Shown: positions 1 to 64,000 of the stretch, piece by piece
Layout of the letters: the number at the start of each line of letters is the position of its first letter
Position numbering within the stretch: position 1 is the first letter of the stretch
DNA from: Colletotrichum lupini
Taxonomy: Eukaryota; Ascomycota; Sordariomycetes; Glomerellales; Glomerellaceae
Reading direction: 5' to 3'
Assembly: GCF_023278565.1 (NCBI RefSeq)
Contig: NC_064679.1
Coordinates: 2,108,001-2,172,000, forward strand
DNA length: 64,000 nucleotides
Notes under the pieces: generated by a model
The model's input: the letters and a program-made list of their open reading frames with translations, nothing else
What the model was told of the DNA's origin: nothing
Database searches by the model: none
Position numbers and translations under genes: made by a program

Positions 1-1
1 C

Positions 2-76
2 GCACAAACTCGTGCTGCAACTGTGGCTGGTCCGGTGGCTGAAGGTGAGGTTGGATCGACGGCCGCTCTGAGTTAA
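2..76 (+). CDS. possible 3' end of a gene cut by the window edge
   Basis: The first 76 bases read open on the + strand and end in TAA. The 24 residues are rich in Ala, Gly, Val and Thr, as is common at the C-terminus of fungal secreted or GPI-anchored proteins. The stretch is too short to identify, and an open frame of this length can occur by chance. No upstream sequence is available. Confidence 0.22.
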   Translation, partial: AQTRAATVAGPVAEGEVGSTAALS

Positions 77-1233
77 TACCCACTCCAGGTTAAGCAGTTA
101 CAGTGCTTATTTAGTCGAAAGAAAGGCTTCATTTTTGTTTCCGAGGCGGCTGAAGTAACATTCACGTTCATTGAAAATTCTCAGGAGGATGTGTGTATTT
201 GTGTGTTCATTGTCATGCTGCGTTGACCTGTTCTTGATAGCTTGTGCTCACAGTTCCGAGGTGACGCCAATATCTAGAAGATCTCGATACCTTGTATGCT
301 GCAAGAAGGCCGCAACTACTCTTATTCACACGCTTTTACCTGGAAGCAGCCTTCATTATTCAAACGTACGAGATCTCGATCACAATTTAGCCCGGAAGTC
401 CGAATAAGGCTTGGTGTAACGACGACGGGCCCATCTCTCCGACGAGGGGGTGGGTGGGGGTTCTGAGTTGGTCTACGACAGGGAGGAACGCCAAACTCGA
501 GGCTAGTGCAGAGCAAATTGGAGATCTAGAAACGAGGTTCTAACAAGTGTAATCGTCTTTGGGCACCAAGGATGAGAGGGCACGATGTGCATCACGCGCA
601 AGCACCTACATGCGTTAAGCCGTTTTGATGTCAACTTATGGGATGCAGCTAACACGGAGCATCCGAGCGGCCTAGTGGTGGCTGGATTGCACGTGGCCCT
701 AGCATGGCGAGATTCAATTATTCCATCGGGCTCGTGGGATCTTATTCGATGGCTAGACTAGCTAGTCGAGTACTCTCTCGTAAACCCTCTGCTCAAAACT
801 GCCGACTGAAGCTGTCAAGGACTAGATTCTGGCCATATCAATCGGGGGACACCGGACAGTAAATTGCCCCTTTGTCATAGGTCGTCCATTGTTTGAGCGC
901 TGTGCTCGTAATGAATACCTATACCATGTCCGTTTACGACCATCCTAAAGATGTCCATCGTGATCCTCGAAAAGTTTCCCTTGATGACAAGACGGGACTA
1001 CTGAACTAGGGAATAGACGTCAAGGCCCCCAAGGTGTATGAGCTTGGGGAGTGTTTTAAGGGTGACGCTTTACTGGGACCAGAATTAGGAACAGAAACGG
1101 TCGACAGATTAAGACAAACGACCACGAACGGAACAGATCAATCACACAGTGTGACTGTGTTCGTTGTCCTTGGATTTGAAAGACATCTGATATCCCACAG
1201 CATTCCAAAACAGCTCAAGCCCCCGCCTAAAGC
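77..1233. other. gap without a supported gene
   Basis: Only short open frames without family resemblance occur here. The right side is the 3' flank of the membrane-protein gene on the - strand. Base composition is balanced, and I see no RNA gene, repeat or mobile-element end. Confidence 0.6.
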
Positions 1234-3246
1234 TCAAGCGTAACGCCTTTCCTTTTCCTGCCACCTCAAGGGCATAGCTTCTCCAACCGTGCCAAATGCG
1301 ACATACCCAGTTTCCTCCGAAGGTCTGACATCGCCGATGCAAACTCGCACTCCTTTGATCCTTTTGACCTGACTGGTACCATCCTCCAGTGAGCTCTGTT
1401 GGGCTATGTTCACGTGCGGGCTATCTCTCAAGAAGTACGTGGCTCGATCCAGTACGTCAGGTCCTCGTCTGAGACAACTGAAGATGCTAGCTGCAACACC
1501 CGAAGCCAGCATAACTGTCGATGCGATGAATAGAATTGAAATCCAGAGTCCGCTGACACGCACTACTAACTCATCCGGTGTTCTCATACCCGTGGTATTT
1601 TGAACAATCGTGTTTTCGATTTCCCGGTTGAGGGAATGTACCTGGAAGTTGAAGTCGCCGGTGATGTTGCGTGACGCCACGGAGGCAAGCCAGAAGGTGT
1701 TGAGCAGCTGGGAGAATCGCTGTGAAAATACTGCATCTCCTACCTCGTAAATATCAGTTCCATTGTAAGAGCCGATGCCCGGTGCGGAAAAAGGGGCGGC
1801 CGGGTGGGTGAAGTAGGTTTCCAAAGGTGAAGGGTATGGTTTGTACCATGCGCCATTCTCCGCCTCCCATGTTGTCAAGGTGACTCGCATGAACGTTGTC
1901 ATGAATAAGTCAAAAACTCCTGCCGGTGCCATTTTCTGGGATCCTTCCGCAATGGCACCATCCAATACTGTCGTAACTGTCATATTGTCTGGCTTCTCAA
2001 TCCGTCTAACACGACGGGCGCCACAGAGATCTCCAGTACAAGCCACGTCGACTTTGGCATGCGTCGTTGTAAGTGTACATGTAGCATTAGTCGTTATGCT
2101 GTCTTGGGGATAGTAGGAAGTGAATATCAACTTTCTAGGTTCCTTGCTAAAGAGGCCGTGGAATCCGTCGGATTTAATGAGTAAAGTCCTGCCGGTAGTG
2201 TAGGCTGCTTCTCGCCCAAGTGTTTTGTTCTTGTATGCGAACCAGCCTACAAGGGACATTGATGCTCCACGCTGAACTGAACAGCCTGCATTCATATAGG
2301 CCGTCTCAAAGGTGAAAGAGTAGTTATGCCCCTGGGAGAAGCCACCTTGAGTCGCAATGGGAATTCCCATAATCGCTGACCAAGTCGTATCGGCACCGTC
2401 GAGGCTGACATCGTACCAGCCGTAGGCATCGGCTGCCGCTGTTGGCGGATAATATTCGAGCATGGGGATTTTGACGTTGCCGAAGGCATCTCGAGGTCTT
2501 GTTTTGATGTCCTCGGGGAAAGACAAGGCCGAGATAAAGGCTCCTTGAATGGAGGGCATTGTGCTGAAACCAGCCGAACTCTGGGCTCCTGAGTGTGGAA
2601 ACACGGACATGAACTCAAGGTTCTCAAACGCATACGGTTCTGATGCTTGAGACGGTACCACATCGATGATACGTAGAGCTGCTTGTCCTCCGAGAGGAGA
2701 CATAGCCCAGAGTGCTATGAGGAGTGGTGACAGGATGTTCACACGTCGTAGAGAAAGCGGCGTTGTAACCGCACTGGAGACTGTGCGGCAGCTGAGGAGG
2801 TACTCGAGACTGAGAATCGAGACGCCACGTTCCATCTTCCAACCGGCCGCAGCCTTGAGCAGATTGGCGGCAACAGCGGCAAAAACGATGGGGAAGACAG
2901 TCGGGCTGTACGTCGCGGCCATACGTAAGGTTGGAACCATTCCCGCGTCGATCGGCCAGTTGTTGTGTTTGAGAGCCATCATGCCGTAAATGATGAAGCA
3001 TAGGGACGGGATTATGAGAAGAACATCGAGAAGAAACTGCTGGATTGCGCCAGCGGAGTCTCTCTTCCTAATGCTATGTGTCTCTGTGGGAGCGGATGCG
3101 GCCTTCTTGTCGCGGCTGCCTTCGCTAATAAGGCTCTCGGCCGGGTCGTTATTCGGGTCATCCGATGCGGGAGATGCGGCATTCGCGGCGTCACTGTCGA
3201 AGTTGGCTCCTTCGGTGAAGTTGGAGTCGTGTAAGATATCAGGCAT
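1234..3246 (-). CDS. multi-pass membrane protein of unknown function
   Basis: An intronless 670-residue frame starts at 3246 and stops at 1234. The N-terminal 60 residues are polar and rich in Asp, Ser and Ala. Three hydrophobic segments follow (about residues 69-90, 108-130 and 168-185). Then comes a long, probably extracytoplasmic domain with Cys residues and several N-x-S/T sites, a further membrane helix near 567-588 and a polar tail of about 80 residues. This layout (helices, large glycosylated loop, one late helix, tail) is common among uncharacterised Pezizomycotina plasma-membrane proteins. I cannot name a Pfam family and assign no activity. It is divergent from the 4643 gene, with about 1.4 kb between the starts. 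The length and the clean membrane pattern make a real gene very likely. Confidence 0.85.
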   Translation of the reverse strand: MPDILHDSNFTEGANFDSDAANAASPASDDPNNDPAESLISEGSRDKKAASAPTETHSIRKRDSAGAIQQFLLDVLLIIPSLCFIIYGMMALKHNNWPIDAGMVPTLRMAATYSPTVFPIVFAAVAANLLKAAAGWKMERGVSILSLEYLLSCRTVSSAVTTPLSLRRVNILSPLLIALWAMSPLGGQAALRIIDVVPSQASEPYAFENLEFMSVFPHSGAQSSAGFSTMPSIQGAFISALSFPEDIKTRPRDAFGNVKIPMLEYYPPTAAADAYGWYDVSLDGADTTWSAIMGIPIATQGGFSQGHNYSFTFETAYMNAGCSVQRGASMSLVGWFAYKNKTLGREAAYTTGRTLLIKSDGFHGLFSKEPRKLIFTSYYPQDSITTNATCTLTTTHAKVDVACTGDLCGARRVRRIEKPDNMTVTTVLDGAIAEGSQKMAPAGVFDLFMTTFMRVTLTTWEAENGAWYKPYPSPLETYFTHPAAPFSAPGIGSYNGTDIYEVGDAVFSQRFSQLLNTFWLASVASRNITGDFNFQVHSLNREIENTIVQNTTGMRTPDELVVRVSGLWISILFIASTVMLASGVAASIFSCLRRGPDVLDRATYFLRDSPHVNIAQQSSLEDGTSQVKRIKGVRVCIGDVRPSEETGYVAFGTVGEAMPLRWQEKERRYA

Positions 3247-3588
3247 GATGCGCGGCTTTGTTCGGATGGTACACCTATTCGCGTTCCAAGTTTAGTTCGC
3301 CCCAACTTGACGGAGGAGAAGCCTTTCGAATAAAACTCGTTGAAAGGGGGAACAACGTTGGGCAAGAGCTGACTTGGGAAGAAGCAACTGTTTGGTGGGC
3401 GGATCATTCCTCAGCTGTTCGACGCGACGCTGTGCCGCAATGTTGGAAGCATCGCTGGTCCGCAATCTAAGACAGGCTGTAACGCACCCCGGCTGCCTGC
3501 ATGCCCATGAGGAAAGGCTACATGGCTGCCTTATCGCGTATGTTGGTCTCACAGTCTTGGCAGCTGAGAATGGTCGTTGGCGAACATG

Positions 3589-4224
3589 ACAGACAAGATC
3601 AACGTGTTATATGTTATCTTGCTGCTGACATGTTCGTTAGGATACTCTGTAGGAGTATGGGTGCATCTGATCAAATATTTGCATCTTGAGTATCGCGTCA
3701 AATTTGTGAATTTGCGTTTTCTATCTGATAGTTGTGGTCATACTCGGGCATCATGTGAGATAGTCTCTACGAGTCACCCGTCCCTTTTCGATACTGAGGG
3801 ACGAGCTTACCCCCCAGGTGCAAAAGTTAGAGCAAGTAGTGTGTACGACTGTTCGTATTGGCTTGCTTCGTATAAAGTGAACGACGCAATGAAGTTTCCG
3901 CTGATGTTGATTCGGCAATTACCTGTACCCGTCTTGGAATATCTCGACGGCGCGGGGCTCTTCTACGTCGAAAATCAACCCTCTGAGTTGGCTCATCCTC
4001 CAAGTCAACTCATGTCGCACCGGACTTCTAAGAACGTGCGAATAGCTTCAGCGATTTTCAGGAAGCACTTGGCTTTTTGCCAACTTTATCTAAGTGGTTA
4101 TTGTTGCTTCGAAAAAGGGAGCTTCCGAACTGGAAGGCAATTCGATTACCACTCTGCAGACCTTTGTCACATGATCGATGCACTTGACCTGACTGAAACT
4201 GAGACTAAAGAGCTGTTAACGTAG
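3589..4224 (+). CDS. orphan open frame, possible small secreted or membrane protein
   Basis: An open frame of 211 residues runs from an ATG at 3589 (another in-frame ATG lies at 3577). It opens with a hydrophobic stretch that could be a signal peptide or anchor (about residues 4-22), followed by a Cys-containing region I do not recognise. It lies in the intergenic space between two divergent genes. Codon use is less GC-biased at third positions than in its neighbours, which speaks against a conserved gene. It could be a lineage-specific gene or chance. Confidence 0.25.
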   Translation, partial: TDKINVLYVILLLTCSLGYSVGVWVHLIKYLHLEYRVKFVNLRFLSDSCGHTRASCEIVSTSHPSLFDTEGRAYPPGAKVRASSVYDCSYWLASYKVNDAMKFPLMLIRQLPVPVLEYLDGAGLFYVENQPSELAHPPSQLMSHRTSKNVRIASAIFRKHLAFCQLYLSGYCCFEKGSFRTGRQFDYHSADLCHMIDALDLTETETKELLT

Positions 4225-4642
4225 CAACTTCTCTTAGACGAAGCCACATCCTTTGTTCCCTACAGAATAGCGACGTTTACGGCAGATCTGATGTTCTGTG
4301 CACACAAGTCCGAAGTTCCAAACGGGAATGGACAAAGCTGAAGAAAAAAGGATCTGAGCAGTTGTGCAACAAACGGCGGAGCCTGTTCAACGTCTAGAAT
4401 TCTTTGATTACTAGTACATTGTTACTTGACAGAGGGCCACTGGACTAATTGCAGCGAATACATATATCCAGGGTATTCTTCCCTGAATCACAACTCGCCA
4501 ATTCACCCTAGCTCGAAACGTTTCCCTCGACACCTCGAGATTTTCTTTTCTTTCTACGACTTCAGCCAACTTCCTAGGCATTCTTTTCTCGGCACATTAT
4601 CTTTTCTCTCACAATCCTTTTCCTCGAACAAGAAAGCCCACG
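4225..4642 (+). promoter_or_regulatory. upstream region and pyrimidine-rich leader of the LPMO gene
   Basis: No gene is seen. The last 150 bases before the ATG at 4643 are strongly pyrimidine-rich (runs such as TTTTCTTTTCTTTCT), as is usual for leaders of well-expressed filamentous-fungal genes. No specific operator could be assigned. Confidence 0.35.
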
Positions 4643-6034
4643 ATGCTTTCCAACATGAACCAATTTTTTCTTCTCGCTTCGATGCTGGCATCGACGACGT
4701 TTGGACACGTTGTCCTCGAGAATCCCAAGCCCTTCAAGTTTGTTGCTGACGGTCCTACTAACCCGATTTCTAGCACAGGTGATGACTTCCCATGCAAGAT
4801 CCCCTCTGGTGCCAGTTACATCATCGACGGAGCACCTACAGTCATTGCCATTGGCGAGACCTTCGAGGCCACCTTCAAGGGCCAGGCTGTCCACGGAGGC
4901 GGCAGCTGCCAGTTCGCCCTCAGTGCCGACGCCAACCCGACAAAGAATTCCAAGTGGATGGTCATCCACTCTATCGAGGGCGGCTGCCCGGCCCGCAACC
5001 AAAAGGGTAACCTCGAAGGTCCCAACGAAGATAAGTACCCCTTCAAGATCCCCTCCAGCATCGCACCCGGCGACTACGTCTTTGCCTGGATCTGGCTCGC
5101 CAGAGTTGGCGGCCAGCCGGAGTACTACATGAATTGTGCCCCCATCACCGTCACTGGTGGCGCTGGTGGTGCTACGAAGAAGAAGCGTGGACCCATTGCT
5201 GATCGTCGCATGTCCCTGGCGAAGCGTGAAGAGTTTCCGGAGCTCTTCATGGCTAACATCGGAGAAGTCGCTGGCGGCTGCACCACCGGAGAGGCTCTCA
5301 ACGCCCAGGTTCCCATCGCTTTTCCCAACCGCGGCCTCTACTTCGATCGACCCGAGGGCGACAATCTCTACAAGCAGCCCTGTGACGGTAACCCTAATGC
5401 CGGAGCCCCTGTTGAGGCTCCGGCTGGCGGCGATGTGCCTGCCGGTAGCATTGCTACGTCTGTTCCGACCTCCAGCATTGTCGACGGCTCATCTCTTTCA
5501 CCATCGGTCGCAACTGGCTCCTCCGCCATTGCCTCTTCCGTCATTTCGACACAGGAGCCGGCTCCTACACCTGCCGAAACTACCGCTCTCGTCGAGCCTA
5601 CTGCCCCTATTACACCAACTTCTGCGGCCGAATCTTCTATCCAACCAGCTCCGACGGCTTCTATGATTTCTCCCATCGAGACCCCAGTCCCTACCGACAT
5701 CGTTCCAACTCCGTTTATCTCTTTCATCACGGTCACAATTACCGCCACCGACTGTGGAGCGTTGGCCACTCCCGGTGCGCCCGTAATTGAGCCCACCGCC
5801 GTCCCTACATCCTCGCCTGATTCACCCACACCTGATCCCGACTCCGACGACGACTCTGATTCTGACCCCGAATCTTGCACTGAAGGCTACTTAACCTGCT
5901 TGGAGGATGAAACACACTTCGCTACTTGCACTGGCGGCGAGTTGACTGCGCCGCAGCCGATTGCCCCTGGCTTCAAGTGTGCCGCTGGAGAGGGTGAAGG
6001 TCTAGACATCTCGCCTATTGGTGGAGAGTATTAG
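4643..6034 (+). CDS. AA11 lytic polysaccharide monooxygenase with C-terminal Cys-rich (X278-like) module
   Basis: This is an intronless frame of 463 residues. A signal peptide (1-21) ends just before His22, so the mature protein would start with the N-terminal histidine of the copper-binding histidine brace. The second brace histidine is His84 in the A-V-H-G-G-G-S-C motif typical of AA11, and the Y-Y-M-N-C-A-P segment near 170 supplies the family's axial tyrosine region. AA11 enzymes cleave crystalline chitin oxidatively outside the cell, using copper and a reductant with O2 or H2O2. After the catalytic domain come basic KR sites, then a Ser/Thr/Pro-rich linker (about 255-410) ending in an acidic Asp/Ser stretch. 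A short Cys-rich module (about 412-450) resembles the X278/CBM19-like chitin-binding modules found on some AA11 proteins. The family call is strong; the chitin-binding role of the tail is inferred. An alternative start at Met5 would keep the signal peptide. Confidence 0.9.
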   Translation: MLSNMNQFFLLASMLASTTFGHVVLENPKPFKFVADGPTNPISSTGDDFPCKIPSGASYIIDGAPTVIAIGETFEATFKGQAVHGGGSCQFALSADANPTKNSKWMVIHSIEGGCPARNQKGNLEGPNEDKYPFKIPSSIAPGDYVFAWIWLARVGGQPEYYMNCAPITVTGGAGGATKKKRGPIADRRMSLAKREEFPELFMANIGEVAGGCTTGEALNAQVPIAFPNRGLYFDRPEGDNLYKQPCDGNPNAGAPVEAPAGGDVPAGSIATSVPTSSIVDGSSLSPSVATGSSAIASSVISTQEPAPTPAETTALVEPTAPITPTSAAESSIQPAPTASMISPIETPVPTDIVPTPFISFITVTITATDCGALATPGAPVIEPTAVPTSSPDSPTPDPDSDDDSDSDPESCTEGYLTCLEDETHFATCTGGELTAPQPIAPGFKCAAGEGEGLDISPIGGEY

Positions 6035-7804
6035 AAGGTTGTCTTAAATAGTGCATAGAATGGATCGTGGTGTCAAGTGCCATATTTTTAGCTCATTTTA
6101 TCGCAAGCGAAGTTGATTTCACGTGTGCTCTGCTAGCACTTGTGAACTTCCCTCTCCTAACGTGTTGACCAGCTGTGGAACATAAGGTGCATACAATCCG
6201 TCTTCATGTAGGTCATACTTGACTGCTGGAATGAGATCATCAATAATTAAGGTGTGTTGCCCTCTACTCAGGTCAATGTGGATGCCTTCTTGTCATTACA
6301 GGCCAGACTGTCGCCGATACTTGTGATCGGCCCCACTTTCCACAGACCCGGCGGCCGCTCGGGCAAGGGGGGCCAGTCCGATGTTCTGGTCCGGAAACGA
6401 GGCTTGGTCGATGGCAATTCGACTGTCAACTGAAGTCCCATTTGAAAGCGCAAAAGAGGTGCTCTAAGCGCGGCATTTATGTCTAAAAGCGCGTGTCGTT
6501 TACTTTATCAGTCATCTGAGGGGCGTCTGTCTGGCGTCTGGATCACAGTCCTCAACCGGGTAGGCCAGTCCCGAAAGGAGTCGGCTGGGGGAGGGTGAAG
6601 AGATGCTCACTGGAATAGATCTTTGTGGTTCAGTCTTTCGCGTCTTTAGTGTCGACCCAAAGATTTGATGCGGACAACTCGCATGCAACCCAGTTCCTTA
6701 TGCTTACTCGATTCCTTGATTCGTGGTGACAGGGTTAGGCGCGCGTCTTTGATCCTTCTAGCCAACATTTTGGCCCTAGCTCATCTGACGCCCGCGTCTA
6801 AGTCGCACTGACTTCGGCTACCATGCTGCCGCACCTTCGCAGAGCTAGTAGGGGCTAGACGTCGTACAAGTGAATCAAACTGTCCTTGATATCGAGCCTA
6901 TCAATTTCGCTCACACGGCTGGCTCGGTAATCATTGTTGGGTACTCTCTTCTGAGCTGCCTAATAATGCGGAGCCTTCCTCATGCACGACGTCAGGAGAC
7001 AACAGCACTAAAAAAGGCCGTGCTGAGGTCCGCAAGGAGCTCGGGGAATAAAAGCTCGCCTGTCCAGTTGCCGCCTCCCGTCGCCAAGAGAGCGTTCCTG
7101 TCGATCAGACCCTATTGTGCCCTGCGAGTAAATCTCGGCAGTGGCAGGCAACAATGAGGAACCCCAATACAAACATCCCAAAGTTCCTTGTTTTGACTGC
7201 CTTGAGAACACAGCTAAAGGGTTCCTTGAATAGCCCCCACGATGGTGGAGCAAAGCTGACATGTTTCACGTCTTTGAAATTAGCTTATGGGGCCTCTTGG
7301 TGCTTACGGGTTGCATTGATGGCCTCTCTCAAAGGCAGTGCCCTCCCTTACCAACGGCCTCAATAAAGTAGCCGTGGCTTGATTTTAGACTTTGACATGG
7401 GTTTCCTAGGCGGTTAAAATCTAAGTTGGGGATCCTTCGCTAGGCACAGAACCAAAGATCCTACCAAAGATCCTATTCTTTGCCAAAGAAGCTCGATCCT
7501 TCAACGTGCGATCGACACCGGCCCCCAGAATTCATCTCGACGGAAATCCATTTGCTAGGCATCGCGATTATGGCTAACAGCCTTACCTGGTTCGAGACTC
7601 CGGCAGCCATCGCGACCTCACCACCAAAGTCCCTTTCACGTCAACGATCTTCAATTATATTAAGATGTTGCTACTCCTCATCCTCAACTGCCACAAACCA
7701 AGACAGCCTCAAGCTTCTAGCAAATCATCACACTCTTTCTCAGGACGATAGTCCTTGCTTTCTCTCTTTCATCATCCTGATACGCCACGGTTTAAACACC
7801 AATC
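6035..7804. other. 1.8-kb gap without a supported gene
   Basis: Only short, unrelated open frames are present. A perfect tandem pair of the 12-mer CCAAAGATCCTA lies at 7452-7475. The last 150 bases before 7805 are C/T/A-rich and form the likely promoter and leader of the secreted-protein gene. Confidence 0.5.
7452..7475. repeat. perfect 12-bp tandem duplication
   Basis: CCAAAGATCCTA occurs twice head to tail, about 330 bases upstream of the secreted-protein start. It may be a chance duplication or a paired binding site. Confidence 0.6.
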
Positions 7805-8643
7805 ATGAAGACTTCTGCCACTCTTTTGGCCTTTGTGGCCGCTTCCAATGCCTCGCCTCTTGGTGTCTCTGTCAAGCGGGATGCCTTTGATAGCAAGGAT
7901 GCCATGTGCAAAGGATGGGATCTCACAACTCCCGAGGGCGCGGACAAGCTCTGGGAAGATACCTACGCCGGAGCATCTCTTGACCTCTTCATCAAGTCTC
8001 AGTGGGGTAAAGTGTTCAACGGTCTTTCTTGCCATGAACTTCAATTCTAATGAAAGTCTTACGGACAGAACACGAGAACTCTTGGGTGAAGAACCTCGAA
8101 GACTTAGTCTCAGGTGGCACATCTGGCAAGTCCGGTGCTGCCGGCTGCTCGGCTCTTGGAAACGAGTGCAAGCCGTTGAACGACATGACCTGCGATGCCC
8201 AATACGACGCATACGGCAAGACCCCTATCGGCAAGAACTCCTACTGGATCTTCCAAGCAGTCAAGGGCATGCATGCCAAGTTCAACGAGCTGAATCGTCA
8301 GCTCACCAAGGAGACTCTCATCAGCGGACTGCAGATTGGTCAGATGGTGACCGACTTCCAAGGAAACCAGGACGACCCTGGCGACGTCCTTGGCTGGCTT
8401 TCCGCCGCCGCTTCCATGGGTGGTGCTAGCGGTGGTCTGGTTCCTGGAGCTGTAAGTTTGCCAATCTCTGAGGAGTCTGTGACGTTTTCAGGACTCTTGC
8501 TAACGCATTGCTGCGACAGGGAACTGCCATCGCTGGTGGCTTCGGCATGCTCAGCGGCATCTTCTCTGGACTGGCTGCCTCTAACAGCGCCGATGATATC
8601 GATCAAGGCTCAATTTCAGCCGCCCTAGCTGACGCTTTCAAGC
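7805..8643 (+). pseudogene. 5' part of a secreted-protein gene, broken by an LTR retrotransposon
   Basis: Exons are 7805-8006, 8070-8451 less one base by frame (exon 2 is read as 8069-8451) and 8520-8643. Introns are 8007-8068 and 8452-8519, with GT..AG ends and CTAAT/CTAAC branch sites. The product has a signal peptide (about 1-16), a likely Kex2 site (K24-R25), a Cys-containing N-terminal domain and a Gly/Ala-rich hydrophobic segment. The layout resembles fungal secreted proteins of the DUF7872 type, though that call is tentative. The frame is intact until 8643, where the LTR begins with TGTCACG; the open frame then runs some way into the LTR, which is artefactual. The 3' part lies at 23237-23895 on the - strand and joins in frame (codon split C|AA), giving 455 residues in total. 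No premature stop is seen in either part. Confidence 0.9.
8639..8643 (+). repeat. target-site duplication CAAGC (outer left)
   Basis: These five bases directly precede the LTR start TGTCACG at 8644. The partner copy is the reverse complement GCTTG at 23896-23900, at the inner end of the other element. A matching duplication on the wrong element is the signature of an inversion. Confidence 0.88.
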
Positions 8644-8819
8644 TGTCACGAGTTATAGCACGCAGCAATAAGCATACGGAGTATAATAAAAGTGGCTTAA
8701 CTATTAAAATAAAAATAGATAAAAAAAAAGGTCTATATATATAATATCTAAAATAGATACGTAATTTAGTACGTAACGGGTACTTTAGAAAACACGATTA
8801 CTATCCCTATTACGTAATA
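8644..8819 (-). repeat. LTR of copy 1 (3' LTR, left end)
   Basis: About 176 bases starting TGTCACGAG and ending ACGTAATA (from an ancestral TGACA-type end, by comparison with 23901). The same sequence recurs at 17138-17314 and, inverted, at 23901-24074 and 30454-30630. Confidence 0.9.
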
Positions 8820-8830
8820 TACCCCCTAAT
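8820..8830 (-). other. polypurine tract of copy 1
   Basis: On the - strand this reads ATTAGGGGGTA and abuts the LTR. The identical sequence precedes the 3' LTR of copy 2. It sets the element's orientation. Confidence 0.65.
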
Positions 8831-9270
8831 TACTACTATTAAAGAGCTATTATACTTAAAATAAAATCTTTAAATACTTTTGTAAAAGCCTAATTTAGTT
8901 AAATATAAATAAATAAAAAATAAGTATAAGGGATATATATTTTTTAAACCGCGTTTATTATAAATATTTTTATTTATTTAAAATAAATAAAATCCTAACT
9001 TAAAATAGTGCGTATTTTATTATTTCTAATATATAAATTACTAAGAGCGAGGCTACTTAGCTACTTTATATATATCTAAATTCTTATAGTATTACTTAAT
9101 TAAATTTTTTTTTCTTTTTAACCTTTTATAATTATTATAAATACTTTTATTTATTACGCGCGCGCGTTTATATTATTAAATTATTTACTAATTTTATTTT
9201 AAATATAAATATCTAATATATTTAAAAATAATAATAAGTTTTATATATTTTTTATAATACTTCTTATATA

Positions 9271-10671
9271 CGTATTATATAGTTTACTAAGAGTTTAAAT
9301 AAGTAATAATACTAACGAGCCCCTCTAAGTTATTACCCCCCCTTATAATTTCTTATTTATTTATTAAAACCTAGTTACTAAGCTCTCTCTCCCTAACTAA
9401 GAGAATATTAAAATTATTAATTAAAATACTAAGGACTTTATTAAATTTAAAGCTCTTTTTAATAACTATAATAAAAGTAATAATAAAATAAATAGTAATA
9501 ATAAAAGCTTTAATAAGCTTTTACTTATCCCCCCCTTAGAGTTTAAAAATAAAAATAAAACTAATTTAAATAATAAGCCCTCTAAAAAAAGTATATTATA
9601 TACTTATTATCTTAAGAATTTATATTTAATATTATTTTAAAATTTAAAAAACATAAGGCTAGCTCTTTTTAAAAAAGTAATAAAAAGTAAAAAAGAACGT
9701 TAAGAAGCTAAAGTACCCCCTATAATAAATATAATTCTCTTCGCTATTCTAAGCTTATTTAATATATACTTAATCCTTAAAAAGCTTAAAAAAGAGGCTC
9801 TTAAGGAATAGGAGATTTAATACTTACTTTATTTTAAAATAGCCTTTTAATATACTAATCTTAAGGATAGTAGTTATTATTTTATAAAAAATAATAACTA
9901 ATATACGCGCTATTTTAATAGCCGTTTGATTAAAAAGTATATTAATATATTAATTATTTTATAATTAATAACCTAGGCCTTTACCGAGGTTATTATAAAT
10001 AACGCTCTTTTTTTTATAAATATATTATCCTTTTTTATTATTAAAAAGCGCACTTCTAATTATAATTTTAATAAAATATTACTAAGCTCTATAATATTAT
10101 TTACTAAATATATAATAATTAAAAAATATATAAGAACTATATTAGCTTTTATATAAAGGACTTCTTTAATATATACCCTTAGTTCTTTTTTATACTTATT
10201 ATAATCGTTTATAATTAACTTTTTATTATATTACTTATTTTTATATTTTAAGTTATTAACTTAATAGTCGTTGTAACTCTTATACCCCCTATTACCCCCG
10301 CTATTCTTAGTTTTATAAACTTTAAAATATATAAAACGCGTTTTTTAATATATATACTAACCCTCTTTTTTAATAACGCTATATTCTTAGTAATTACGTA
10401 CTTTATAAATTAAGAGTTTAAATAATAAATATAAACCTAGGTTTTATTTTTATATATATATACCCTATAAAATAAAGTTATTTTAAGAGTTTAGGCTTTC
10501 GGGCTAAGAGAGGTTTTTATTTTATTTATTTTAAACCTCTAAGCCGTACTCTAAGTTCCGTTTATTATTTATTTTTAAGTATTAAGCTTTTTTAAATATA
10601 GCCTAAATTAATTATTTTTAACTATTTTAGCTATTTATAATAGCTTTTTATATATTGTAAAAGTTAAGAAG
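9271..10671. mobile_element. nested insertion of about 1.4 kb inside copy 1
   Basis: Aligning copy 1 with the reverse complement of copy 2, homology stops near 9270 and resumes near 10672, while copy 2 is continuous (around 29480 on its strand). A short TATA repeat lies on both sides and could be a target duplication. The inserted sequence is as AT-rich as its host. I find no clear terminal repeats, and the ends are uncertain by about 10 bases. Confidence 0.6.
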
Positions 10672-13600
10672 TATATAAAAATATTTAAACTTAGCTTATA
10701 AAAAGTTTTTAATAAGTTTATTTATTAATATATTTTTTATTAATATATAAATAACCTTAAAACTACTTCTAATATACTCTTATCTTAGCTATATATTTTA
10801 TATATCGATATAATAAAGTTAAATAACTATTTTCTTTCCTTCCCTTATAATAAGTTAAATTATTTACTAATTATTGTAATTAATTAACTATACTTTTCTT
10901 AAGTTAAAAATAATATTTTTAAAAAAGTACTTTAAAACTATAATCTCTTTTATAGTTTTTTTAAAATAAAAAAGCTTAGCTTTAGTAATTGATATTATAA
11001 TTATTATTTAGTATGTTAATTCTTATTTAATTAAGCTATTGAAAAAGAATATTATATATCCTTAAAATAATCGTTATAATACTTTATTATTTATAAAACT
11101 AATATCTCTAGCTAAAAATAATAATTACGTACTTAGTATACTATTATAATAAAATATAAAATATCTCGTTATATAGAAATATCGGATATAGTAGTTAATT
11201 ATTTTAATATAAATTACGCTTAAGTTAGTTAAGAACTATAGTAATTATAAATAAGTAAAAGTAATATCTAATTTAATTATAATAGCTATATAAAGCATAC
11301 TCCTAACCTTTTCTTAATAACTCTTTATTTCCTTTTTTATTACTTACCCCTCGTTTAGTTTAAACTCTTTTTTAAAAAAAGGGGTAATTAAATATAATAA
11401 ATCTATAAAATTAAAACACTTAGTAACTTACTTAATATATATATTATAAATAAAATAAACCTTATAAATAATACGGTTTTATAAAATCCGTACTTTAAAA
11501 AAGTAATTAATTAGTCTATTCTTTTTAAAATTAATATATTCTTTTACATTATTAATAATCCCCTAAGCTACCTTTTAGTCGTCTTAATAATATAAAATAA
11601 TAAAATTATTAATATAAAATACTAATATTACTTTTTTATTTATAATTTAGTAAATATAAATCTCTTTATAATTATATATTATATTTATATTACGGAGTAT
11701 AAAAATAAAAGTTTAGAACTAAAAAATTAATAAATCTTAAAAGTTATATAGAGCGCGTTAGAGTTTATTTACTTTACTAATAACTTTATATTTTTCTAAA
11801 AGTTTAATAATTACTAGTTTTTCGCTCTTAAAAAGCGCGTTAAAAAATATATTAATAATATTATATTAGTTTACCTTATGGTCGAGTTAAGTAGCTATTA
11901 CTATTATAAACCTAAAAGCCTTTATAACGAGCGTTAAAATATACGTATTTTATAAAGGGTTAAGTAGTTATATATCCCCCCTTATATATATACGTACTTT
12001 TACCTTATTAACCTTATTATTAACGTTATACTTATAAATATATACCTATTTTAATAAAAATAAAATCCCTTATTTAAGATTATAATTAACCTCTTCTTAT
12101 ATATTAATATCCCTTAGCTTTTTTATTTTTATATTCATAATATCCCTAAGTAACTTTTATAATTATAATAAGAAATATTTAATATTACTAAACTTTTTTA
12201 ATAAGCTCTAGAAATTAATTTTAATAAGTCGTAGTTTTTAAACTCCTTTAAAGCGCTCTAAATAGGTCTTATAAACTACTCTTTTTACTACTTAATAAAG
12301 TATTATATATCCTATACTACTTTCTTTTATAACTTTTTATTAATTAAGTATAAAAATGATAAAAAAAGTAGTTTTAAAAACAGTTAAAATAATTACTATT
12401 TTCTATATTTAAATATAAAAACGTTATAAAAATACTATTATTAAAGTATTATAAAAATTTATAGGCCCGGTTTAAACGTCTAAAACCTAATAAAGCTTTA
12501 TTTAGTATTTAATAAAGTAGTTTTTATAAACTCTATTCTTATATAATAATAAAAATTTATTATAAAGATTCTTTATTAATATCGACTTTAGTATTAAGAA
12601 TTACTTCCTTATAATTAATACTTCGTTTACTATATATTTTAATATTTTATTAAGAACTATTAAGAATTAAAAACTTAAAAACTTTTATAATATATATAAG
12701 CGCTTATAAAAAAAACTATAAACTACGTAAAGCTATTTATAACTTAATTATTATATCCCCTTTTTTACTCTTACCCCTAAGCTTATATAAAGGGGTTATT
12801 TTAAAAATTAATAATAATAATAAAACTATATTAACCTTTTTAGCCTTATTTATTATATCCTAAAATACGTTTATTAATTACTTAGCGTCTTAAATAATTA
12901 AAAATTTAATAATAATACTATTTTTAATTATAGAGTTATTTTAAATATTGGTATTTTTAAAATCTAAATCTACTTCCCTAAATACTTAAACTAACTTATT
13001 ATTAATATTAAAAAGTTCTTATATTTCTTAAATTATTAAATTTACTTACTTACTTATAATAGCTTACTCCTTATATACGGGATTATAAAAAACTTCTTTA
13101 TTAAACTTAATATTTTTTATAATAAATACCTACTTAAGCGCGAGTACTTAGACTTTATATAAATTATATATTTTTAATATATATCTAACTAAGTATCCTA
13201 TATACTTATAAAAAAGCACTTTAAACTCTTTTTAATATATACCCCTCTTATAATCCCTAAAAAAAGGGTATATTTAGTAACTATATATATAAAAACTATT
13301 AAGATATAAAATAATTAATTTAAAATCCTATACTTAATAACCTATTTATTACTAATATTAATACCGCTTTTATTAATTAATTTTTATTATAATAAGCGAA
13401 TCTTTTTTATTAGCTTCTTATAAGGTAATATTATAAATAAAAACTACCGCTAGTACTATTTTATTTTATAAATTCGTAAAGAGGTTTATAAAAAAGTATA
13501 TTTTATAAGCTTTAGTAATTACGAGTTAACTTACTTTTTTAGCGTTATTTACGGGGTTATTTATATATAAAAATAGAAATTCTATTCTAATTCTTAGCTC

Positions 13601-14934
13601 TTTATATTACGTTTTATATACGTATTTAACATTTATAATTAGAAAAGTAGTCTTATTATTATTTTTAAAAAAGTAAATTAGAGTCCTTTTTTAATAATAA
13701 ATCGCTACTTCGAGGCTTTATAGTATAAAAAGCACTTTCTTTTCTATTTTAGTTTTTAAAAAGAACCCCCTAAGCTACTTATTATATTTATTAAAAGCTA
13801 TAAATATATATTATTATTTATTAAAAAGTAGTCCGAAATAAAAAAGATTTTAATATATATAGTACTATAGTTATAAAGCTCTTTTTAAGGGTAGTCTTTT
13901 TGAAATTACTATCTTAATTTTAAATAATATATACACTTTATATTTAATTTATAATAAAGGTTTAATACGTATACTTTATGTTTTATATAGTAATTAATAA
14001 AGAGTATTAAGTCCGAAATAACTTATTTTAAAGTATTAAAAAAGCGCGCTATTAAACCTTTTATAAGTATATTAATATAAGTAATAGAACTTCCTATAAC
14101 TAATTAATAATATAATATTAACTAAGCTTTATAAAATATACTTAAGGTTTACGAAAAAAGAATAGAATTAAAAAAGCTTATATTTAAAAAAAATTAAATT
14201 ATTTTTTTAAATAAGCTACTTTTTTATAGTATTTTTATAAAGCGTTCCTTATTATAAAGTATAATCTAGACTATAGTATTAGAGTGCGTTTCTATTTAGT
14301 AAAGTTTTTAAAACTATATTAATATAAAATCCCTTAATATAAGCGACGTTTTAAAGCTTTAAATCGTAAGTTCTCTTTTTTTTTAAGTTTATTTAAAATA
14401 CTTTTTATAATATAAGTACTATATATAGTAATAAGTAATATAATAGTTCCTAATTTAATATAGTTTCTATTATTTAATAATACGTAACTCTCGGGTTTAA
14501 ATAGGCTCTTATTATTAATTAAATATATTACTCTATAGCTATTTATTACTATATTTTAAAAAAGGGGGTAAGTACTATTTATAGGAGTATTAAAAATTAT
14601 ATTTATTTCTAAATTTTAACTTTTTATAAATATAATAACTACGTAGCCCTCGTTTTAGTTTATTAATAAGCTCGCTATAAATTAGTTAAAGGATTTTTTT
14701 AAAACCTAGGTTTTTTAAAAGTTTTATTATTTTTTAATTAACTAGCTTTTTTAAGCTTATTATAAAATAATTTCTACTTACTTAATTTAATAATAATAAG
14801 GACTTTTTTTATATAGCTCCTTAGTATTTATATTAATAACTTATCAACGTTTTAATTTATAAGTACTTATTTTAATTTTTAATACGCTATAGGGCGCTAT
14901 AAATATATATAATTATAAAAATATATAACGTTAC

Positions 14935-15975
14935 TTTTCCCCCCGATAGAATAATTTGCCGGGGCCGTACTATATATTACGTATTTAAAAAAAACTAGGT
15001 ATATTATGCTCTATACCTAACTACTAATTAAAATAGCTCCCGACCTTCCCCCGCTTCTAGTTATTTAGAGGGTAAGCTATACTTATTTTAATATATATAA
15101 GACCTCTTAGTACTAGCTTATATAAATAATTAGATTTTATATTATATACTCCTTTTTATTAAGGGTTAAGGAGCCCCTTATATATTCCCTTATATGTATA
15201 ATATAGCCCGTATTAAAAGGATTTTTAATTTTATAAAATATAATTTTTAAATTAATATTAATATATTAAATCTTAACGTCTATACTAACCCGGCTATTTA
15301 CGGCGTTCGTACTATTACTTAGCCGAATTTTATATTATTAAAAGGTATTTTACTAATCCTTAAGCGTACTTATATTAGTTATAATAGTTATAATATCGAG
15401 CTAGCTAAGGGTGCTTAGCCCGAGAGGGGTAGACTTATTAATAAGTATTTTTAGCCTACTAATTACTAACTATATACTAAGAGAGTAGTAGTTTATACAT
15501 TAATAAGTTTATTTAATAAATCTATTTAATAAATTTGTTTAGTTTAAATAGAAAGTAGTTTTAGGTAATATTAGAAGCGATAAGGATAAAAAAGTCTTTA
15601 CGAGCTCTAAGTAATAAATATTAGCTTATTTAGCCCTTTTTTTAGAAACTTTTACATTACTATTAAAGTTTAGAACCTCTATAGTTAAGGGCTACTTTTA
15701 ACTATTATAACTAATTATTATAACTAATTATTATAGCCAACTTCTACTATTAACCTTTTTAATTAGTACCGCTATGTAACGAAGAGGGTAGCTTATTTAT
15801 CCCGAATTATATAACGGTTTTCGTATCGAAATTATTATATTACGTTAAGTACGTACTTAGGGCATATTATGCGTATTATATAGTTAAAAAGTATATCGTA
15901 TCGTATAATTTCCTTTAAAAGCGTAATCCCGTTAAGGTCGATTTTTTATACTTATACAGCCGGAAAAAAACTATT
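14935..15975. mobile_element. nested insertion of about 1.04 kb inside copy 1
   Basis: Copy 2 lacks this sequence. The insertion is flanked by ATATATAACGTTAC on both sides (ending 14934 and spanning 15976-15989), of which the last 8 bases could be a hAT-size target duplication. The left end begins TTTTCCCCCCG and the right end finishes CCGGAAAAAAACT, an approximate inverted pair once RIP changes are allowed for. It is somewhat richer in GC than its host. The class is not certain; a DNA transposon or MITE-like element is my best guess. Confidence 0.6.
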
Positions 15976-17124
15976 ATATATAACGTTACGTTTATTATTT
16001 ATATTATTAACTAAGTTAGAGCGTTTAATAGAAATAAAACAAGCCCCTCTTTAATTTAAAAATTATTTAGTATATATATCCTAGGTTACTAAGCTATATA
16101 TATACATAATCTCCTCGAGGGTCCTCGTATACGTTTTAAAAACTATTAATTTACTAAAAGTTTTATATATATATTAGTTTTATATAAAGTTAAGTTTGGA
16201 CTTAATTATAACTAAAAAGTTAAGTATAATAATCTCTTTATTAATTTTTAAAATATTATATATTTTAGTTTAGAAATAAGTAAACTATTACTTTTTATAT
16301 TAATATTAAGGGTTAATTTTAGTTCTTATTTTATTAAGGGCTTATTAATATTCTTCTCGAACCGTGTTCCTTATTATTAATTTAAAGGGCGCAAATTCTT
16401 ATTTTAAATATTTAATAATTTGCTATATACTAAACTTAGCGCCGTTCTTAGTAACTTTTTAAAATACGTATTTATATAATATAATATTAATTAATTTTAT
16501 TAATTACTAAGTAAGGACTTTAATATATATATTAATAATATTACGTTTATAAGCTATAAATTACTCGTATTTAATATCGAGCTCTTATTATTTTTAAATA
16601 TTCTTAAGTATATATATTTTTTTTATAAGTATAGTATAAAAATAGATTTATTTATATAAAGTAAGTAATATAGCTAGTTTTATAAAAAAAACCCTAGCTT
16701 AGTCCTATAAATTACTTATACTTAAAAAAGTTAAAAAGTTCGTATTAAGAGTTATATTTAAAAGCTATTAATAGAGGATTTTTTAATTTTTTTAATCGTT
16801 TTTAAACGCTTTATAACGGGCTTAATAAACTTATAATTCTTTTTTATTGTAAGTTATAACTAATTATTTAAATTTAAAAAGTAAAATAAGTATTATAAAG
16901 GGGTTAAGGAATATGCTAAAATCTAAAGCGTTTAAGTTAATATATTTCTAAACCCTAACGCCCTTATTTATAATATAAAGTACGCTAAACTATTTAATTT
17001 AATAATTATAACTAATTACTTTAGCTTTGGCTAAAATAAGTATAAATAAGTTAATTATTTTAAAAAAAACTATAAGAATCGTATTAATAAATACGTTATT
17101 ATAATATAAGGTTTTAATTAATAA

Positions 17125-17137
17125 CTAGGTTTATAAT
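17125..17137 (-). other. primer-binding site of copy 1
   Basis: Read on the - strand next to the 5' LTR, this is AATTATAAACCTAG. Undoing presumed G-to-A changes gives GGTTATGAGCC, complementary to the anticodon loop of initiator tRNA-Met, i.e. half-tRNA priming as in Drosophila copia and Ty5. The match rests on assumed RIP changes. Confidence 0.45.
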
Positions 17138-17314
17138 TATTATAAGTTATAGTATGTAATAATAAGTATATAAAGTATAATAAAAGTAGCTTAATTATTA
17201 AAATAGAAATAGATAAAAAGAAAAGGTCTATATATATAATATTTAAAATAAATACGTAATTTAATACGTAACGGGCACTTCGTGAGATGCGATTACTATC
17301 CCTATTACGTAATA
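17138..17314 (-). repeat. LTR of copy 1 (5' LTR, right end)
   Basis: 177 bases matching 8644-8819 in the same direction. The right end reads CCCTATTACGTAATA, RIP-altered from the CCCTGTTACGTGACA kept at the inner end of copy 2. Confidence 0.88.
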
Positions 17315-17319
17315 ATAAG
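17315..17319 (+). repeat. target-site duplication ATAAG (inner end of copy 1)
   Basis: Follows the LTR end at 17314. Its partner is the reverse complement CTTAT at 30631-30635, beyond the outer end of copy 2. Confidence 0.85.
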
Positions 17320-17534
17320 ATAGAGTGAATTTTGAATAGCTCCTTTGAGATACTTGGTAAGGTCCTTCCCCTGAAATATTCATCTTACAATAGATACTAA
17401 ACTTTTGATGCCATTGGAGAGTGTGTGCTCTCCGCTTGCATATGCTCCCATCCTCGCGAGTATATCAAAACCGCAGCTTCTACAAACGCCAGATCTCCAT
17501 GCGACTTTCCAATGCTGCTGTCAACTATGAGCGT

Positions 17535-18710
17535 TCAATTTTGCCACCCAGTCTTTTGACGTTGTTCTTTCATCCGTTGGACGCAATCTGAACTCAAAGG
17601 TATTTCCATTTCGTTGATTGTTTTCTTCATGGCTTCCGAAATTCGCTCTGCTGGGTTGCATTCCGGGTGCTTCTCATAGCAAGTAGCGTATGACAACACC
17701 CTCTTAAGAGACTTGAGTAAGTCCATGATGCTCTCGTCGGCTCTGATTGTTACTTCCGTCGCTCTCGATCCTCGAACATAGATGAGGCCAGCCAATACAC
17801 TTCCGAGCACGACATAGTCGCATTTTTTATTCCGAGTTACGGGAATTCCGGAAATGCCAGCGCAGAGCCATTTCCCATCTACCAATCTACCGATAACCCC
17901 ATTGAGGTGTGAAGGTAGCTCTGCGGCGAGTTGACTGCGTAAGGTACGGATGGTTTCTGAGATATTCTTAGCATGGGGCTTGAGCGAACGCGGAACGTGA
18001 GGGCGTTTACCAGGTATGGTCGGCGAGCCCAGAGAGTCATAGAAATATTCTTCTAGGCGTATCCCGTCCGGAGTGGCCATGTGACCTTGATCATCTATGA
18101 TGCAGGTAAGGCTGATCTTGATGATGGTCCTTGCAAACAGTCTCTCATCGCCCAATGCCCAAGCAATGCAAGACAGCATCGCCAGATCCCGGCCGTCTCT
18201 GGTGCTCTCAGAGGTCTTCATCATACCGTACCACTGCGCAATCCACGGTTGAAAGACATGTTCCATCTCATACAAGCTTGCCAGACAAAGAGTGTGGTAA
18301 ATTTCCGTGAGACTAGGATCCTTCGGTACGAGTGAGAATTTTGCATGGATGATGTTGAGCAGGATCATCAATCCGTCCGACTTGTCGTGCTGGCAAGCGT
18401 ACAACGATGGAGTCCATCCGCACCACTCCTCGTCGCCCGGCTGAGCTTTTGACGTTGTCTCAATGAGTGTGCGCCTCCAGAATGGTGAGGCTCGTCGTAA
18501 TGTGTTTGAACATACGCGAAATGATTTGGTGGTGCCGGTAGAAGAATCGGAGCCGACGTGCAGCAGTAGATCTCCCGTCGAGTCTATTTGAATCTCGTCT
18601 TCGTCTGTGAATGCGTCTTCTGGCGGTGTTTGAACCCATTCGCTGTCCATATCACTGTCATATGCGTCTACCGCAGTAGCTGATCGAAGAGCCAAGTTCT
18701 TGAACTCCAT
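17535..18710 (-). CDS. BTB/POZ domain protein
   Basis: An intronless frame of 391 residues. After an acidic N-terminus (1-45), residues about 46-160 carry a fungal BTB/POZ fold: D-L-L-L-H-V-G near 48, F-R-V-C-S-N-T-L-R-R-A-S-P-F-W near 64-78, then the L-L-N-I-I-H-A-K-F and L-Y-E-M-E segments. This is the common Pezizomycotina form in which a degenerate BTB stands alone. BTB domains mediate protein-protein contacts, often as Cul3 adaptors or in transcription complexes; the partner here is unknown. The remaining 230 residues show no motif I recognise. The gene lies within the inverted segment and its frame is undamaged. Confidence 0.85.
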   Translation of the reverse strand: MEFKNLALRSATAVDAYDSDMDSEWVQTPPEDAFTDEDEIQIDSTGDLLLHVGSDSSTGTTKSFRVCSNTLRRASPFWRRTLIETTSKAQPGDEEWCGWTPSLYACQHDKSDGLMILLNIIHAKFSLVPKDPSLTEIYHTLCLASLYEMEHVFQPWIAQWYGMMKTSESTRDGRDLAMLSCIAWALGDERLFARTIIKISLTCIIDDQGHMATPDGIRLEEYFYDSLGSPTIPGKRPHVPRSLKPHAKNISETIRTLRSQLAAELPSHLNGVIGRLVDGKWLCAGISGIPVTRNKKCDYVVLGSVLAGLIYVRGSRATEVTIRADESIMDLLKSLKRVLSYATCYEKHPECNPAERISEAMKKTINEMEIPLSSDCVQRMKEQRQKTGWQN

Positions 18711-19514
18711 GCTTCACAGTTTTGTTCGATTGTGAGGAAGAGAGATGAATCCCGTTGAGAAGAGTAGAGAATGTTAGTGAACAATATTAGTACCTAGGCG
18801 AGACGCGCGGTGATGTCGTCCAAGCCCAGTGCAGCACCGCCCACCGGGCCAACCTCAGCACGGAGGTCACGGGGCATCTTGGGATGTCATGTCGCGTTAC
18901 ATGGTAGAGTTTTGTGGTTCCGTTAAACTCTGTTGAAGCGCAGACAATGGAGAGGCAGCTGAGGGGAAGGGAAACGCACGGAAGTGCCAGTTTTACGTAA
19001 TGATACACGCTCAGCAACGAACAGACTGAGCTGATAGGTTAGCGATGCTTGGCATCTCGTACATGGAAACAACCAAAAGCAACCAAAAGCAAGGTTGACA
19101 GAGTCAATTTGGTCTCTCCTCCACGTTGATCAGAGCTGTTTCGCGGGGAAGGACCCGGGCTCCGGAGGTCAGGCGGGATGGTCCGTCTGGGCTTGGCCTT
19201 GTTCTGGATTGAGGCCAGAGCTTCTTCCGCACTTCATGTTGAGACTCATCGTGCGGAGAATGACGAAGTCTGGGCATATGACTAAGCTCTACTGATTCAG
19301 GGAACTTTCAGCCAAGAATTCGACTGAGGAGGAAATATCCTCGAAAAGAATTGAGAACTAGGCTTTGGTCACAGCTCATATGATTTGCGGGATTTGTAAT
19401 TGGGGTTGCACATCTATGAATATGAATTACCTGTTGGCTTTTGACCTTCTGAGCTACTAGATATATTTCCTGAAAGGCGATCTGGTCCTTAAAGACAGCG
19501 CTTATACCCATTCA
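18711..19514. other. upstream region of the BTB gene
   Basis: No gene is supported. A perfect 10-bp tandem pair AACCAAAAGC lies at 19071-19090. The right side passes abruptly into AT-rich, RIP-like sequence near 19515. Confidence 0.5.
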
Positions 19515-22500
19515 AATTAATTAAACAAATAAGTCAAATAAACAGTTAAATTTAAGAATTTTAGCAAGTTAAATAATTAAATATTATAAGGCCCTATATT
19601 TAATATATTTAATTAAATATAAGGTCGCTTAGAAAAAAGAAAATCCGGGGCCGGGCTAATTAAAAATCGATATTCCTAACTATACCCTATAGAAGTTTAT
19701 AATTAAGAATATAAATACTTAGAGCGGGATTCGAACCTGCGACTCTTTACTTACGATTATAAGTTCGGTATTATACTACTTAACTAAATAGATTATTAGT
19801 AATTACTATAAAAAAAAAAGGGCCTAAGTATTATAAAGCCCTGAATTTAGTATCTTATTATATTTAAAAATCTAAAAAACCTTTAATACCCCCTTTTTTT
19901 AATATTAATAAAACTAACGAAGTTACGTATTACTATTTCTAATCCTTTATAATTATTATAATTATCGTTAATATTCATTAAATTATATATTAATCGATTT
20001 ACTATATTATAATTAATTAATTAGTAATAAGTTATACGATTTTTAGTACGTAGTTATTATTTCGGATTACTTTATAGTTATAAACCTTAACTAACGCTAG
20101 CCTTATATTATTAACCGATCTTAATAATTATAATAGCCTCCTCGCCCTTTTAAAAGTAATTTAAAAAGGGAGGACTTTTATTAATAATAATTTAATATTA
20201 TAAAAAGGTATAAAGCTAAAGAAGTCGTAGATCCGCTTAGAGGGGGTCTTTACTTAAGAGATTTATAATAAAAATATTCGAAATAAAGTTTTTTAATTTT
20301 ATTATCGCTACGATAAAATAGGGATTATTATTTATTTTAAAATAGTAGCTACGAGCTTAGTAACGGCTTATTTAAAATTAAAATACTAAGTAATAGATCT
20401 AAGCTTTAGTAAGTTATTATATTTATTAAAATCCTCTAAGTACGACTTTATATTAAAAAAATAGAAACTTATTTTTAATACTATTATAAAGGGCTAAGTA
20501 ACGAGAATTAAGGAATTAGTAATTAGGTATATTATTAATAATAATAGCCTATTTATAACCTTTTATAATCCTTACCTCCGGGCCCTCCTTTATTAGTTAG
20601 ATTATAATATTACTAACGAACTCTTATTATTATATAGAAATATAAAAAAGGAGCTAAGTAGGATCTTTACTAAGAAAAAAGATATAATTAAAGTAGAGAT
20701 CTAGAGGTTAATAATAAAAGTCTACTTATTATTTAATTTATAAACCTTATTAACGTAAAATATTATTATTATTATTTTTACTTATTTTCTAAACTATATT
20801 AAGTAATAAATATAATACCTTATGACTTTACGGCGATAGTATAGTACCTATAATAGGGCTAACATTACTTAGATTATAAAATTAATAATAAACGACTAGG
20901 AATTAGGTAACTAAGTCGGAGTAGTTATTTATAATAATACTTTAAATAATAATACTTATTTAAGTTATTTATATTTTATATTATTTTATACCTATATTTA
21001 AAAAGATATTCTTAACTAAAAGATAAGGTATTATAGTTATATTCTTAACCTCGTTAATAGGGCCTTTTTATTTGGTAATAATAAAGAGGTATTTAAATAA
21101 GAATTAAATATATTAATTAATACTAAGTAATTTTAAAAAGATCTTAACTTCTAGTATATAAGGGGCCCTATTAGTAAGCTTTAGAACGTTATTAAATTTA
21201 TTTACTTATTACCTTAACGATATAAAGCCTTTTTCGAGGTTAGTAATAAGACCGACGAGAACGATATATTTACTTTTTTTAAAGAGTTATTATAAGAGCT
21301 TATACTAATGCTTAATAATAATATAAAATAGAATTCGATATATTTTATAATATAGCGCTTTTTATAAAAAAGAAAGTAGATCTATACTTTCTTAATAACT
21401 AGTCGAGCTTATAAAGATCTAAAGTAATAGATCCCTATCAAGGACGTTTTTAATAATAATAATTAGTAGTTACTAACTAAGCTAAAGGTAGTACTTAAGC
21501 TATTTTATTTTTAAATAATAAGATATTAGGGCTGGGGTAAAGGAGACGGTTATAGCTATTTATAAAAAATAATAATAAGTCTCGAGTACTTTATTAACTA
21601 TTTTCAAGAGTAAAAGAAGTTATATAATAAACTTTTTAAAGAAGAGATAGATTTTATAGCTTTTTAAATCGTAGTATTATAATCGTAATTAACGTAAATA
21701 ATACTACTTCGTTAGTAATTAGCTCGTTATTAATTTATATCCTAACTTCTTTTTTAACCTCTAATTTTAAATAATATCCCTTATTATATTTAGTTTAAAT
21801 ATATACTTAAGGAGCGGGTAGAGCTACTTTTGAATAGTGATTTTAACTCGCGAGGATACTTCTAATTATTAATTATTAATACTTAGTAAGTCCTTAATAA
21901 GTATTATACTAAGTTAGGTAACTCTCTACTCTATACTATAGTAATTATTTTTTATTTTAAGTAAGGATTAAAATAGTTAGAGAAGAGGTAGGATATACTT
22001 AAATAAAGCTACTAACTATTTAATATAAAAAAAGGACTTTACGATTATTAATAAAAATAGTATATAAACGAAATAGTAAGTCCTCTTCTTTTTTATTATT
22101 TAAGTCCTCTTTTTTTATTACGATAGTTATAAGTTATTTTTAATACTCTTATGATTTTAGAAAGTATTATAAAAGACTTATAATATTAATAATAGTTAAT
22201 ATTTTAAATAATAAATATAATAATTAACTACGTACTTAAGCTTAATTAATATTACTTATAGATTATCCCTTAGCCGGTCCTTAACTTAATTTAATAGTAA
22301 ATTAACTATTAGCTAACCTATTTAATATTAAATAAGCTTATATTTAATATTTTTACGATCCTTACGATAGTAATAAATTATAAGAGGATATTTAGCTTTG
22401 CGAAGTTAATTTTAATTTTATAGCGATTATTAATAAGATTTTCTATACTAAAAGAGGTTTAATATTTTAAAAACTAGCTTTATAGTAGTACTATAGAAGT

Positions 22501-22695
22501 AAGAAGTTAATTTTTTAATTAGAAAAGCTAATTAAAATAAAGTCTATAAGTTAGTACTATAAGGACTTTCGTAATAGCTTTATTTAATTCCCGATTAGGA
22601 AATTAGTTAAATTTATTAATTAATTGTTAAATAATTAAATATGGCGCGAGAAATGAGCTAAATAATTAAATACGAACCTTATATTTAATTTATTT
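19515..22695. mobile_element. AT-rich, RIP-degraded repeat block, element type unknown
   Basis: About 3.2 kb with the same loss of CA/TG and dense stops as the retrotransposon copies, but it does not align with them. Similar A/T-rich motifs around TTAAATAATTAAATA and CCTTATATTTAAT occur near both ends (about 19570-19620 and 22627-22700), perhaps decayed terminal repeats. A tRNA-like sequence lies near the left end. No coding domain can be read. It is probably an old transposable element. Confidence 0.6.
19717..19791 (-). tRNA. decayed tRNA-like sequence (pseudo-tRNA or SINE head)
   Basis: The - strand has a perfect B-box (GGTTCGAATCC) with a T-stem that needs one RIP-type change to pair fully, and an A-box-like TAGTTAAGTAG about 45 bases upstream. 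The anticodon stem and acceptor do not pair properly, so it is not a working tRNA. Its place near the edge of an AT-rich repeat suits a tRNA-derived SINE head or a tRNA captured by a repeat and RIP-mutated. Confidence 0.45.
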
Positions 22696-23236
22696 ATATG
22701 GGTATAAGCGCTGCTTAAAGAAATAAAGACTTAGAGTTACTATAAAATGAGCATGAGTATATTTTAACTTCCTTCTGGGAGAGCTAATATTTGTGCTAAA
22801 GGCAAATTCACTCGACTTGGACCCTAACAGGTATGTTGACCAGTGACTTCTTTTTCTTCTAGTGTGTATTGTACAAAAGCTTTAACCTCGTCTACATGGT
22901 CAACTATAGGTTCCTCGGCGTAGACTGCTACTATCATAAATCTCAAGAGGTGCTGAAGTAGTCAGGCTCTCCTTTATGAAGTGAAGCAATGATGTGAATT
23001 CTATAGATAAGTCGAATTGATATCAAGAGTCCGATGTGGAGATATCGAAAGAATGAGGAAGATGAGGGGGACTTCAGGATGTTAAGAGGGTCCACTCGAG
23101 GCTTGAACTTTGTTATTAGGCAATTCTGAACTAAGCTAATAAATTACAGGTATATACAGAGTTTGAAGGCTAGTACACGATAAGAGAAAACCTGGTACCT
23201 GGGAAGGAGACTGACAAGACCTATTGCCACGACCAT
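22696..23236. other. 3' flank of the displaced gene half
   Basis: Ordinary base composition returns near 22740. There is no open frame of note. On the - strand this follows the stop codon of the secreted-protein gene and probably includes its original 3' untranslated region. Confidence 0.5.
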
Positions 23237-23895
23237 TTAAGAGATCGGGGTGGCAGCGATGTAGTTGCAATCCGCGTTATCAAACGGGCTACCGCAGCCA
23301 GTCTTGGTATCCTTGTCGATGAACATCGCTGGCAGGTTGAAGTAGCACGTAGGGACCTTGCCCCAAGCCAAGTTGCTCAAGTCAACCTTATCCTTGTCAT
23401 CTCCACCGTTGAGCGCGCAGTCAATGATGGCGCGGTAGTACGGTTCACGGTTGCCGAGTCCGTACGAGGCCATCTTGTCGTAGATATCGGACTCAACCTC
23501 GGCCCAGTCGTTGTCAGGGCCCGGGTTGGGGTTGTTGCGCATGATGTAGAAGCAGTACTCCTCGCCATCCCGCAGCGCCATCCACTGCCGACCTGTGGCA
23601 TATCCGCAGGTCTCGCGAGACTTGACGTCATCGCGCTTGTCAGCGACGAGGTAGAGCTTGGCGGCGCTCATGACGTCGTTAGCGACCTTGGGCTTGATGT
23701 TGTTACTGATGGACTGGAGGGCGACAGTGACGGCCTGCTCGTCGTCGTCGACGAGGAACCAGCCGCCATTATAGAACTTTGTGATCTTGCTCTGGTAGGT
23801 ATCCCACTTGGGGGCCGGGAGCGAGTCGTACTCCGCCTGGCTGGTGCCGCCGCCGGTGGCGATGCGGAGGGTATTCTCAAGGGCACCAGTAGCTT
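23237..23895 (-). pseudogene. 3' part of the broken secreted-protein gene, displaced by inversion
   Basis: This 659-base open stretch on the - strand ends in a stop at 23237 and has no start of its own that would make a full gene. An internal ATG at 23671 is in frame, but nothing suggests it is used. Its first two bases complete the codon left open at 8643. The fragment encodes the C-terminal 219 residues, rich in Asp, Asn, Gly and Tyr with at least five Cys, fitting an extracellular disulfide-bonded domain. GC content is high, with no RIP-type stops. Unless transcribed from an LTR promoter, it should be silent. Confidence 0.9.
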
Positions 23896-23900
23896 GCTTG
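23896..23900 (-). repeat. target-site duplication GCTTG (inner end of copy 2)
   Basis: Reverse complement of CAAGC at 8639-8643. It separates the 3' gene part from the LTR start at 23901. Confidence 0.88.
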
Positions 23901-24074
23901 TGTCACGTAACAGGGATAGTAATCACATCTCACGAAGTACCCGTCACGTACTGAATTACGTATCTATTTTAAATATTATATATATAGACCCTTTTTTTTT
24001 CTTTTCTATTTTAATAATTAAGCTATTTTTATTATACTCTGTATACTTATTACTACGTATTATAACTCGTAATA
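23901..24074 (+). repeat. LTR of copy 2 (5' LTR)
   Basis: 174 bases starting TGTCACGTAACAGGGATAG. The outer end is the least RIP-altered LTR end in the window and shows the TG..CA termini. Confidence 0.9.
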
Positions 24075-24088
24075 ATTATAAACTTAGC
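24075..24088 (+). other. primer-binding site of copy 2
   Basis: ATTATAAACTTAGC directly after the LTR. Reversing presumed RIP changes again gives a GGTTATGAGCC-like sequence complementary to the initiator tRNA-Met anticodon loop. Both copies support the same ancestral site. Confidence 0.45.
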
Positions 24089-27000
24089 TTTTAATTAAGA
24101 CCTTATATTACAATAACGTACTTATTAATACGATTTTTATAATTTTTTTTAAAATAATTAACTTATTTATACTTATTTTAGCTTAAGTTAAATTAACTAA
24201 TTATAATAGTTAAATTAAATAGTTTAACGTATTTTATACTATAAATAAGGGCGTCGGGGTTTAGAAGTATATTCACTTAGATATTTTAGATTTTAACGTA
24301 TTTTTTAACCCCTCTATAGTACTTATTTTATTTTTAAAATTTAGATAATTAGTTATAACCCGTAATAAAAAAGAACTATAAGCTTATTAAGCTTATTATA
24401 AAGTATTTAAAAATAACTAAAAAAACTAAGAAATCTTTTATTAATAGTTTTTAAATATAACTCTTAGTACGAACTTTTTAACTTCTTTAAGTATAAGTAA
24501 TTTATAAAATTAAGCTAGGTTTTTTTTTATAAAGCTAGTTATATTACTTATTTTATATAGATAAATCTATTCCTATATTATATTTATAAAAAGGATTTAT
24601 ATACTTAAACATATTTAAAAATAATAAGAGCTTAATACTAAATATAAATAACTTATAGCTTATAAACGTAATATTATTAATATATATATTAAAATCCTCG
24701 TTTAGTAATTAATAAAATTAATTAATATTATATTATATAAATACGTATTTTAAAAAATTATTAAGAACGGTACTAAGTTTAATATATAGCGAATTATAAG
24801 ATATTTAAAATAGGAATTTATGCCCCCTAAACTAATAATAAGGAATGCGGTTTAAAAAGAATATTAATAAGTTTTTAACAAACCGAGGACTAAAATTAAC
24901 CCTTAATATTAATATAAGGAGTAGTAGTTTATTTATTTCTAAACTAAAACGTATAATATTTTAGAAATTAGTAAAGAGATCGCTATACTCGATTTTTTAG
25001 TTATAATTAAGTTTAGATTTAATTTTATATAAGGCTAACGTATATATAAGATTTTTAGTAAATTAATAGTTTTTAGAACGTATATGAGGACCTTTAAGGA
25101 AATTACGTATATATTTAGTTTAGTAATTTAGGATATATATACTAAACGACTTTTAAGTTAAAGAGGGGCTTATTTCATTTTTACTAAATACTCTAATTTA
25201 GTTAATAACGTAAATAATAAGGGTAACGTTATATACCCTTATAATTACGTATATTTATAGTATTTTATAGCGTATTAAAAATTAAAATAAGTATTTATAA
25301 GCTAAAACGCTAGTAAGCTATTAATACGAGTACTAAGGAGCTATATAAAGAAAGTTTTTATTATTATTAAATTAAGTAAGTAGAAATTATTTTATAATAG
25401 GCTTAGGAAAGCTAGTTAGCTAAGGAATAATAGAACCCTTAAGAAACCTAAGCTTTTAAAAAGATCCTTTAATTAATTTATAACGAGCTTATTAATAAAT
25501 TAAGACGAGGGCTATGTAGTTATTATATTTATAAAAGGTTAAAATTTAAAACTAAACGTAATCTTTAATACTTTTATAGGTAGTACTTACCCCTTTTTTT
25601 AAAATATAATAATAAATAGTTATAAAATAATATATTTAGTAAATAATAAGAGCTTATTTAAACCTAAGAGTTATATACTATTAAGTAATAAAGATTATAT
25701 TAAATTAGGAATTATGATATTACTTATTACTATACGTAGTACTTATATTATAAAGGGCGTTTTAAATAGACTTAAAAAAAAGGGAACTTATAATTTAAAG
25801 TTTTAAAACGTTACTTATATTAAGGGATTTTATATTAATATAATTCTAAAAACTTTATTAAATAAAAACGTATTTTAATATTGCGGCTTAGATTATATTT
25901 TATAATAGGGAACGTTTTATAAGAATATTATTAAAAAGTAGCTTATTTAAAAAAATAATTTAGTTTTTTTTAAATATAAGCTCCTTTAATCCTATCCTTT
26001 TTTTATAAACTTTAAGTATATCTTATAGAGCTTAGTTAGTATTATATTATTAGTTAGTTATAAAAAATTCCGTTATTTATATTAATATATTTATAAGAGG
26101 TTTAATAGCGTGCTCTTTTAGTATTTTAAAATAGGTTATCTCGGATTTAATACTTTTTATTAATTACTATATAAGACTCGAGGTATATATATTAAACCTT
26201 TATTATAAATTAAATATAAAATATATATATTATCTAAAGCTAAGATAATAGTCTTAAGAGGACTACTCCTAAGAAGAGCTTTATAGCTTTAGTACTATAT
26301 ATACTAAGATCTTTTTTATTTTAAACTATTTTTTAGTAAATAATAATATATACTTATAGTTTTTAACGAATATAGTAAGTAGTTTAAGAGGTTCTTTTTA
26401 AGGATTAAAATAGAAAAAGAAGTGCTTTTTAGATTATAGAGCCTCGAAATAGTAATTCGTTATTAAAAAGGGATTTTAATTTATTTTTTTAAAAATAATA
26501 ATAAGACCGCTCTTTTAATTATAAATATTAAATATATATATAAAATATAATATAGCGAGCTAGGAATTAGAATAGAACTTTTATTTTTATATATAAAGGA
26601 ACTTATAGGTAATACTAAAAGAGTAAGTTAATTTATAATTACTAAAGCTTATAAGATATACCTTTTTATAAACTTTTTTATAAATTTATAGGACGAAATA
26701 GTGCTAGTAGTAATTTTTATTTATAATATGACTTTACGGGAGGCTAATAAAGGGGATTTACTTATTATAATAAAAATTAATTAATAAAAGTAGTATTAAT
26801 ATTAGTAATAAATAGGTTATTAAGTATAGGATTTTAAATTAATTATTTTATATCTTAATAGTTTTTATATATATAGTTACTAAATATACCCTTTTTTTAG
26901 GGATTATAAGAGGGGTATATATTAAAAAGAGTTTAAAGTGCTTTTTTATAAGTATATAGGATACTTAGTTAGATATATATTAAAAATATATAATTTATAT

Positions 27001-29615
27001 AAAGTCTAAGTACTCGCGCTTAAGTAGGTATTTATTATAAAAAATATTAAGTTTAATAAAGAAGTTTTTTATAATCCCGTATATAAGGAGTAAGCTATTA
27101 TAAGTAAGTAAGTAAATTTAATAATTTAAGAAATATAAGAACTTTTTAATATTAATAATAAGTTAGTTTAAGTATTTAGGGAAGTAGATTTAGATTTTAA
27201 AAATACCAATATTTAAAATAACTCTATAATTAAAAATAGTATTATTATTAAATTTTTAATTATTTAAGACGCTAAGTAATTAATAAACGTATTTTAGGAT
27301 ATAATAAATAAGGCTAAAAAGGTTAATATAGTTTTATTATTATTATTAATTTTTAAAATAACCCCTTTATATAAGCTTAGGGGTAAGAGTAAAAAAGGGG
27401 ATATAATAATTAAGTTATAAATAGCTTTACGTAGTTTATAGTTTTTTTTATAAGCGCTTATATATATTATAAAAGTTTTTAAGTTTTTAATTCTTAATAG
27501 TTCTTAATAAAATATTAAAATATATAGTAAACGAAGTATTAATTATAAGGAAGTAATTCTTAATACTAAAGTCGATATTAATAAAGAATCTTTATAATAA
27601 ATTTTTATTATTATATAAGAATAGAGTTTATAAAAACTACTTTATTAAATACTAAATAAAGCTTTATTAGGTTTTAGACGTTTAAACCGGGCCTATAAAT
27701 TTTTATAATACTTTAATAATAGTATTTTTATAACGTTTTTATATTTAAATATAGAAAATAGTAATTATTTTAACTGTTTTTAAAACTACTTTTTTTATCA
27801 TTTTTATACTTAATTAATAAAAAGTTATAAAAAAAAGTAGTATAGGATATATAATACTTTATTAAGTAGTAAAAAGAGTAGTTTATAAGACTTATTTAAA
27901 GCGCTCTAGAGGAGTTTAAAAACTACGACTTACTAAAGTTAACTTTTAGAGCTTATTAGAAAAGTTTAATAATATTAAATATCTCTTATTATAATTATAA
28001 AAACTACTTAGGAATATTATAAATAAAAAAATAAAAAAGCTAAAAGATATCAGTATATAAAAAGAGGTTAATTATAATTCTAAATAAGGGATTTTATTTT
28101 TATTAAAATAAGTATATATTTATAAGTATAATGTTAGTAACGAGGTTAATAAAGTAAAAGTACGTATATATATAAAGGGGGATATATAACTACTTAACTT
28201 TTTATAAAATACGTACATTTTAATACTTATTATAAAAGCCTTTAGGCTTATAATAATAATAACTACCTAATTTAACTTTAAAATAAACTAATATAATATT
28301 ATTAATATATTCTTTAACGCGCTTTTTAAAAATAAAAAGCTAGTAATTATTAAACTCTTAAAAAGATATAAGGTTATTAATAAAGTAAGTAAGCTTTAAT
28401 ACGCTCTATATAGCCTCCGAAACTTATTAATTTTCTAGTTCTAAACCTTTATTTCTATACTTTATAATATAAATATAATATATAACTACGAGGAAATTTA
28501 TATTTACTAAACTATAAATAAAAAAATAATACTAATATTTAATATTAATAATTTTATTATTTTATATTATTAAAATAATTAAAAAGCGGCTTAGGGGATC
28601 GTTAATAATATAAAAAATTATATTAATTTTAAAAAGAATAGACTAATTAATTACTTCTTTAGAGTACGGATTTTATAAAACCGTACTATTTATAAAGTTT
28701 ATTTTATTTATAACGTATATATTAAGTAAGTTACTAAGCGCTTCGATTTTATAAATTTATTATATTTAGCTACTCCTCTTTCTTAAAAAAAGTTTAAACT
28801 AAACGAGGGGTAGGTAATAAAAAAGGAAATAAAAAGCTATTAAAAAAAGGTTAGGAATATACTTTATATAGCTATTATAATTAGATTAAATATTATTTTT
28901 ATTTATTTATAATTATTATAGTTCTTAACTAACCTAAGTATAACCTATATTAAAGTAATTAATTATTATATTTAATATCTTTATATAATAAAATATTTTA
29001 TGCTCTATTATAATAATATAATAAGTATATAATTATTATTTTTAATTACGAATACTAGCTTTATAAATAATAAAATAATACGATAATTATCTTAGGGATA
29101 TATAATATTCTTTTTTAATAGCCTAATTTAATAGAAATTAGTATACTAAGTAATAGTTACGACGTTAATTATTAAAATTAAGCTTTTTTATTTTAAAAAA
29201 ACTATAAAAAAAACTATAACTATAAAGTACCTTTTTAAGAATATTACCCTTAACTTAAGAAAAGTATAATTAATTAATTACGATAATTAATAAATAATAC
29301 GACTCGTGGTAAGGAAAAGAAAAAGAATAGCTACTTAACTTTATTATATTAATATATAAAATATATAGCTAAGATAAGAGTATATTAAAAGTAGCTTAGA
29401 GGTTACTTATATATTAATAAAAAATATATTAATAAATAAACTTACTAAAAACCTTTTATAAGCTAAGTTCGAATATTTCTATATATAAAGGGTATTATAA
29501 AAATTACGTAAAACTTACTATTATTTTTAAATATATTAAATATTTATATTTAAAATAAAATTAGTAAACGATTCGATAGTATAGGCGCGCGCGCGCAATA
29601 GACGGGGGTACTTAT

Positions 29616-30128
29616 CTAGCACGTATAGCTTTAACGAGGTAATGCGGGATATTCTTATAAAGAATATAAAAAGTAAATATTCATATAGAAGCAGGAATAT
29701 ATGAATATAGGGGATATAAGCGTATATAAAAGAGGTTTTTGTAGTAAAGAGAGTAATATAGTTGAATTACTATATGAGAAGTTGCTTGCTTAACGAAAGG
29801 TCTAGGTAGGCAAATACACGCCTACATATAGGCATAAAAACCTCTTACTAGAATATTCCATTGCTTATTAATTATGATATAATTAATAAGCGTATACGTA
29901 AGTGAATGCGTAATCGTAGTACGTAATTCCGCCTCGAGTAAATTCCAGATTATTCAGTTACCTTCCAGTACTTTCCACTGCTCACGTAAGCTTATATAAG
30001 CAGTATTGCTTACATAATCAATACCTATAATAATCTACAGAAATCGTAGATTAATATGGTATATAGTTTGCTTACGTCATATTGATAATAAGGCGAATAA
30101 TAAGGTAAACAAAGTTACCTTCGTAACA
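29616..30128 (-). mobile_element. 513-bp nested insertion in copy 2, probably a solo LTR
   Basis: Copy 1 lacks this block. It is flanked by ACTTAT on both sides (29610-29615 and 30129-30134). Read on the - strand it starts TGTTACGAAGGTAAC, like many fungal LTRs. It is visibly less AT-rich and keeps CA/TG dinucleotides, so it arrived after most RIP had hit its host, or was too short to be a RIP target. No coding capacity. The far end (GCTAG) does not show the canonical CA, so solo LTR is likely but not proven. Confidence 0.65.
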
Positions 30129-30442
30129 ACTTATAATAATTATAAAAAGTTAAAAAGAAAAAGAAAAATAATAGCTAAGCGACGCTATAAGAATTTAAAT
30201 ATATATAAAGTAGTTAAGTAGCCTCGCCCTTAGTAATTTATATATTAAAAATAGTAAAATACGTACTATTTTAAGTTAAGATTCTATTTATTTTAAATAA
30301 AAGGATATATTTATAATAAACGTAGTTTAAAAAACGTATATCCCTTATACTTATTTTTATTTATTTATATTTAACTAAATTAGGCCTTTATAAGGGTATT
30401 TAAAGATTTTATTTTAAATATAATAGCTCTTTAATAATAGTA

Positions 30443-30453
30443 ATTAGGGGGTA
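30443..30453 (+). other. polypurine tract of copy 2
   Basis: ATTAGGGGGTA immediately before the 3' LTR, identical to the tract of copy 1. Confidence 0.65.
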
Positions 30454-30630
30454 TATTATATAATAAGGATAGTAATTATATTTTATAAAGTACTTATTAT
30501 ATATTAAATTACGTATCTATTTTAAATATCGTATATATAGACCTTTTCCTTTTGTCTATTTCTACTTTAATAGTTAAGCTACTTTTATTATACTCCGTAT
30601 GCCCATTGTTGCGTGCCATAACTCGTGACA
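30454..30630 (+). repeat. LTR of copy 2 (3' LTR)
   Basis: 177 bases. The outer end reads GCCATAACTCGTGACA, the complement of the TGTCACGAG start of copy 1. The inner part is strongly RIP-mutated. Confidence 0.9.
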
Positions 30631-30635
30631 CTTAT
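30631..30635 (-). repeat. target-site duplication CTTAT (outer right)
   Basis: Reverse complement of ATAAG at 17315-17319. Confidence 0.85.
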
Positions 30636-31068
30636 TAACTAGTCTGCAGCTTCCAGACCATACGTGCGCCTGTGCATGACAACTAGTGGAGGTCATTCGA
30701 GAGTGAGTCGATATTTTATTGATTCATGACAGCGGCCTGACCGCGCCGGCATCAACGGTCACTTCAATTGTGGTTATTTCCATATGCCGCTACAATCGTC
30801 ACGGACTAAAAGGACGGTGTCTAGTACTCTCCGCGAAAACCACGATTCGGGGGTTGGGTGTCCCCGGAACCAGCCTAGTACATCTACATAAGCTGCTAAA
30901 ACCCGTGCCGCTGGCGTACCGCTTCCGTACCTTGTGGTGAAAGACTCGCCATTCCCATCGCACAATCAAGTACAAAAGGACCAAGAGACGAAATCAACAT
31001 CATTGAGTGTAGCAGCCTTCAATGCCCAAGAACTGCACTCCAATCACACAACGCTCCAATCGAGCAAT
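30636..31068 (+). promoter_or_regulatory. upstream region of the FAD monooxygenase
   Basis: No gene is supported. The monooxygenase frame stays open upstream to 30934 but without a family-like start. Before the inversion this stretch faced the BTB gene across one retrotransposon copy. Confidence 0.4.
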
Positions 31069-32308
31069 ATGGCAAGCAAAGTTTTCAAAGCTTCAATGTC
31101 AACCAAGACAGCCCCAATCGCCATCATTGGTGCTGGACCATGCGGCCTCACACTAGCCCGACTACTCGAGCGTCAAAAGGTCGACTACGTAATCTACGAA
31201 CGAGATAAGAGCGCTGCATCAGCCAACGCCGGTGGCTCGTTGGATATCCACGAGGCGACTGGTCAAGCGGCGCTTCGGAAGGCGGGTCTGTGGGATGCGT
31301 TTCGCAAAGAAGCCAGATGGGAAGACGACAGATTCACGGTATACGACAAATTTGGAAAGCAACATCTCGACATCAAAAGCAATGGCGGAGTTGATGAAGC
31401 GGGACGGCCAGAGATAGATCGCAAAGCGTTGCGACAAATCCTTCTGGACTCCGTACCGCAAGAGAAGATCCGATGGGGAAGCACCTTAAAAGCTGTTAAA
31501 ATGCATAAGGCTGGCTCGCCGGCCCTCGAGTTCACCTCCGGTGCCACTGCGGAAGGGTTCAAGCTTGTGGTTGGCACTGACGGTGCTTGGAGCAAGGTTC
31601 GCTCGATGGTATGGCACAATGATCTCACTCTCAATTGATGCTCGGTAACTGACGATGATCTAGATTACACAAGCGAAGCCTGAGTACTCCGGCAGAACAT
31701 ACGTGGAAGCCCAAATCACGGAAGAAAACCCGCTGTTCAAGTCAGTCTTGGACAAGTTTGGGCATGGAACTGCATCTTTACTGGCGGGAGCAAGCCAAAT
31801 GATCGTACAGCGGCAGGGAAACGGATGGTACAGGGTGTACTTCGGGATACAAGCTCCCGAGCACTACGTTGGCAGAGAGCTCGACTCAGCAAGCGTTGAT
31901 GCCTTGCGAAACTCACTGCTATCCGACTTCTACAGCGACTGGGCGGAGGAACCGAAAGACTACATCCGACGAGCCGACCACTTTCGCAGTTGGCCGTTGT
32001 ATCACCTCCCTGTTGAAAGTCAGAAATGGGCGACGGTGCCAGGTCTGGCCCTGGCTGGGGATGCAGCTCACTTGGCACTCCCCAACGGTGAAGGTGTCAA
32101 CTGTGCTATGTGGGATGCGATGGAACTGGCTAAAAGCATTGAGGCCTATGGCCTCGACAAGCTGGATGATGCGGTTCGCGAATATGAGAAGGACCTCTTG
32201 GTGCGGGGCAAAGCTCACATCGAAGACGGCATACAGCTTGGGAATCTGATGTCGCATGAGACTGGACCGGCCGCTTTAGTGAAGGCTTTCCAAGAGAACG
32301 ACTTCTAA
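31069..32308 (+). CDS. FAD-dependent monooxygenase (TetX/salicylate-hydroxylase-like)
   Basis: Exons are 31069-31608 and 31664-32308, with a 55-base intron between (GTATGG..TAG, branch CTGAC), giving 394 residues. The N-terminal Rossmann site is G-A-G-P-C-G at 21-26, followed by the E-R-D end of the second beta strand. The second FAD motif, G-D (312-313) in A-G-D-A-A-H, precedes L-P-N-G-E-G-V-N. These define group A flavin hydroxylases, which use NAD(P)H and O2 to hydroxylate aromatic or polyketide substrates in the cytosol; the substrate here is unknown. The ATG at 31069 was chosen because it has A at -3; the ATG at 31096 would shorten the protein by 9 residues without touching the fold. The Zn2Cys6 gene downstream on the same strand may be its regulator. 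Confidence 0.88.
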
Positions 32309-32857
32309 ATCGCACAGCGGGATACCAGGGAAAGAAGTGAGTTGTGAGGCACAGATTTGCACGAACACATCAAGTCCGACTTCCCGATGTCTCATTCGCC
32401 TATTATGTAGACCCTTTTTGTTTTGTTCTGGCGATAATATTAGATGCCAACGTTTACTGTCCGTGACCTTCCAACAATAGACTTGGAGTTGCCTTGAGGA
32501 CATAGAAACGTCAATAATAAAAATCTTACTTGTATCCATGAAAATAAGGCGCCTGTTGCCTGGCCTCTCTCTTCCAGCAGTGTCTCACGCTTGACTACGC
32601 CATTGATTCTGCCTGGGCTTACTCTCCCCGAAATTGTTAGTCGGCCCATTCTAAAGTCCGGATTACGCCGTGGTGCGGAGCACCAAAAAGCCACGCTTGA
32701 GATCCCGTCGTCAGCTTGACCCGTGCCTGGGGCAGAGCCCACCTTGCCCACCTCCGCCCGACATCATCGGTCCCCGGTCGTCACAACTGTCCGAAACCTA
32801 CTCAGCTCCCCTCTTCACGGCATCGGCCTTGGCACGACACCGTCCGACATTGCAACC
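32309..32857 (+). promoter_or_regulatory. intergenic region upstream of the Zn2Cys6 regulator
   Basis: No gene. C-rich, low-purine sequence near 32690-32857 is the likely leader. No operator was identified. Confidence 0.35.
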
Positions 32858-35188
32858 ATGTCGGCTCCCGGGATAGCAAGCAGCAAATCGGACACCGCTC
32901 CTCGAGCAAAACCCCAGCGCGTCCTCGCCTGTGTCCTCTGCCAGCAGCGCAAGATCAAGTGCGACCGCAAGTTCCCCTGTTCGCATTGCACAAAACATCA
33001 GCTGCAGTGCGTGCCTGCGACACAGAACCGGCCACGGAGACGGCGATTCCCGGAGAGGGAGCTTCTCGATCGCTTGAGAAAGTATGAGGGCCTACTACGA
33101 CAGAATAAGGTTGATTTTGAGCCACTCCACGGTGACCTAGGGGCCAGGTATGGGAAGTCTGTCGATGACAGTGGCGGGTCGGACGATGAGCACCGATCCG
33201 AAGGTGTGGGAATGCCTTCACCATCAGTCACTGTGAAATCTGAAACATCATATGAGCCTAAGTGAGTCACCACTCTGCGAAACCGATCGAGGGTTTCCCG
33301 CACGCGCTTTTACTGTCTATTTGGCGTAGTCGGACGTAAGATACCAGTGTCGCTAACTTTGTGCAGGAACTTTTGGCATTTGGTGAGCCCAGAGGTACAG
33401 TTTCTGTACTCAACTCACCCTCAATCTCCGTGACTGACATCGCATAGCTCGACGACTCGCATGCTGGCTTGCGAGAGACTATCAGGCAAACGTGGGATCA
33501 AGCCTGCGATAGCGATGACCATATTCTCTTCGGATCCCCAGACCGATCATCCGTCGACCTTTCAACGCTCCATCCTGAGCCCGTCCACATCTTTCGATTA
33601 TGGCAGATTTACCTCGACAATGTGAATGCGCTGCTTCGAGTGACTCACGCCCCCAGTTTTCAAGCGCGCATCATTGAAGCCGTGAGCAGCGTCGAAAACA
33701 TGAGTCCCGCATTGGAGGCTCTCATGTTCAGCATATACTCTATGGCCATCTTGAGTCTTTCCGAGGATGCATGTTACGAAACTTTCAAGCAGCCGAGAGC
33801 CCTGCTCTTGACCAAATACCAATTTGGTTGCCAGCAAGCTCTCTCAAACAGTCAGTTCTTGAGAACAAATGACATTGACTGCCTGACTGCGTTATTTCTT
33901 TATCTAGTACGTACCCTAACTGGCTAAGGGCCTACAGTATGAGATCAAGAGGATCACATTGCCTAACTTTTGATAGCATGCGAGCCGCCCTAGTGCTCAC
34001 ATCCGATCAATATCATCTCTCCTCGGCGTTGCGATCCGCATCGGCCAGCGTATCGGTCTCCAGCACGAATCCGCCAACACCAGGTGCACCGTCCTAGAAG
34101 CCGAGATGCGTCGGAGGCTCTGGTGGTCCTTGGTGCTGTTCGACGCCCGCATGAGCGGTCTGACCGAGCACAAGGCGACCAACTTGACCCCGACATGGGA
34201 CTGCGCCGTGCCGCTGAACGTTAGTGACTCTGACCTACGAGCAGAAATGAAAGAACCACCGAGGGCGGAGATGAAAGTCAGCGAGGCACTTTTCTCGGTG
34301 GTGACGGCTGAGCTCGCCGATTTCACCCGGCACACTGCGTTCTACCTCGACATGACGAATCCGATTCTCAAGCCCATCGCCAAGGAACTTCCAGGTGGCG
34401 GCAAGGTGGATTGGTTGGAGAAGTCGGTAGAAGACAAGTACTTCCGGTACTGTGATCTCGAGAACCCGACTCATTTCATGGCCTTGTGGATGTCACGCGC
34501 ATCCCTCTCGAAATTTCGCCTCATGGAGACATCTCACAGCTTCTACGAGGGTCCGGTTGAGGAGAAGCACAGAATCACGTTATCAAGTGCCTTAAGGTGG
34601 CTTCAGTGCGATGCGAAGCTGGCGGCCTCGCCGCTGATCCAGAGATTCAGGTGGTTTCTCCAGATCTACTACCCTTTCCCTGCCTACATCCGCATCACAC
34701 AGTTTCTCAAACTGAACCCTCTGGATCCGAAAGGCGAGTATATCTGGAACGCCATGAGTGATCACTTTGAGGCTCGGTTCGAACAACTTGAGCCGGGGTA
34801 TAATCCTGTCTTTGTCCCTTTCACTGAGGTCATTGTACGCACCTGGGAAGTGGTCGCAGCGGCACTCAGGAACTCAGGGCAGCCGGTGGTCCCGCCGAGA
34901 ATTGTGGCCAAAGTACAGGAAAAGCTGTCGGAAGTGACACCGGCTCTGAGTCCACAGTCTTCCGATACCGGGCCCAAGGCTGAAGCGATGAATATGAACC
35001 CCTATGACTTTAGTGCACCTTTTCCGATGGATATCGTTAGCCAGAGTCTCACTTACGATCAGGGTACCTATTCGCCAACAGACAATGGTCTATACACAAA
35101 TATTATCGTGCCGGACATGCGAAGTATCAACATCGATCAGTTCAACTGGGACTCATTGGACTTGGGGCAAAATGGGCAAGCGACATGA
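32858..35188 (+). CDS. Zn2Cys6 fungal transcription factor
   Basis: Exons are 32858-33261, 33367-33382, 33448-33906 and 33977-35188 (696 residues). The zinc cluster has six cysteines at 25, 28, 35, 41, 44 and 51 with the classical spacing C-x2-C-x6-C-x5-C-x2-C-x6-C, binding CGG-type half sites. Arg-rich residues and a short helical linker follow. The middle region (about 160-420), with R-I-G-Q-R-I-G-L and M-R-R-R-L-W-W at 337-343, is the fungal-specific transcription factor domain. The acidic, Asn/Asp/Ser-rich C-terminus could be an activation region. Exon 2 is only 16 bases; a second in-frame donor at 33395 would lengthen it by 12 bases. The gene lies 550 bases downstream of the FAD monooxygenase, making local regulation plausible but unproven. 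Confidence 0.88.
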
Positions 35189-35584
35189 CGATGAGGGATT
35201 GAATCTACATGTACCAAGACAAAGCCGTGGACGTTGGGTTCGACGAAGAGCACGGTTACTGTACCACCATGGTTGACAGCGTTTACAGATGGCTTCACCG
35301 CTCAATTTCCCATAGATGAATGCGCAAGCAAGCGTGCATAAATAATTCAACTCAACTTAAAACACTCATTGCGAGTATGCACCAGGATACGGCGTGTCAC
35401 TTGTTCATAGGCGATGAAGGCGATAACAATAGCTCCGTCATGAACCCATCTTTGGTATTCTTGAACGTAATTACGTGTATGTACAAAGTGCGACAATATA
35501 TACGTGTCGAAATGTGAACCTGAACACAGTTCAGATTGGGTATTGGGTCCGCACAGCGTTGTTCAGCATGGCTGTAACAAGCAT
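35189..35584. other. convergent 3' region between the regulator and the GH12 gene
   Basis: Holds the 3' flanks of two convergent genes. No further gene or RNA is seen. Confidence 0.5.
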
Positions 35585-36444
35585 TTACTGGACGGTGAGG
35601 GTGTAGGCGGAGGTCTTGAAGACGGCGTTGGTGCCGGAGAAGGGCTCGGTGCCGGCCTGGAGGCTGGTGATGACGTTGGTCTTGGCAACGCCCTGCTTGG
35701 AGGTGAGGTAGGTGAAGAAGAGGTTCAAGTCGCCGTTGAAGCTCTTGATCTGGCTGGGGGCGACGAAAGAGTAGACAGTGGTGTCACCGTTGGGGCCTGA
35801 GAAGTCACGTTAGAGGGTTGTCATTTGTGGTGTAATGCTTTAATTACTCACCAGAGTAGAGGGACCACTTGGTGCCGGCAATGGTGGGAGTGTCGATGGT
35901 CTTGCCAGTGCTTGAGATGGGGCCAGCACCGCCGAGGGCGCCAAGCCAGATCATAATTTCGTACTTGTTGTTGGCACCAACGGAGGGGGCGAGCCAGAGG
36001 TCGTAGGCGACATCGGCAACGATGTTGGAGCCGGTGTAGCTATTGGTAGAGTTAGCAAATGCCAGACTGACTCGTCTTTCAACCGGTATTGACTAACCTC
36101 CAGGTCCACTTGGAGGGGATGGACTTGACAGCAGAGAGCTGCTTGTTGACCTTCTCAAGGGCAACGTTGGAGTAGGACTTAACCTGTCCCTGACCACCAG
36201 CCCAGGTCCAGGAGGTCGACCAAGCGACGGAGCCGGACTTGAGGGACTCGAAGGTGGTGCACTGGCTGCCGGAGGTAGCCTGGGCCGCACCCCAGTTGTT
36301 GTGGTAGATGGTGAAGCCGCCGGTGGCGACGGAGCCGAAGGCGTCGCACATCTTGGTGGCACGCTTGTCGATGCTGACGGGCGTGGGGGAGGCCACGGCC
36401 GTGACGGCCAGCATGGCCGAGACGAGGTAGGAGGTGAACTGCAT
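35585..36444 (-). CDS. GH12 endoglucanase (cellulase or xyloglucanase)
   Basis: Exons on the - strand are 36444-36098, 36039-35852 and 35796-35585, with introns of 58 and 55 bases, giving 248 residues, the usual family size. A signal peptide (about 1-19) is followed by a KR processing site near 27-28. GH12 hallmarks are the aromatic-rich start (Y-H-N-N-W-G), T-S-G-S-Q-C, S-T-S-W-T-W, the nucleophile Glu143 in E-I-M-I-W-L and the acid/base Glu229 in G-T-E-P-F. The enzyme is secreted and cleaves beta-1,4-glucan or xyloglucan in plant cell walls by a retaining mechanism; which one cannot be told from sequence. No cellulose-binding module is attached. It suggests a plant-associated or saprotrophic lifestyle. 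Confidence 0.93.
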
Positions 36445-38571
36445 GGTGGGAATTTGGACTAGCTTCAGCTTTGAAAGAATGACTGGAATGAACGAATGGT
36501 TACTGCAAAGGTAATGGACAAGAAGAGAATGTAAGTTGTTGGGATGAACAGTAGGGCTGCCAAGAATAGGTTCCCAGGCGGGCGGGTTGCCCTTTGATAT
36601 ACCTACTACATGATACTACGTCAACCGCTGGAGAGACTTTTTTCTTTTCCAGAAAACAAACAAGTCCCTCCAATTACGGCGTAGAATGCCGAATGGAACA
36701 TTAGTGTGCGGCCCAGAACACAGCACATCGGGTGAGGTTCTTCGCCCGCGGCCGTGGCTACACGACCGGGATGCCGGAGCTAAGCATCGGACGGAAAGCT
36801 TGTTGCGGCCAAGTGGGTGTCCACCGGAGGGGGATGGTTACGGTGGACAATCAGGGGCGGTTTCAACTTGATCACTTTGTCTACCGAAGCAACCAAGCGC
36901 GTAAACGCTGTGGCCACGAGGTGCTCCAAAAAGTGACTCCACCAATGGGCCATGTGGGCAGGTTTAATCTGCTCGTCACCTTTTGCCTTCAGGTAAATAG
37001 ATTGTATGGTTCAGGGAGGTGTGGCCTGGAGAGGCTAAAAGGAGAACTTGTGAAAGCCCCCTTATCCCTGGCTCACTATCCGTATCCCCAAAGCAGAAGG
37101 CCAGCAAGCGTTGGAAATGAAGTTTTGACTCGTGTTCGCCGGTTTAGGTTCACCATTGATCATGGCCCCAATGAGCATATTGGAAAGCCGAAATCCATTG
37201 ATTCCCACTCCCAGGGGCATTTGGAAATATTGACAACGCAGTGGCCTCCGTGGCTCCCTCGGGCCATTCCGAGGCTCGGCCTCGTCAATAGTTGATTGCT
37301 GCCGTCATTTACGGTTCTTTTCACCACATGGGCGCTGTTCCTCAATCGTATCCGTGCTTCCTAAGCATAAAATACAGCCGTTATAGCCGTCTTCCATGAC
37401 CAACAACTCCACCATAGTATATATGTGAAGCCGCCCCCGTGTGCTGGATAGACATTGCCACCTGCAGTATCACTTTATGTAAAATGCGGCGCATGCATTG
37501 CTTTTGTCTCGCGGTATTCGAGGCCCTATTTTGATGATTGACAAGAAAGGTTGCGTCAGAGTGACACATTTGACAGATTGTTTCTGATGGGGCGCACAAA
37601 CGCCTCGAAAGGCTTGTTCCCGTACTCTCCCTGCGGACTCGAAAAAGTCCAGCTCAGTAGAGGAGTCTCGTACCACAATGGCTCTCTCGCAAATCGCTAT
37701 CAATCACAGGTAAACTTTTCATATGCAAATGAACATGCACGGTCATGTGTCATGAACACCCGAATGCTCCAAAAAGCGCAGCGCCAAGAGGCATTCGACC
37801 CAAGATCAGGCCGAGCCCGACTCAACGGTGCTCTCCCCAGATTCCCAGGATTCAGATCGCTCGCCAAGGGTGGCACGCAGCGGGCAGCAACCTCCCGGTT
37901 CAGGGCAGCCATAAACGGCAAAGGGGCCCAGCTGCCGACATGAGCGCATCCACAGAACAAGACAAGGGCAACACTGGCCACCTTCGAGATACCCATCACC
38001 ACTATCGGGCCATGCTGGGCATTCGTGTTTTCGTATCCGAGAATGCCGCTTGTCGATGTGACACACCAAATCCGCAGAAGCTCCCGGCTCGTAGCAAGGC
38101 AGAGTTAACTGGTGGGAATTCCGTGAGCCGCCTCGGCACCAAAAGAACTAGAGTCTTTAACTGGAGAAATAAAGGGGTTTAGCGAAGGGCTGGCGGGTGG
38201 GTGGCGCTAAAGTGCCGTCCCGTCCGCTGCGCCGAGATTCTTGTCAATGTTCCCCTGAGATGCGAATAATAGAAACGGCAAGTATTAAGCGGTTCAACTC
38301 AATGTCAACTCCCCTCTCGGCATACAACGCACTAGCATCTTTGCATATCTCTCAGATCGATCATGTGTGTGAGGAATGACGCGGTGGCCGCGGACAGGAA
38401 CACGAATTTCGGACAATTGAAGACTTCGTTGCTGTTCTAGCCATTGGGACTAGCATGTCACATCAAAGTGCCGACAACCCCATACTCATTTCGCTTAAAC
38501 TCCTCCGCACTGGCAGCACCACGATGCAGTCAACTTGGCCAAGCGCAAACGCTCCGGAGCTCAACAACACC
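36445..38571. other. 2.1-kb gap: GH12 promoter and gene-free DNA
   Basis: The first 250 bases form the GH12 upstream region. Beyond them, several overlapping frames of up to 190 codons exist on both strands but none has a recognisable domain, signal peptide or splice pattern. Composition is normal, with no RIP signature. Confidence 0.5.
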
Positions 38572-38660
38572 GGCTGTGTGTTCTAGTGGTCATGATTTCT
38601 CGTTCACAACAAAGTGAGCCTGATCCGAGAAGGTCGCAGGTTCGAACCCTGCCGCGGTCA
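38572..38660 (+). tRNA. tRNA-Val (CAC) with a 16-base intron
   Basis: The acceptor stem GGCTGTG pairs with CGCGGTC (with wobbles), with discriminator A. The T-arm GCAGG-TTCGAAC-CCTGC is perfect. The anticodon stem TCTCG/CGAGA encloses a 23-base loop, so an intron after position 37 is required. Removing ACAAAGTGAGCCTGAT leaves the loop TTCACAC with anticodon CAC, and the intron carries GTG that pairs with the anticodon, as in eukaryotic tRNA introns. The D-stem has one mismatch. A T5 Pol III terminator lies at 38669-38673. Val is my best reading; the tRNA nature is firmer than the isotype. Confidence 0.72.
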
Positions 38661-38668
38661 TAGCAAGT

Positions 38669-38673
38669 CTTTT
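38669..38673 (+). terminator. RNA polymerase III terminator of the tRNA gene
   Basis: A run of five T residues eight bases after the tRNA 3' end. Confidence 0.6.
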
Positions 38674-40119
38674 TGAGTGTCCAGCACTCCCCTCTCGGTA
38701 GAGAGGCGGAGAAAATATCTCCTTGAGATGCACTTGGAAAGAGGGATTTACATCTTTTGACTTTAGGGCGTGATTCGTTCTTGAAAAACCTCAGTCCCCA
38801 CATAAAAGATCGAAGCAGTCTGTCTGGCTACGAATGGACTAAAGTAATTGAAGTCCAGTAAATATTTGACTTGTCCGCTGTTGACACTCATAGAACTATT
38901 GAATTGTCCACTAAGAAGGAATTACACTACTCCATCTTGAAGCTTTTGGAACAACAAGACGCAGGGTTCAGGCAATGACACCACGTCCTTCCTTCTATCG
39001 CCAAAGACTCTCTTGAGCAATGCCTGATCAGTCACGTCGAAAGATTTGTTCCGCCGGCTAGACAGGTTTTGTAGTCTGATTGTCTTGCATCGCACTTGAG
39101 TTCAAACGTTTATCTCGAGGGGCCAACAGGATCCTAGCACGTTCTCTTGGAGGCCGACCCAACAGATCATTGACATCAACCTGTGCTGAAACAAACACAA
39201 TGTAGATCACAGTTTCTGAAAGCCTTCTTCGAGTCAATCATGAGACCGGCATTTCGAGACCATCATGCAGCCCTCGTTTAACTTGCGAACAATTGAGGTG
39301 TGTAGACGTGATGTTTGATGATCAATATTGGTTTCAACCAACTCTCTGGCAGCTAAACTGAGGGCCCCATTGTCGGATCAAAATCATCGCAAAGTGCCGA
39401 ATGAATCGGCCCGTGCGTGGAAATCGTGTTAAAAAGACGCTAGCTTTGACCAGCCGGCGCACTCTAAAGAGTGTGTTCAGGACTTACTGCGGCCCAGCCT
39501 TCTAATTACCCACCTTAAGCCTTCAGTATTTCTGATAGATCACGCAGCATTGCGGGACATCCTTACGCTATACTAATAACCGTCGTGCCCCATTCCGTAT
39601 GGTGCGGATGATTACAACTGCTTCGGCGCGGCAGCTGCTGGCACACCCCATGGGTTGGTTCACAACCTGGAAGTACAGTTTACGCGGGTATTGAAACTAA
39701 TTGTAGAAAACAGCTTAGTTCGAGCCTAAACCATTGATGCCGACGTAGTGACTATCACGATGAAGAGGTAAATAGGCATCGGCGAAGGGATGTAGCTCGA
39801 TGATACGTGTCTAATGATCAAGACGGAGTGGTGATTAGGTGCAGGAGCAGCTCTTCGTGCCGGCTCTGTATCTCGATAACATGTTCACGATGCATGCCAG
39901 TCGTCACATATATCGCAAATTGCGATGTTTGGGAAAGCAGTGGCTTGATTGAGATCGGACTTTAGGTATATGGTGAACAACTGGTTTTCGAGAAAAGCCG
40001 CCTTTGTCTCGAGGAACAACATACTCTGACAGCTCATCTCGCCGTACGATGGTCCTTAAGAGAGATTCCACATCTGATTGAGGTAATGAATGGAATCGGT
40101 TCTCAATTATACGTGTATC
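38674..40119. other. gene-free stretch
   Basis: I see no supported gene, repeat or RNA. It is the 3' side of the first FMN monooxygenase gene. Confidence 0.5.
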
Positions 40120-41795
40120 TTAGTCTGCAAGCTTCGAACTTGCGCCTTCCTCCTTGTATACATCATACTTGTAAGACGAGCCAGGGTGATCAGCCCTCAA
40201 TCCCTTCTGCCCCTGCCCGTAGACCTTCTCTCTGGCCGTAAAAGCAACGTCGTCGGCAGGTGCCTCTGGATAGATTCCACGCCTTCGAAGCTCTGGGATA
40301 AGAAGATCGACGACATCCTCGAACGTGCCTGGCGTCGTGACATATCCCAAGTTGAAACCATCCAAGTCACCTTCACGAATCCAGTACTCCAAGTCATCCG
40401 CTACCTTTTGAGGGCTTCCAACAGACACCGGTCCGAGCCCGCCAATCGCCGCTCGTTCGGCAATGACACGAGGTGTCCACTTGGGGACATGCTCACTGGT
40501 CGTCGTGAAAGCATCGAGAATACTGCGCACCTTGTGCGCCTCTAGAGAGTCCGCGGCAGTAACCTCCTGGTCGACAGGGATTTTGGACAGATCGATGCCC
40601 GTCCAGCCGCTGACGAGGACCAATCCTCCAATGACGGAAGCATACTTCTTCAGCTCCTCGTGCTTAGCCTGGGCCTCTTCGTCGGTCCGTCCCACAATCG
40701 GAGTGAAAGTTGCAAAGAACTTGACAGACTGAGGGTCTCTACCTAGGGCTGCAGCCTTTTCTCTGATCTCTTTGACCTTTGGGCGTAGAAGCTTTGGGGA
40801 ATGCGAGGAGACGAAGATACCCTCGGCATGTGTTGCCGCGAATTCTGATCCAGCCGCTGATGTGCCTGCTTGGAAAAGGAAGGGGGTTCTTTGGGGTGAA
40901 GGATCGACGATGTGGCGTGTATCGAGGTCGAAGAACTTTCCGTGGTGGTGAATCGTCCGGATCTTATCGGGGTCGGCATAGCTGTCGTTCTCGGGATCAG
41001 GGGTAATCGCGTCATCTGCCCATGAGCCTTCCCAAAGCCTTTTGAATCATTAGTATCTACATGTATATGCATGCTGTTTGAGAACGGTGTTTCGAAGTAT
41101 TCTTCGACAAAGGCTTACTTGTAAAGAACCCGCAGATACTCGTCTGCCTGAGCATACCGCTCGTCATGGGGAATTGGGCTGTCTAAGCCAATCGCCTTGA
41201 ATGCTGCTTTCTTCCAAGAAGTGACAATGTTCCATCCAATGCGGCCCCTTGTAAAATGGTCGAGTGTGGAAAACCGCTTGGCGAGAAGGAAGGGCGGCTC
41301 AAATGATGTGGATGCGGTGATGGCGAATGTGAGGTTCTTCGTGACAGCGGCCATGGCACTGATCGGCTATGTTCCCGTTGTAAGCGGCCGTTTAACTCTT
41401 GTGCTTAGAGCGTGCTCTTACAATAGTAGGATCTGTCATTGGCCATTGAGCCGCTCGGCGAATGCAGTTGTCAAGGCTTCCTTCGTAGGTATCGTAACCT
41501 CCATAGGTGTCGGCAAGGAAGAGGGCGTTGATGCCGCCTCGTTCTAAGAGCTTCGCGAGGTCGATCCAGTAGTTAAGGTCGCGTTTAGTTGCTGACTTGT
41601 CGGCGGGGTTCTGAAACAGCGAGACTCAGCAAATCGTCCACACGATAAGATCTTATAGAGGATACTGACCTTCCATTGTCCAGGAGACAAGTGCCCGACA
41701 GTAGACATGTCAAATGCATTGAGCAAAATCTGCTTCTTCCCCTCTGGTCTGACGCCATTTTCGCCATTGGTTGTGTGGATCGGTACCGAAGTCAT
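40120..41795 (-). CDS. FMN-dependent monooxygenase, NtaA/SnaA/DszA family (first copy)
   Basis: Exons on the - strand are 41795-41670, 41610-41422, 41366-41119 and 41038-40120, giving 493 residues. The introns (59, 55, 80 bases) have GTCAGT/GTAAGA/GTAAGC donors. The sequence follows the bacterial-luciferase-like NtaA/DszA pattern: an N-terminal N-A-F-D-M and H-x-S-P-G-Q-W segment, then S-T-L-D-H-F-T-R-G-R-I-G-W-N-I-V-T-S, D-E-R-Y-x-Q-A-D-E-Y, P-S-P-Q-R-T-P and the Q-A-G-T-S motif of the FMN site. These are class C two-component oxygenases that use FMNH2 from a separate reductase to attack nitrilotriacetate, sulfones, pristinamycin or similar compounds. No reductase gene lies in the window. 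A second member of the family is encoded at 51369. The substrate is unknown. Confidence 0.9.
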
Positions 41796-42807
41796 TTCGA
41801 ATTTTTGGTGAAGAGTATGCTCAAGCTCGGGCTTTCACTTGCAGCTCCAAAACAGCCCGCGGGCTTGCCTCTGTTTATCAACCCATATTCATCACGAATC
41901 TCTTCAACTTGGCGCAGTATCGTGATGCAAGGAAGTTGTCCATTCCCCATGTCGTCATCGCCGTTGTCGCCCGTCGCGTGGGACTGGCGCGGGATGTTAT
42001 CTGCACGTTGACCCCAATTCAACGCCGCCGGTGCAGGGCAGAAACGCTGGCGTGATCGCGGGTGCGGATGGTGCCATCACCCGTCTCTTGAGTCCGAAGA
42101 CTTGATTACGTTTCGGAGACCAACGCCGGCCGTCTGGACCCTTTGGACTCAGGTGGCGTCGGGTCGGCAAAAAACGACTTATGATAACTGGTTGTTGAGC
42201 CGACGATTGCCTCACTCATGGTATTGCCGGTAGTTCAGGAGGCGCATCTCCGCAGCGGGTCGCAACTAATCCCGATGCTACGATGTTGAACAAGGCCGTG
42301 ATAACCACGCCATACTTGCTAATGAAAATTTCAGATTTCCGTTCTTGAACGCCAGAAAGTGTTCTACTAGGGGCTTTCACGGTCGGGCTCCGCTATACAC
42401 GACTAGGACCACATGGGTGTTTGAGGAAATATGCTAAGCATGTCAGATTCAACATGTCTCGATCTTAAGGTGAAAGTTGAGGATGGTATACAGTCTGTCC
42501 TCGATATCTCAATCGCTCATCTCAATCGTGGAAAGTCATTATCTACTTGGGTCATATTGCATTGCTTCAATGGAGCAATGTGCGAGGCGGGGCTTTTCTA
42601 AGAAGACCATGATTCACGATACTAACTTAGATGATAATCTAATGGATATGAGGGAGTCTTTGATTATTACTATGTACCTCATGAGCTTGAAGTTTGAAGA
42701 GTCTCAATAAATCACTACTACACTAACGATGTGTCTAGTTTTTTCAGCGGAACGATCGACTTTGTGTGGGCACCTATGATCATCCGGCCAAATTCCAAAA
42801 TCTCCCT
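41796..42807. other. upstream region of the first FMN monooxygenase
   Basis: 1 kb between two - strand genes: the promoter of the 41795 gene and the 3' flank of the transporter. Only short open frames are present. Confidence 0.45.
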
Positions 42808-44389
42808 TCAGTCGCTTCTGTCATCTCTTCCACTCACTGCAACTGGTGGTTGCTTGCCGTTTTCAATGGTTGGGATGTCTTCATGATCACTTTCAGGAAA
42901 CCCGCTAGAATTCTCGAGTTGAGGACTATTAGGTAGGGAGTCAGCGCGAATGATCCTGACTGCTTGTGAAGGATTGGATTTACTTACTCTCTGCGTTTGA
43001 CGTACATACGCAAGATGTGAGTTGCGACGATGAGAAGAATGGCACAGGCCAGGGTAAACGCAAAGCCCTTGGGGTACCGAGGTGCCTCGACTGTGGGAAA
43101 GACCAAGAGCGGGGTCCATGCCGTAGACGACTGAGAGATAGCGTTGATGAGGACGAGTGTGAAGGATCTTTCTGCTGGTGAAGACCGCAATTGTGTATTC
43201 ACCCACCCATGAAACACACTCGACAGTGCAACTGAGGAGTAGATGGTGGAGAATGCGAACCATTTGGCAGGCTCCGGGACGTTCCAAATGGTCAAGATGA
43301 GAAGCCCCAGGGCGTTCCAAGCACTTGACATCGTGATTGCCCAGGCCGGTCCCATGACGAGATCCGATGCGAAACAGACGAACAAAGTGTAGAAGATGCC
43401 GAGAGCAGGCGCAATCGTGCCGAGTTCGTTCACCTTGGCTGCCGAATAACGACCGAGACTCTTGATCCAGAGCAAGAAGCTACCCGACGAGGTGTGAATA
43501 CCTGCATTCCAGAAGAGAACGTCCACAACAATGATTCCCCAGAATTGCCACGAGAAAAAGACTTTCTTCAAGTTGCTGAACTTGAATTTCCCGTGAGATG
43601 AGTGACCTGCGCGCTTCAGTCTCTCCACGCTCAATTCGATGTTTTCTCTCTTGAGAACGAGTCGGTTGGGCTGTTCAGGGGTGCCCGGGATGACGAAGTA
43701 GCCCAAGATGCCGATGGGAATGGTGATGAGAGAGCAGATGATGTACATCCATCTCCAGCCAGCGAGTCCATGCACTCCGTCGAGTCGTGCAGAGGCGCCA
43801 GCTTGGATCAGACCCGCAGTGAGTGTGCCAAGTGAAAGACCGACATAGAAGATGCCGCCACGTCTCGCGATCTCATCTCCACGATACCAGGAGCCTTCAA
43901 GAGTTTCATTAGTAAGCTTTCAAATGGAAGAAAACGAAGAGACTCACCAAAGAGATAGTGCATAACCGGGAAGAAGGCAGCCTCAAACCAGCCGACTAGG
44001 AAGCGGTATGCAGCCAACTCAGCAAATCCAGTAACGCGGAACTGGAGGAGTGTAAAGACGCCCCAGGCAATGTCCAAAAAGGGAATGAGCCAATGGATCG
44101 GGATGTATGTCAGGACAAACATCATCGGCAGCTGCCCAGTGACAGCTCCGATGATGTAAAACGTCTGCAGTTGGACGAGTTCATTGCCCTTGAATCCGAG
44201 GTCTTCCTTCAGGCCGGCAACGTAGGCATTGTTCAGGTTCGATTGATCAATGTACTTGACCCAGTAGCTCAGAACCGCGTACGGAACAATGAGAAGGTCA
44301 AGTCTGTTGATCAATCTGCGTTCCTCCGGTGTATCGGTGTCGGAGTACCATTGGATGTGCCACCACTTGCGACGAGCTTGGACGACCAT
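42808..44389 (-). CDS. MFS transporter, anion:cation symporter (Dal5/Tna1-like) family
   Basis: Exons on the - strand are 44389-43948, 43894-42988 and 42925-42808, giving 488 residues. The last intron (42987-42926, donor GTAAGT, branch CTGAC) skips a stop that would otherwise follow at 42984 and adds a 39-residue acidic tail, which I prefer. About 12 hydrophobic segments are present. The N-terminal E-E-R-R-L-I-N-R-L-D-L-L-I-V-P and Y-W-V-K-Y-I-D-Q-S-N-L-N-N-A-Y-V-A-G signature is that of the fungal allantoate/nicotinate/pantothenate permease group, which imports organic anions with protons across the plasma membrane. It is divergent from the Baeyer-Villiger gene and next to an FMN monooxygenase, which suggests uptake of the compound they degrade. 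Confidence 0.9.
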
Positions 44390-45568
44390 GGTGATAATCT
44401 CGTCGTCGCCTTGTTGTGCGAATGCTGGGAGAACAAAGATCTGGATATATCGAGACGCAGTAATCCCATATGACAGCTGCAGGAAGTGGACTTCAAGGAT
44501 TTCTCTTGCTTTTAGTACCTATCATATCATTATCCCAGCTATCTACTGCCATCACAATTTTTCCAATCCCATGTCTAACCACCCACGCACCGCGCCGTCT
44601 CTTCCAGCCGTAAAACAAGGGGCCAGTCATGTCTCTTGCGCAAGCACAAACCAAAGAAGCGAAACTTGGCGATGGCGTTTTACCAACGCGAGAATTCGGA
44701 GACTACTGCGTAATAGCACCGCATACCACCCGACCAGAGAGCGGAAAGAATGCGACAAGAGGTTGGCGGGTTGCAGAAATGCTTAGGATAAACATTGCAC
44801 CATCTCAGGGCTTATTGATGTGACAGTGAGACAGATGTGAAAGAGACGAAGAGGAAAGGCGAGGCGTCCTCCCTGATTTCGATAGACCACTCGAACCCCT
44901 GTCGACTATGCCCCCATCACCGGCCGGCATCAACCATGCTCCACCCCATCAACTTGCAGAATTGGAGACGAGTCTTCGCAACCTTCAAGACTGGAGCCAA
45001 GGGCGGATCCGACAAGTTGGACTCCATCGCGGGATAAAGGGACCTATGAAGGGCATTTCGTTGGAGGCTCCGATCTGAGGAGGGAATGAGAAGGGGGGGG
45101 GGCGTGCTCGTTGTGATTCCCCAAGAAAGTGGGGAGATGGCGTGCTCCCCATACTCCGCGCACCTCATCTCCAGCAACATCCGCCGTGCGGATACTCGCC
45201 CGCAACATTGGATAGCGGGGTTATGAAGCTCCAGCATCTATGGTGGGGTGGAGATCTGTTTCTTTTGTGAAGCTTTCGCTTTGATGCTGCGAGATAACAA
45301 TGGCTCTTCTCTGATAGGACGGCGAGGTGGTCCCTGAGTTGGACCATACTCAAGACCACGGAGCGTCTTCCCTCCAAGTGCGTGTAACGCGTTCGAGCAC
45401 GAGTCTGACGTGATTCCGATGTCCGGATCGACGAGGGGCAGAGTCGCCGGCTAACAAAATGTGGCTTTCCCATCTTATCTGCTGTGAGATGTGAGCGGAG
45501 TCTATCATAGAGTACTGTAACTCACATCTTCAACTTGAATTATCACCAGAGTATTCACAGCTGTAATC
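44390..45568. promoter_or_regulatory. divergent promoter region between the symporter and BVMO genes
   Basis: 1.2 kb separates the two divergent starts, so shared control is possible. A run of ten G lies at 45093-45102. No gene is supported, and I could not assign a specific binding site. Confidence 0.4.
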
Positions 45569-47471
45569 ATGGGTGACCACATTGACACAACGCCCTCACA
45601 AGTCGTGGAACAGAAGGAGGCTCCGATTGAGACACCTTTGAAGAACGGGTCCGACAAACAGACTCTCATTGACCGCACCGTCGACTCACTCCTCACGCCA
45701 CCAAAGTCCATTTATGATGATTACCCGATCAAACTCATCGAAAGATACATAGACGAGCCGCGGGAGCTGAGGGTTGCTGTGATCGGAGCAGGTCTATCGG
45801 GTGTCCTTGCTGGCATCCTCTTACCAGCAAAGGTGCCCGGCATCAAGCTCTCGATTTACGAGAAGAACGCCGACGTGGTACGTTTCCAATCAATCTTGAG
45901 AAAGTTATAGAGGAACCCCCGACCAATACCGATATTTCTAGGGCGGCACATGGTTCGAGAACATCTATCCAGGCGTTCGTTGCGACGTACCAGCCCACGT
46001 ATATCAGTCAACATTTGACCCCAACACACAATGGACGGAGGAATTTGCCCAAGGCGCCGAGATCCGCGACTACTGGCAGGGCCTGGCGCGGAAATACGAC
46101 GTTTACAAGCACCTCCATCTCGCACAACGAGTTGAAGGCCTGAACTGGGTAGAATCACGCTCAATCTGGCAAATCACCATTCGCGACCTCGCGACAGACG
46201 CAATTCGCACAGAGGAGGCCGAGTTCGTCCTCACAGCCATAGGCCGCTTCAACGCCTGGAAGCTACCAGACTACCCTGGTATCAAGGACTTCAAGGGAGT
46301 CCTCAGACACGCCTCGAACTGGGACCCCAGCTTCGACCCGAGAGAAAAGAAGGTCGCGGTGATTGGCAACGGCGCCAGCGGTATTCAGCTCACATCAAAT
46401 CTGCACAAGGTTGTCTCGCGGCTGGATCACTACGCGCGGAATAAGACGTGGGTCACAGCTTCGTTTGCGGGCGACGAGACCTCCATCGAGCCCATCGTCA
46501 TCCCCGAGAACCTCAGAGAGACCTTCCGCAAGGATCCAGAGGCGTACCTCCTGTACCGCAAGGAGCTGGAGAGCAAATACTTCCGTCACTTCACCGGCTG
46601 GCTGAAGGGCTCGAGCGAGAACGACGAGGCGCGAGAAAAGTTCCGCAAGTTCATGAACGACAGGCTCACCAAGAAACCCGAGCTCATCGACGCACTCATC
46701 CCAGACTTCTCGCCACACTGCCGGCGTCTAACACCCGGGCCGGGCTACTTCGAGGCCATTTCTTCCGACAAGACGGAGTACATCCAGACGCGTATCAAGC
46801 GGATCACGGAGACGGGCATCGAGACGGAAGACGGCAAGTACCGCGAAGTCGACGCAATCTTTTGCGCTACAGGCGCGAATGTCGATATGGCGCCTCCATT
46901 CCCCATCACGGCCAAGGGCCAGGACCTCCGCGAGGTCTGGCGCCCCGATGGACCGTATACATACTTCGGCTCCGCAACGCCCGGGTTCCCGAACCTGCTC
47001 TTCATCCACGGCCCCAACGGGTCGGGACGCTCCGGCACGGTCCCGCACAACGTCGAGAATCAGATTACGTATTTCGCACGCATCCTCCGTAAGGCGAGCC
47101 GCGAGGGCATCAAGACGATTCAGCCCACCAAGAGGGCGGCGGATAATTTTACACAGTACTCTGATGCCTTCTTCGCGACGACAGTGTTGTCGGAGAACTG
47201 CAGCTCTTGGTATAACAGCGGCAAAGCCGGTTCTAGGATACACGGGTTGTGGCCTGGGTCTGCTACGCTGGCGACGATCGTGCAGCGGGAGCCGCGGTGG
47301 GAGGACTTTGAGTATGAATATGTTGGCGACTCGGAGAATCCGTTCTTATGGTATTTTGGACTTGGATGCACGAAGAGGGAGCTGGACCCGGAATCCGACG
47401 TGACTCCTTACCTTAAGGCTGGAGGTGTGGATGTCAAAGATGTCCATGAGAGTTGGCATAGTGTTCCTTAG
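45569..47471 (+). CDS. Baeyer-Villiger flavin monooxygenase
   Basis: Exons are 45569-45877 and 45942-47471 (intron of 64 bases), giving 612 residues. The FAD Rossmann motif is G-A-G-L-S-G (73-78) and the NADPH Rossmann motif is G-N-G-A-S-G (245-250). Between them lies the BVMO fingerprint F-x-G-x3-H-x3-W at 220-230. G-G-T-W-F-E-N-I-Y-P-G-V-R-C-D at the exon 2 start is also typical. A 65-residue N-terminal extension precedes the first Rossmann fold, common among fungal CPMO/cycloalkanone-type enzymes. The enzyme inserts O2-derived oxygen next to a ketone, giving an ester or lactone, using NADPH. The substrate may be a cyclic or steroid ketone or a pathway intermediate; the sequence does not say which. 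It stands between two transporter genes. Confidence 0.93.
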
Positions 47472-48511
47472 ATTTGCGCAGGAGCTCATAGATACATGCG
47501 CTACGATGAATGCAACAAAATCAATACCATCATGATCACTTGAAAGAGATATCTCGAGTGCATGGTCTGCGCCATGGGGATGTCCTGGGTAGACTCGTCG
47601 CTGCTTGCTTGCTTGATAATAGAGCTTAGGTAGTCTCTGGCAGAAGAATCTGTGTTACTTGGACATCGTACAGTGCTTTGTCCCAAACCACCGAAAAGGT
47701 CTCGAACCATTCGATTGAAATCAAATGCCAAGCCATCAATGTCAATGGCGCCATGCCGAACTACGAACCCGAGAAACAGGATAAGCCAAACGGCCCATCT
47801 GAAGCCACCAGGTCTTCAACCCACGTGGATGCGCGATTTGACATGCCAAACGTTCCCAAAGACTCGGAATCAAAATGTCGTGCTTTTACTCCTAGCGTGG
47901 GAAATTCGACACAGTACCGTGGTGGTGGTATTGACTATCGACTCTATTGCGTTGATTGACAAGAGCGTCGAGGGTGGTACTCCGGAACCCGTGCGCCGGC
48001 AGCGGAATGGCGTGCTGTACCCGGTTGATTTCGCAACCCAAATTCGCCGGAGATTTCCACAAAGTCGTCTTAGCGAGTACTCACTTCAAACGCTAAGCTA
48101 TTGGAGAATTGGAGTAAGCCTGGCAGATGCTGCCGGGGGTCTCTTGGTATTAGGCAAAGGATGGGAGGAAAGGAAAAAAAAGTTTGTCTGGACCCTGCAG
48201 TCTGGGCCCGGCATGTGTCAATGGCAACCATGTTACTTTGGGAGAATTGAGGAATTGGGCTCTGACAGCAGAGGCGAGCAGTGAAGTTGGCCTGACTATG
48301 ACATCCAGCTGGACAATCCCTGCATGTTCTTGTCTCTTCTGATCTGGTCCATAAGACGAAGGATTCCCGTTTCTGTTGCGATTCCACCTGCGATAGAGGA
48401 CTCGGCATTTCAGGTCTTGGCTTTCGAAGATATCCAGACATAGTCTTTCTCTTCTTTCATTCATCAGTCCAGCCTTGTGTTTCCTTCGATCTTAATCGGA
48501 AGACCTTCACA
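47472..48511. other. gap between the BVMO and UNC93-like genes
   Basis: No convincing gene. A - strand frame at 47501-47731 (76 codons) ends in a hydrophobic helix-like stretch but has no family match I recognise. Other frames overlap and look like chance. Confidence 0.45.
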
Positions 48512-50252
48512 ATGGCAGAAATCGCCGACCCAGCAAAGGGCGATGTCATCCCTCCCAAGTCGGAGCGTCATCCAGGTTCGTCAACGGTGCCAAGATAATG
48601 CTTGCAGTACCACTAGAAGACTGACATCAAAATTCAACAGTGAAATGGTACCGCTCGACGTTCTACAACATGACCATCCTCGGCCTCTGCAACCTCGCGG
48701 CCCCAGGTATCTGGGGCGCCATGAACTCCCTCGGCGCAGGCGGCGCCGCCTCGCCAAAGGTCGTCAACGCCGCCAACGCCCTCACATTCTGCCTCATGGT
48801 GGTGTCCTGCTACTTCTCCTCCGTCATCGTCCACTACATAGGCATCAAGGGCGCCCTCATCTTTGGAACGTAGGTTCAGCCTACCTTCCCAACGCCACGA
48901 ATGTGGAAGAACGTGTCGGGAAAAGCACAAGCTGACATAGCCAAATCCAACAGCATCGGCTACGCCCCCTTCGCAGCAGGCCTCTACACAAACAACCGCT
49001 ACGGCGTCGAATGGCTCATGCTCCTCGGCGCCGCCCTCTGCGGCATCTCCGCCGGCGTCTTCTGGATGGCCGAGGCCGCCATCGCCATCGCCTACCCGGA
49101 GCCATGGAACCGCGGCAAGGCGCTGGGCTACTGGCTCACCTACCGCCTCTGCGGCCAGATCCTCGGCGGCGCCATCAACCTCGGCCTCAACGCGGACAAC
49201 GACCAGGCCGGCAAGGTCTCGTACACCGTCTTCATTATCTTTATTGCCATCCAGGCTGCGGGCCCGTTTGTCGGCTTCTTCTTGAATAAGCCGGAGCAGG
49301 TGGAGAGGCAGGATGGCAAAAAGGTTAGCTTGGCGATTTTGGAGAATTCGTGGTATGAGATCAAGGCTACGACGAGGAACTTGTTGAAGCCGAAGTTCCT
49401 TTTGATTGTTCTTTGGATTGGCCAGGCTGTGTTTGCGGAGGCTGTGTTCTTCACGTATCTTGCCTGTAAGTCTTTCCAAAAGCTCTCCTCTGGGAGACTT
49501 GAAGCTAACGTTGTACCGCAGCATGGTTCTCTGTTCGATCTCGAGCTCTCGGATCCTTCCTTTCCGGCATCGTGGCCGTGATTTCCGGTAATCTTCTCGG
49601 AGTAAGTAGCTCTCGCAAGCTCGTAGCTAGAAATAAGAGACGGTCACTGACGATGCTGGCAGCACTGGCTTGATCGCGCAAAGGTGTCACTCAAGCTCCG
49701 CACGAGGTCGACCTTCTGGACTCTCGTCGTCACTCAGGGCGCGTGGTGGCTCTGGGCGACCGTCCTCGCGACGCGGTTCCGCCAGACCCGCCCTGTCCAC
49801 GACTGGGCCAGCCCTGGCTTCGGAGCCGCCTTTGCGGTCTACATCTTCCTCACGATCGGATTCCAGATCAACTATCTCTTCTTGTACGTCAAATCCTTCG
49901 TGGAGACAATCTCGCGTCGTGCTTGCCGAGACTTTTGGATTTGACATAGACAAACAGGTACTTCATCGTCACAAACCTGGCCGAAGGCGAAGAGGAAGTC
50001 ATCCGCTACGCCGCCCTGCTCCGCGGAGTCGAGTCGGCGTGGCAGGCCGTCAGCTACGGCCTCACATCAATCACCCTCTTTGGCGAGGTCGGCGCAATCT
50101 ACCTCAACTTTGCGCTGTGGGCCGTGGCCATCGGGCCCGCGTGGCTGGTCCTGAGACACTTTGGCTCCGGGCTGTCGGCGCACGTGGAGGAGGTGCGCGA
50201 GGTGAGCGGCGTGGTGTCTAGCGAGGATGGCGAATCGGACGTGAAGCACTAG
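48512..50252 (+). CDS. UNC93-like major facilitator (DUF895) membrane protein
   Basis: Exons are 48512-48575, 48641-48869, 48954-49465, 49522-49601, 49663-49883 and 49958-50252; the five introns (56-84 bases) keep frame throughout, giving 466 residues. About 11-12 membrane helices are predicted. The start V-K-W-Y-R-S-T-F-Y-N and L-G-L-C-N-L-A-A-P-G-I-W-G-A-M-N-S-L-G-x-G-G motif, Y-T-N-N-R-Y-G and E-x-x-I-A-I-A-Y-P-E, are characteristic of fungal UNC93-like proteins of the MFS superfamily. Members sit in the plasma membrane; transported substrates are mostly unknown, and efflux has been proposed for some. It lies between the BVMO and the second FMN monooxygenase, all on the + strand. Confidence 0.9.
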
Positions 50253-51368
50253 ACAGTACCTTAAACGGTGGGATAGAGTGCGAGTCTGCGTTGGTGATAC
50301 CCGAATTGCTGGGACGCGTTGCCAGCTGGGGTGGATAACTCCTCTCAGCTTGATGCCGATCGTCGAGACTGGGGTTGCGATATTGCTATAGAGATTATTG
50401 ATTACCTGTTTCTCCGCGCCACATAATCTCTGTATGAACCTTAATTAAATGATCTTTCCGAACATCTGTGTAATGTGTTGATGTACTGCCAATGAGGTGA
50501 TCACGAAGCCGAAATCATCGTGAGACCGATACTCAGGTCAATTGGCGAATGAAAGCTCTACAGAGACAATCAATCCCGCGCTTCGAACTGCCCCTCATAG
50601 AGTGGTCTGCAGTACTGTATCACTGCTGCCAAAATTTGCGGATATTAACCATCCGCCAATCTGTCGCGCGGTAATCTGCAACTCTCTGGTTGGGCCATGT
50701 CATCGGAGCTAACATGACGTGATAACCTCATGTTGGAAACCTTGAACCCCACGACCTGCGGTTGCCGGCGGGAGCCGCTGTATCTCCTCTTCAGCCAAGG
50801 GCATCTTGGCCCCGCGAATTACAGCTTACCCGCCTTTTGCAGCCTAAACAGCTAAATGCCTTTACACGGAGCTTTTCAGGAGCCATCATTCGGAGGCCCA
50901 GGCGAGCTATCGAACAGGAGCTTCCCTGGAAACAATCAGGAAGGCGGAGTGCAGGGGTCGTCGGCATTGGCGTGGGGTCCGCCCATGGCCCGTTTGTGCG
51001 TCGTCGTGCGTCTTGCGCCACCGAGCCGTCCGGTGGCATCATCGCCCCGGCTCCACGGTGCCGGACCCACGCCGAGTATCGGGAGGGGCAATTTGGGGTA
51101 AACTTCGACATGTTCTGTGTAAGACCATCGCCGGGGGGTGTGTCTCCAAAGGGGACGTCACGTCGTTCGACGCGAACCCCTCCATGTTACCCCGCGGTGG
51201 CCGAGGTTTCGCTAAATGATTGTAGTAATAGTCTGGAAAAAGTTTCGTTGTATTTCGTTGTCGCAAAAAGCCAGAAACTTCTTCCCTTTTGGAACCTTTC
51301 TCATAAGCACGATCGATTCTCGCGAACTTAGAGACTCGTACTCCAGAAGTAAGAAAGACGAAGAAAAC
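50253..51368. other. upstream region of the second FMN monooxygenase
   Basis: GC-rich sequence with many CGG/CCG triplets around 50760-51110. An open frame of 189 codons there lacks any recognisable domain. I regard the stretch as regulatory or spacer DNA. Confidence 0.4.
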
Positions 51369-53139
51369 ATGGCCGACACGACGGGAAGCGCAAAGCCGAA
51401 GAAGAGCCTCGTGCTCAATGCCTTCGTTGAGATGTGTATGGCATCCAGGTTTCGCCGCAGACTCTCACATTGAAGCTGACAGTTCCCATGTAGGCAGTGG
51501 ACACCAGTCCCCCGGACTCTGGAGGCATCCCGAAGACGAGTCGTGGCGCTTCAACGAAATCAGCCATTGGGTTGAGTTGGCTAAGCTGCTCGAGGAGGCC
51601 AAGTTCCACGGCATTTTCATCGCCGATGTTCTTGGTGAGTTTGACTTGTCGTTCAGGATATCGAAATCGGAAGATCAGCTAACACGAAGCAGGCGGCTAC
51701 GATGTCTACTCGCAGTCCCTCGACCCCGCAAAGGTTTCCGGTGCCCAATGGCCCGTCAACGAGCCATTGGCCCCTGTGGCTGCCATGGCTGCGGTAACGA
51801 AGAACATTGGCTTCGGCGTGACGGTATCGACGACATATGAGCAGCCGTACCACCTCGCAAGGCGTTTGTCGACTCTTGATCATCTCACGGGCGGTCGGTA
51901 AGTAGCCCTAGGACCGGTCACGAAGGTCCCTTGCTAATAGTATCATAGTCTTGGTTGGAATGTCAGTCTCCAGGCAGAATCTTTTGAGGAAGCGCAGACT
52001 GACCAGCACAGATCGTGACGAGCTACCTAGATTCCGCAGCAAAGAACATGGGTCTCACCCAGCAGCCCCAGGTAAGATAACGCGAAGCCATCCCACGATC
52101 CGGGCACTGCTGACAGGGGCAGCACGACGACCGATACGCGCAAGCCGAGGAGTACATCAAGGTCATGTACAAGCTCTTCGAGTCCTCATGGAGAGACGAC
52201 GCCGTCAAGCTCGACCGCAAGTCAGGCATCTACACCCAGCCTGACCTCGTCCGCAAGATCGATCACAACGGGCGCTTCTTCACCGTCCCCGGCCCGCACA
52301 TCGTCCAACCCAGTCCGCAACGCACCCCTCTCCTCCTGCAAGCGGGAACCTCCAAGGCCGGCAAACAATTCGCGGCGCAGCACGCCGAAGCCATCTTCGT
52401 TTCGGCGCACGCGCCCGCCGTGTGCGCAAAGAACATTGCCGAGATCCGGGAGCTCGCGCGGACGCAGTACGGCCGCGACGGTAAGGATATCAAGGTGCTC
52501 GCGCTCGTGACGCCTATCCTGGGCGCTACGGAGGAGGAGGCGCAGGCGAAGCTGGCGGATTACCGCAAGTACGCCTCGCACGAGGGCGCGCTGGCGCTGT
52601 TCGGTGGCTGGACGGGCATCGATTTGAGCAAGTATGGTGACGAGGAGGAGCTGCGGCAGGTGGAGAGCAACGCTGTCAAGTCGACTGTTGAGGGGTACGC
52701 GCGGTTCTCGCCGGGTACGTCAAAGTGGACGAAGCATACTATTGCCGAGCACGTCAGCATTGGTGGCAACGGGCCCATTTTTGTCGGTACGGCTTCGCAG
52801 GTTGCTGATGGGCTTGAGACGTGGATTGAGGAGGCGGATGTTGATGGATTCAACTTTGTAAGTGCCCATGCCGTTTTGTTGGTGGGAGATGATGATGCTG
52901 ACTATTGATGCTAGGCGTACGCCCTCTTCCCACAGTCCTTCAAGGACATTATCGATCTTCTGCTGCCGGAGCTGCGTCGTCGCGGTCTCTTCTGGGACGA
53001 CTACGCGGTTCCCGGGGGAACGTACAGAGAGAACTTTTACCGCAAGCAGGGCCAGTCGGGACCGCTGGACGAGCACGTCGCGGCGTCATACAGGTGGAAG
53101 GCGGGAGTTTCGGCTGAAGAGGCCAAGATTCCGGAATAA
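51369..53139 (+). CDS. FMN-dependent monooxygenase, NtaA/SnaA/DszA family (second copy)
   Basis: Seven exons: 51369-51435, 51494-51634, 51693-51897, 51949-51961, 52012-52071, 52123-52857 and 52915-53139, giving 481 residues. The fourth exon has only 13 bases and encodes part of the conserved G-R-L-G-W-N-I-V-T-S core, so the splice model is well constrained by the family. Other family segments are [36 protein letters not shown] and Q-A-G-T-S. Like the first copy it should use FMNH2 from a separate reductase. The two proteins share the family motifs but clearly differ in sequence and intron positions, so they are not a recent tandem duplicate. It probably acts in a shared pathway with the BVMO and transporters; that is inference. 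Confidence 0.9.
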
Positions 53140-54396
53140 ATGGACAGGATACGTCGTGATGTGGATGCATGTACCTAGGCTTTGCCGAAACTCGTCAAGG
53201 ATGGGCAAGAAAAGTAAAAAGAGACGAAACGAAGCTATTCCCAACTTTCGAGACCTTGCAAATGACGGGTCTCCTTCCTCTTTGAGTCTTGAAGATGCGA
53301 GAGCGTGGGAAGGGCAATTCCTGGAGCCAGACACACCTTACGTAAGGTAGGTACGTAGCACGAAATGGAGCCAGATCGACCGGGAAGACGTGGATCTGCC
53401 TCAACGAATGAGACGACGCAGCGCAGTCTTAAGGCCGAGATTCGTCCGGCCGAGCTGTGCCGAAGGTTGAGCTCGCATCTACGGAAGTTTAAGAAAATAC
53501 TCCAGTTTATTTTTGTCGCTGGCATCTCGGGAACCGCCTTGACGGTGGGGGCTTTGGTCCATCTAGGTACTCGAAGCTTAGGGACATGAAGTTCAAAACA
53601 TCTATGAAAGACCACTAGACAATGCAAACATTGCGCGCATCAACAGACAATACAAAAATAGTGGAAAATCTCCTGACTGAACCTCAGCCCAGATTTGCTT
53701 GGAAAACAGCGGAATCCACGAGACTTGATTGGTCAATGGCTGTTGACTCTCGGCTCAAACCGAAAGGATACGCGGTGAGGTACCTGAAATTAAGCCCTAC
53801 AGGCTGCCAACAGCAGACTACTCAGGCACATTGCGAGCCTTACAAAGTACCTGGCGACAGGCGAAAGAGACAAGAAGGTTTCTCGCTCTAGCGGCGGGCA
53901 TGCGGCTGCGTCCTTAAGGATGTTACCGACTGTTACCGAGCCGCAAACCCTTAATGAACCAATCATACTCTCCAACTTGATGACATAATACTCCAAGGGG
54001 CACTCTCTACCTCTAAGAAAGCTTGGAGCTATCTTGGAGCTCCCTGGTCTCCAAGGGTTGGTGCTGCGTCATTCCCCACCGAGGGGCTCAAGGAGTGACC
54101 TGATCTTTTTTCCCATACCTTGACTCTTGACTCTTGGTCTTCTCTCCTGAGTCCAGAACTGAATGGAGACGCGCTCTTTCCATCGGAACCAAACAAAACT
54201 GACAGTATAAAGTCTCGCCGGCGCCCACTTTCTGCCCCAGAGCCACCCCGTTCTCCGTACCTTCCTCTCCTTGTTGTCGTCGTAGGCCAGGCTTCGAATC
54301 TCCGTCCTCTCCTCTCTCCCCTCCTTTCCACGGGCATTGACCCTCTGTGAACCTCTCCACTCCTCACTTTCATTTGCGTGATCACCTCTCGCGATC
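53140..54396 (+). promoter_or_regulatory. upstream region of the acetyl-CoA hydrolase gene
   Basis: No gene in the first kilobase. A TATAAAG box at 54206-54212 lies 190 bases before the ATG, followed by a long C/T-rich leader, as in strongly expressed fungal metabolic genes. Confidence 0.4.
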
Positions 54397-56049
54397 ATGG
54401 CGTCTCCTATTGCTTCCGCCGCTCTGCGGGCTCGCGTCAAGCGTCCCTCGATGCTCAAGAAGCTCACCAAGCCCCAAGATCTCCTGCAGCACTTTCCCAA
54501 TGGCGCCTACATCGGCTGGTCCGGCTTCACTGGCGTCGGGTACCCCAAGAAGATGCCCACCTACTTGGCGGACCACGTCGAGCAGAACTCGTAAGGACCT
54601 CTAGAGGTGCTACTAGATCTGGTTCCAATAAGCTAATATGTATCGTTCCCGTCGAATAGTCTTCAGGGCCAGCTCAAGTACAGCCTGTTTGTCGGTGCCT
54701 CCTCCGGCGCCGAGACCGAGAACCGCTGGGCCAGCTTGGATATGATCAATCGCCGAGCCCCCCATCAGGTCGGCAAAGCCATCTCCAAGGGCATCAACGA
54801 GGGCAGGATTCACTTCTTCGACAAGCACCTGTCGCAGTTCCCCGTCGACCTCGTATACGGCTTCTATACCAAGGACCGCCCAAACAAGAACCTTGACGTT
54901 GTCGTAGTCGAGGCCACAGAGATCAAGGAGGATGGCAGCATCGTTCCTGGTGCGTCTGTCGGAGCGACCCCTGAGCTCGTGCAGATGGCCGACAAGATCA
55001 TCATCGAGGTCAACACCGCGCTGCCCAACTTTGACGGTCTCCACGACATCACCATGACCGACGTGCCCCCGCGCCGCAAGCCCTACCTCATCACCAGCGT
55101 CGAGGATCGCATCGGAACGAACTCTATCCCCATTGACCCCGAGAAGGTCGTTGGCATCATCGAGTCCGACTACATGGATCAGACCGGCCCCAACGCCCCC
55201 GAAGACGACGGCTCCAGAGCCATCGCCAGACATCTGATCGAATACTTCGAGCACGAGGTTAAGCACGACCGTCTTCCCAAGAGCCTGCTCCCGCTGCAGT
55301 CCGGTATCGGCAACATTGCCAACGCCGTCGTTGGAGGCCTCAAGGACAGCAACTTTGAAAACCTCAAGGTGTGGACCGAGGTCATCCAGGATACCTTCCT
55401 CGACCTCTTTGACTCGGGCAAGCTCGAATTTGCGACAGCCACCTCGGTGCGCTTTTCCCCCGACGGCTTCAAGCGCTTCTACGACAACTGGGAGAGCTAC
55501 CACAACAAGCTCCTCCTCCGCAACCAGCAGGTCTCCAACTCCCCCGAGATCATTCGCCGCCTCGGCGTCATTGGCATGAACACCCCTGTCGAGGTTGACA
55601 TTTACGCCCACGCCAACAGCACGTGTGTCATGGGCTCCCGCATGCTCAACGGTATGGGCGGTAGCGGCGATTTCCTCCGCAACGCAAAGTACAGCATCAT
55701 GCACACTCCCTCGACGCGCCCTTCCAAAACAGACCCCCACGGAGTCAGCTGTATCGTCCCAATGTGCACGCACATTGACCAGACCGAGGCGGACATTGAC
55801 GTCATTGTCACTGAGCAAGGCCTCGCTGACGTTCGTGGGCTGAGTCCCCGCGAGCGTGCGCGCGTCATCATTAAGAAGTGCGCCCACCCGGTCTACCAGC
55901 CCATCCTCCTCGACTACTTCGAGAAGGCCGAGTTTGAGTGCTTGCGCAAGGGCATGGGCCACGAGCCTCATCTGCTCTTCAACTCCTTTGATCTCCACAA
56001 GGCACTGGTTGAGGAGGGTAGTATGCAGAAGGTCAAGAGCTTCAAATGA
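54397..56049 (+). CDS. ACH1: acetyl-CoA hydrolase / CoA-transferase (Ach1 type)
   Basis: Exons are 54397-54590 and 54660-56049 (intron of 69 bases), giving 527 residues, the standard length. The protein follows fungal Ach1 along its whole length: L-L-Q-H-F-P-N-G near the start, Q-S-G-I-G (278-282) of the CoA-binding loop, Glu305 in W-T-E-V as the probable thioester-forming glutamate, and [14 protein letters not shown] near 448. It moves CoA between acetate, succinate and propionate in mitochondria and helps detoxify propionyl-CoA or recycle acetate. It is a housekeeping gene with strongly GC-biased codons. A 482-codon open frame on the opposite strand is a shadow of that bias. Confidence 0.96.
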
Positions 56050-56481
56050 ACAGGCCAGCATCCGCCGACGCCACAGTCAAGGATGAGAGCTTCAAACAAG
56101 GTAAAAGCGTTTAAAGCCACCTGAGAAGGCATTGTTGGATTTGCTTGCATTGGTGTATTAGTGCATTCGCAGGGCAGGCCTGCGATTTCGGAGCATTGAT
56201 AGAATACTTAGTCCCTTCTTCTTTTTTGTTGATAGAGAAATGATACCTCGCTGGATAATGGAGCATTTACATTATTTGCCAAGCATTGGCAGTGGATACC
56301 GCATGCTGTCAAAGGTGAAGATCAATCTCGACCTACATAAGATACCACACAGCGCCGGCGCGCCGGAGATATCACTCGGCGGGAACAAACCTCGGCCGCC
56401 CGACCGCCGACCCGGAACCCCGATAGTCTCGGCCCGTACAAACTTCCAACTCGAAGCTGAAATCTTCAACCCCCGGCCCCT
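56050..56481. other. convergent 3' region
   Basis: Lies between the stops of the acetyl-CoA hydrolase and the glycosyltransferase gene. No gene or RNA is seen. Confidence 0.5.
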
Positions 56482-57798
56482 TCATCTCCGACTACGCTCA
56501 ACAACCTCCTCCAACGCATCAACCGCCTCCCCAGGCCCATCCCCATGCCCGCCAAAATCCACGCTCACCCTCTCGGCCGCACTCCGGAACTTTTCATCGT
56601 CGATGACCCGCTCCACCGCGCGCCTCAACACATTTTCACTTGGCGCGTCGGTCGCGAGATCGATCCCGGCGCCGCTCCACGCCACCCGCGAGCTCACGTC
56701 GGCCTTATCCTCGCTCCGACCCGCGCAGACTAACGGTACGCCGAAGCGCAGCGCCGCGAGAACGCCGTTGTAGCCTGCGTTGGTGACCATTACGCCCACG
56801 TGCGGGAGGAGGCGGGCGTGGGGGATGAAGGTGGCTACGCGGGCGTTTGACGGGAGGGAGGGGGAGGACGCTGGGAGGTGAGTCTCTGCGTTTGGGGTTG
56901 TGGCGATGACGAGGAGGTCTGGACGGTGGGCGAGGGCGGCGAGGGTTGGTGTGATGAGGTTTGCGGCGTTTGTTGCGTAGGTGCCTTGTGTTACGTGGAT
57001 TACCTTTTCCCGCGGGTGAGCGAGCATCTCATCCCACCATTTAGGCGGAGGCTCGAGCTCGTCTTCGTTGAAGAGCGGGAGGAGCGGTCCGACGAATTTG
57101 ACGGCTGGGTGGAGGTTCTTGCGCGGGAATTCGAAGGTTGGCGTCGTGGGCATGATGTGTAGAACATCCGACCTCGTGGAATCGTAGAACCCCGACGCCG
57201 GCAAGGGCGGAAGGCCGAGCTCTTCCCGGTGGGCGTTGAGCGCGGCCGTGAGTTTCGGGTAGAGAAGCCAGCTCGCGGCCGCGTGCGCGAGGGCGTTGAG
57301 CCACCGGCCGAAGAGGGTCGCCGGGGGCGCCCAGCCGGTACCCCACGGCGGGACCTCCGGGTCGAGAGTGACAAGCGGGTTGATACCCAGCGTCGCGTAC
57401 GGCAAGCCCGTGAGGTCACGGAGGCAGTGTGCGCCGTAGGCGCAGAGGTCTACAAGTAGGATATCCGCCTTGAACGCCGACGTTCCGTCGGAGCCGTCGA
57501 GGACGGCGCGGTAGGCTGCGACTTGGTCTGGTACCCTGTCGAGAAACAGCTTCCGGAGGGTGGAGGCTACGGCGGCAAGGTCAGAGGTCTCCGGGTCCGG
57601 TGCGAGGGCGGTCTCGTCGTGCGCGGCGAGCGGGGGCGGGGAGGGGATGAAGAGTGCGCCGGTTTGTGGGATCATGTGGGCGTGGGAGGCGGATGTGAGC
57701 CAGGCTACGGTGTGGCCTCTGCGGGCGAGGGCGAGGGCGATGGGTTGCATTGGGTGGATGTGGCCTGCGAAGGGCATCGTTGCGATGAGGACCTTCAT
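56482..57798 (-). CDS. GT1-family UDP-glycosyltransferase (MGT-like)
   Basis: An intronless frame of 438 residues with very high GC at third positions. The N-terminal domain begins with a beta strand and the G-H-x-H-P motif, with His13 as probable catalytic base. The C-terminal sugar-nucleotide domain has V-T-N-A-G-Y-N-G, F-G-V-P-L-V and S-E-D-K-A-D. This is the soluble, macrolide-glycosyltransferase-like branch that also occurs in bacteria, in which the plant-type D-Q end of the sugar-binding motif is replaced by E-D-K. It should transfer a hexose from a UDP-sugar to a small lipophilic acceptor in the cytosol. No signal peptide or membrane anchor is seen. Lack of introns and the bacterial-like type make an ancient transfer possible. 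Confidence 0.88.
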   Translation of the reverse strand: MKVLIATMPFAGHIHPMQPIALALARRGHTVAWLTSASHAHMIPQTGALFIPSPPPLAAHDETALAPDPETSDLAAVASTLRKLFLDRVPDQVAAYRAVLDGSDGTSAFKADILLVDLCAYGAHCLRDLTGLPYATLGINPLVTLDPEVPPWGTGWAPPATLFGRWLNALAHAAASWLLYPKLTAALNAHREELGLPPLPASGFYDSTRSDVLHIMPTTPTFEFPRKNLHPAVKFVGPLLPLFNEDELEPPPKWWDEMLAHPREKVIHVTQGTYATNAANLITPTLAALAHRPDLLVIATTPNAETHLPASSPSLPSNARVATFIPHARLLPHVGVMVTNAGYNGVLAALRFGVPLVCAGRSEDKADVSSRVAWSGAGIDLATDAPSENVLRRAVERVIDDEKFRSAAERVSVDFGGHGDGPGEAVDALEEVVERSRR

Positions 57799-59138
57799 CT
57801 TAGTTTGAGTTGCCGGAGGTTATTCGGAGAGAGTTTGTGCTCGGTGCGGGTAGGATCGTTGGTTGAAGGCGTCCTAGATGGAAAGAGTGATGATTTTGTA
57901 ACCGATGGGCATATCTTGTATCGCTATCCACTGGGTGCTCTGAAGTGAGATGCGATGATGTGAGCGTGATGCCCCTCCCTTGCCGCACTATGTAATCTCA
58001 CCTGGGCGCGGATGCCCCGGTCGGTTAGTGTAGGGTCGCATGTCAATTAAGGTTAAATGAGACGTTGTGATGGACGTCTCTTACCCTCTCAGTATAGCGA
58101 TTCAAACGAAACATCTTCTCCCAAAGAGTTCGATTGAGATAAAATATCTGTCTAGCTGTGGTTGAGTCTCGTAGTCTTGGAAGTTCAAAAAATCCTGATA
58201 TCCATGACTCTGTCACCGAAGTGACCAAAGTTCACTGCTCCGACCGAAGTTATGCGGGGCTTTGGGCGAGACTTCCCTCAGATCTTGACGTGGAGAAACA
58301 CCGCGTTGACTCCCGCTGCTTGAATACCCTGTCAAAGCCAGTAAGACATCGAATATTCGAGGCTGGGAGAAAGTGATAAGTTCAACATTTACAGAGTCCT
58401 GATCTGCCAATAGGCTTCATCAGCAGCTGTACCTCTGTTCCAAATTTTCTCCAAAGGCTATACAAGCCTTCTCATTGTTCTTAAGTTCGCGGGCGCGAAG
58501 GACGATCGGCGCCCATATTCCACGTCGTGAGTAATGTTACTGCCCTAGGTATTCAACAAATCTTTTTCGCTATACAGTTCATGTCAAAGGAACTCAGAAA
58601 CATATCTGTACAGCCGTCATGATCACTGCAGAATATGGACCCACTCCAGTTTCAACCAATTGTGTAGATCGAGAATGTCACCAGTCCTCATACCAAAATG
58701 GTCTTGCATCTTCTCCAAGCGTTAATCAACCGCTGGCATATGCATTCTTGCCAAAAAGCCGTGCCCCAGTTCCTAGGCACCATGGCCATTATCAAATGTA
58801 CCTTCTGTTTCCCCAAAATCGGATCAAGCTTGTAGAATCGTGCAGTTAGCTGCTTACAGGGCAAAGAGTCCGCTATGACCGATCGGCGTTAGCTGCCTAG
58901 ATTGACGTGGTCACAGAAACCGGGAAGGATTCGACATTCCAGGACAGATCTTTCTATCTGTCGACAACATCGCCAGTCCGAGCACTACAGAATCGTGGCC
59001 TTTCGTGGACTGGAACGGTATATAACGCGGCACTTTCTCGTGCCATAATCTCACAATTCTCGAATCTTGTCCGAGCCATGTTTGCAGACTGGATGCAAAG
59101 CCAATGATTAATCAACTTTATCAGCCCGCCTTGAAACA
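57799..59138. other. divergent intergenic region
   Basis: 1.3 kb between the starts of the glycosyltransferase (-) and the leucine-rich secreted protein (+). Only frames below 80 codons, none recognisable. Confidence 0.5.
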
Positions 59139-60524
59139 ATGCAACCATTTTCCCGCGGTTTACTCTTCTTCTCCCTCCTCGTACTCGCTGCTGCCAAATG
59201 CCCAACATACATCGACACCGTAGTTCCGTCAGGGCAAACCCGTCGCTATGGCAATCGCGAGCCCGGCGACCCCATCCTGGCAACCATGCACGACGTCCAC
59301 AAAACCCTCTCAGACTGCGACTCCATCAAAAGTCTCAAACTCCGCGTCACCAGCCTAGGGTGCTCTGAACATCCTGACCGCTGGAACTTCCCACTCGACC
59401 TAGCGTCTGGGTCCACATACCCCTCAGAGCTGGAGTCACTAGACCTAGAGGGCTATCATTTTGGCGATCGGATATGGGACGAGATCCAGGAGCCGCCGTT
59501 TCGAACAGGTTCCAAGTTTTGGGATAGGATGGAGTGGATTGGCTCCGGTAGAGTCTGGAAGTGGTTGAGGTATCTCCCGTTATCCGCGGAGCAAAAGATC
59601 AAGACGAATCTGGACTTGTGGCTGGATGCCATGGATTTCGGGAGCATCAAGAATCTTACCCTGAGGCCCAGGATCGACGAGTATCCCTACGTTGCGAAGC
59701 TGGTCCCACACTTGAAATCACTTCAGTCGTTGAAGGTTTATGGCGCCTGGGCAAAAGACCTCATCTTGGGGGTACCTGAGAACTCGTTGACACATCTGTC
59801 GTGGATATTCAGCCACGAGACCGGCGCTTCCGCGTTGCCCATCATACGACACCATGCGCAGTCTCTAACAAGCCTCGAATGGCGCGAGGCGGAAAGCGGG
59901 ACTCGGCAGCGGCGGGTGATGACGGCGGAAGAAATCGTAGAACTCGGCCGCATGGCGCCGAACTTGGAGAGCATTACCCTCGACATCAACCGCAATGGGA
60001 CATGGCCGATGGAGCACTTTGACGCGCTGGTGACCAACTTCCCAAAACTGACCAACATTACAATCTTCTTGGAGTTTGCGAGCGAGTGCCGGCGACAGCT
60101 TGGTGCCTCCACGGAGGGGATCTATGGCTACGAGCAATGGAAGATGGGTGAGGCGTCGGATTGCGGTAGCGGGATAGAGTCCATGGCCCAGCCGCCGCTG
60201 GAGATTGAACAGGCCAAGCAGCTGTGGGGACAGTTGCGGGAGAAGAAGGTTGGGGATTTGCTGAAGAAGGTCGTTTTCTATGCGGGTGACTGGGAGAGGC
60301 CGTGGGATGGGCCGATGGCTGAGAACGAATGGCTCGAGGGTAGGAGATCGTTCTTCTGGTGTGAGGCTTCGGACAACCCGCCGAAAAGATATAATGGAGG
60401 GTGTGTGGGGATGATAGCGGATGTTCCTACGAGGCGTAGTTCCTCTGGGTATGATGAAGACGGATGGGATGCTCCGGGTTGGCAAAGCGATTTGGCTCGG
60501 CGAGCCATGCGGATGGAGCTTTGA
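59139..60524 (+). CDS. secreted protein with leucine-rich-like repeats, function unknown
   Basis: An intronless frame of 461 residues. A clear signal peptide (1-19, ending A-A-A) is followed by Cys21. The body has irregular repeats of the type S-L-K-L-R-V, L-E-S-L-D-L, L-Q-S-L-K-V, L-T-S-L-E-W, L-E-S-I-T-L and L-T-N-I-T-I, spaced about 25-50 residues apart, like the LRR part of fungal F-box proteins but without an F-box and exported. Two or three N-x-S/T sites fit secretion. The C-terminal quarter is Trp-rich and acidic. Related secreted leucine-rich proteins occur across Sordariomycetes without known role. The ATG at 59139 has A at -3 and directly starts the signal peptide. Confidence 0.82.
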   Translation: MQPFSRGLLFFSLLVLAAAKCPTYIDTVVPSGQTRRYGNREPGDPILATMHDVHKTLSDCDSIKSLKLRVTSLGCSEHPDRWNFPLDLASGSTYPSELESLDLEGYHFGDRIWDEIQEPPFRTGSKFWDRMEWIGSGRVWKWLRYLPLSAEQKIKTNLDLWLDAMDFGSIKNLTLRPRIDEYPYVAKLVPHLKSLQSLKVYGAWAKDLILGVPENSLTHLSWIFSHETGASALPIIRHHAQSLTSLEWREAESGTRQRRVMTAEEIVELGRMAPNLESITLDINRNGTWPMEHFDALVTNFPKLTNITIFLEFASECRRQLGASTEGIYGYEQWKMGEASDCGSGIESMAQPPLEIEQAKQLWGQLREKKVGDLLKKVVFYAGDWERPWDGPMAENEWLEGRRSFFWCEASDNPPKRYNGGCVGMIADVPTRRSSSGYDEDGWDAPGWQSDLARRAMRMEL

Positions 60525-60556
60525 AGTGGAGGACTCTTGGAGATAAAGCGGAATAA
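60525..60556. other. 32-base convergent gap
   Basis: The stop codons of the secreted LRR-like gene and the bZIP gene lie only 32 bases apart on opposite strands, so their 3' untranslated regions must overlap. Confidence 0.75.
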
Positions 60557-61693
60557 TCAAGACGGTGTTTCGTGTGATCCAGATGTTGCCTCTCCCTCCG
60601 CGCGAGCGTCCCTGTCCATGAGCTCTCTGACCCAACTTCCGATGCCGACGGAGACGCAGACGGTACTCCATCTAGGCCCGTCACCGAAGCACACAAAGTT
60701 CTGAGACAGCCAGCCCACAAGCCCCTGCATCATCTCCCCATCAGAGGACGTCCCCTTTCCCTCCGCAACATCCTGCATCCTCACAGCCTGATCAGTCGTA
60801 ATCTGGCTGAGAATGTTCCCCGCAACCTCCTGCGGCGTCTTCCAGTACCTGCTCGGCCTCCCCTTCTTCTCGCACTCATCGCCTGCGAGCTGGTAGACCT
60901 GCGTGCAGGTACGCTCGGCGAACTGGTCCGAGAGCTTGCGGAACATGTACCCCTTGTTCTTGTAGTCCATCCTCGCCTGGGCGAGCGATAGGAGATACTT
61001 GCGGTCGGTGAGATGCTTGGAGTGGCTGAACACGCGGTCCAGGGCTTTGATTGCGGGAGGCGAGGGGCGGGCGTCCCAGAGGTCGACGGTGTAGTTCATG
61101 GCGGACCAGAAGATGCAGCCGGCGAGGGTGTGCATGCCCGGGCCGAGGTAGGGGACGATGTCGAGCGGTGGTTCGAGGATGCGGATGAGGCGGTCTGTGT
61201 CTACCCAGAGGCCGTAGTCTAGACGGGGGCTCGATCTGCCGCTGGCACGGAGGCGCCGTTCTGATGTCGATGATGGGTCTTTCGGCACTATTGAGGACTG
61301 GGCTGTTGCTGGTGGCGGCGGTGGTGTTGTCCGGGACAGATTATCGGGTGGTGATTGTGATGGTCCTAATTCTTCAACATCGTGATCGTCGACGTCATTC
61401 ATGGCATCATCTTCAGTGACATTGGCGAGTTCTCGTGCGCGACGGAGTGCGGCTCTCAGATCATTTGATGTGGGCTGTCCCTTGAGAGCACTACTGATCT
61501 CGGCTATGACATCCTTGAGATTTCTATTCTCCTCTTCGAGCTTCTGAACCTTGGAAGCATGTCGCTTGCGGTACTCGCGCTGAGCAATGACACCGCGCTC
61601 ACGACGCCGGACCTGGGTCGAGTTAGCGAATCATGTCCATAGCCTGGGCGGATAGCTTATGGGTTACATTACCTCGGCGTCGGCTGGACTCAT
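60557..61693 (-). CDS. bZIP transcription factor with DUF3425-like C-terminal domain
   Basis: Exons on the - strand are 61693-61673 and 61612-60557 (intron of 60 bases, donor GTAATG), giving 358 residues. A 7-residue first exon leads into a basic region of the fungal atypical type (R-R-R-E-R-G...Q-R-E-Y-R-K-R-H) at about 8-28, followed by a short leucine-zipper-like heptad region with E-E-E-N-R-N-L-K. After a Pro/Ser-rich linker the C-terminal 220 residues match the layout of DUF3425 (D-x-G-L-W-V-D, L-x-P-x-L-D-I-V-P-Y, Y-x-F-R-x-L-x-D-Q-F-A-E-R-T). The usual Asn of the basic region is not seen at its expected place, as in several bZIP/DUF3425 proteins. It is a nuclear DNA-binding regulator; the target genes are unknown. 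The start is the first ATG after a poly-purine leader. Confidence 0.85.
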
Positions 61694-61949
61694 TCCTTTT
61701 TTTTCTTCTTTTTTTCTTTTTTGGTACGGTCTCGTTATGGGTGTCAGTCGTTAAAGCAAGTGACCGGGCTCAACCATGGGCCGAGTCAACGTTATCTCGG
61801 ATGAGAAATGTCGTAGGTGGTTTTGTCTTTGTTGGCGTCGAGGAAGGATTAATCAGGGGCGAGGATATTCTGCCAGCAGCTCCCGCTATTCTACCACTAA
61901 GTATAGCTACGGCCGCTACACGACCGCCGGTCTTAGGTATATACGTAAG

Positions 61950-64000
61950 CTAGGCTCTGTACAGTTAGTATTTAAATAAATTAGACTAATTAGAGGCCGT
62001 TAATTAACTTATAGTTAATTAAATTATTTTAGTAAAAAATACGATAATTAACGAATTAGCCTAATTTAATATAATTAACGAAGTAGCTTAATTAACTACT
62101 TAATTAACTACTTAATTAATTACTTAATTAATTATTGATTACTTTATATAGCTTATAGCCCGTAATTTAGTAACTTCTTTTACTTTAGCCTCGTATTCTA
62201 TTTTAGCCTCGTACTTATTAATAAGTCTATTTATTTTATTTTTTATTATAAAATTAATATTATAAGTATAATCCTTATTAGCTAAATTTTATAATATATT
62301 TAATTACGTAAAATTACTAATTAATTAAAATCGTAACTTTATAAGCGTTAGTAACTAAGGAGCCCCTATAAAATTAATTATATTATTATTAATTATATTA
62401 ATTACTTTGTTAATAATAACCCGCTAGTACTTCTATTAAATTTTTATATTAAGCTCGTACGTATTAAAATCGTATATAATCTTAAGGCTTTATTAAGTAG
62501 AAGTAGCCCTACTTAGCGTTGAAAGTATTATTAATAATAGTAGTGCTAATATAGGTATTATTTTTGCGTATTTAGTAACTTTTTTATATTTAAATATAAA
62601 GAGCTCTTATTTAAAAAAGGTATTTTAATTAATAATTAGCTTTTTTAACTTACTTACTATAATTACTATAATACCCGCTATAGAGCCCTATAAGTAACCC
62701 TTATTTTAGATTTATAAGGGATTAAGTAGGGGAATAAAAGTATTATTATTAATAATAAGCTCTAAGCGTTATTAAAACTAATATAAGTAGATCTCTTTTA
62801 GTAATATTAAAGTACCGTCCTTAATATATTACTAAAGGACGTAATAATAAGGTAGTTTATAAATAGTTCGAATTAAGTAATATACGTACTTTTTTAAGGC
62901 CTTTTTCATAAACCTAAATTTAGCTATTTACTTAGCGTACTAAGTTTTTATAAAAGTTATTTAAAAGTATTATAATATATATATAAACGTACTTTTTTTT
63001 AAAATAATCCCGTAATAGTACTTAATACCTTAGCTTAGTAACGGGTTTAATAAACGCTAATTATAGCCGCTTAACTTATTTAAAAAATAACTAATTTATT
63101 AAATACGGTTTTAAAGTTGCTTATATAATAGTAAACTCGTACTTTAATACTCGTATATAAGGATTTAATAATTAATATAATTAAGTAACCGAAGTACTTA
63201 ATTTAGTTAACTTAAATAAGTACGAGTTTTTTATATTACGGCTTAAGCTAAGTATTAATAATATAATCGACTATTATTATAAGGTACTTAGTAATTTAAA
63301 ATTCGAATAATTAGTTATAGTATATAACTATTAATTAGCTATAGAGGAGATTACCCTAATTTATAAGGAATTATTAAAAATAAGGGTTATATATAATTAT
63401 ATTAATCTCGTCCCTCGTAGCCGGGCTAAAGTAATACTAGGTCCGGGTTAGTATATTAAAATTAATATATTAATAATAAAGTACGTATAGTACTATTTTA
63501 AATTAAGTATTATTATTAAGGGTATTAAGTAGAGTAATCTTACGATCCGTATACGTAACTTATAAAAAGGGAATTTCGTAGGCCCGGAGTAATACTAATA
63601 ACCAGTTAATAACTTAATTATAGTTAGCTTTTCTTTTACTAAATAAAAAGTAGCTCGCGACTTAGAAAGTATAATTATTATTAATTACTTTATAAATATT
63701 AAATAATAGTATATTAAATTAGTTAGTTTTATATATAGAATCTATTAATAGAACATCCGGATATTATTAAAATAGGGAAATTATAATAATAAGTACGATA
63801 AATAAGCTCGTAATATAGCTTACGTCGTTACGTTAAAAGTAGTATTAGTACTTTATTAAATTACGTAATTAGTTAAATAATTACTTAATAAGGGTCCTAC
63901 TATTTAATTCGTCATAATAATAAGTAATTAATATATTAAATATATTACGGACGACGATATTACTATAATTACTACTTTTTAATTATAAGCTCAAAAGGAT
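61950..64000. mobile_element. AT-rich RIP-degraded repeat block running off the window
   Basis: From about 61950 CA/TG dinucleotides vanish and TA dominates, as in the blocks described above. No open frame or domain can be read. It does not visibly align with the two retrotransposon copies, so it is another repeat type. The left border lies about 260 bases upstream of the bZIP start. Confidence 0.6.
62093..62145. repeat. imperfect 12-bp tandem repeat
   Basis: Four tandem units of CTTAATTAACTA / CTTAATTAATTA type lie in the AT-rich block. The unit is itself nearly palindromic (TTAATTAA). Confidence 0.6.

What the first reader, a model, noticed from the sequence alone, without database searches (positions are those of the whole stretch)
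7805..23895. One secreted-protein gene split into two parts 15 kb apart on opposite strands, still joining in frame
The part at 7805-8643 (three exons) and the part at 23237-23895 (- strand) complete one another: the codon open at 8643 is closed by the first two bases of the second part, one duplication copy is removed, and no stop occurs in 455 residues. A signal peptide, Kex2-like site and Cys-rich tail make it effector-like. Insertion followed by inversion makes the loss irreversible by element excision, a route for permanent loss of a host-recognised protein.
Basis: partly seen in the sequence, partly recalled or inferred. Interest (0 to 1): 0.95.

Follow-up and report, generated by a model that had tools for sequence, protein, structure and literature searches.

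The report
Gene split by retrotransposon-mediated inversion
In a plant-pathogenic fungus, one gene for a secreted-looking protein was cut by a retrotransposon and its back half was then flipped away when two opposite copies of that retrotransposon recombined; the event is unusually cleanly documented but of a known kind.

Summary
Searched apart, the two pieces land end to end on an intact 455-residue relative in Colletotrichum orchidophilum (exons: residues 1-67, 69-195, 196-236; second piece: 238-455; 90-98% identical), and on one paralog in the same genome. The host is most likely C. lupini (inferred).

Two LTR-retroelement copies in opposite orientation (8644-17314, 23901-30630) flank the flipped segment 17315-23900. 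Their 5-bp target duplications are exchanged; of 10 control copies, 7 have matching duplications, 2 differ at one base, 1 had no recognisable end. The copies are about 86% alike except for a 1,040-bp identical tract that the 38 other listed copies match at 88% or less: the likely crossover and gene-conversion site. As the tract itself is RIP-like, the exchange followed RIP-type mutation.

Not supported: effector or host-recognised status (no Pfam, NCBIfam or PDB match), and permanence (LTR elements do not excise anyway; the inversion is in principle reversible). Misassembly at the tract is not wholly excluded. Known kind; moderate interest.

The parts
7805..8643 (+). piece 1 of the split gene: N-terminal half, exons 7805-8006, 8069-8451, 8520-8643
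   Evidence: exons map to residues 1-67, 69-195, 196-236 of P0009 at 91, 98 and 95% identity; the frame runs 33 residues into the element and stops at 8742
23237..23895 (-). piece 2 of the split gene: C-terminal half with stop codon
   Evidence: maps to residues 238-455 of P0009 at 90%; a stop lies four codons upstream inside the element, no Met in between, first Met at residue 75 of the piece
8644..17314 (+). LTR-retroelement copy A, RIP-like (GC 0.193, composite RIP index 1.39), LTRs about 175 bp
23901..30630 (-). LTR-retroelement copy B, same family, opposite orientation, RIP-like (GC 0.196, index 1.30)
8639..8643 (.). 5-bp target duplication, pair 1, first copy (left of A, in the gene)
   Evidence: partner at 23896-23900
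23896..23900 (.). 5-bp target duplication, pair 1, second copy, inverted (beside B)
17315..17319 (.). 5-bp target duplication, pair 2, first copy (right of A)
   Evidence: partner at 30631-30635
30631..30635 (.). 5-bp target duplication, pair 2, second copy, inverted (right of B)
12325..13364 (+). 1,040-bp tract in A, 100% identical to B 26793-27832: likely crossover and gene-conversion site
26793..27832 (-). the identical tract in B
17315..23900 (.). inverted segment between the two copies (carries piece 2, a 392-codon open frame at 17535-18713 on -, and a hAT-like transposon)

Best explanation
One gene for a predicted secreted protein of about 455 residues was broken in two steps. First, an LTR retroelement inserted in its third exon and duplicated 5 bp; a second copy of the same family sat, in opposite orientation, about 6.6 kb beyond the gene. 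Both were mutated by a RIP-like process. Then the two copies recombined with each other: a crossover in or next to a 1,040-bp tract flipped everything between them (17315-23900), with gene conversion of the tract, so that the C-terminal half now lies on the other strand beyond the first element. Shown by sequence: one gene, two inverted copies, exchanged duplications, identical tract. Inferred: order of the two insertions, conversion direction, exchange after RIP, loss of function.
For: Pieces searched apart abut on P0009 and both hit 55 of 70 relatives; a paralog has them adjacent. Duplications are exchanged: 8639-8643 with 23896-23900 and 17315-17319 with 30631-30635 match 5 of 5 bases each, while neither copy's own pair matches. 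Control: of 10 other copies, 7 have matching own duplications, 2 have one mismatch, 1 had no recognisable 3' end. Tract of 1,040 identical bases in copies that otherwise differ at 717 of 5,168 aligned sites; the 38 other copies listed match the tract at 88% or less, and outside it B is no closer to A than other copies (B is 16th in the list). Strand bias of transitions switches at the tract as expected of chimeric copies (same labels p = 8e-7, swapped labels p = 0.39; 0 of 105 control pairs show as strong a flip).
Against: No reads, no other strain and no relative's DNA could be examined, so the unbroken and uninverted arrangements were not seen. The strand-bias test is weak as a principle: in the 105 control pairs the left and right biases correlate at only 0.18. 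LTR comparison (A5 and B3 against B5 and A3) gave no clear pairing. An assembly error at the identical tract would give the same swapped flanks.
Confidence: 0.88

Rival explanations
1. Assembly artefact: the genome holds both elements uninverted, with a gene-conversion tract, and the assembler crossed over at the 1,040-bp identical repeat.
For: Swapped flanks and a switch exactly at an identical repeat are also what a misjoin gives.
Against: The repeat is 1 kb, the next longest exact matches between the copies are 58 bp or less, and the assembly is of chromosome scale (63.4 Mb in 12 contigs), so long reads probably span it (how it was sequenced was not seen). A misjoin alone does not make two 86%-alike copies identical over 1,040 bp.
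Confidence: 0.09
2. One insertion in the gene, and an inversion with unrelated breakpoints (end joining or alternative transposition) that happened to end near a second copy.
For: None found beyond the presence of repeats at both ends.
Against: Both breakpoints lie within copies of one family and both duplication pairs are exchanged to the base.
Confidence: 0.02
3. The halves are parts of two different genes and the fit in frame is chance.
For: The fit of phase alone has a chance of 1 in 3.
Against: Intact relatives with both halves adjacent.
Confidence: 0.005

Closest known systems
Galileo-generated chromosomal inversions in Drosophila (PMC2775673; abstract statement and passages seen)
   Same: Two copies in opposite orientation at the two breakpoints, exchanged target duplications, chimeric copies: the three marks that paper names.
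   Different: Here an LTR retroelement, a RIP-mutated fungal genome, a small (6.6 kb) segment, one breakpoint inside a gene, and an identical conversion tract; the uninverted form was not seen here.
Transposon-mediated loss of avirulence genes in Cladosporium fulvum (PMC10823647; abstract and one results section read)
   Same: Rearrangement between copies of a transposable element removes a gene for a secreted protein.
   Different: There deletions and a translocation shown between isolates with known avirulence genes; here an inversion that keeps both halves, one genome, and no known host recognition.
Uncharacterised fungal protein family of P0009 and P0006 (F. graminearum FG05_07766)
   Same: Split gene is a member by sequence.
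   Different: Family function unknown; FGSG_07766 (taken as the same locus from its number, recalled convention) appears once in a paper on cereal-infecting fungi, among putative effectors (PMC3914424, one passage seen).

Membership tests
Inversion by ectopic recombination between transposon copies | Two homologous copies in opposite orientation, one at each breakpoint | tested here: met
Inversion by ectopic recombination between transposon copies | Exchanged target-site duplications | tested here: met
   control copies
Inversion by ectopic recombination between transposon copies | Both copies chimeric | tested here: inconclusive
   identical tract and switch of strand bias support it, but strand bias is only weakly a copy-wide property in controls and the LTRs show no clear pairing
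Inversion by ectopic recombination between transposon copies | Uninverted arrangement in a related strain or species | not testable with these tools
   no fungal DNA collection other than this genome was available
LTR retrotransposon | Direct terminal repeats beginning TG and ending CA, short target duplication of fixed length | tested here: met
   5-bp duplications; terminal bases partly changed by RIP-type transitions
LTR retrotransposon | Reverse transcriptase and integrase genes; Copia or Gypsy type | not tested
   copies are heavily mutated; no coding search was run
RIP-mutated repeat | TpA excess and loss of CpA/TpG; differences between copies nearly all transitions | tested here: met
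   composite index 1.39 and 1.30 in the elements against -1.1 and -0.18 in the gene pieces; 729 of 774 mismatches are transitions
Fungal effector | Secretion signal | tested here: inconclusive
   hydrophobic N-terminus (hydropathy of the relative P0009) and the sequence by eye; no signal-peptide program was available
Fungal effector | Induced in the host, acts on or is recognised by the host | not testable with these tools
   no expression or host data seen for this gene

The most novel reading that the evidence does not exclude
The exchange happened after RIP, between copies only about 86% alike, in a lineage described as asexual, so that RIP-mutated repeats would remain live substrates for crossing over; and the N-terminal half has stayed under constraint since the split, living on as a shorter secreted protein that ends inside the LTR, while only the promoterless C-terminal half is decaying.
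Probability: 0.13. Interest if true: 0.65.

Novelty: new member of a known kind. Interest (0 to 1): 0.42.

Why it matters
It gives a base-exact case of how repeats in a repeat-rich pathogen genome break a gene: insertion, then reciprocal exchange between inverted copies, with the likely exchange site visible as an identical tract. If reads confirm it, it shows that RIP-type divergence of about 14% does not stop crossing over between copies, which bears on whether RIP protects fungal genomes from rearrangement. It also shows that gene-loss surveys by presence or absence may misread such a locus as two small genes.

Tried and rejected
Function of the family: Pfam on the exons, on piece 2 and on 40 aligned relatives gave no credible family, NCBIfam none (one E = 0.1 chance match), PDB by sequence none. 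A hydrophobic glycine-rich stretch in the middle of P0009 (windows starting at 174 and 187-198) might be membrane-active; not pursued.

LTR pairing as a test of the exchange: inconclusive. A first version of the strand-bias control used loci that were not turned to one strand; its numbers are discarded and one search replaces it. In one search, 105 of the 153 pairs among 18 control copies had more than 1,000 aligned bases on each side and were counted; 48 were dropped.

The third protein search gave 8 unlinked N-terminal fragments, frames read through an intron or cut short (seen for P0071, P0073 and P0075; alignments): no bearing on the question.

Constraint: changes special to the window's lineage number 2 in 235 residues of the N half and 15 in 218 of the C half, against 2 and 4 for C. 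orchidophilum (Fisher p = 0.0008, 15 against 4 p = 0.019). This was looked for after the fact. At least 4 of the 15 need two base changes in a codon (genetic code, no call), and no stop has arisen in piece 2, so divergence before the split is as likely as decay after it.

Literature: searches listed no paper whose title or abstract beginning describes this locus; most listed papers were not opened.

Full report
Setting. The window is G000:C6:2108001-2172000 of a 63,443,975-base assembly in 12 contigs. The paralog described below is 95% identical to a protein of Colletotrichum cuscutae and 92% to one of C. scovillei, so the organism belongs to the C. acutatum complex. In PMC11645255 (abstract, passages, sections 2.2, 2.3, 2.6 and part 1 of the methods seen) C. 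[quoted passage not shown] size and contig number fit C. lupini CLUP02. This naming is an inference. As this is probably a crop pathogen and the gene was called effector-like, its pieces were searched apart and never joined.

The observation. Piece 1 has three exons (7805-8006, 8069-8451, 8520-8643) and piece 2 one open frame on the other strand (23237-23895). Each is free of stops. The phase open at 8643 fits that of piece 2.

One gene. Piece 2 alone, with the search window widened so that full-length relatives could be found, hits 65 proteins; the best is P0009 of C. orchidophilum, 455 aa, a cluster of 64 member sequences. Against P0009, exon 1 covers 1-67 (91%), exon 2 69-195 (98%), exon 3 196-236 (95%) and piece 2 238-455 (90%). 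Of the 70 distinct relatives are hit by both exon 2 and piece 2 at E < 1e-5; the remaining 15 are records of 184-269 aa. The own genome holds the two pieces, one paralog on the same contig (C6, 4786.6-4788.3 kb) with both halves adjacent on one strand at 41% (exon 2) and 48% (piece 2), and one weak match (C4:1527469-1527960, 28%, E = 0.014). No intact copy of the split gene itself was found there.

Two elements, not one. AT-rich blocks 8644-17314 and 23901-30630 are inverted copies of one LTR element. They carry RIP-type marks: GC 0.19-0.20, composite RIP index 1.39 and 1.30 against -1.1 and -0.18 in the gene pieces, and 729 of 774 mismatches are transitions (this count includes the cross-matches between LTRs). 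The LTR is highly repeated (279 first-look candidates, 40 scored).

Exchanged duplications. The 5 bases left of A (8639-8643) match the inverted 5 bases beside B (23896-23900); the 5 bases right of A (17315-17319) match the inverted 5 bases right of B (30631-30635). Neither A's own two flanks nor B's own two flanks match. As control, both ends of 10 other copies were fetched: 7 have identical 5-bp duplications, 2 differ at one base by a transition, and in 1 no 3' end was recognisable. So the family makes 5-bp duplications, and A and B have swapped theirs.

The exchange site. A and B differ at 717 of 5,168 aligned sites outside one tract and at 0 of 1,040 inside it (A 12325-13364, B 26793-27832). 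A further 58 identical bases lie to its left beyond a single mismatch. In the genome only A and B share the tract exactly; the other 38 copies listed (of 139 first-look candidates, 40 scored) match it at 88% or less. For a neighbouring 1,041-bp control stretch B is only the 16th entry in the list for A, at 87%. Among 190 pairs of 20 copies the tract identity of A and B is 1.0 and the next highest 0.904. This is what a crossover with gene conversion leaves. Because the tract is itself RIP-like (GC 0.164) and identical, the exchange most likely came after RIP-type mutation; no change has accumulated in it since.

Chimerism. Left and right of the tract the strand bias of transitions between A and B is reversed (p = 8e-7 for equal labels, 0.39 when labels are swapped on one side). 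Against 18 other copies, mean bias is -0.252 (A left), -0.295 (tract), -0.247 (B right), but -0.033 (B left) and +0.064 (A right): A left, the tract and B right look like one original element. None of 105 control pairs shows as strong a reversal. Against this, left and right bias correlate only at 0.18 in the control pairs, so the test is supportive and not proof, and the four LTRs show no clear pairing.

What it does. The gene most likely no longer makes its full product. Piece 1 can be translated 33 residues into the LTR to a stop at 8742; piece 2 has lost its promoter and start, with its first Met at residue 75. Function of the family is unknown: no Pfam, NCBIfam or PDB relative. Members occur in many Fusarium and other Hypocreales records. 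Effector status and host recognition are not shown.

An oddity. The window's lineage has 15 private replacements in 218 residues of the C half and 2 in 235 of the N half; C. orchidophilum has 4 and 2, C. liriopes 23 and 29. The ratio of C-half to N-half divergence against P0009 is 2.06, above all 226 pairs among 39 full-length relatives with N divergence under 0.4 (the highest pair listed is 2.05). It may mean decay of the C half only, or earlier fast evolution; the test was post hoc.

Comparison. The three marks given for the Galileo inversion of Drosophila (PMC2775673, abstract statement and passages) are opposite orientation (met), exchanged duplications (met) and chimeric copies (supported, not proved). 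In fungi, transposon-mediated loss of avirulence genes is described for Cladosporium fulvum (PMC10823647, abstract and one section). The kind is known; this is a new, very clean member. [quoted passage not shown]

Noticed in passing
window 19496-22713: A RIP-like DNA transposon inside the inverted segment: 16-bp terminal inverted repeats beginning CAG and an 8-bp target duplication, the marks of a hAT element (class named from recall).
   Followed up: partly
window 14921-15989: About 1.05 kb present in A but not B, flanked by a 14-bp direct repeat: probably a nested insertion.
   Followed up: partly
window 9271-10671 and 29616-30135: A has 1.4 kb that B lacks, and several other copies have the same LTR-to-tract distance as A, so B is probably deleted; B has 520 bp that A lacks.
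   Followed up: no
window 7805-8643 and 23237-23895: The C half has many more lineage-private replacements than the N half.
   Followed up: partly
G000:C4:1527469-1527960 (L070): Weak match to the family (28%, E = 0.014) in an open frame of 480 aa: possibly a distant member.
   Followed up: no
window 17535-18713: 392-codon open frame on - inside the inverted segment, no Pfam match; its strand was flipped along with piece 2.
   Followed up: no
window 4637-6031, 31069-32305, 33977-35185, 36082-36507: Ordinary neighbours: AA9-like, FAD monooxygenase-like, fungal transcription factor-like and GH12-like open frames.
   Followed up: no
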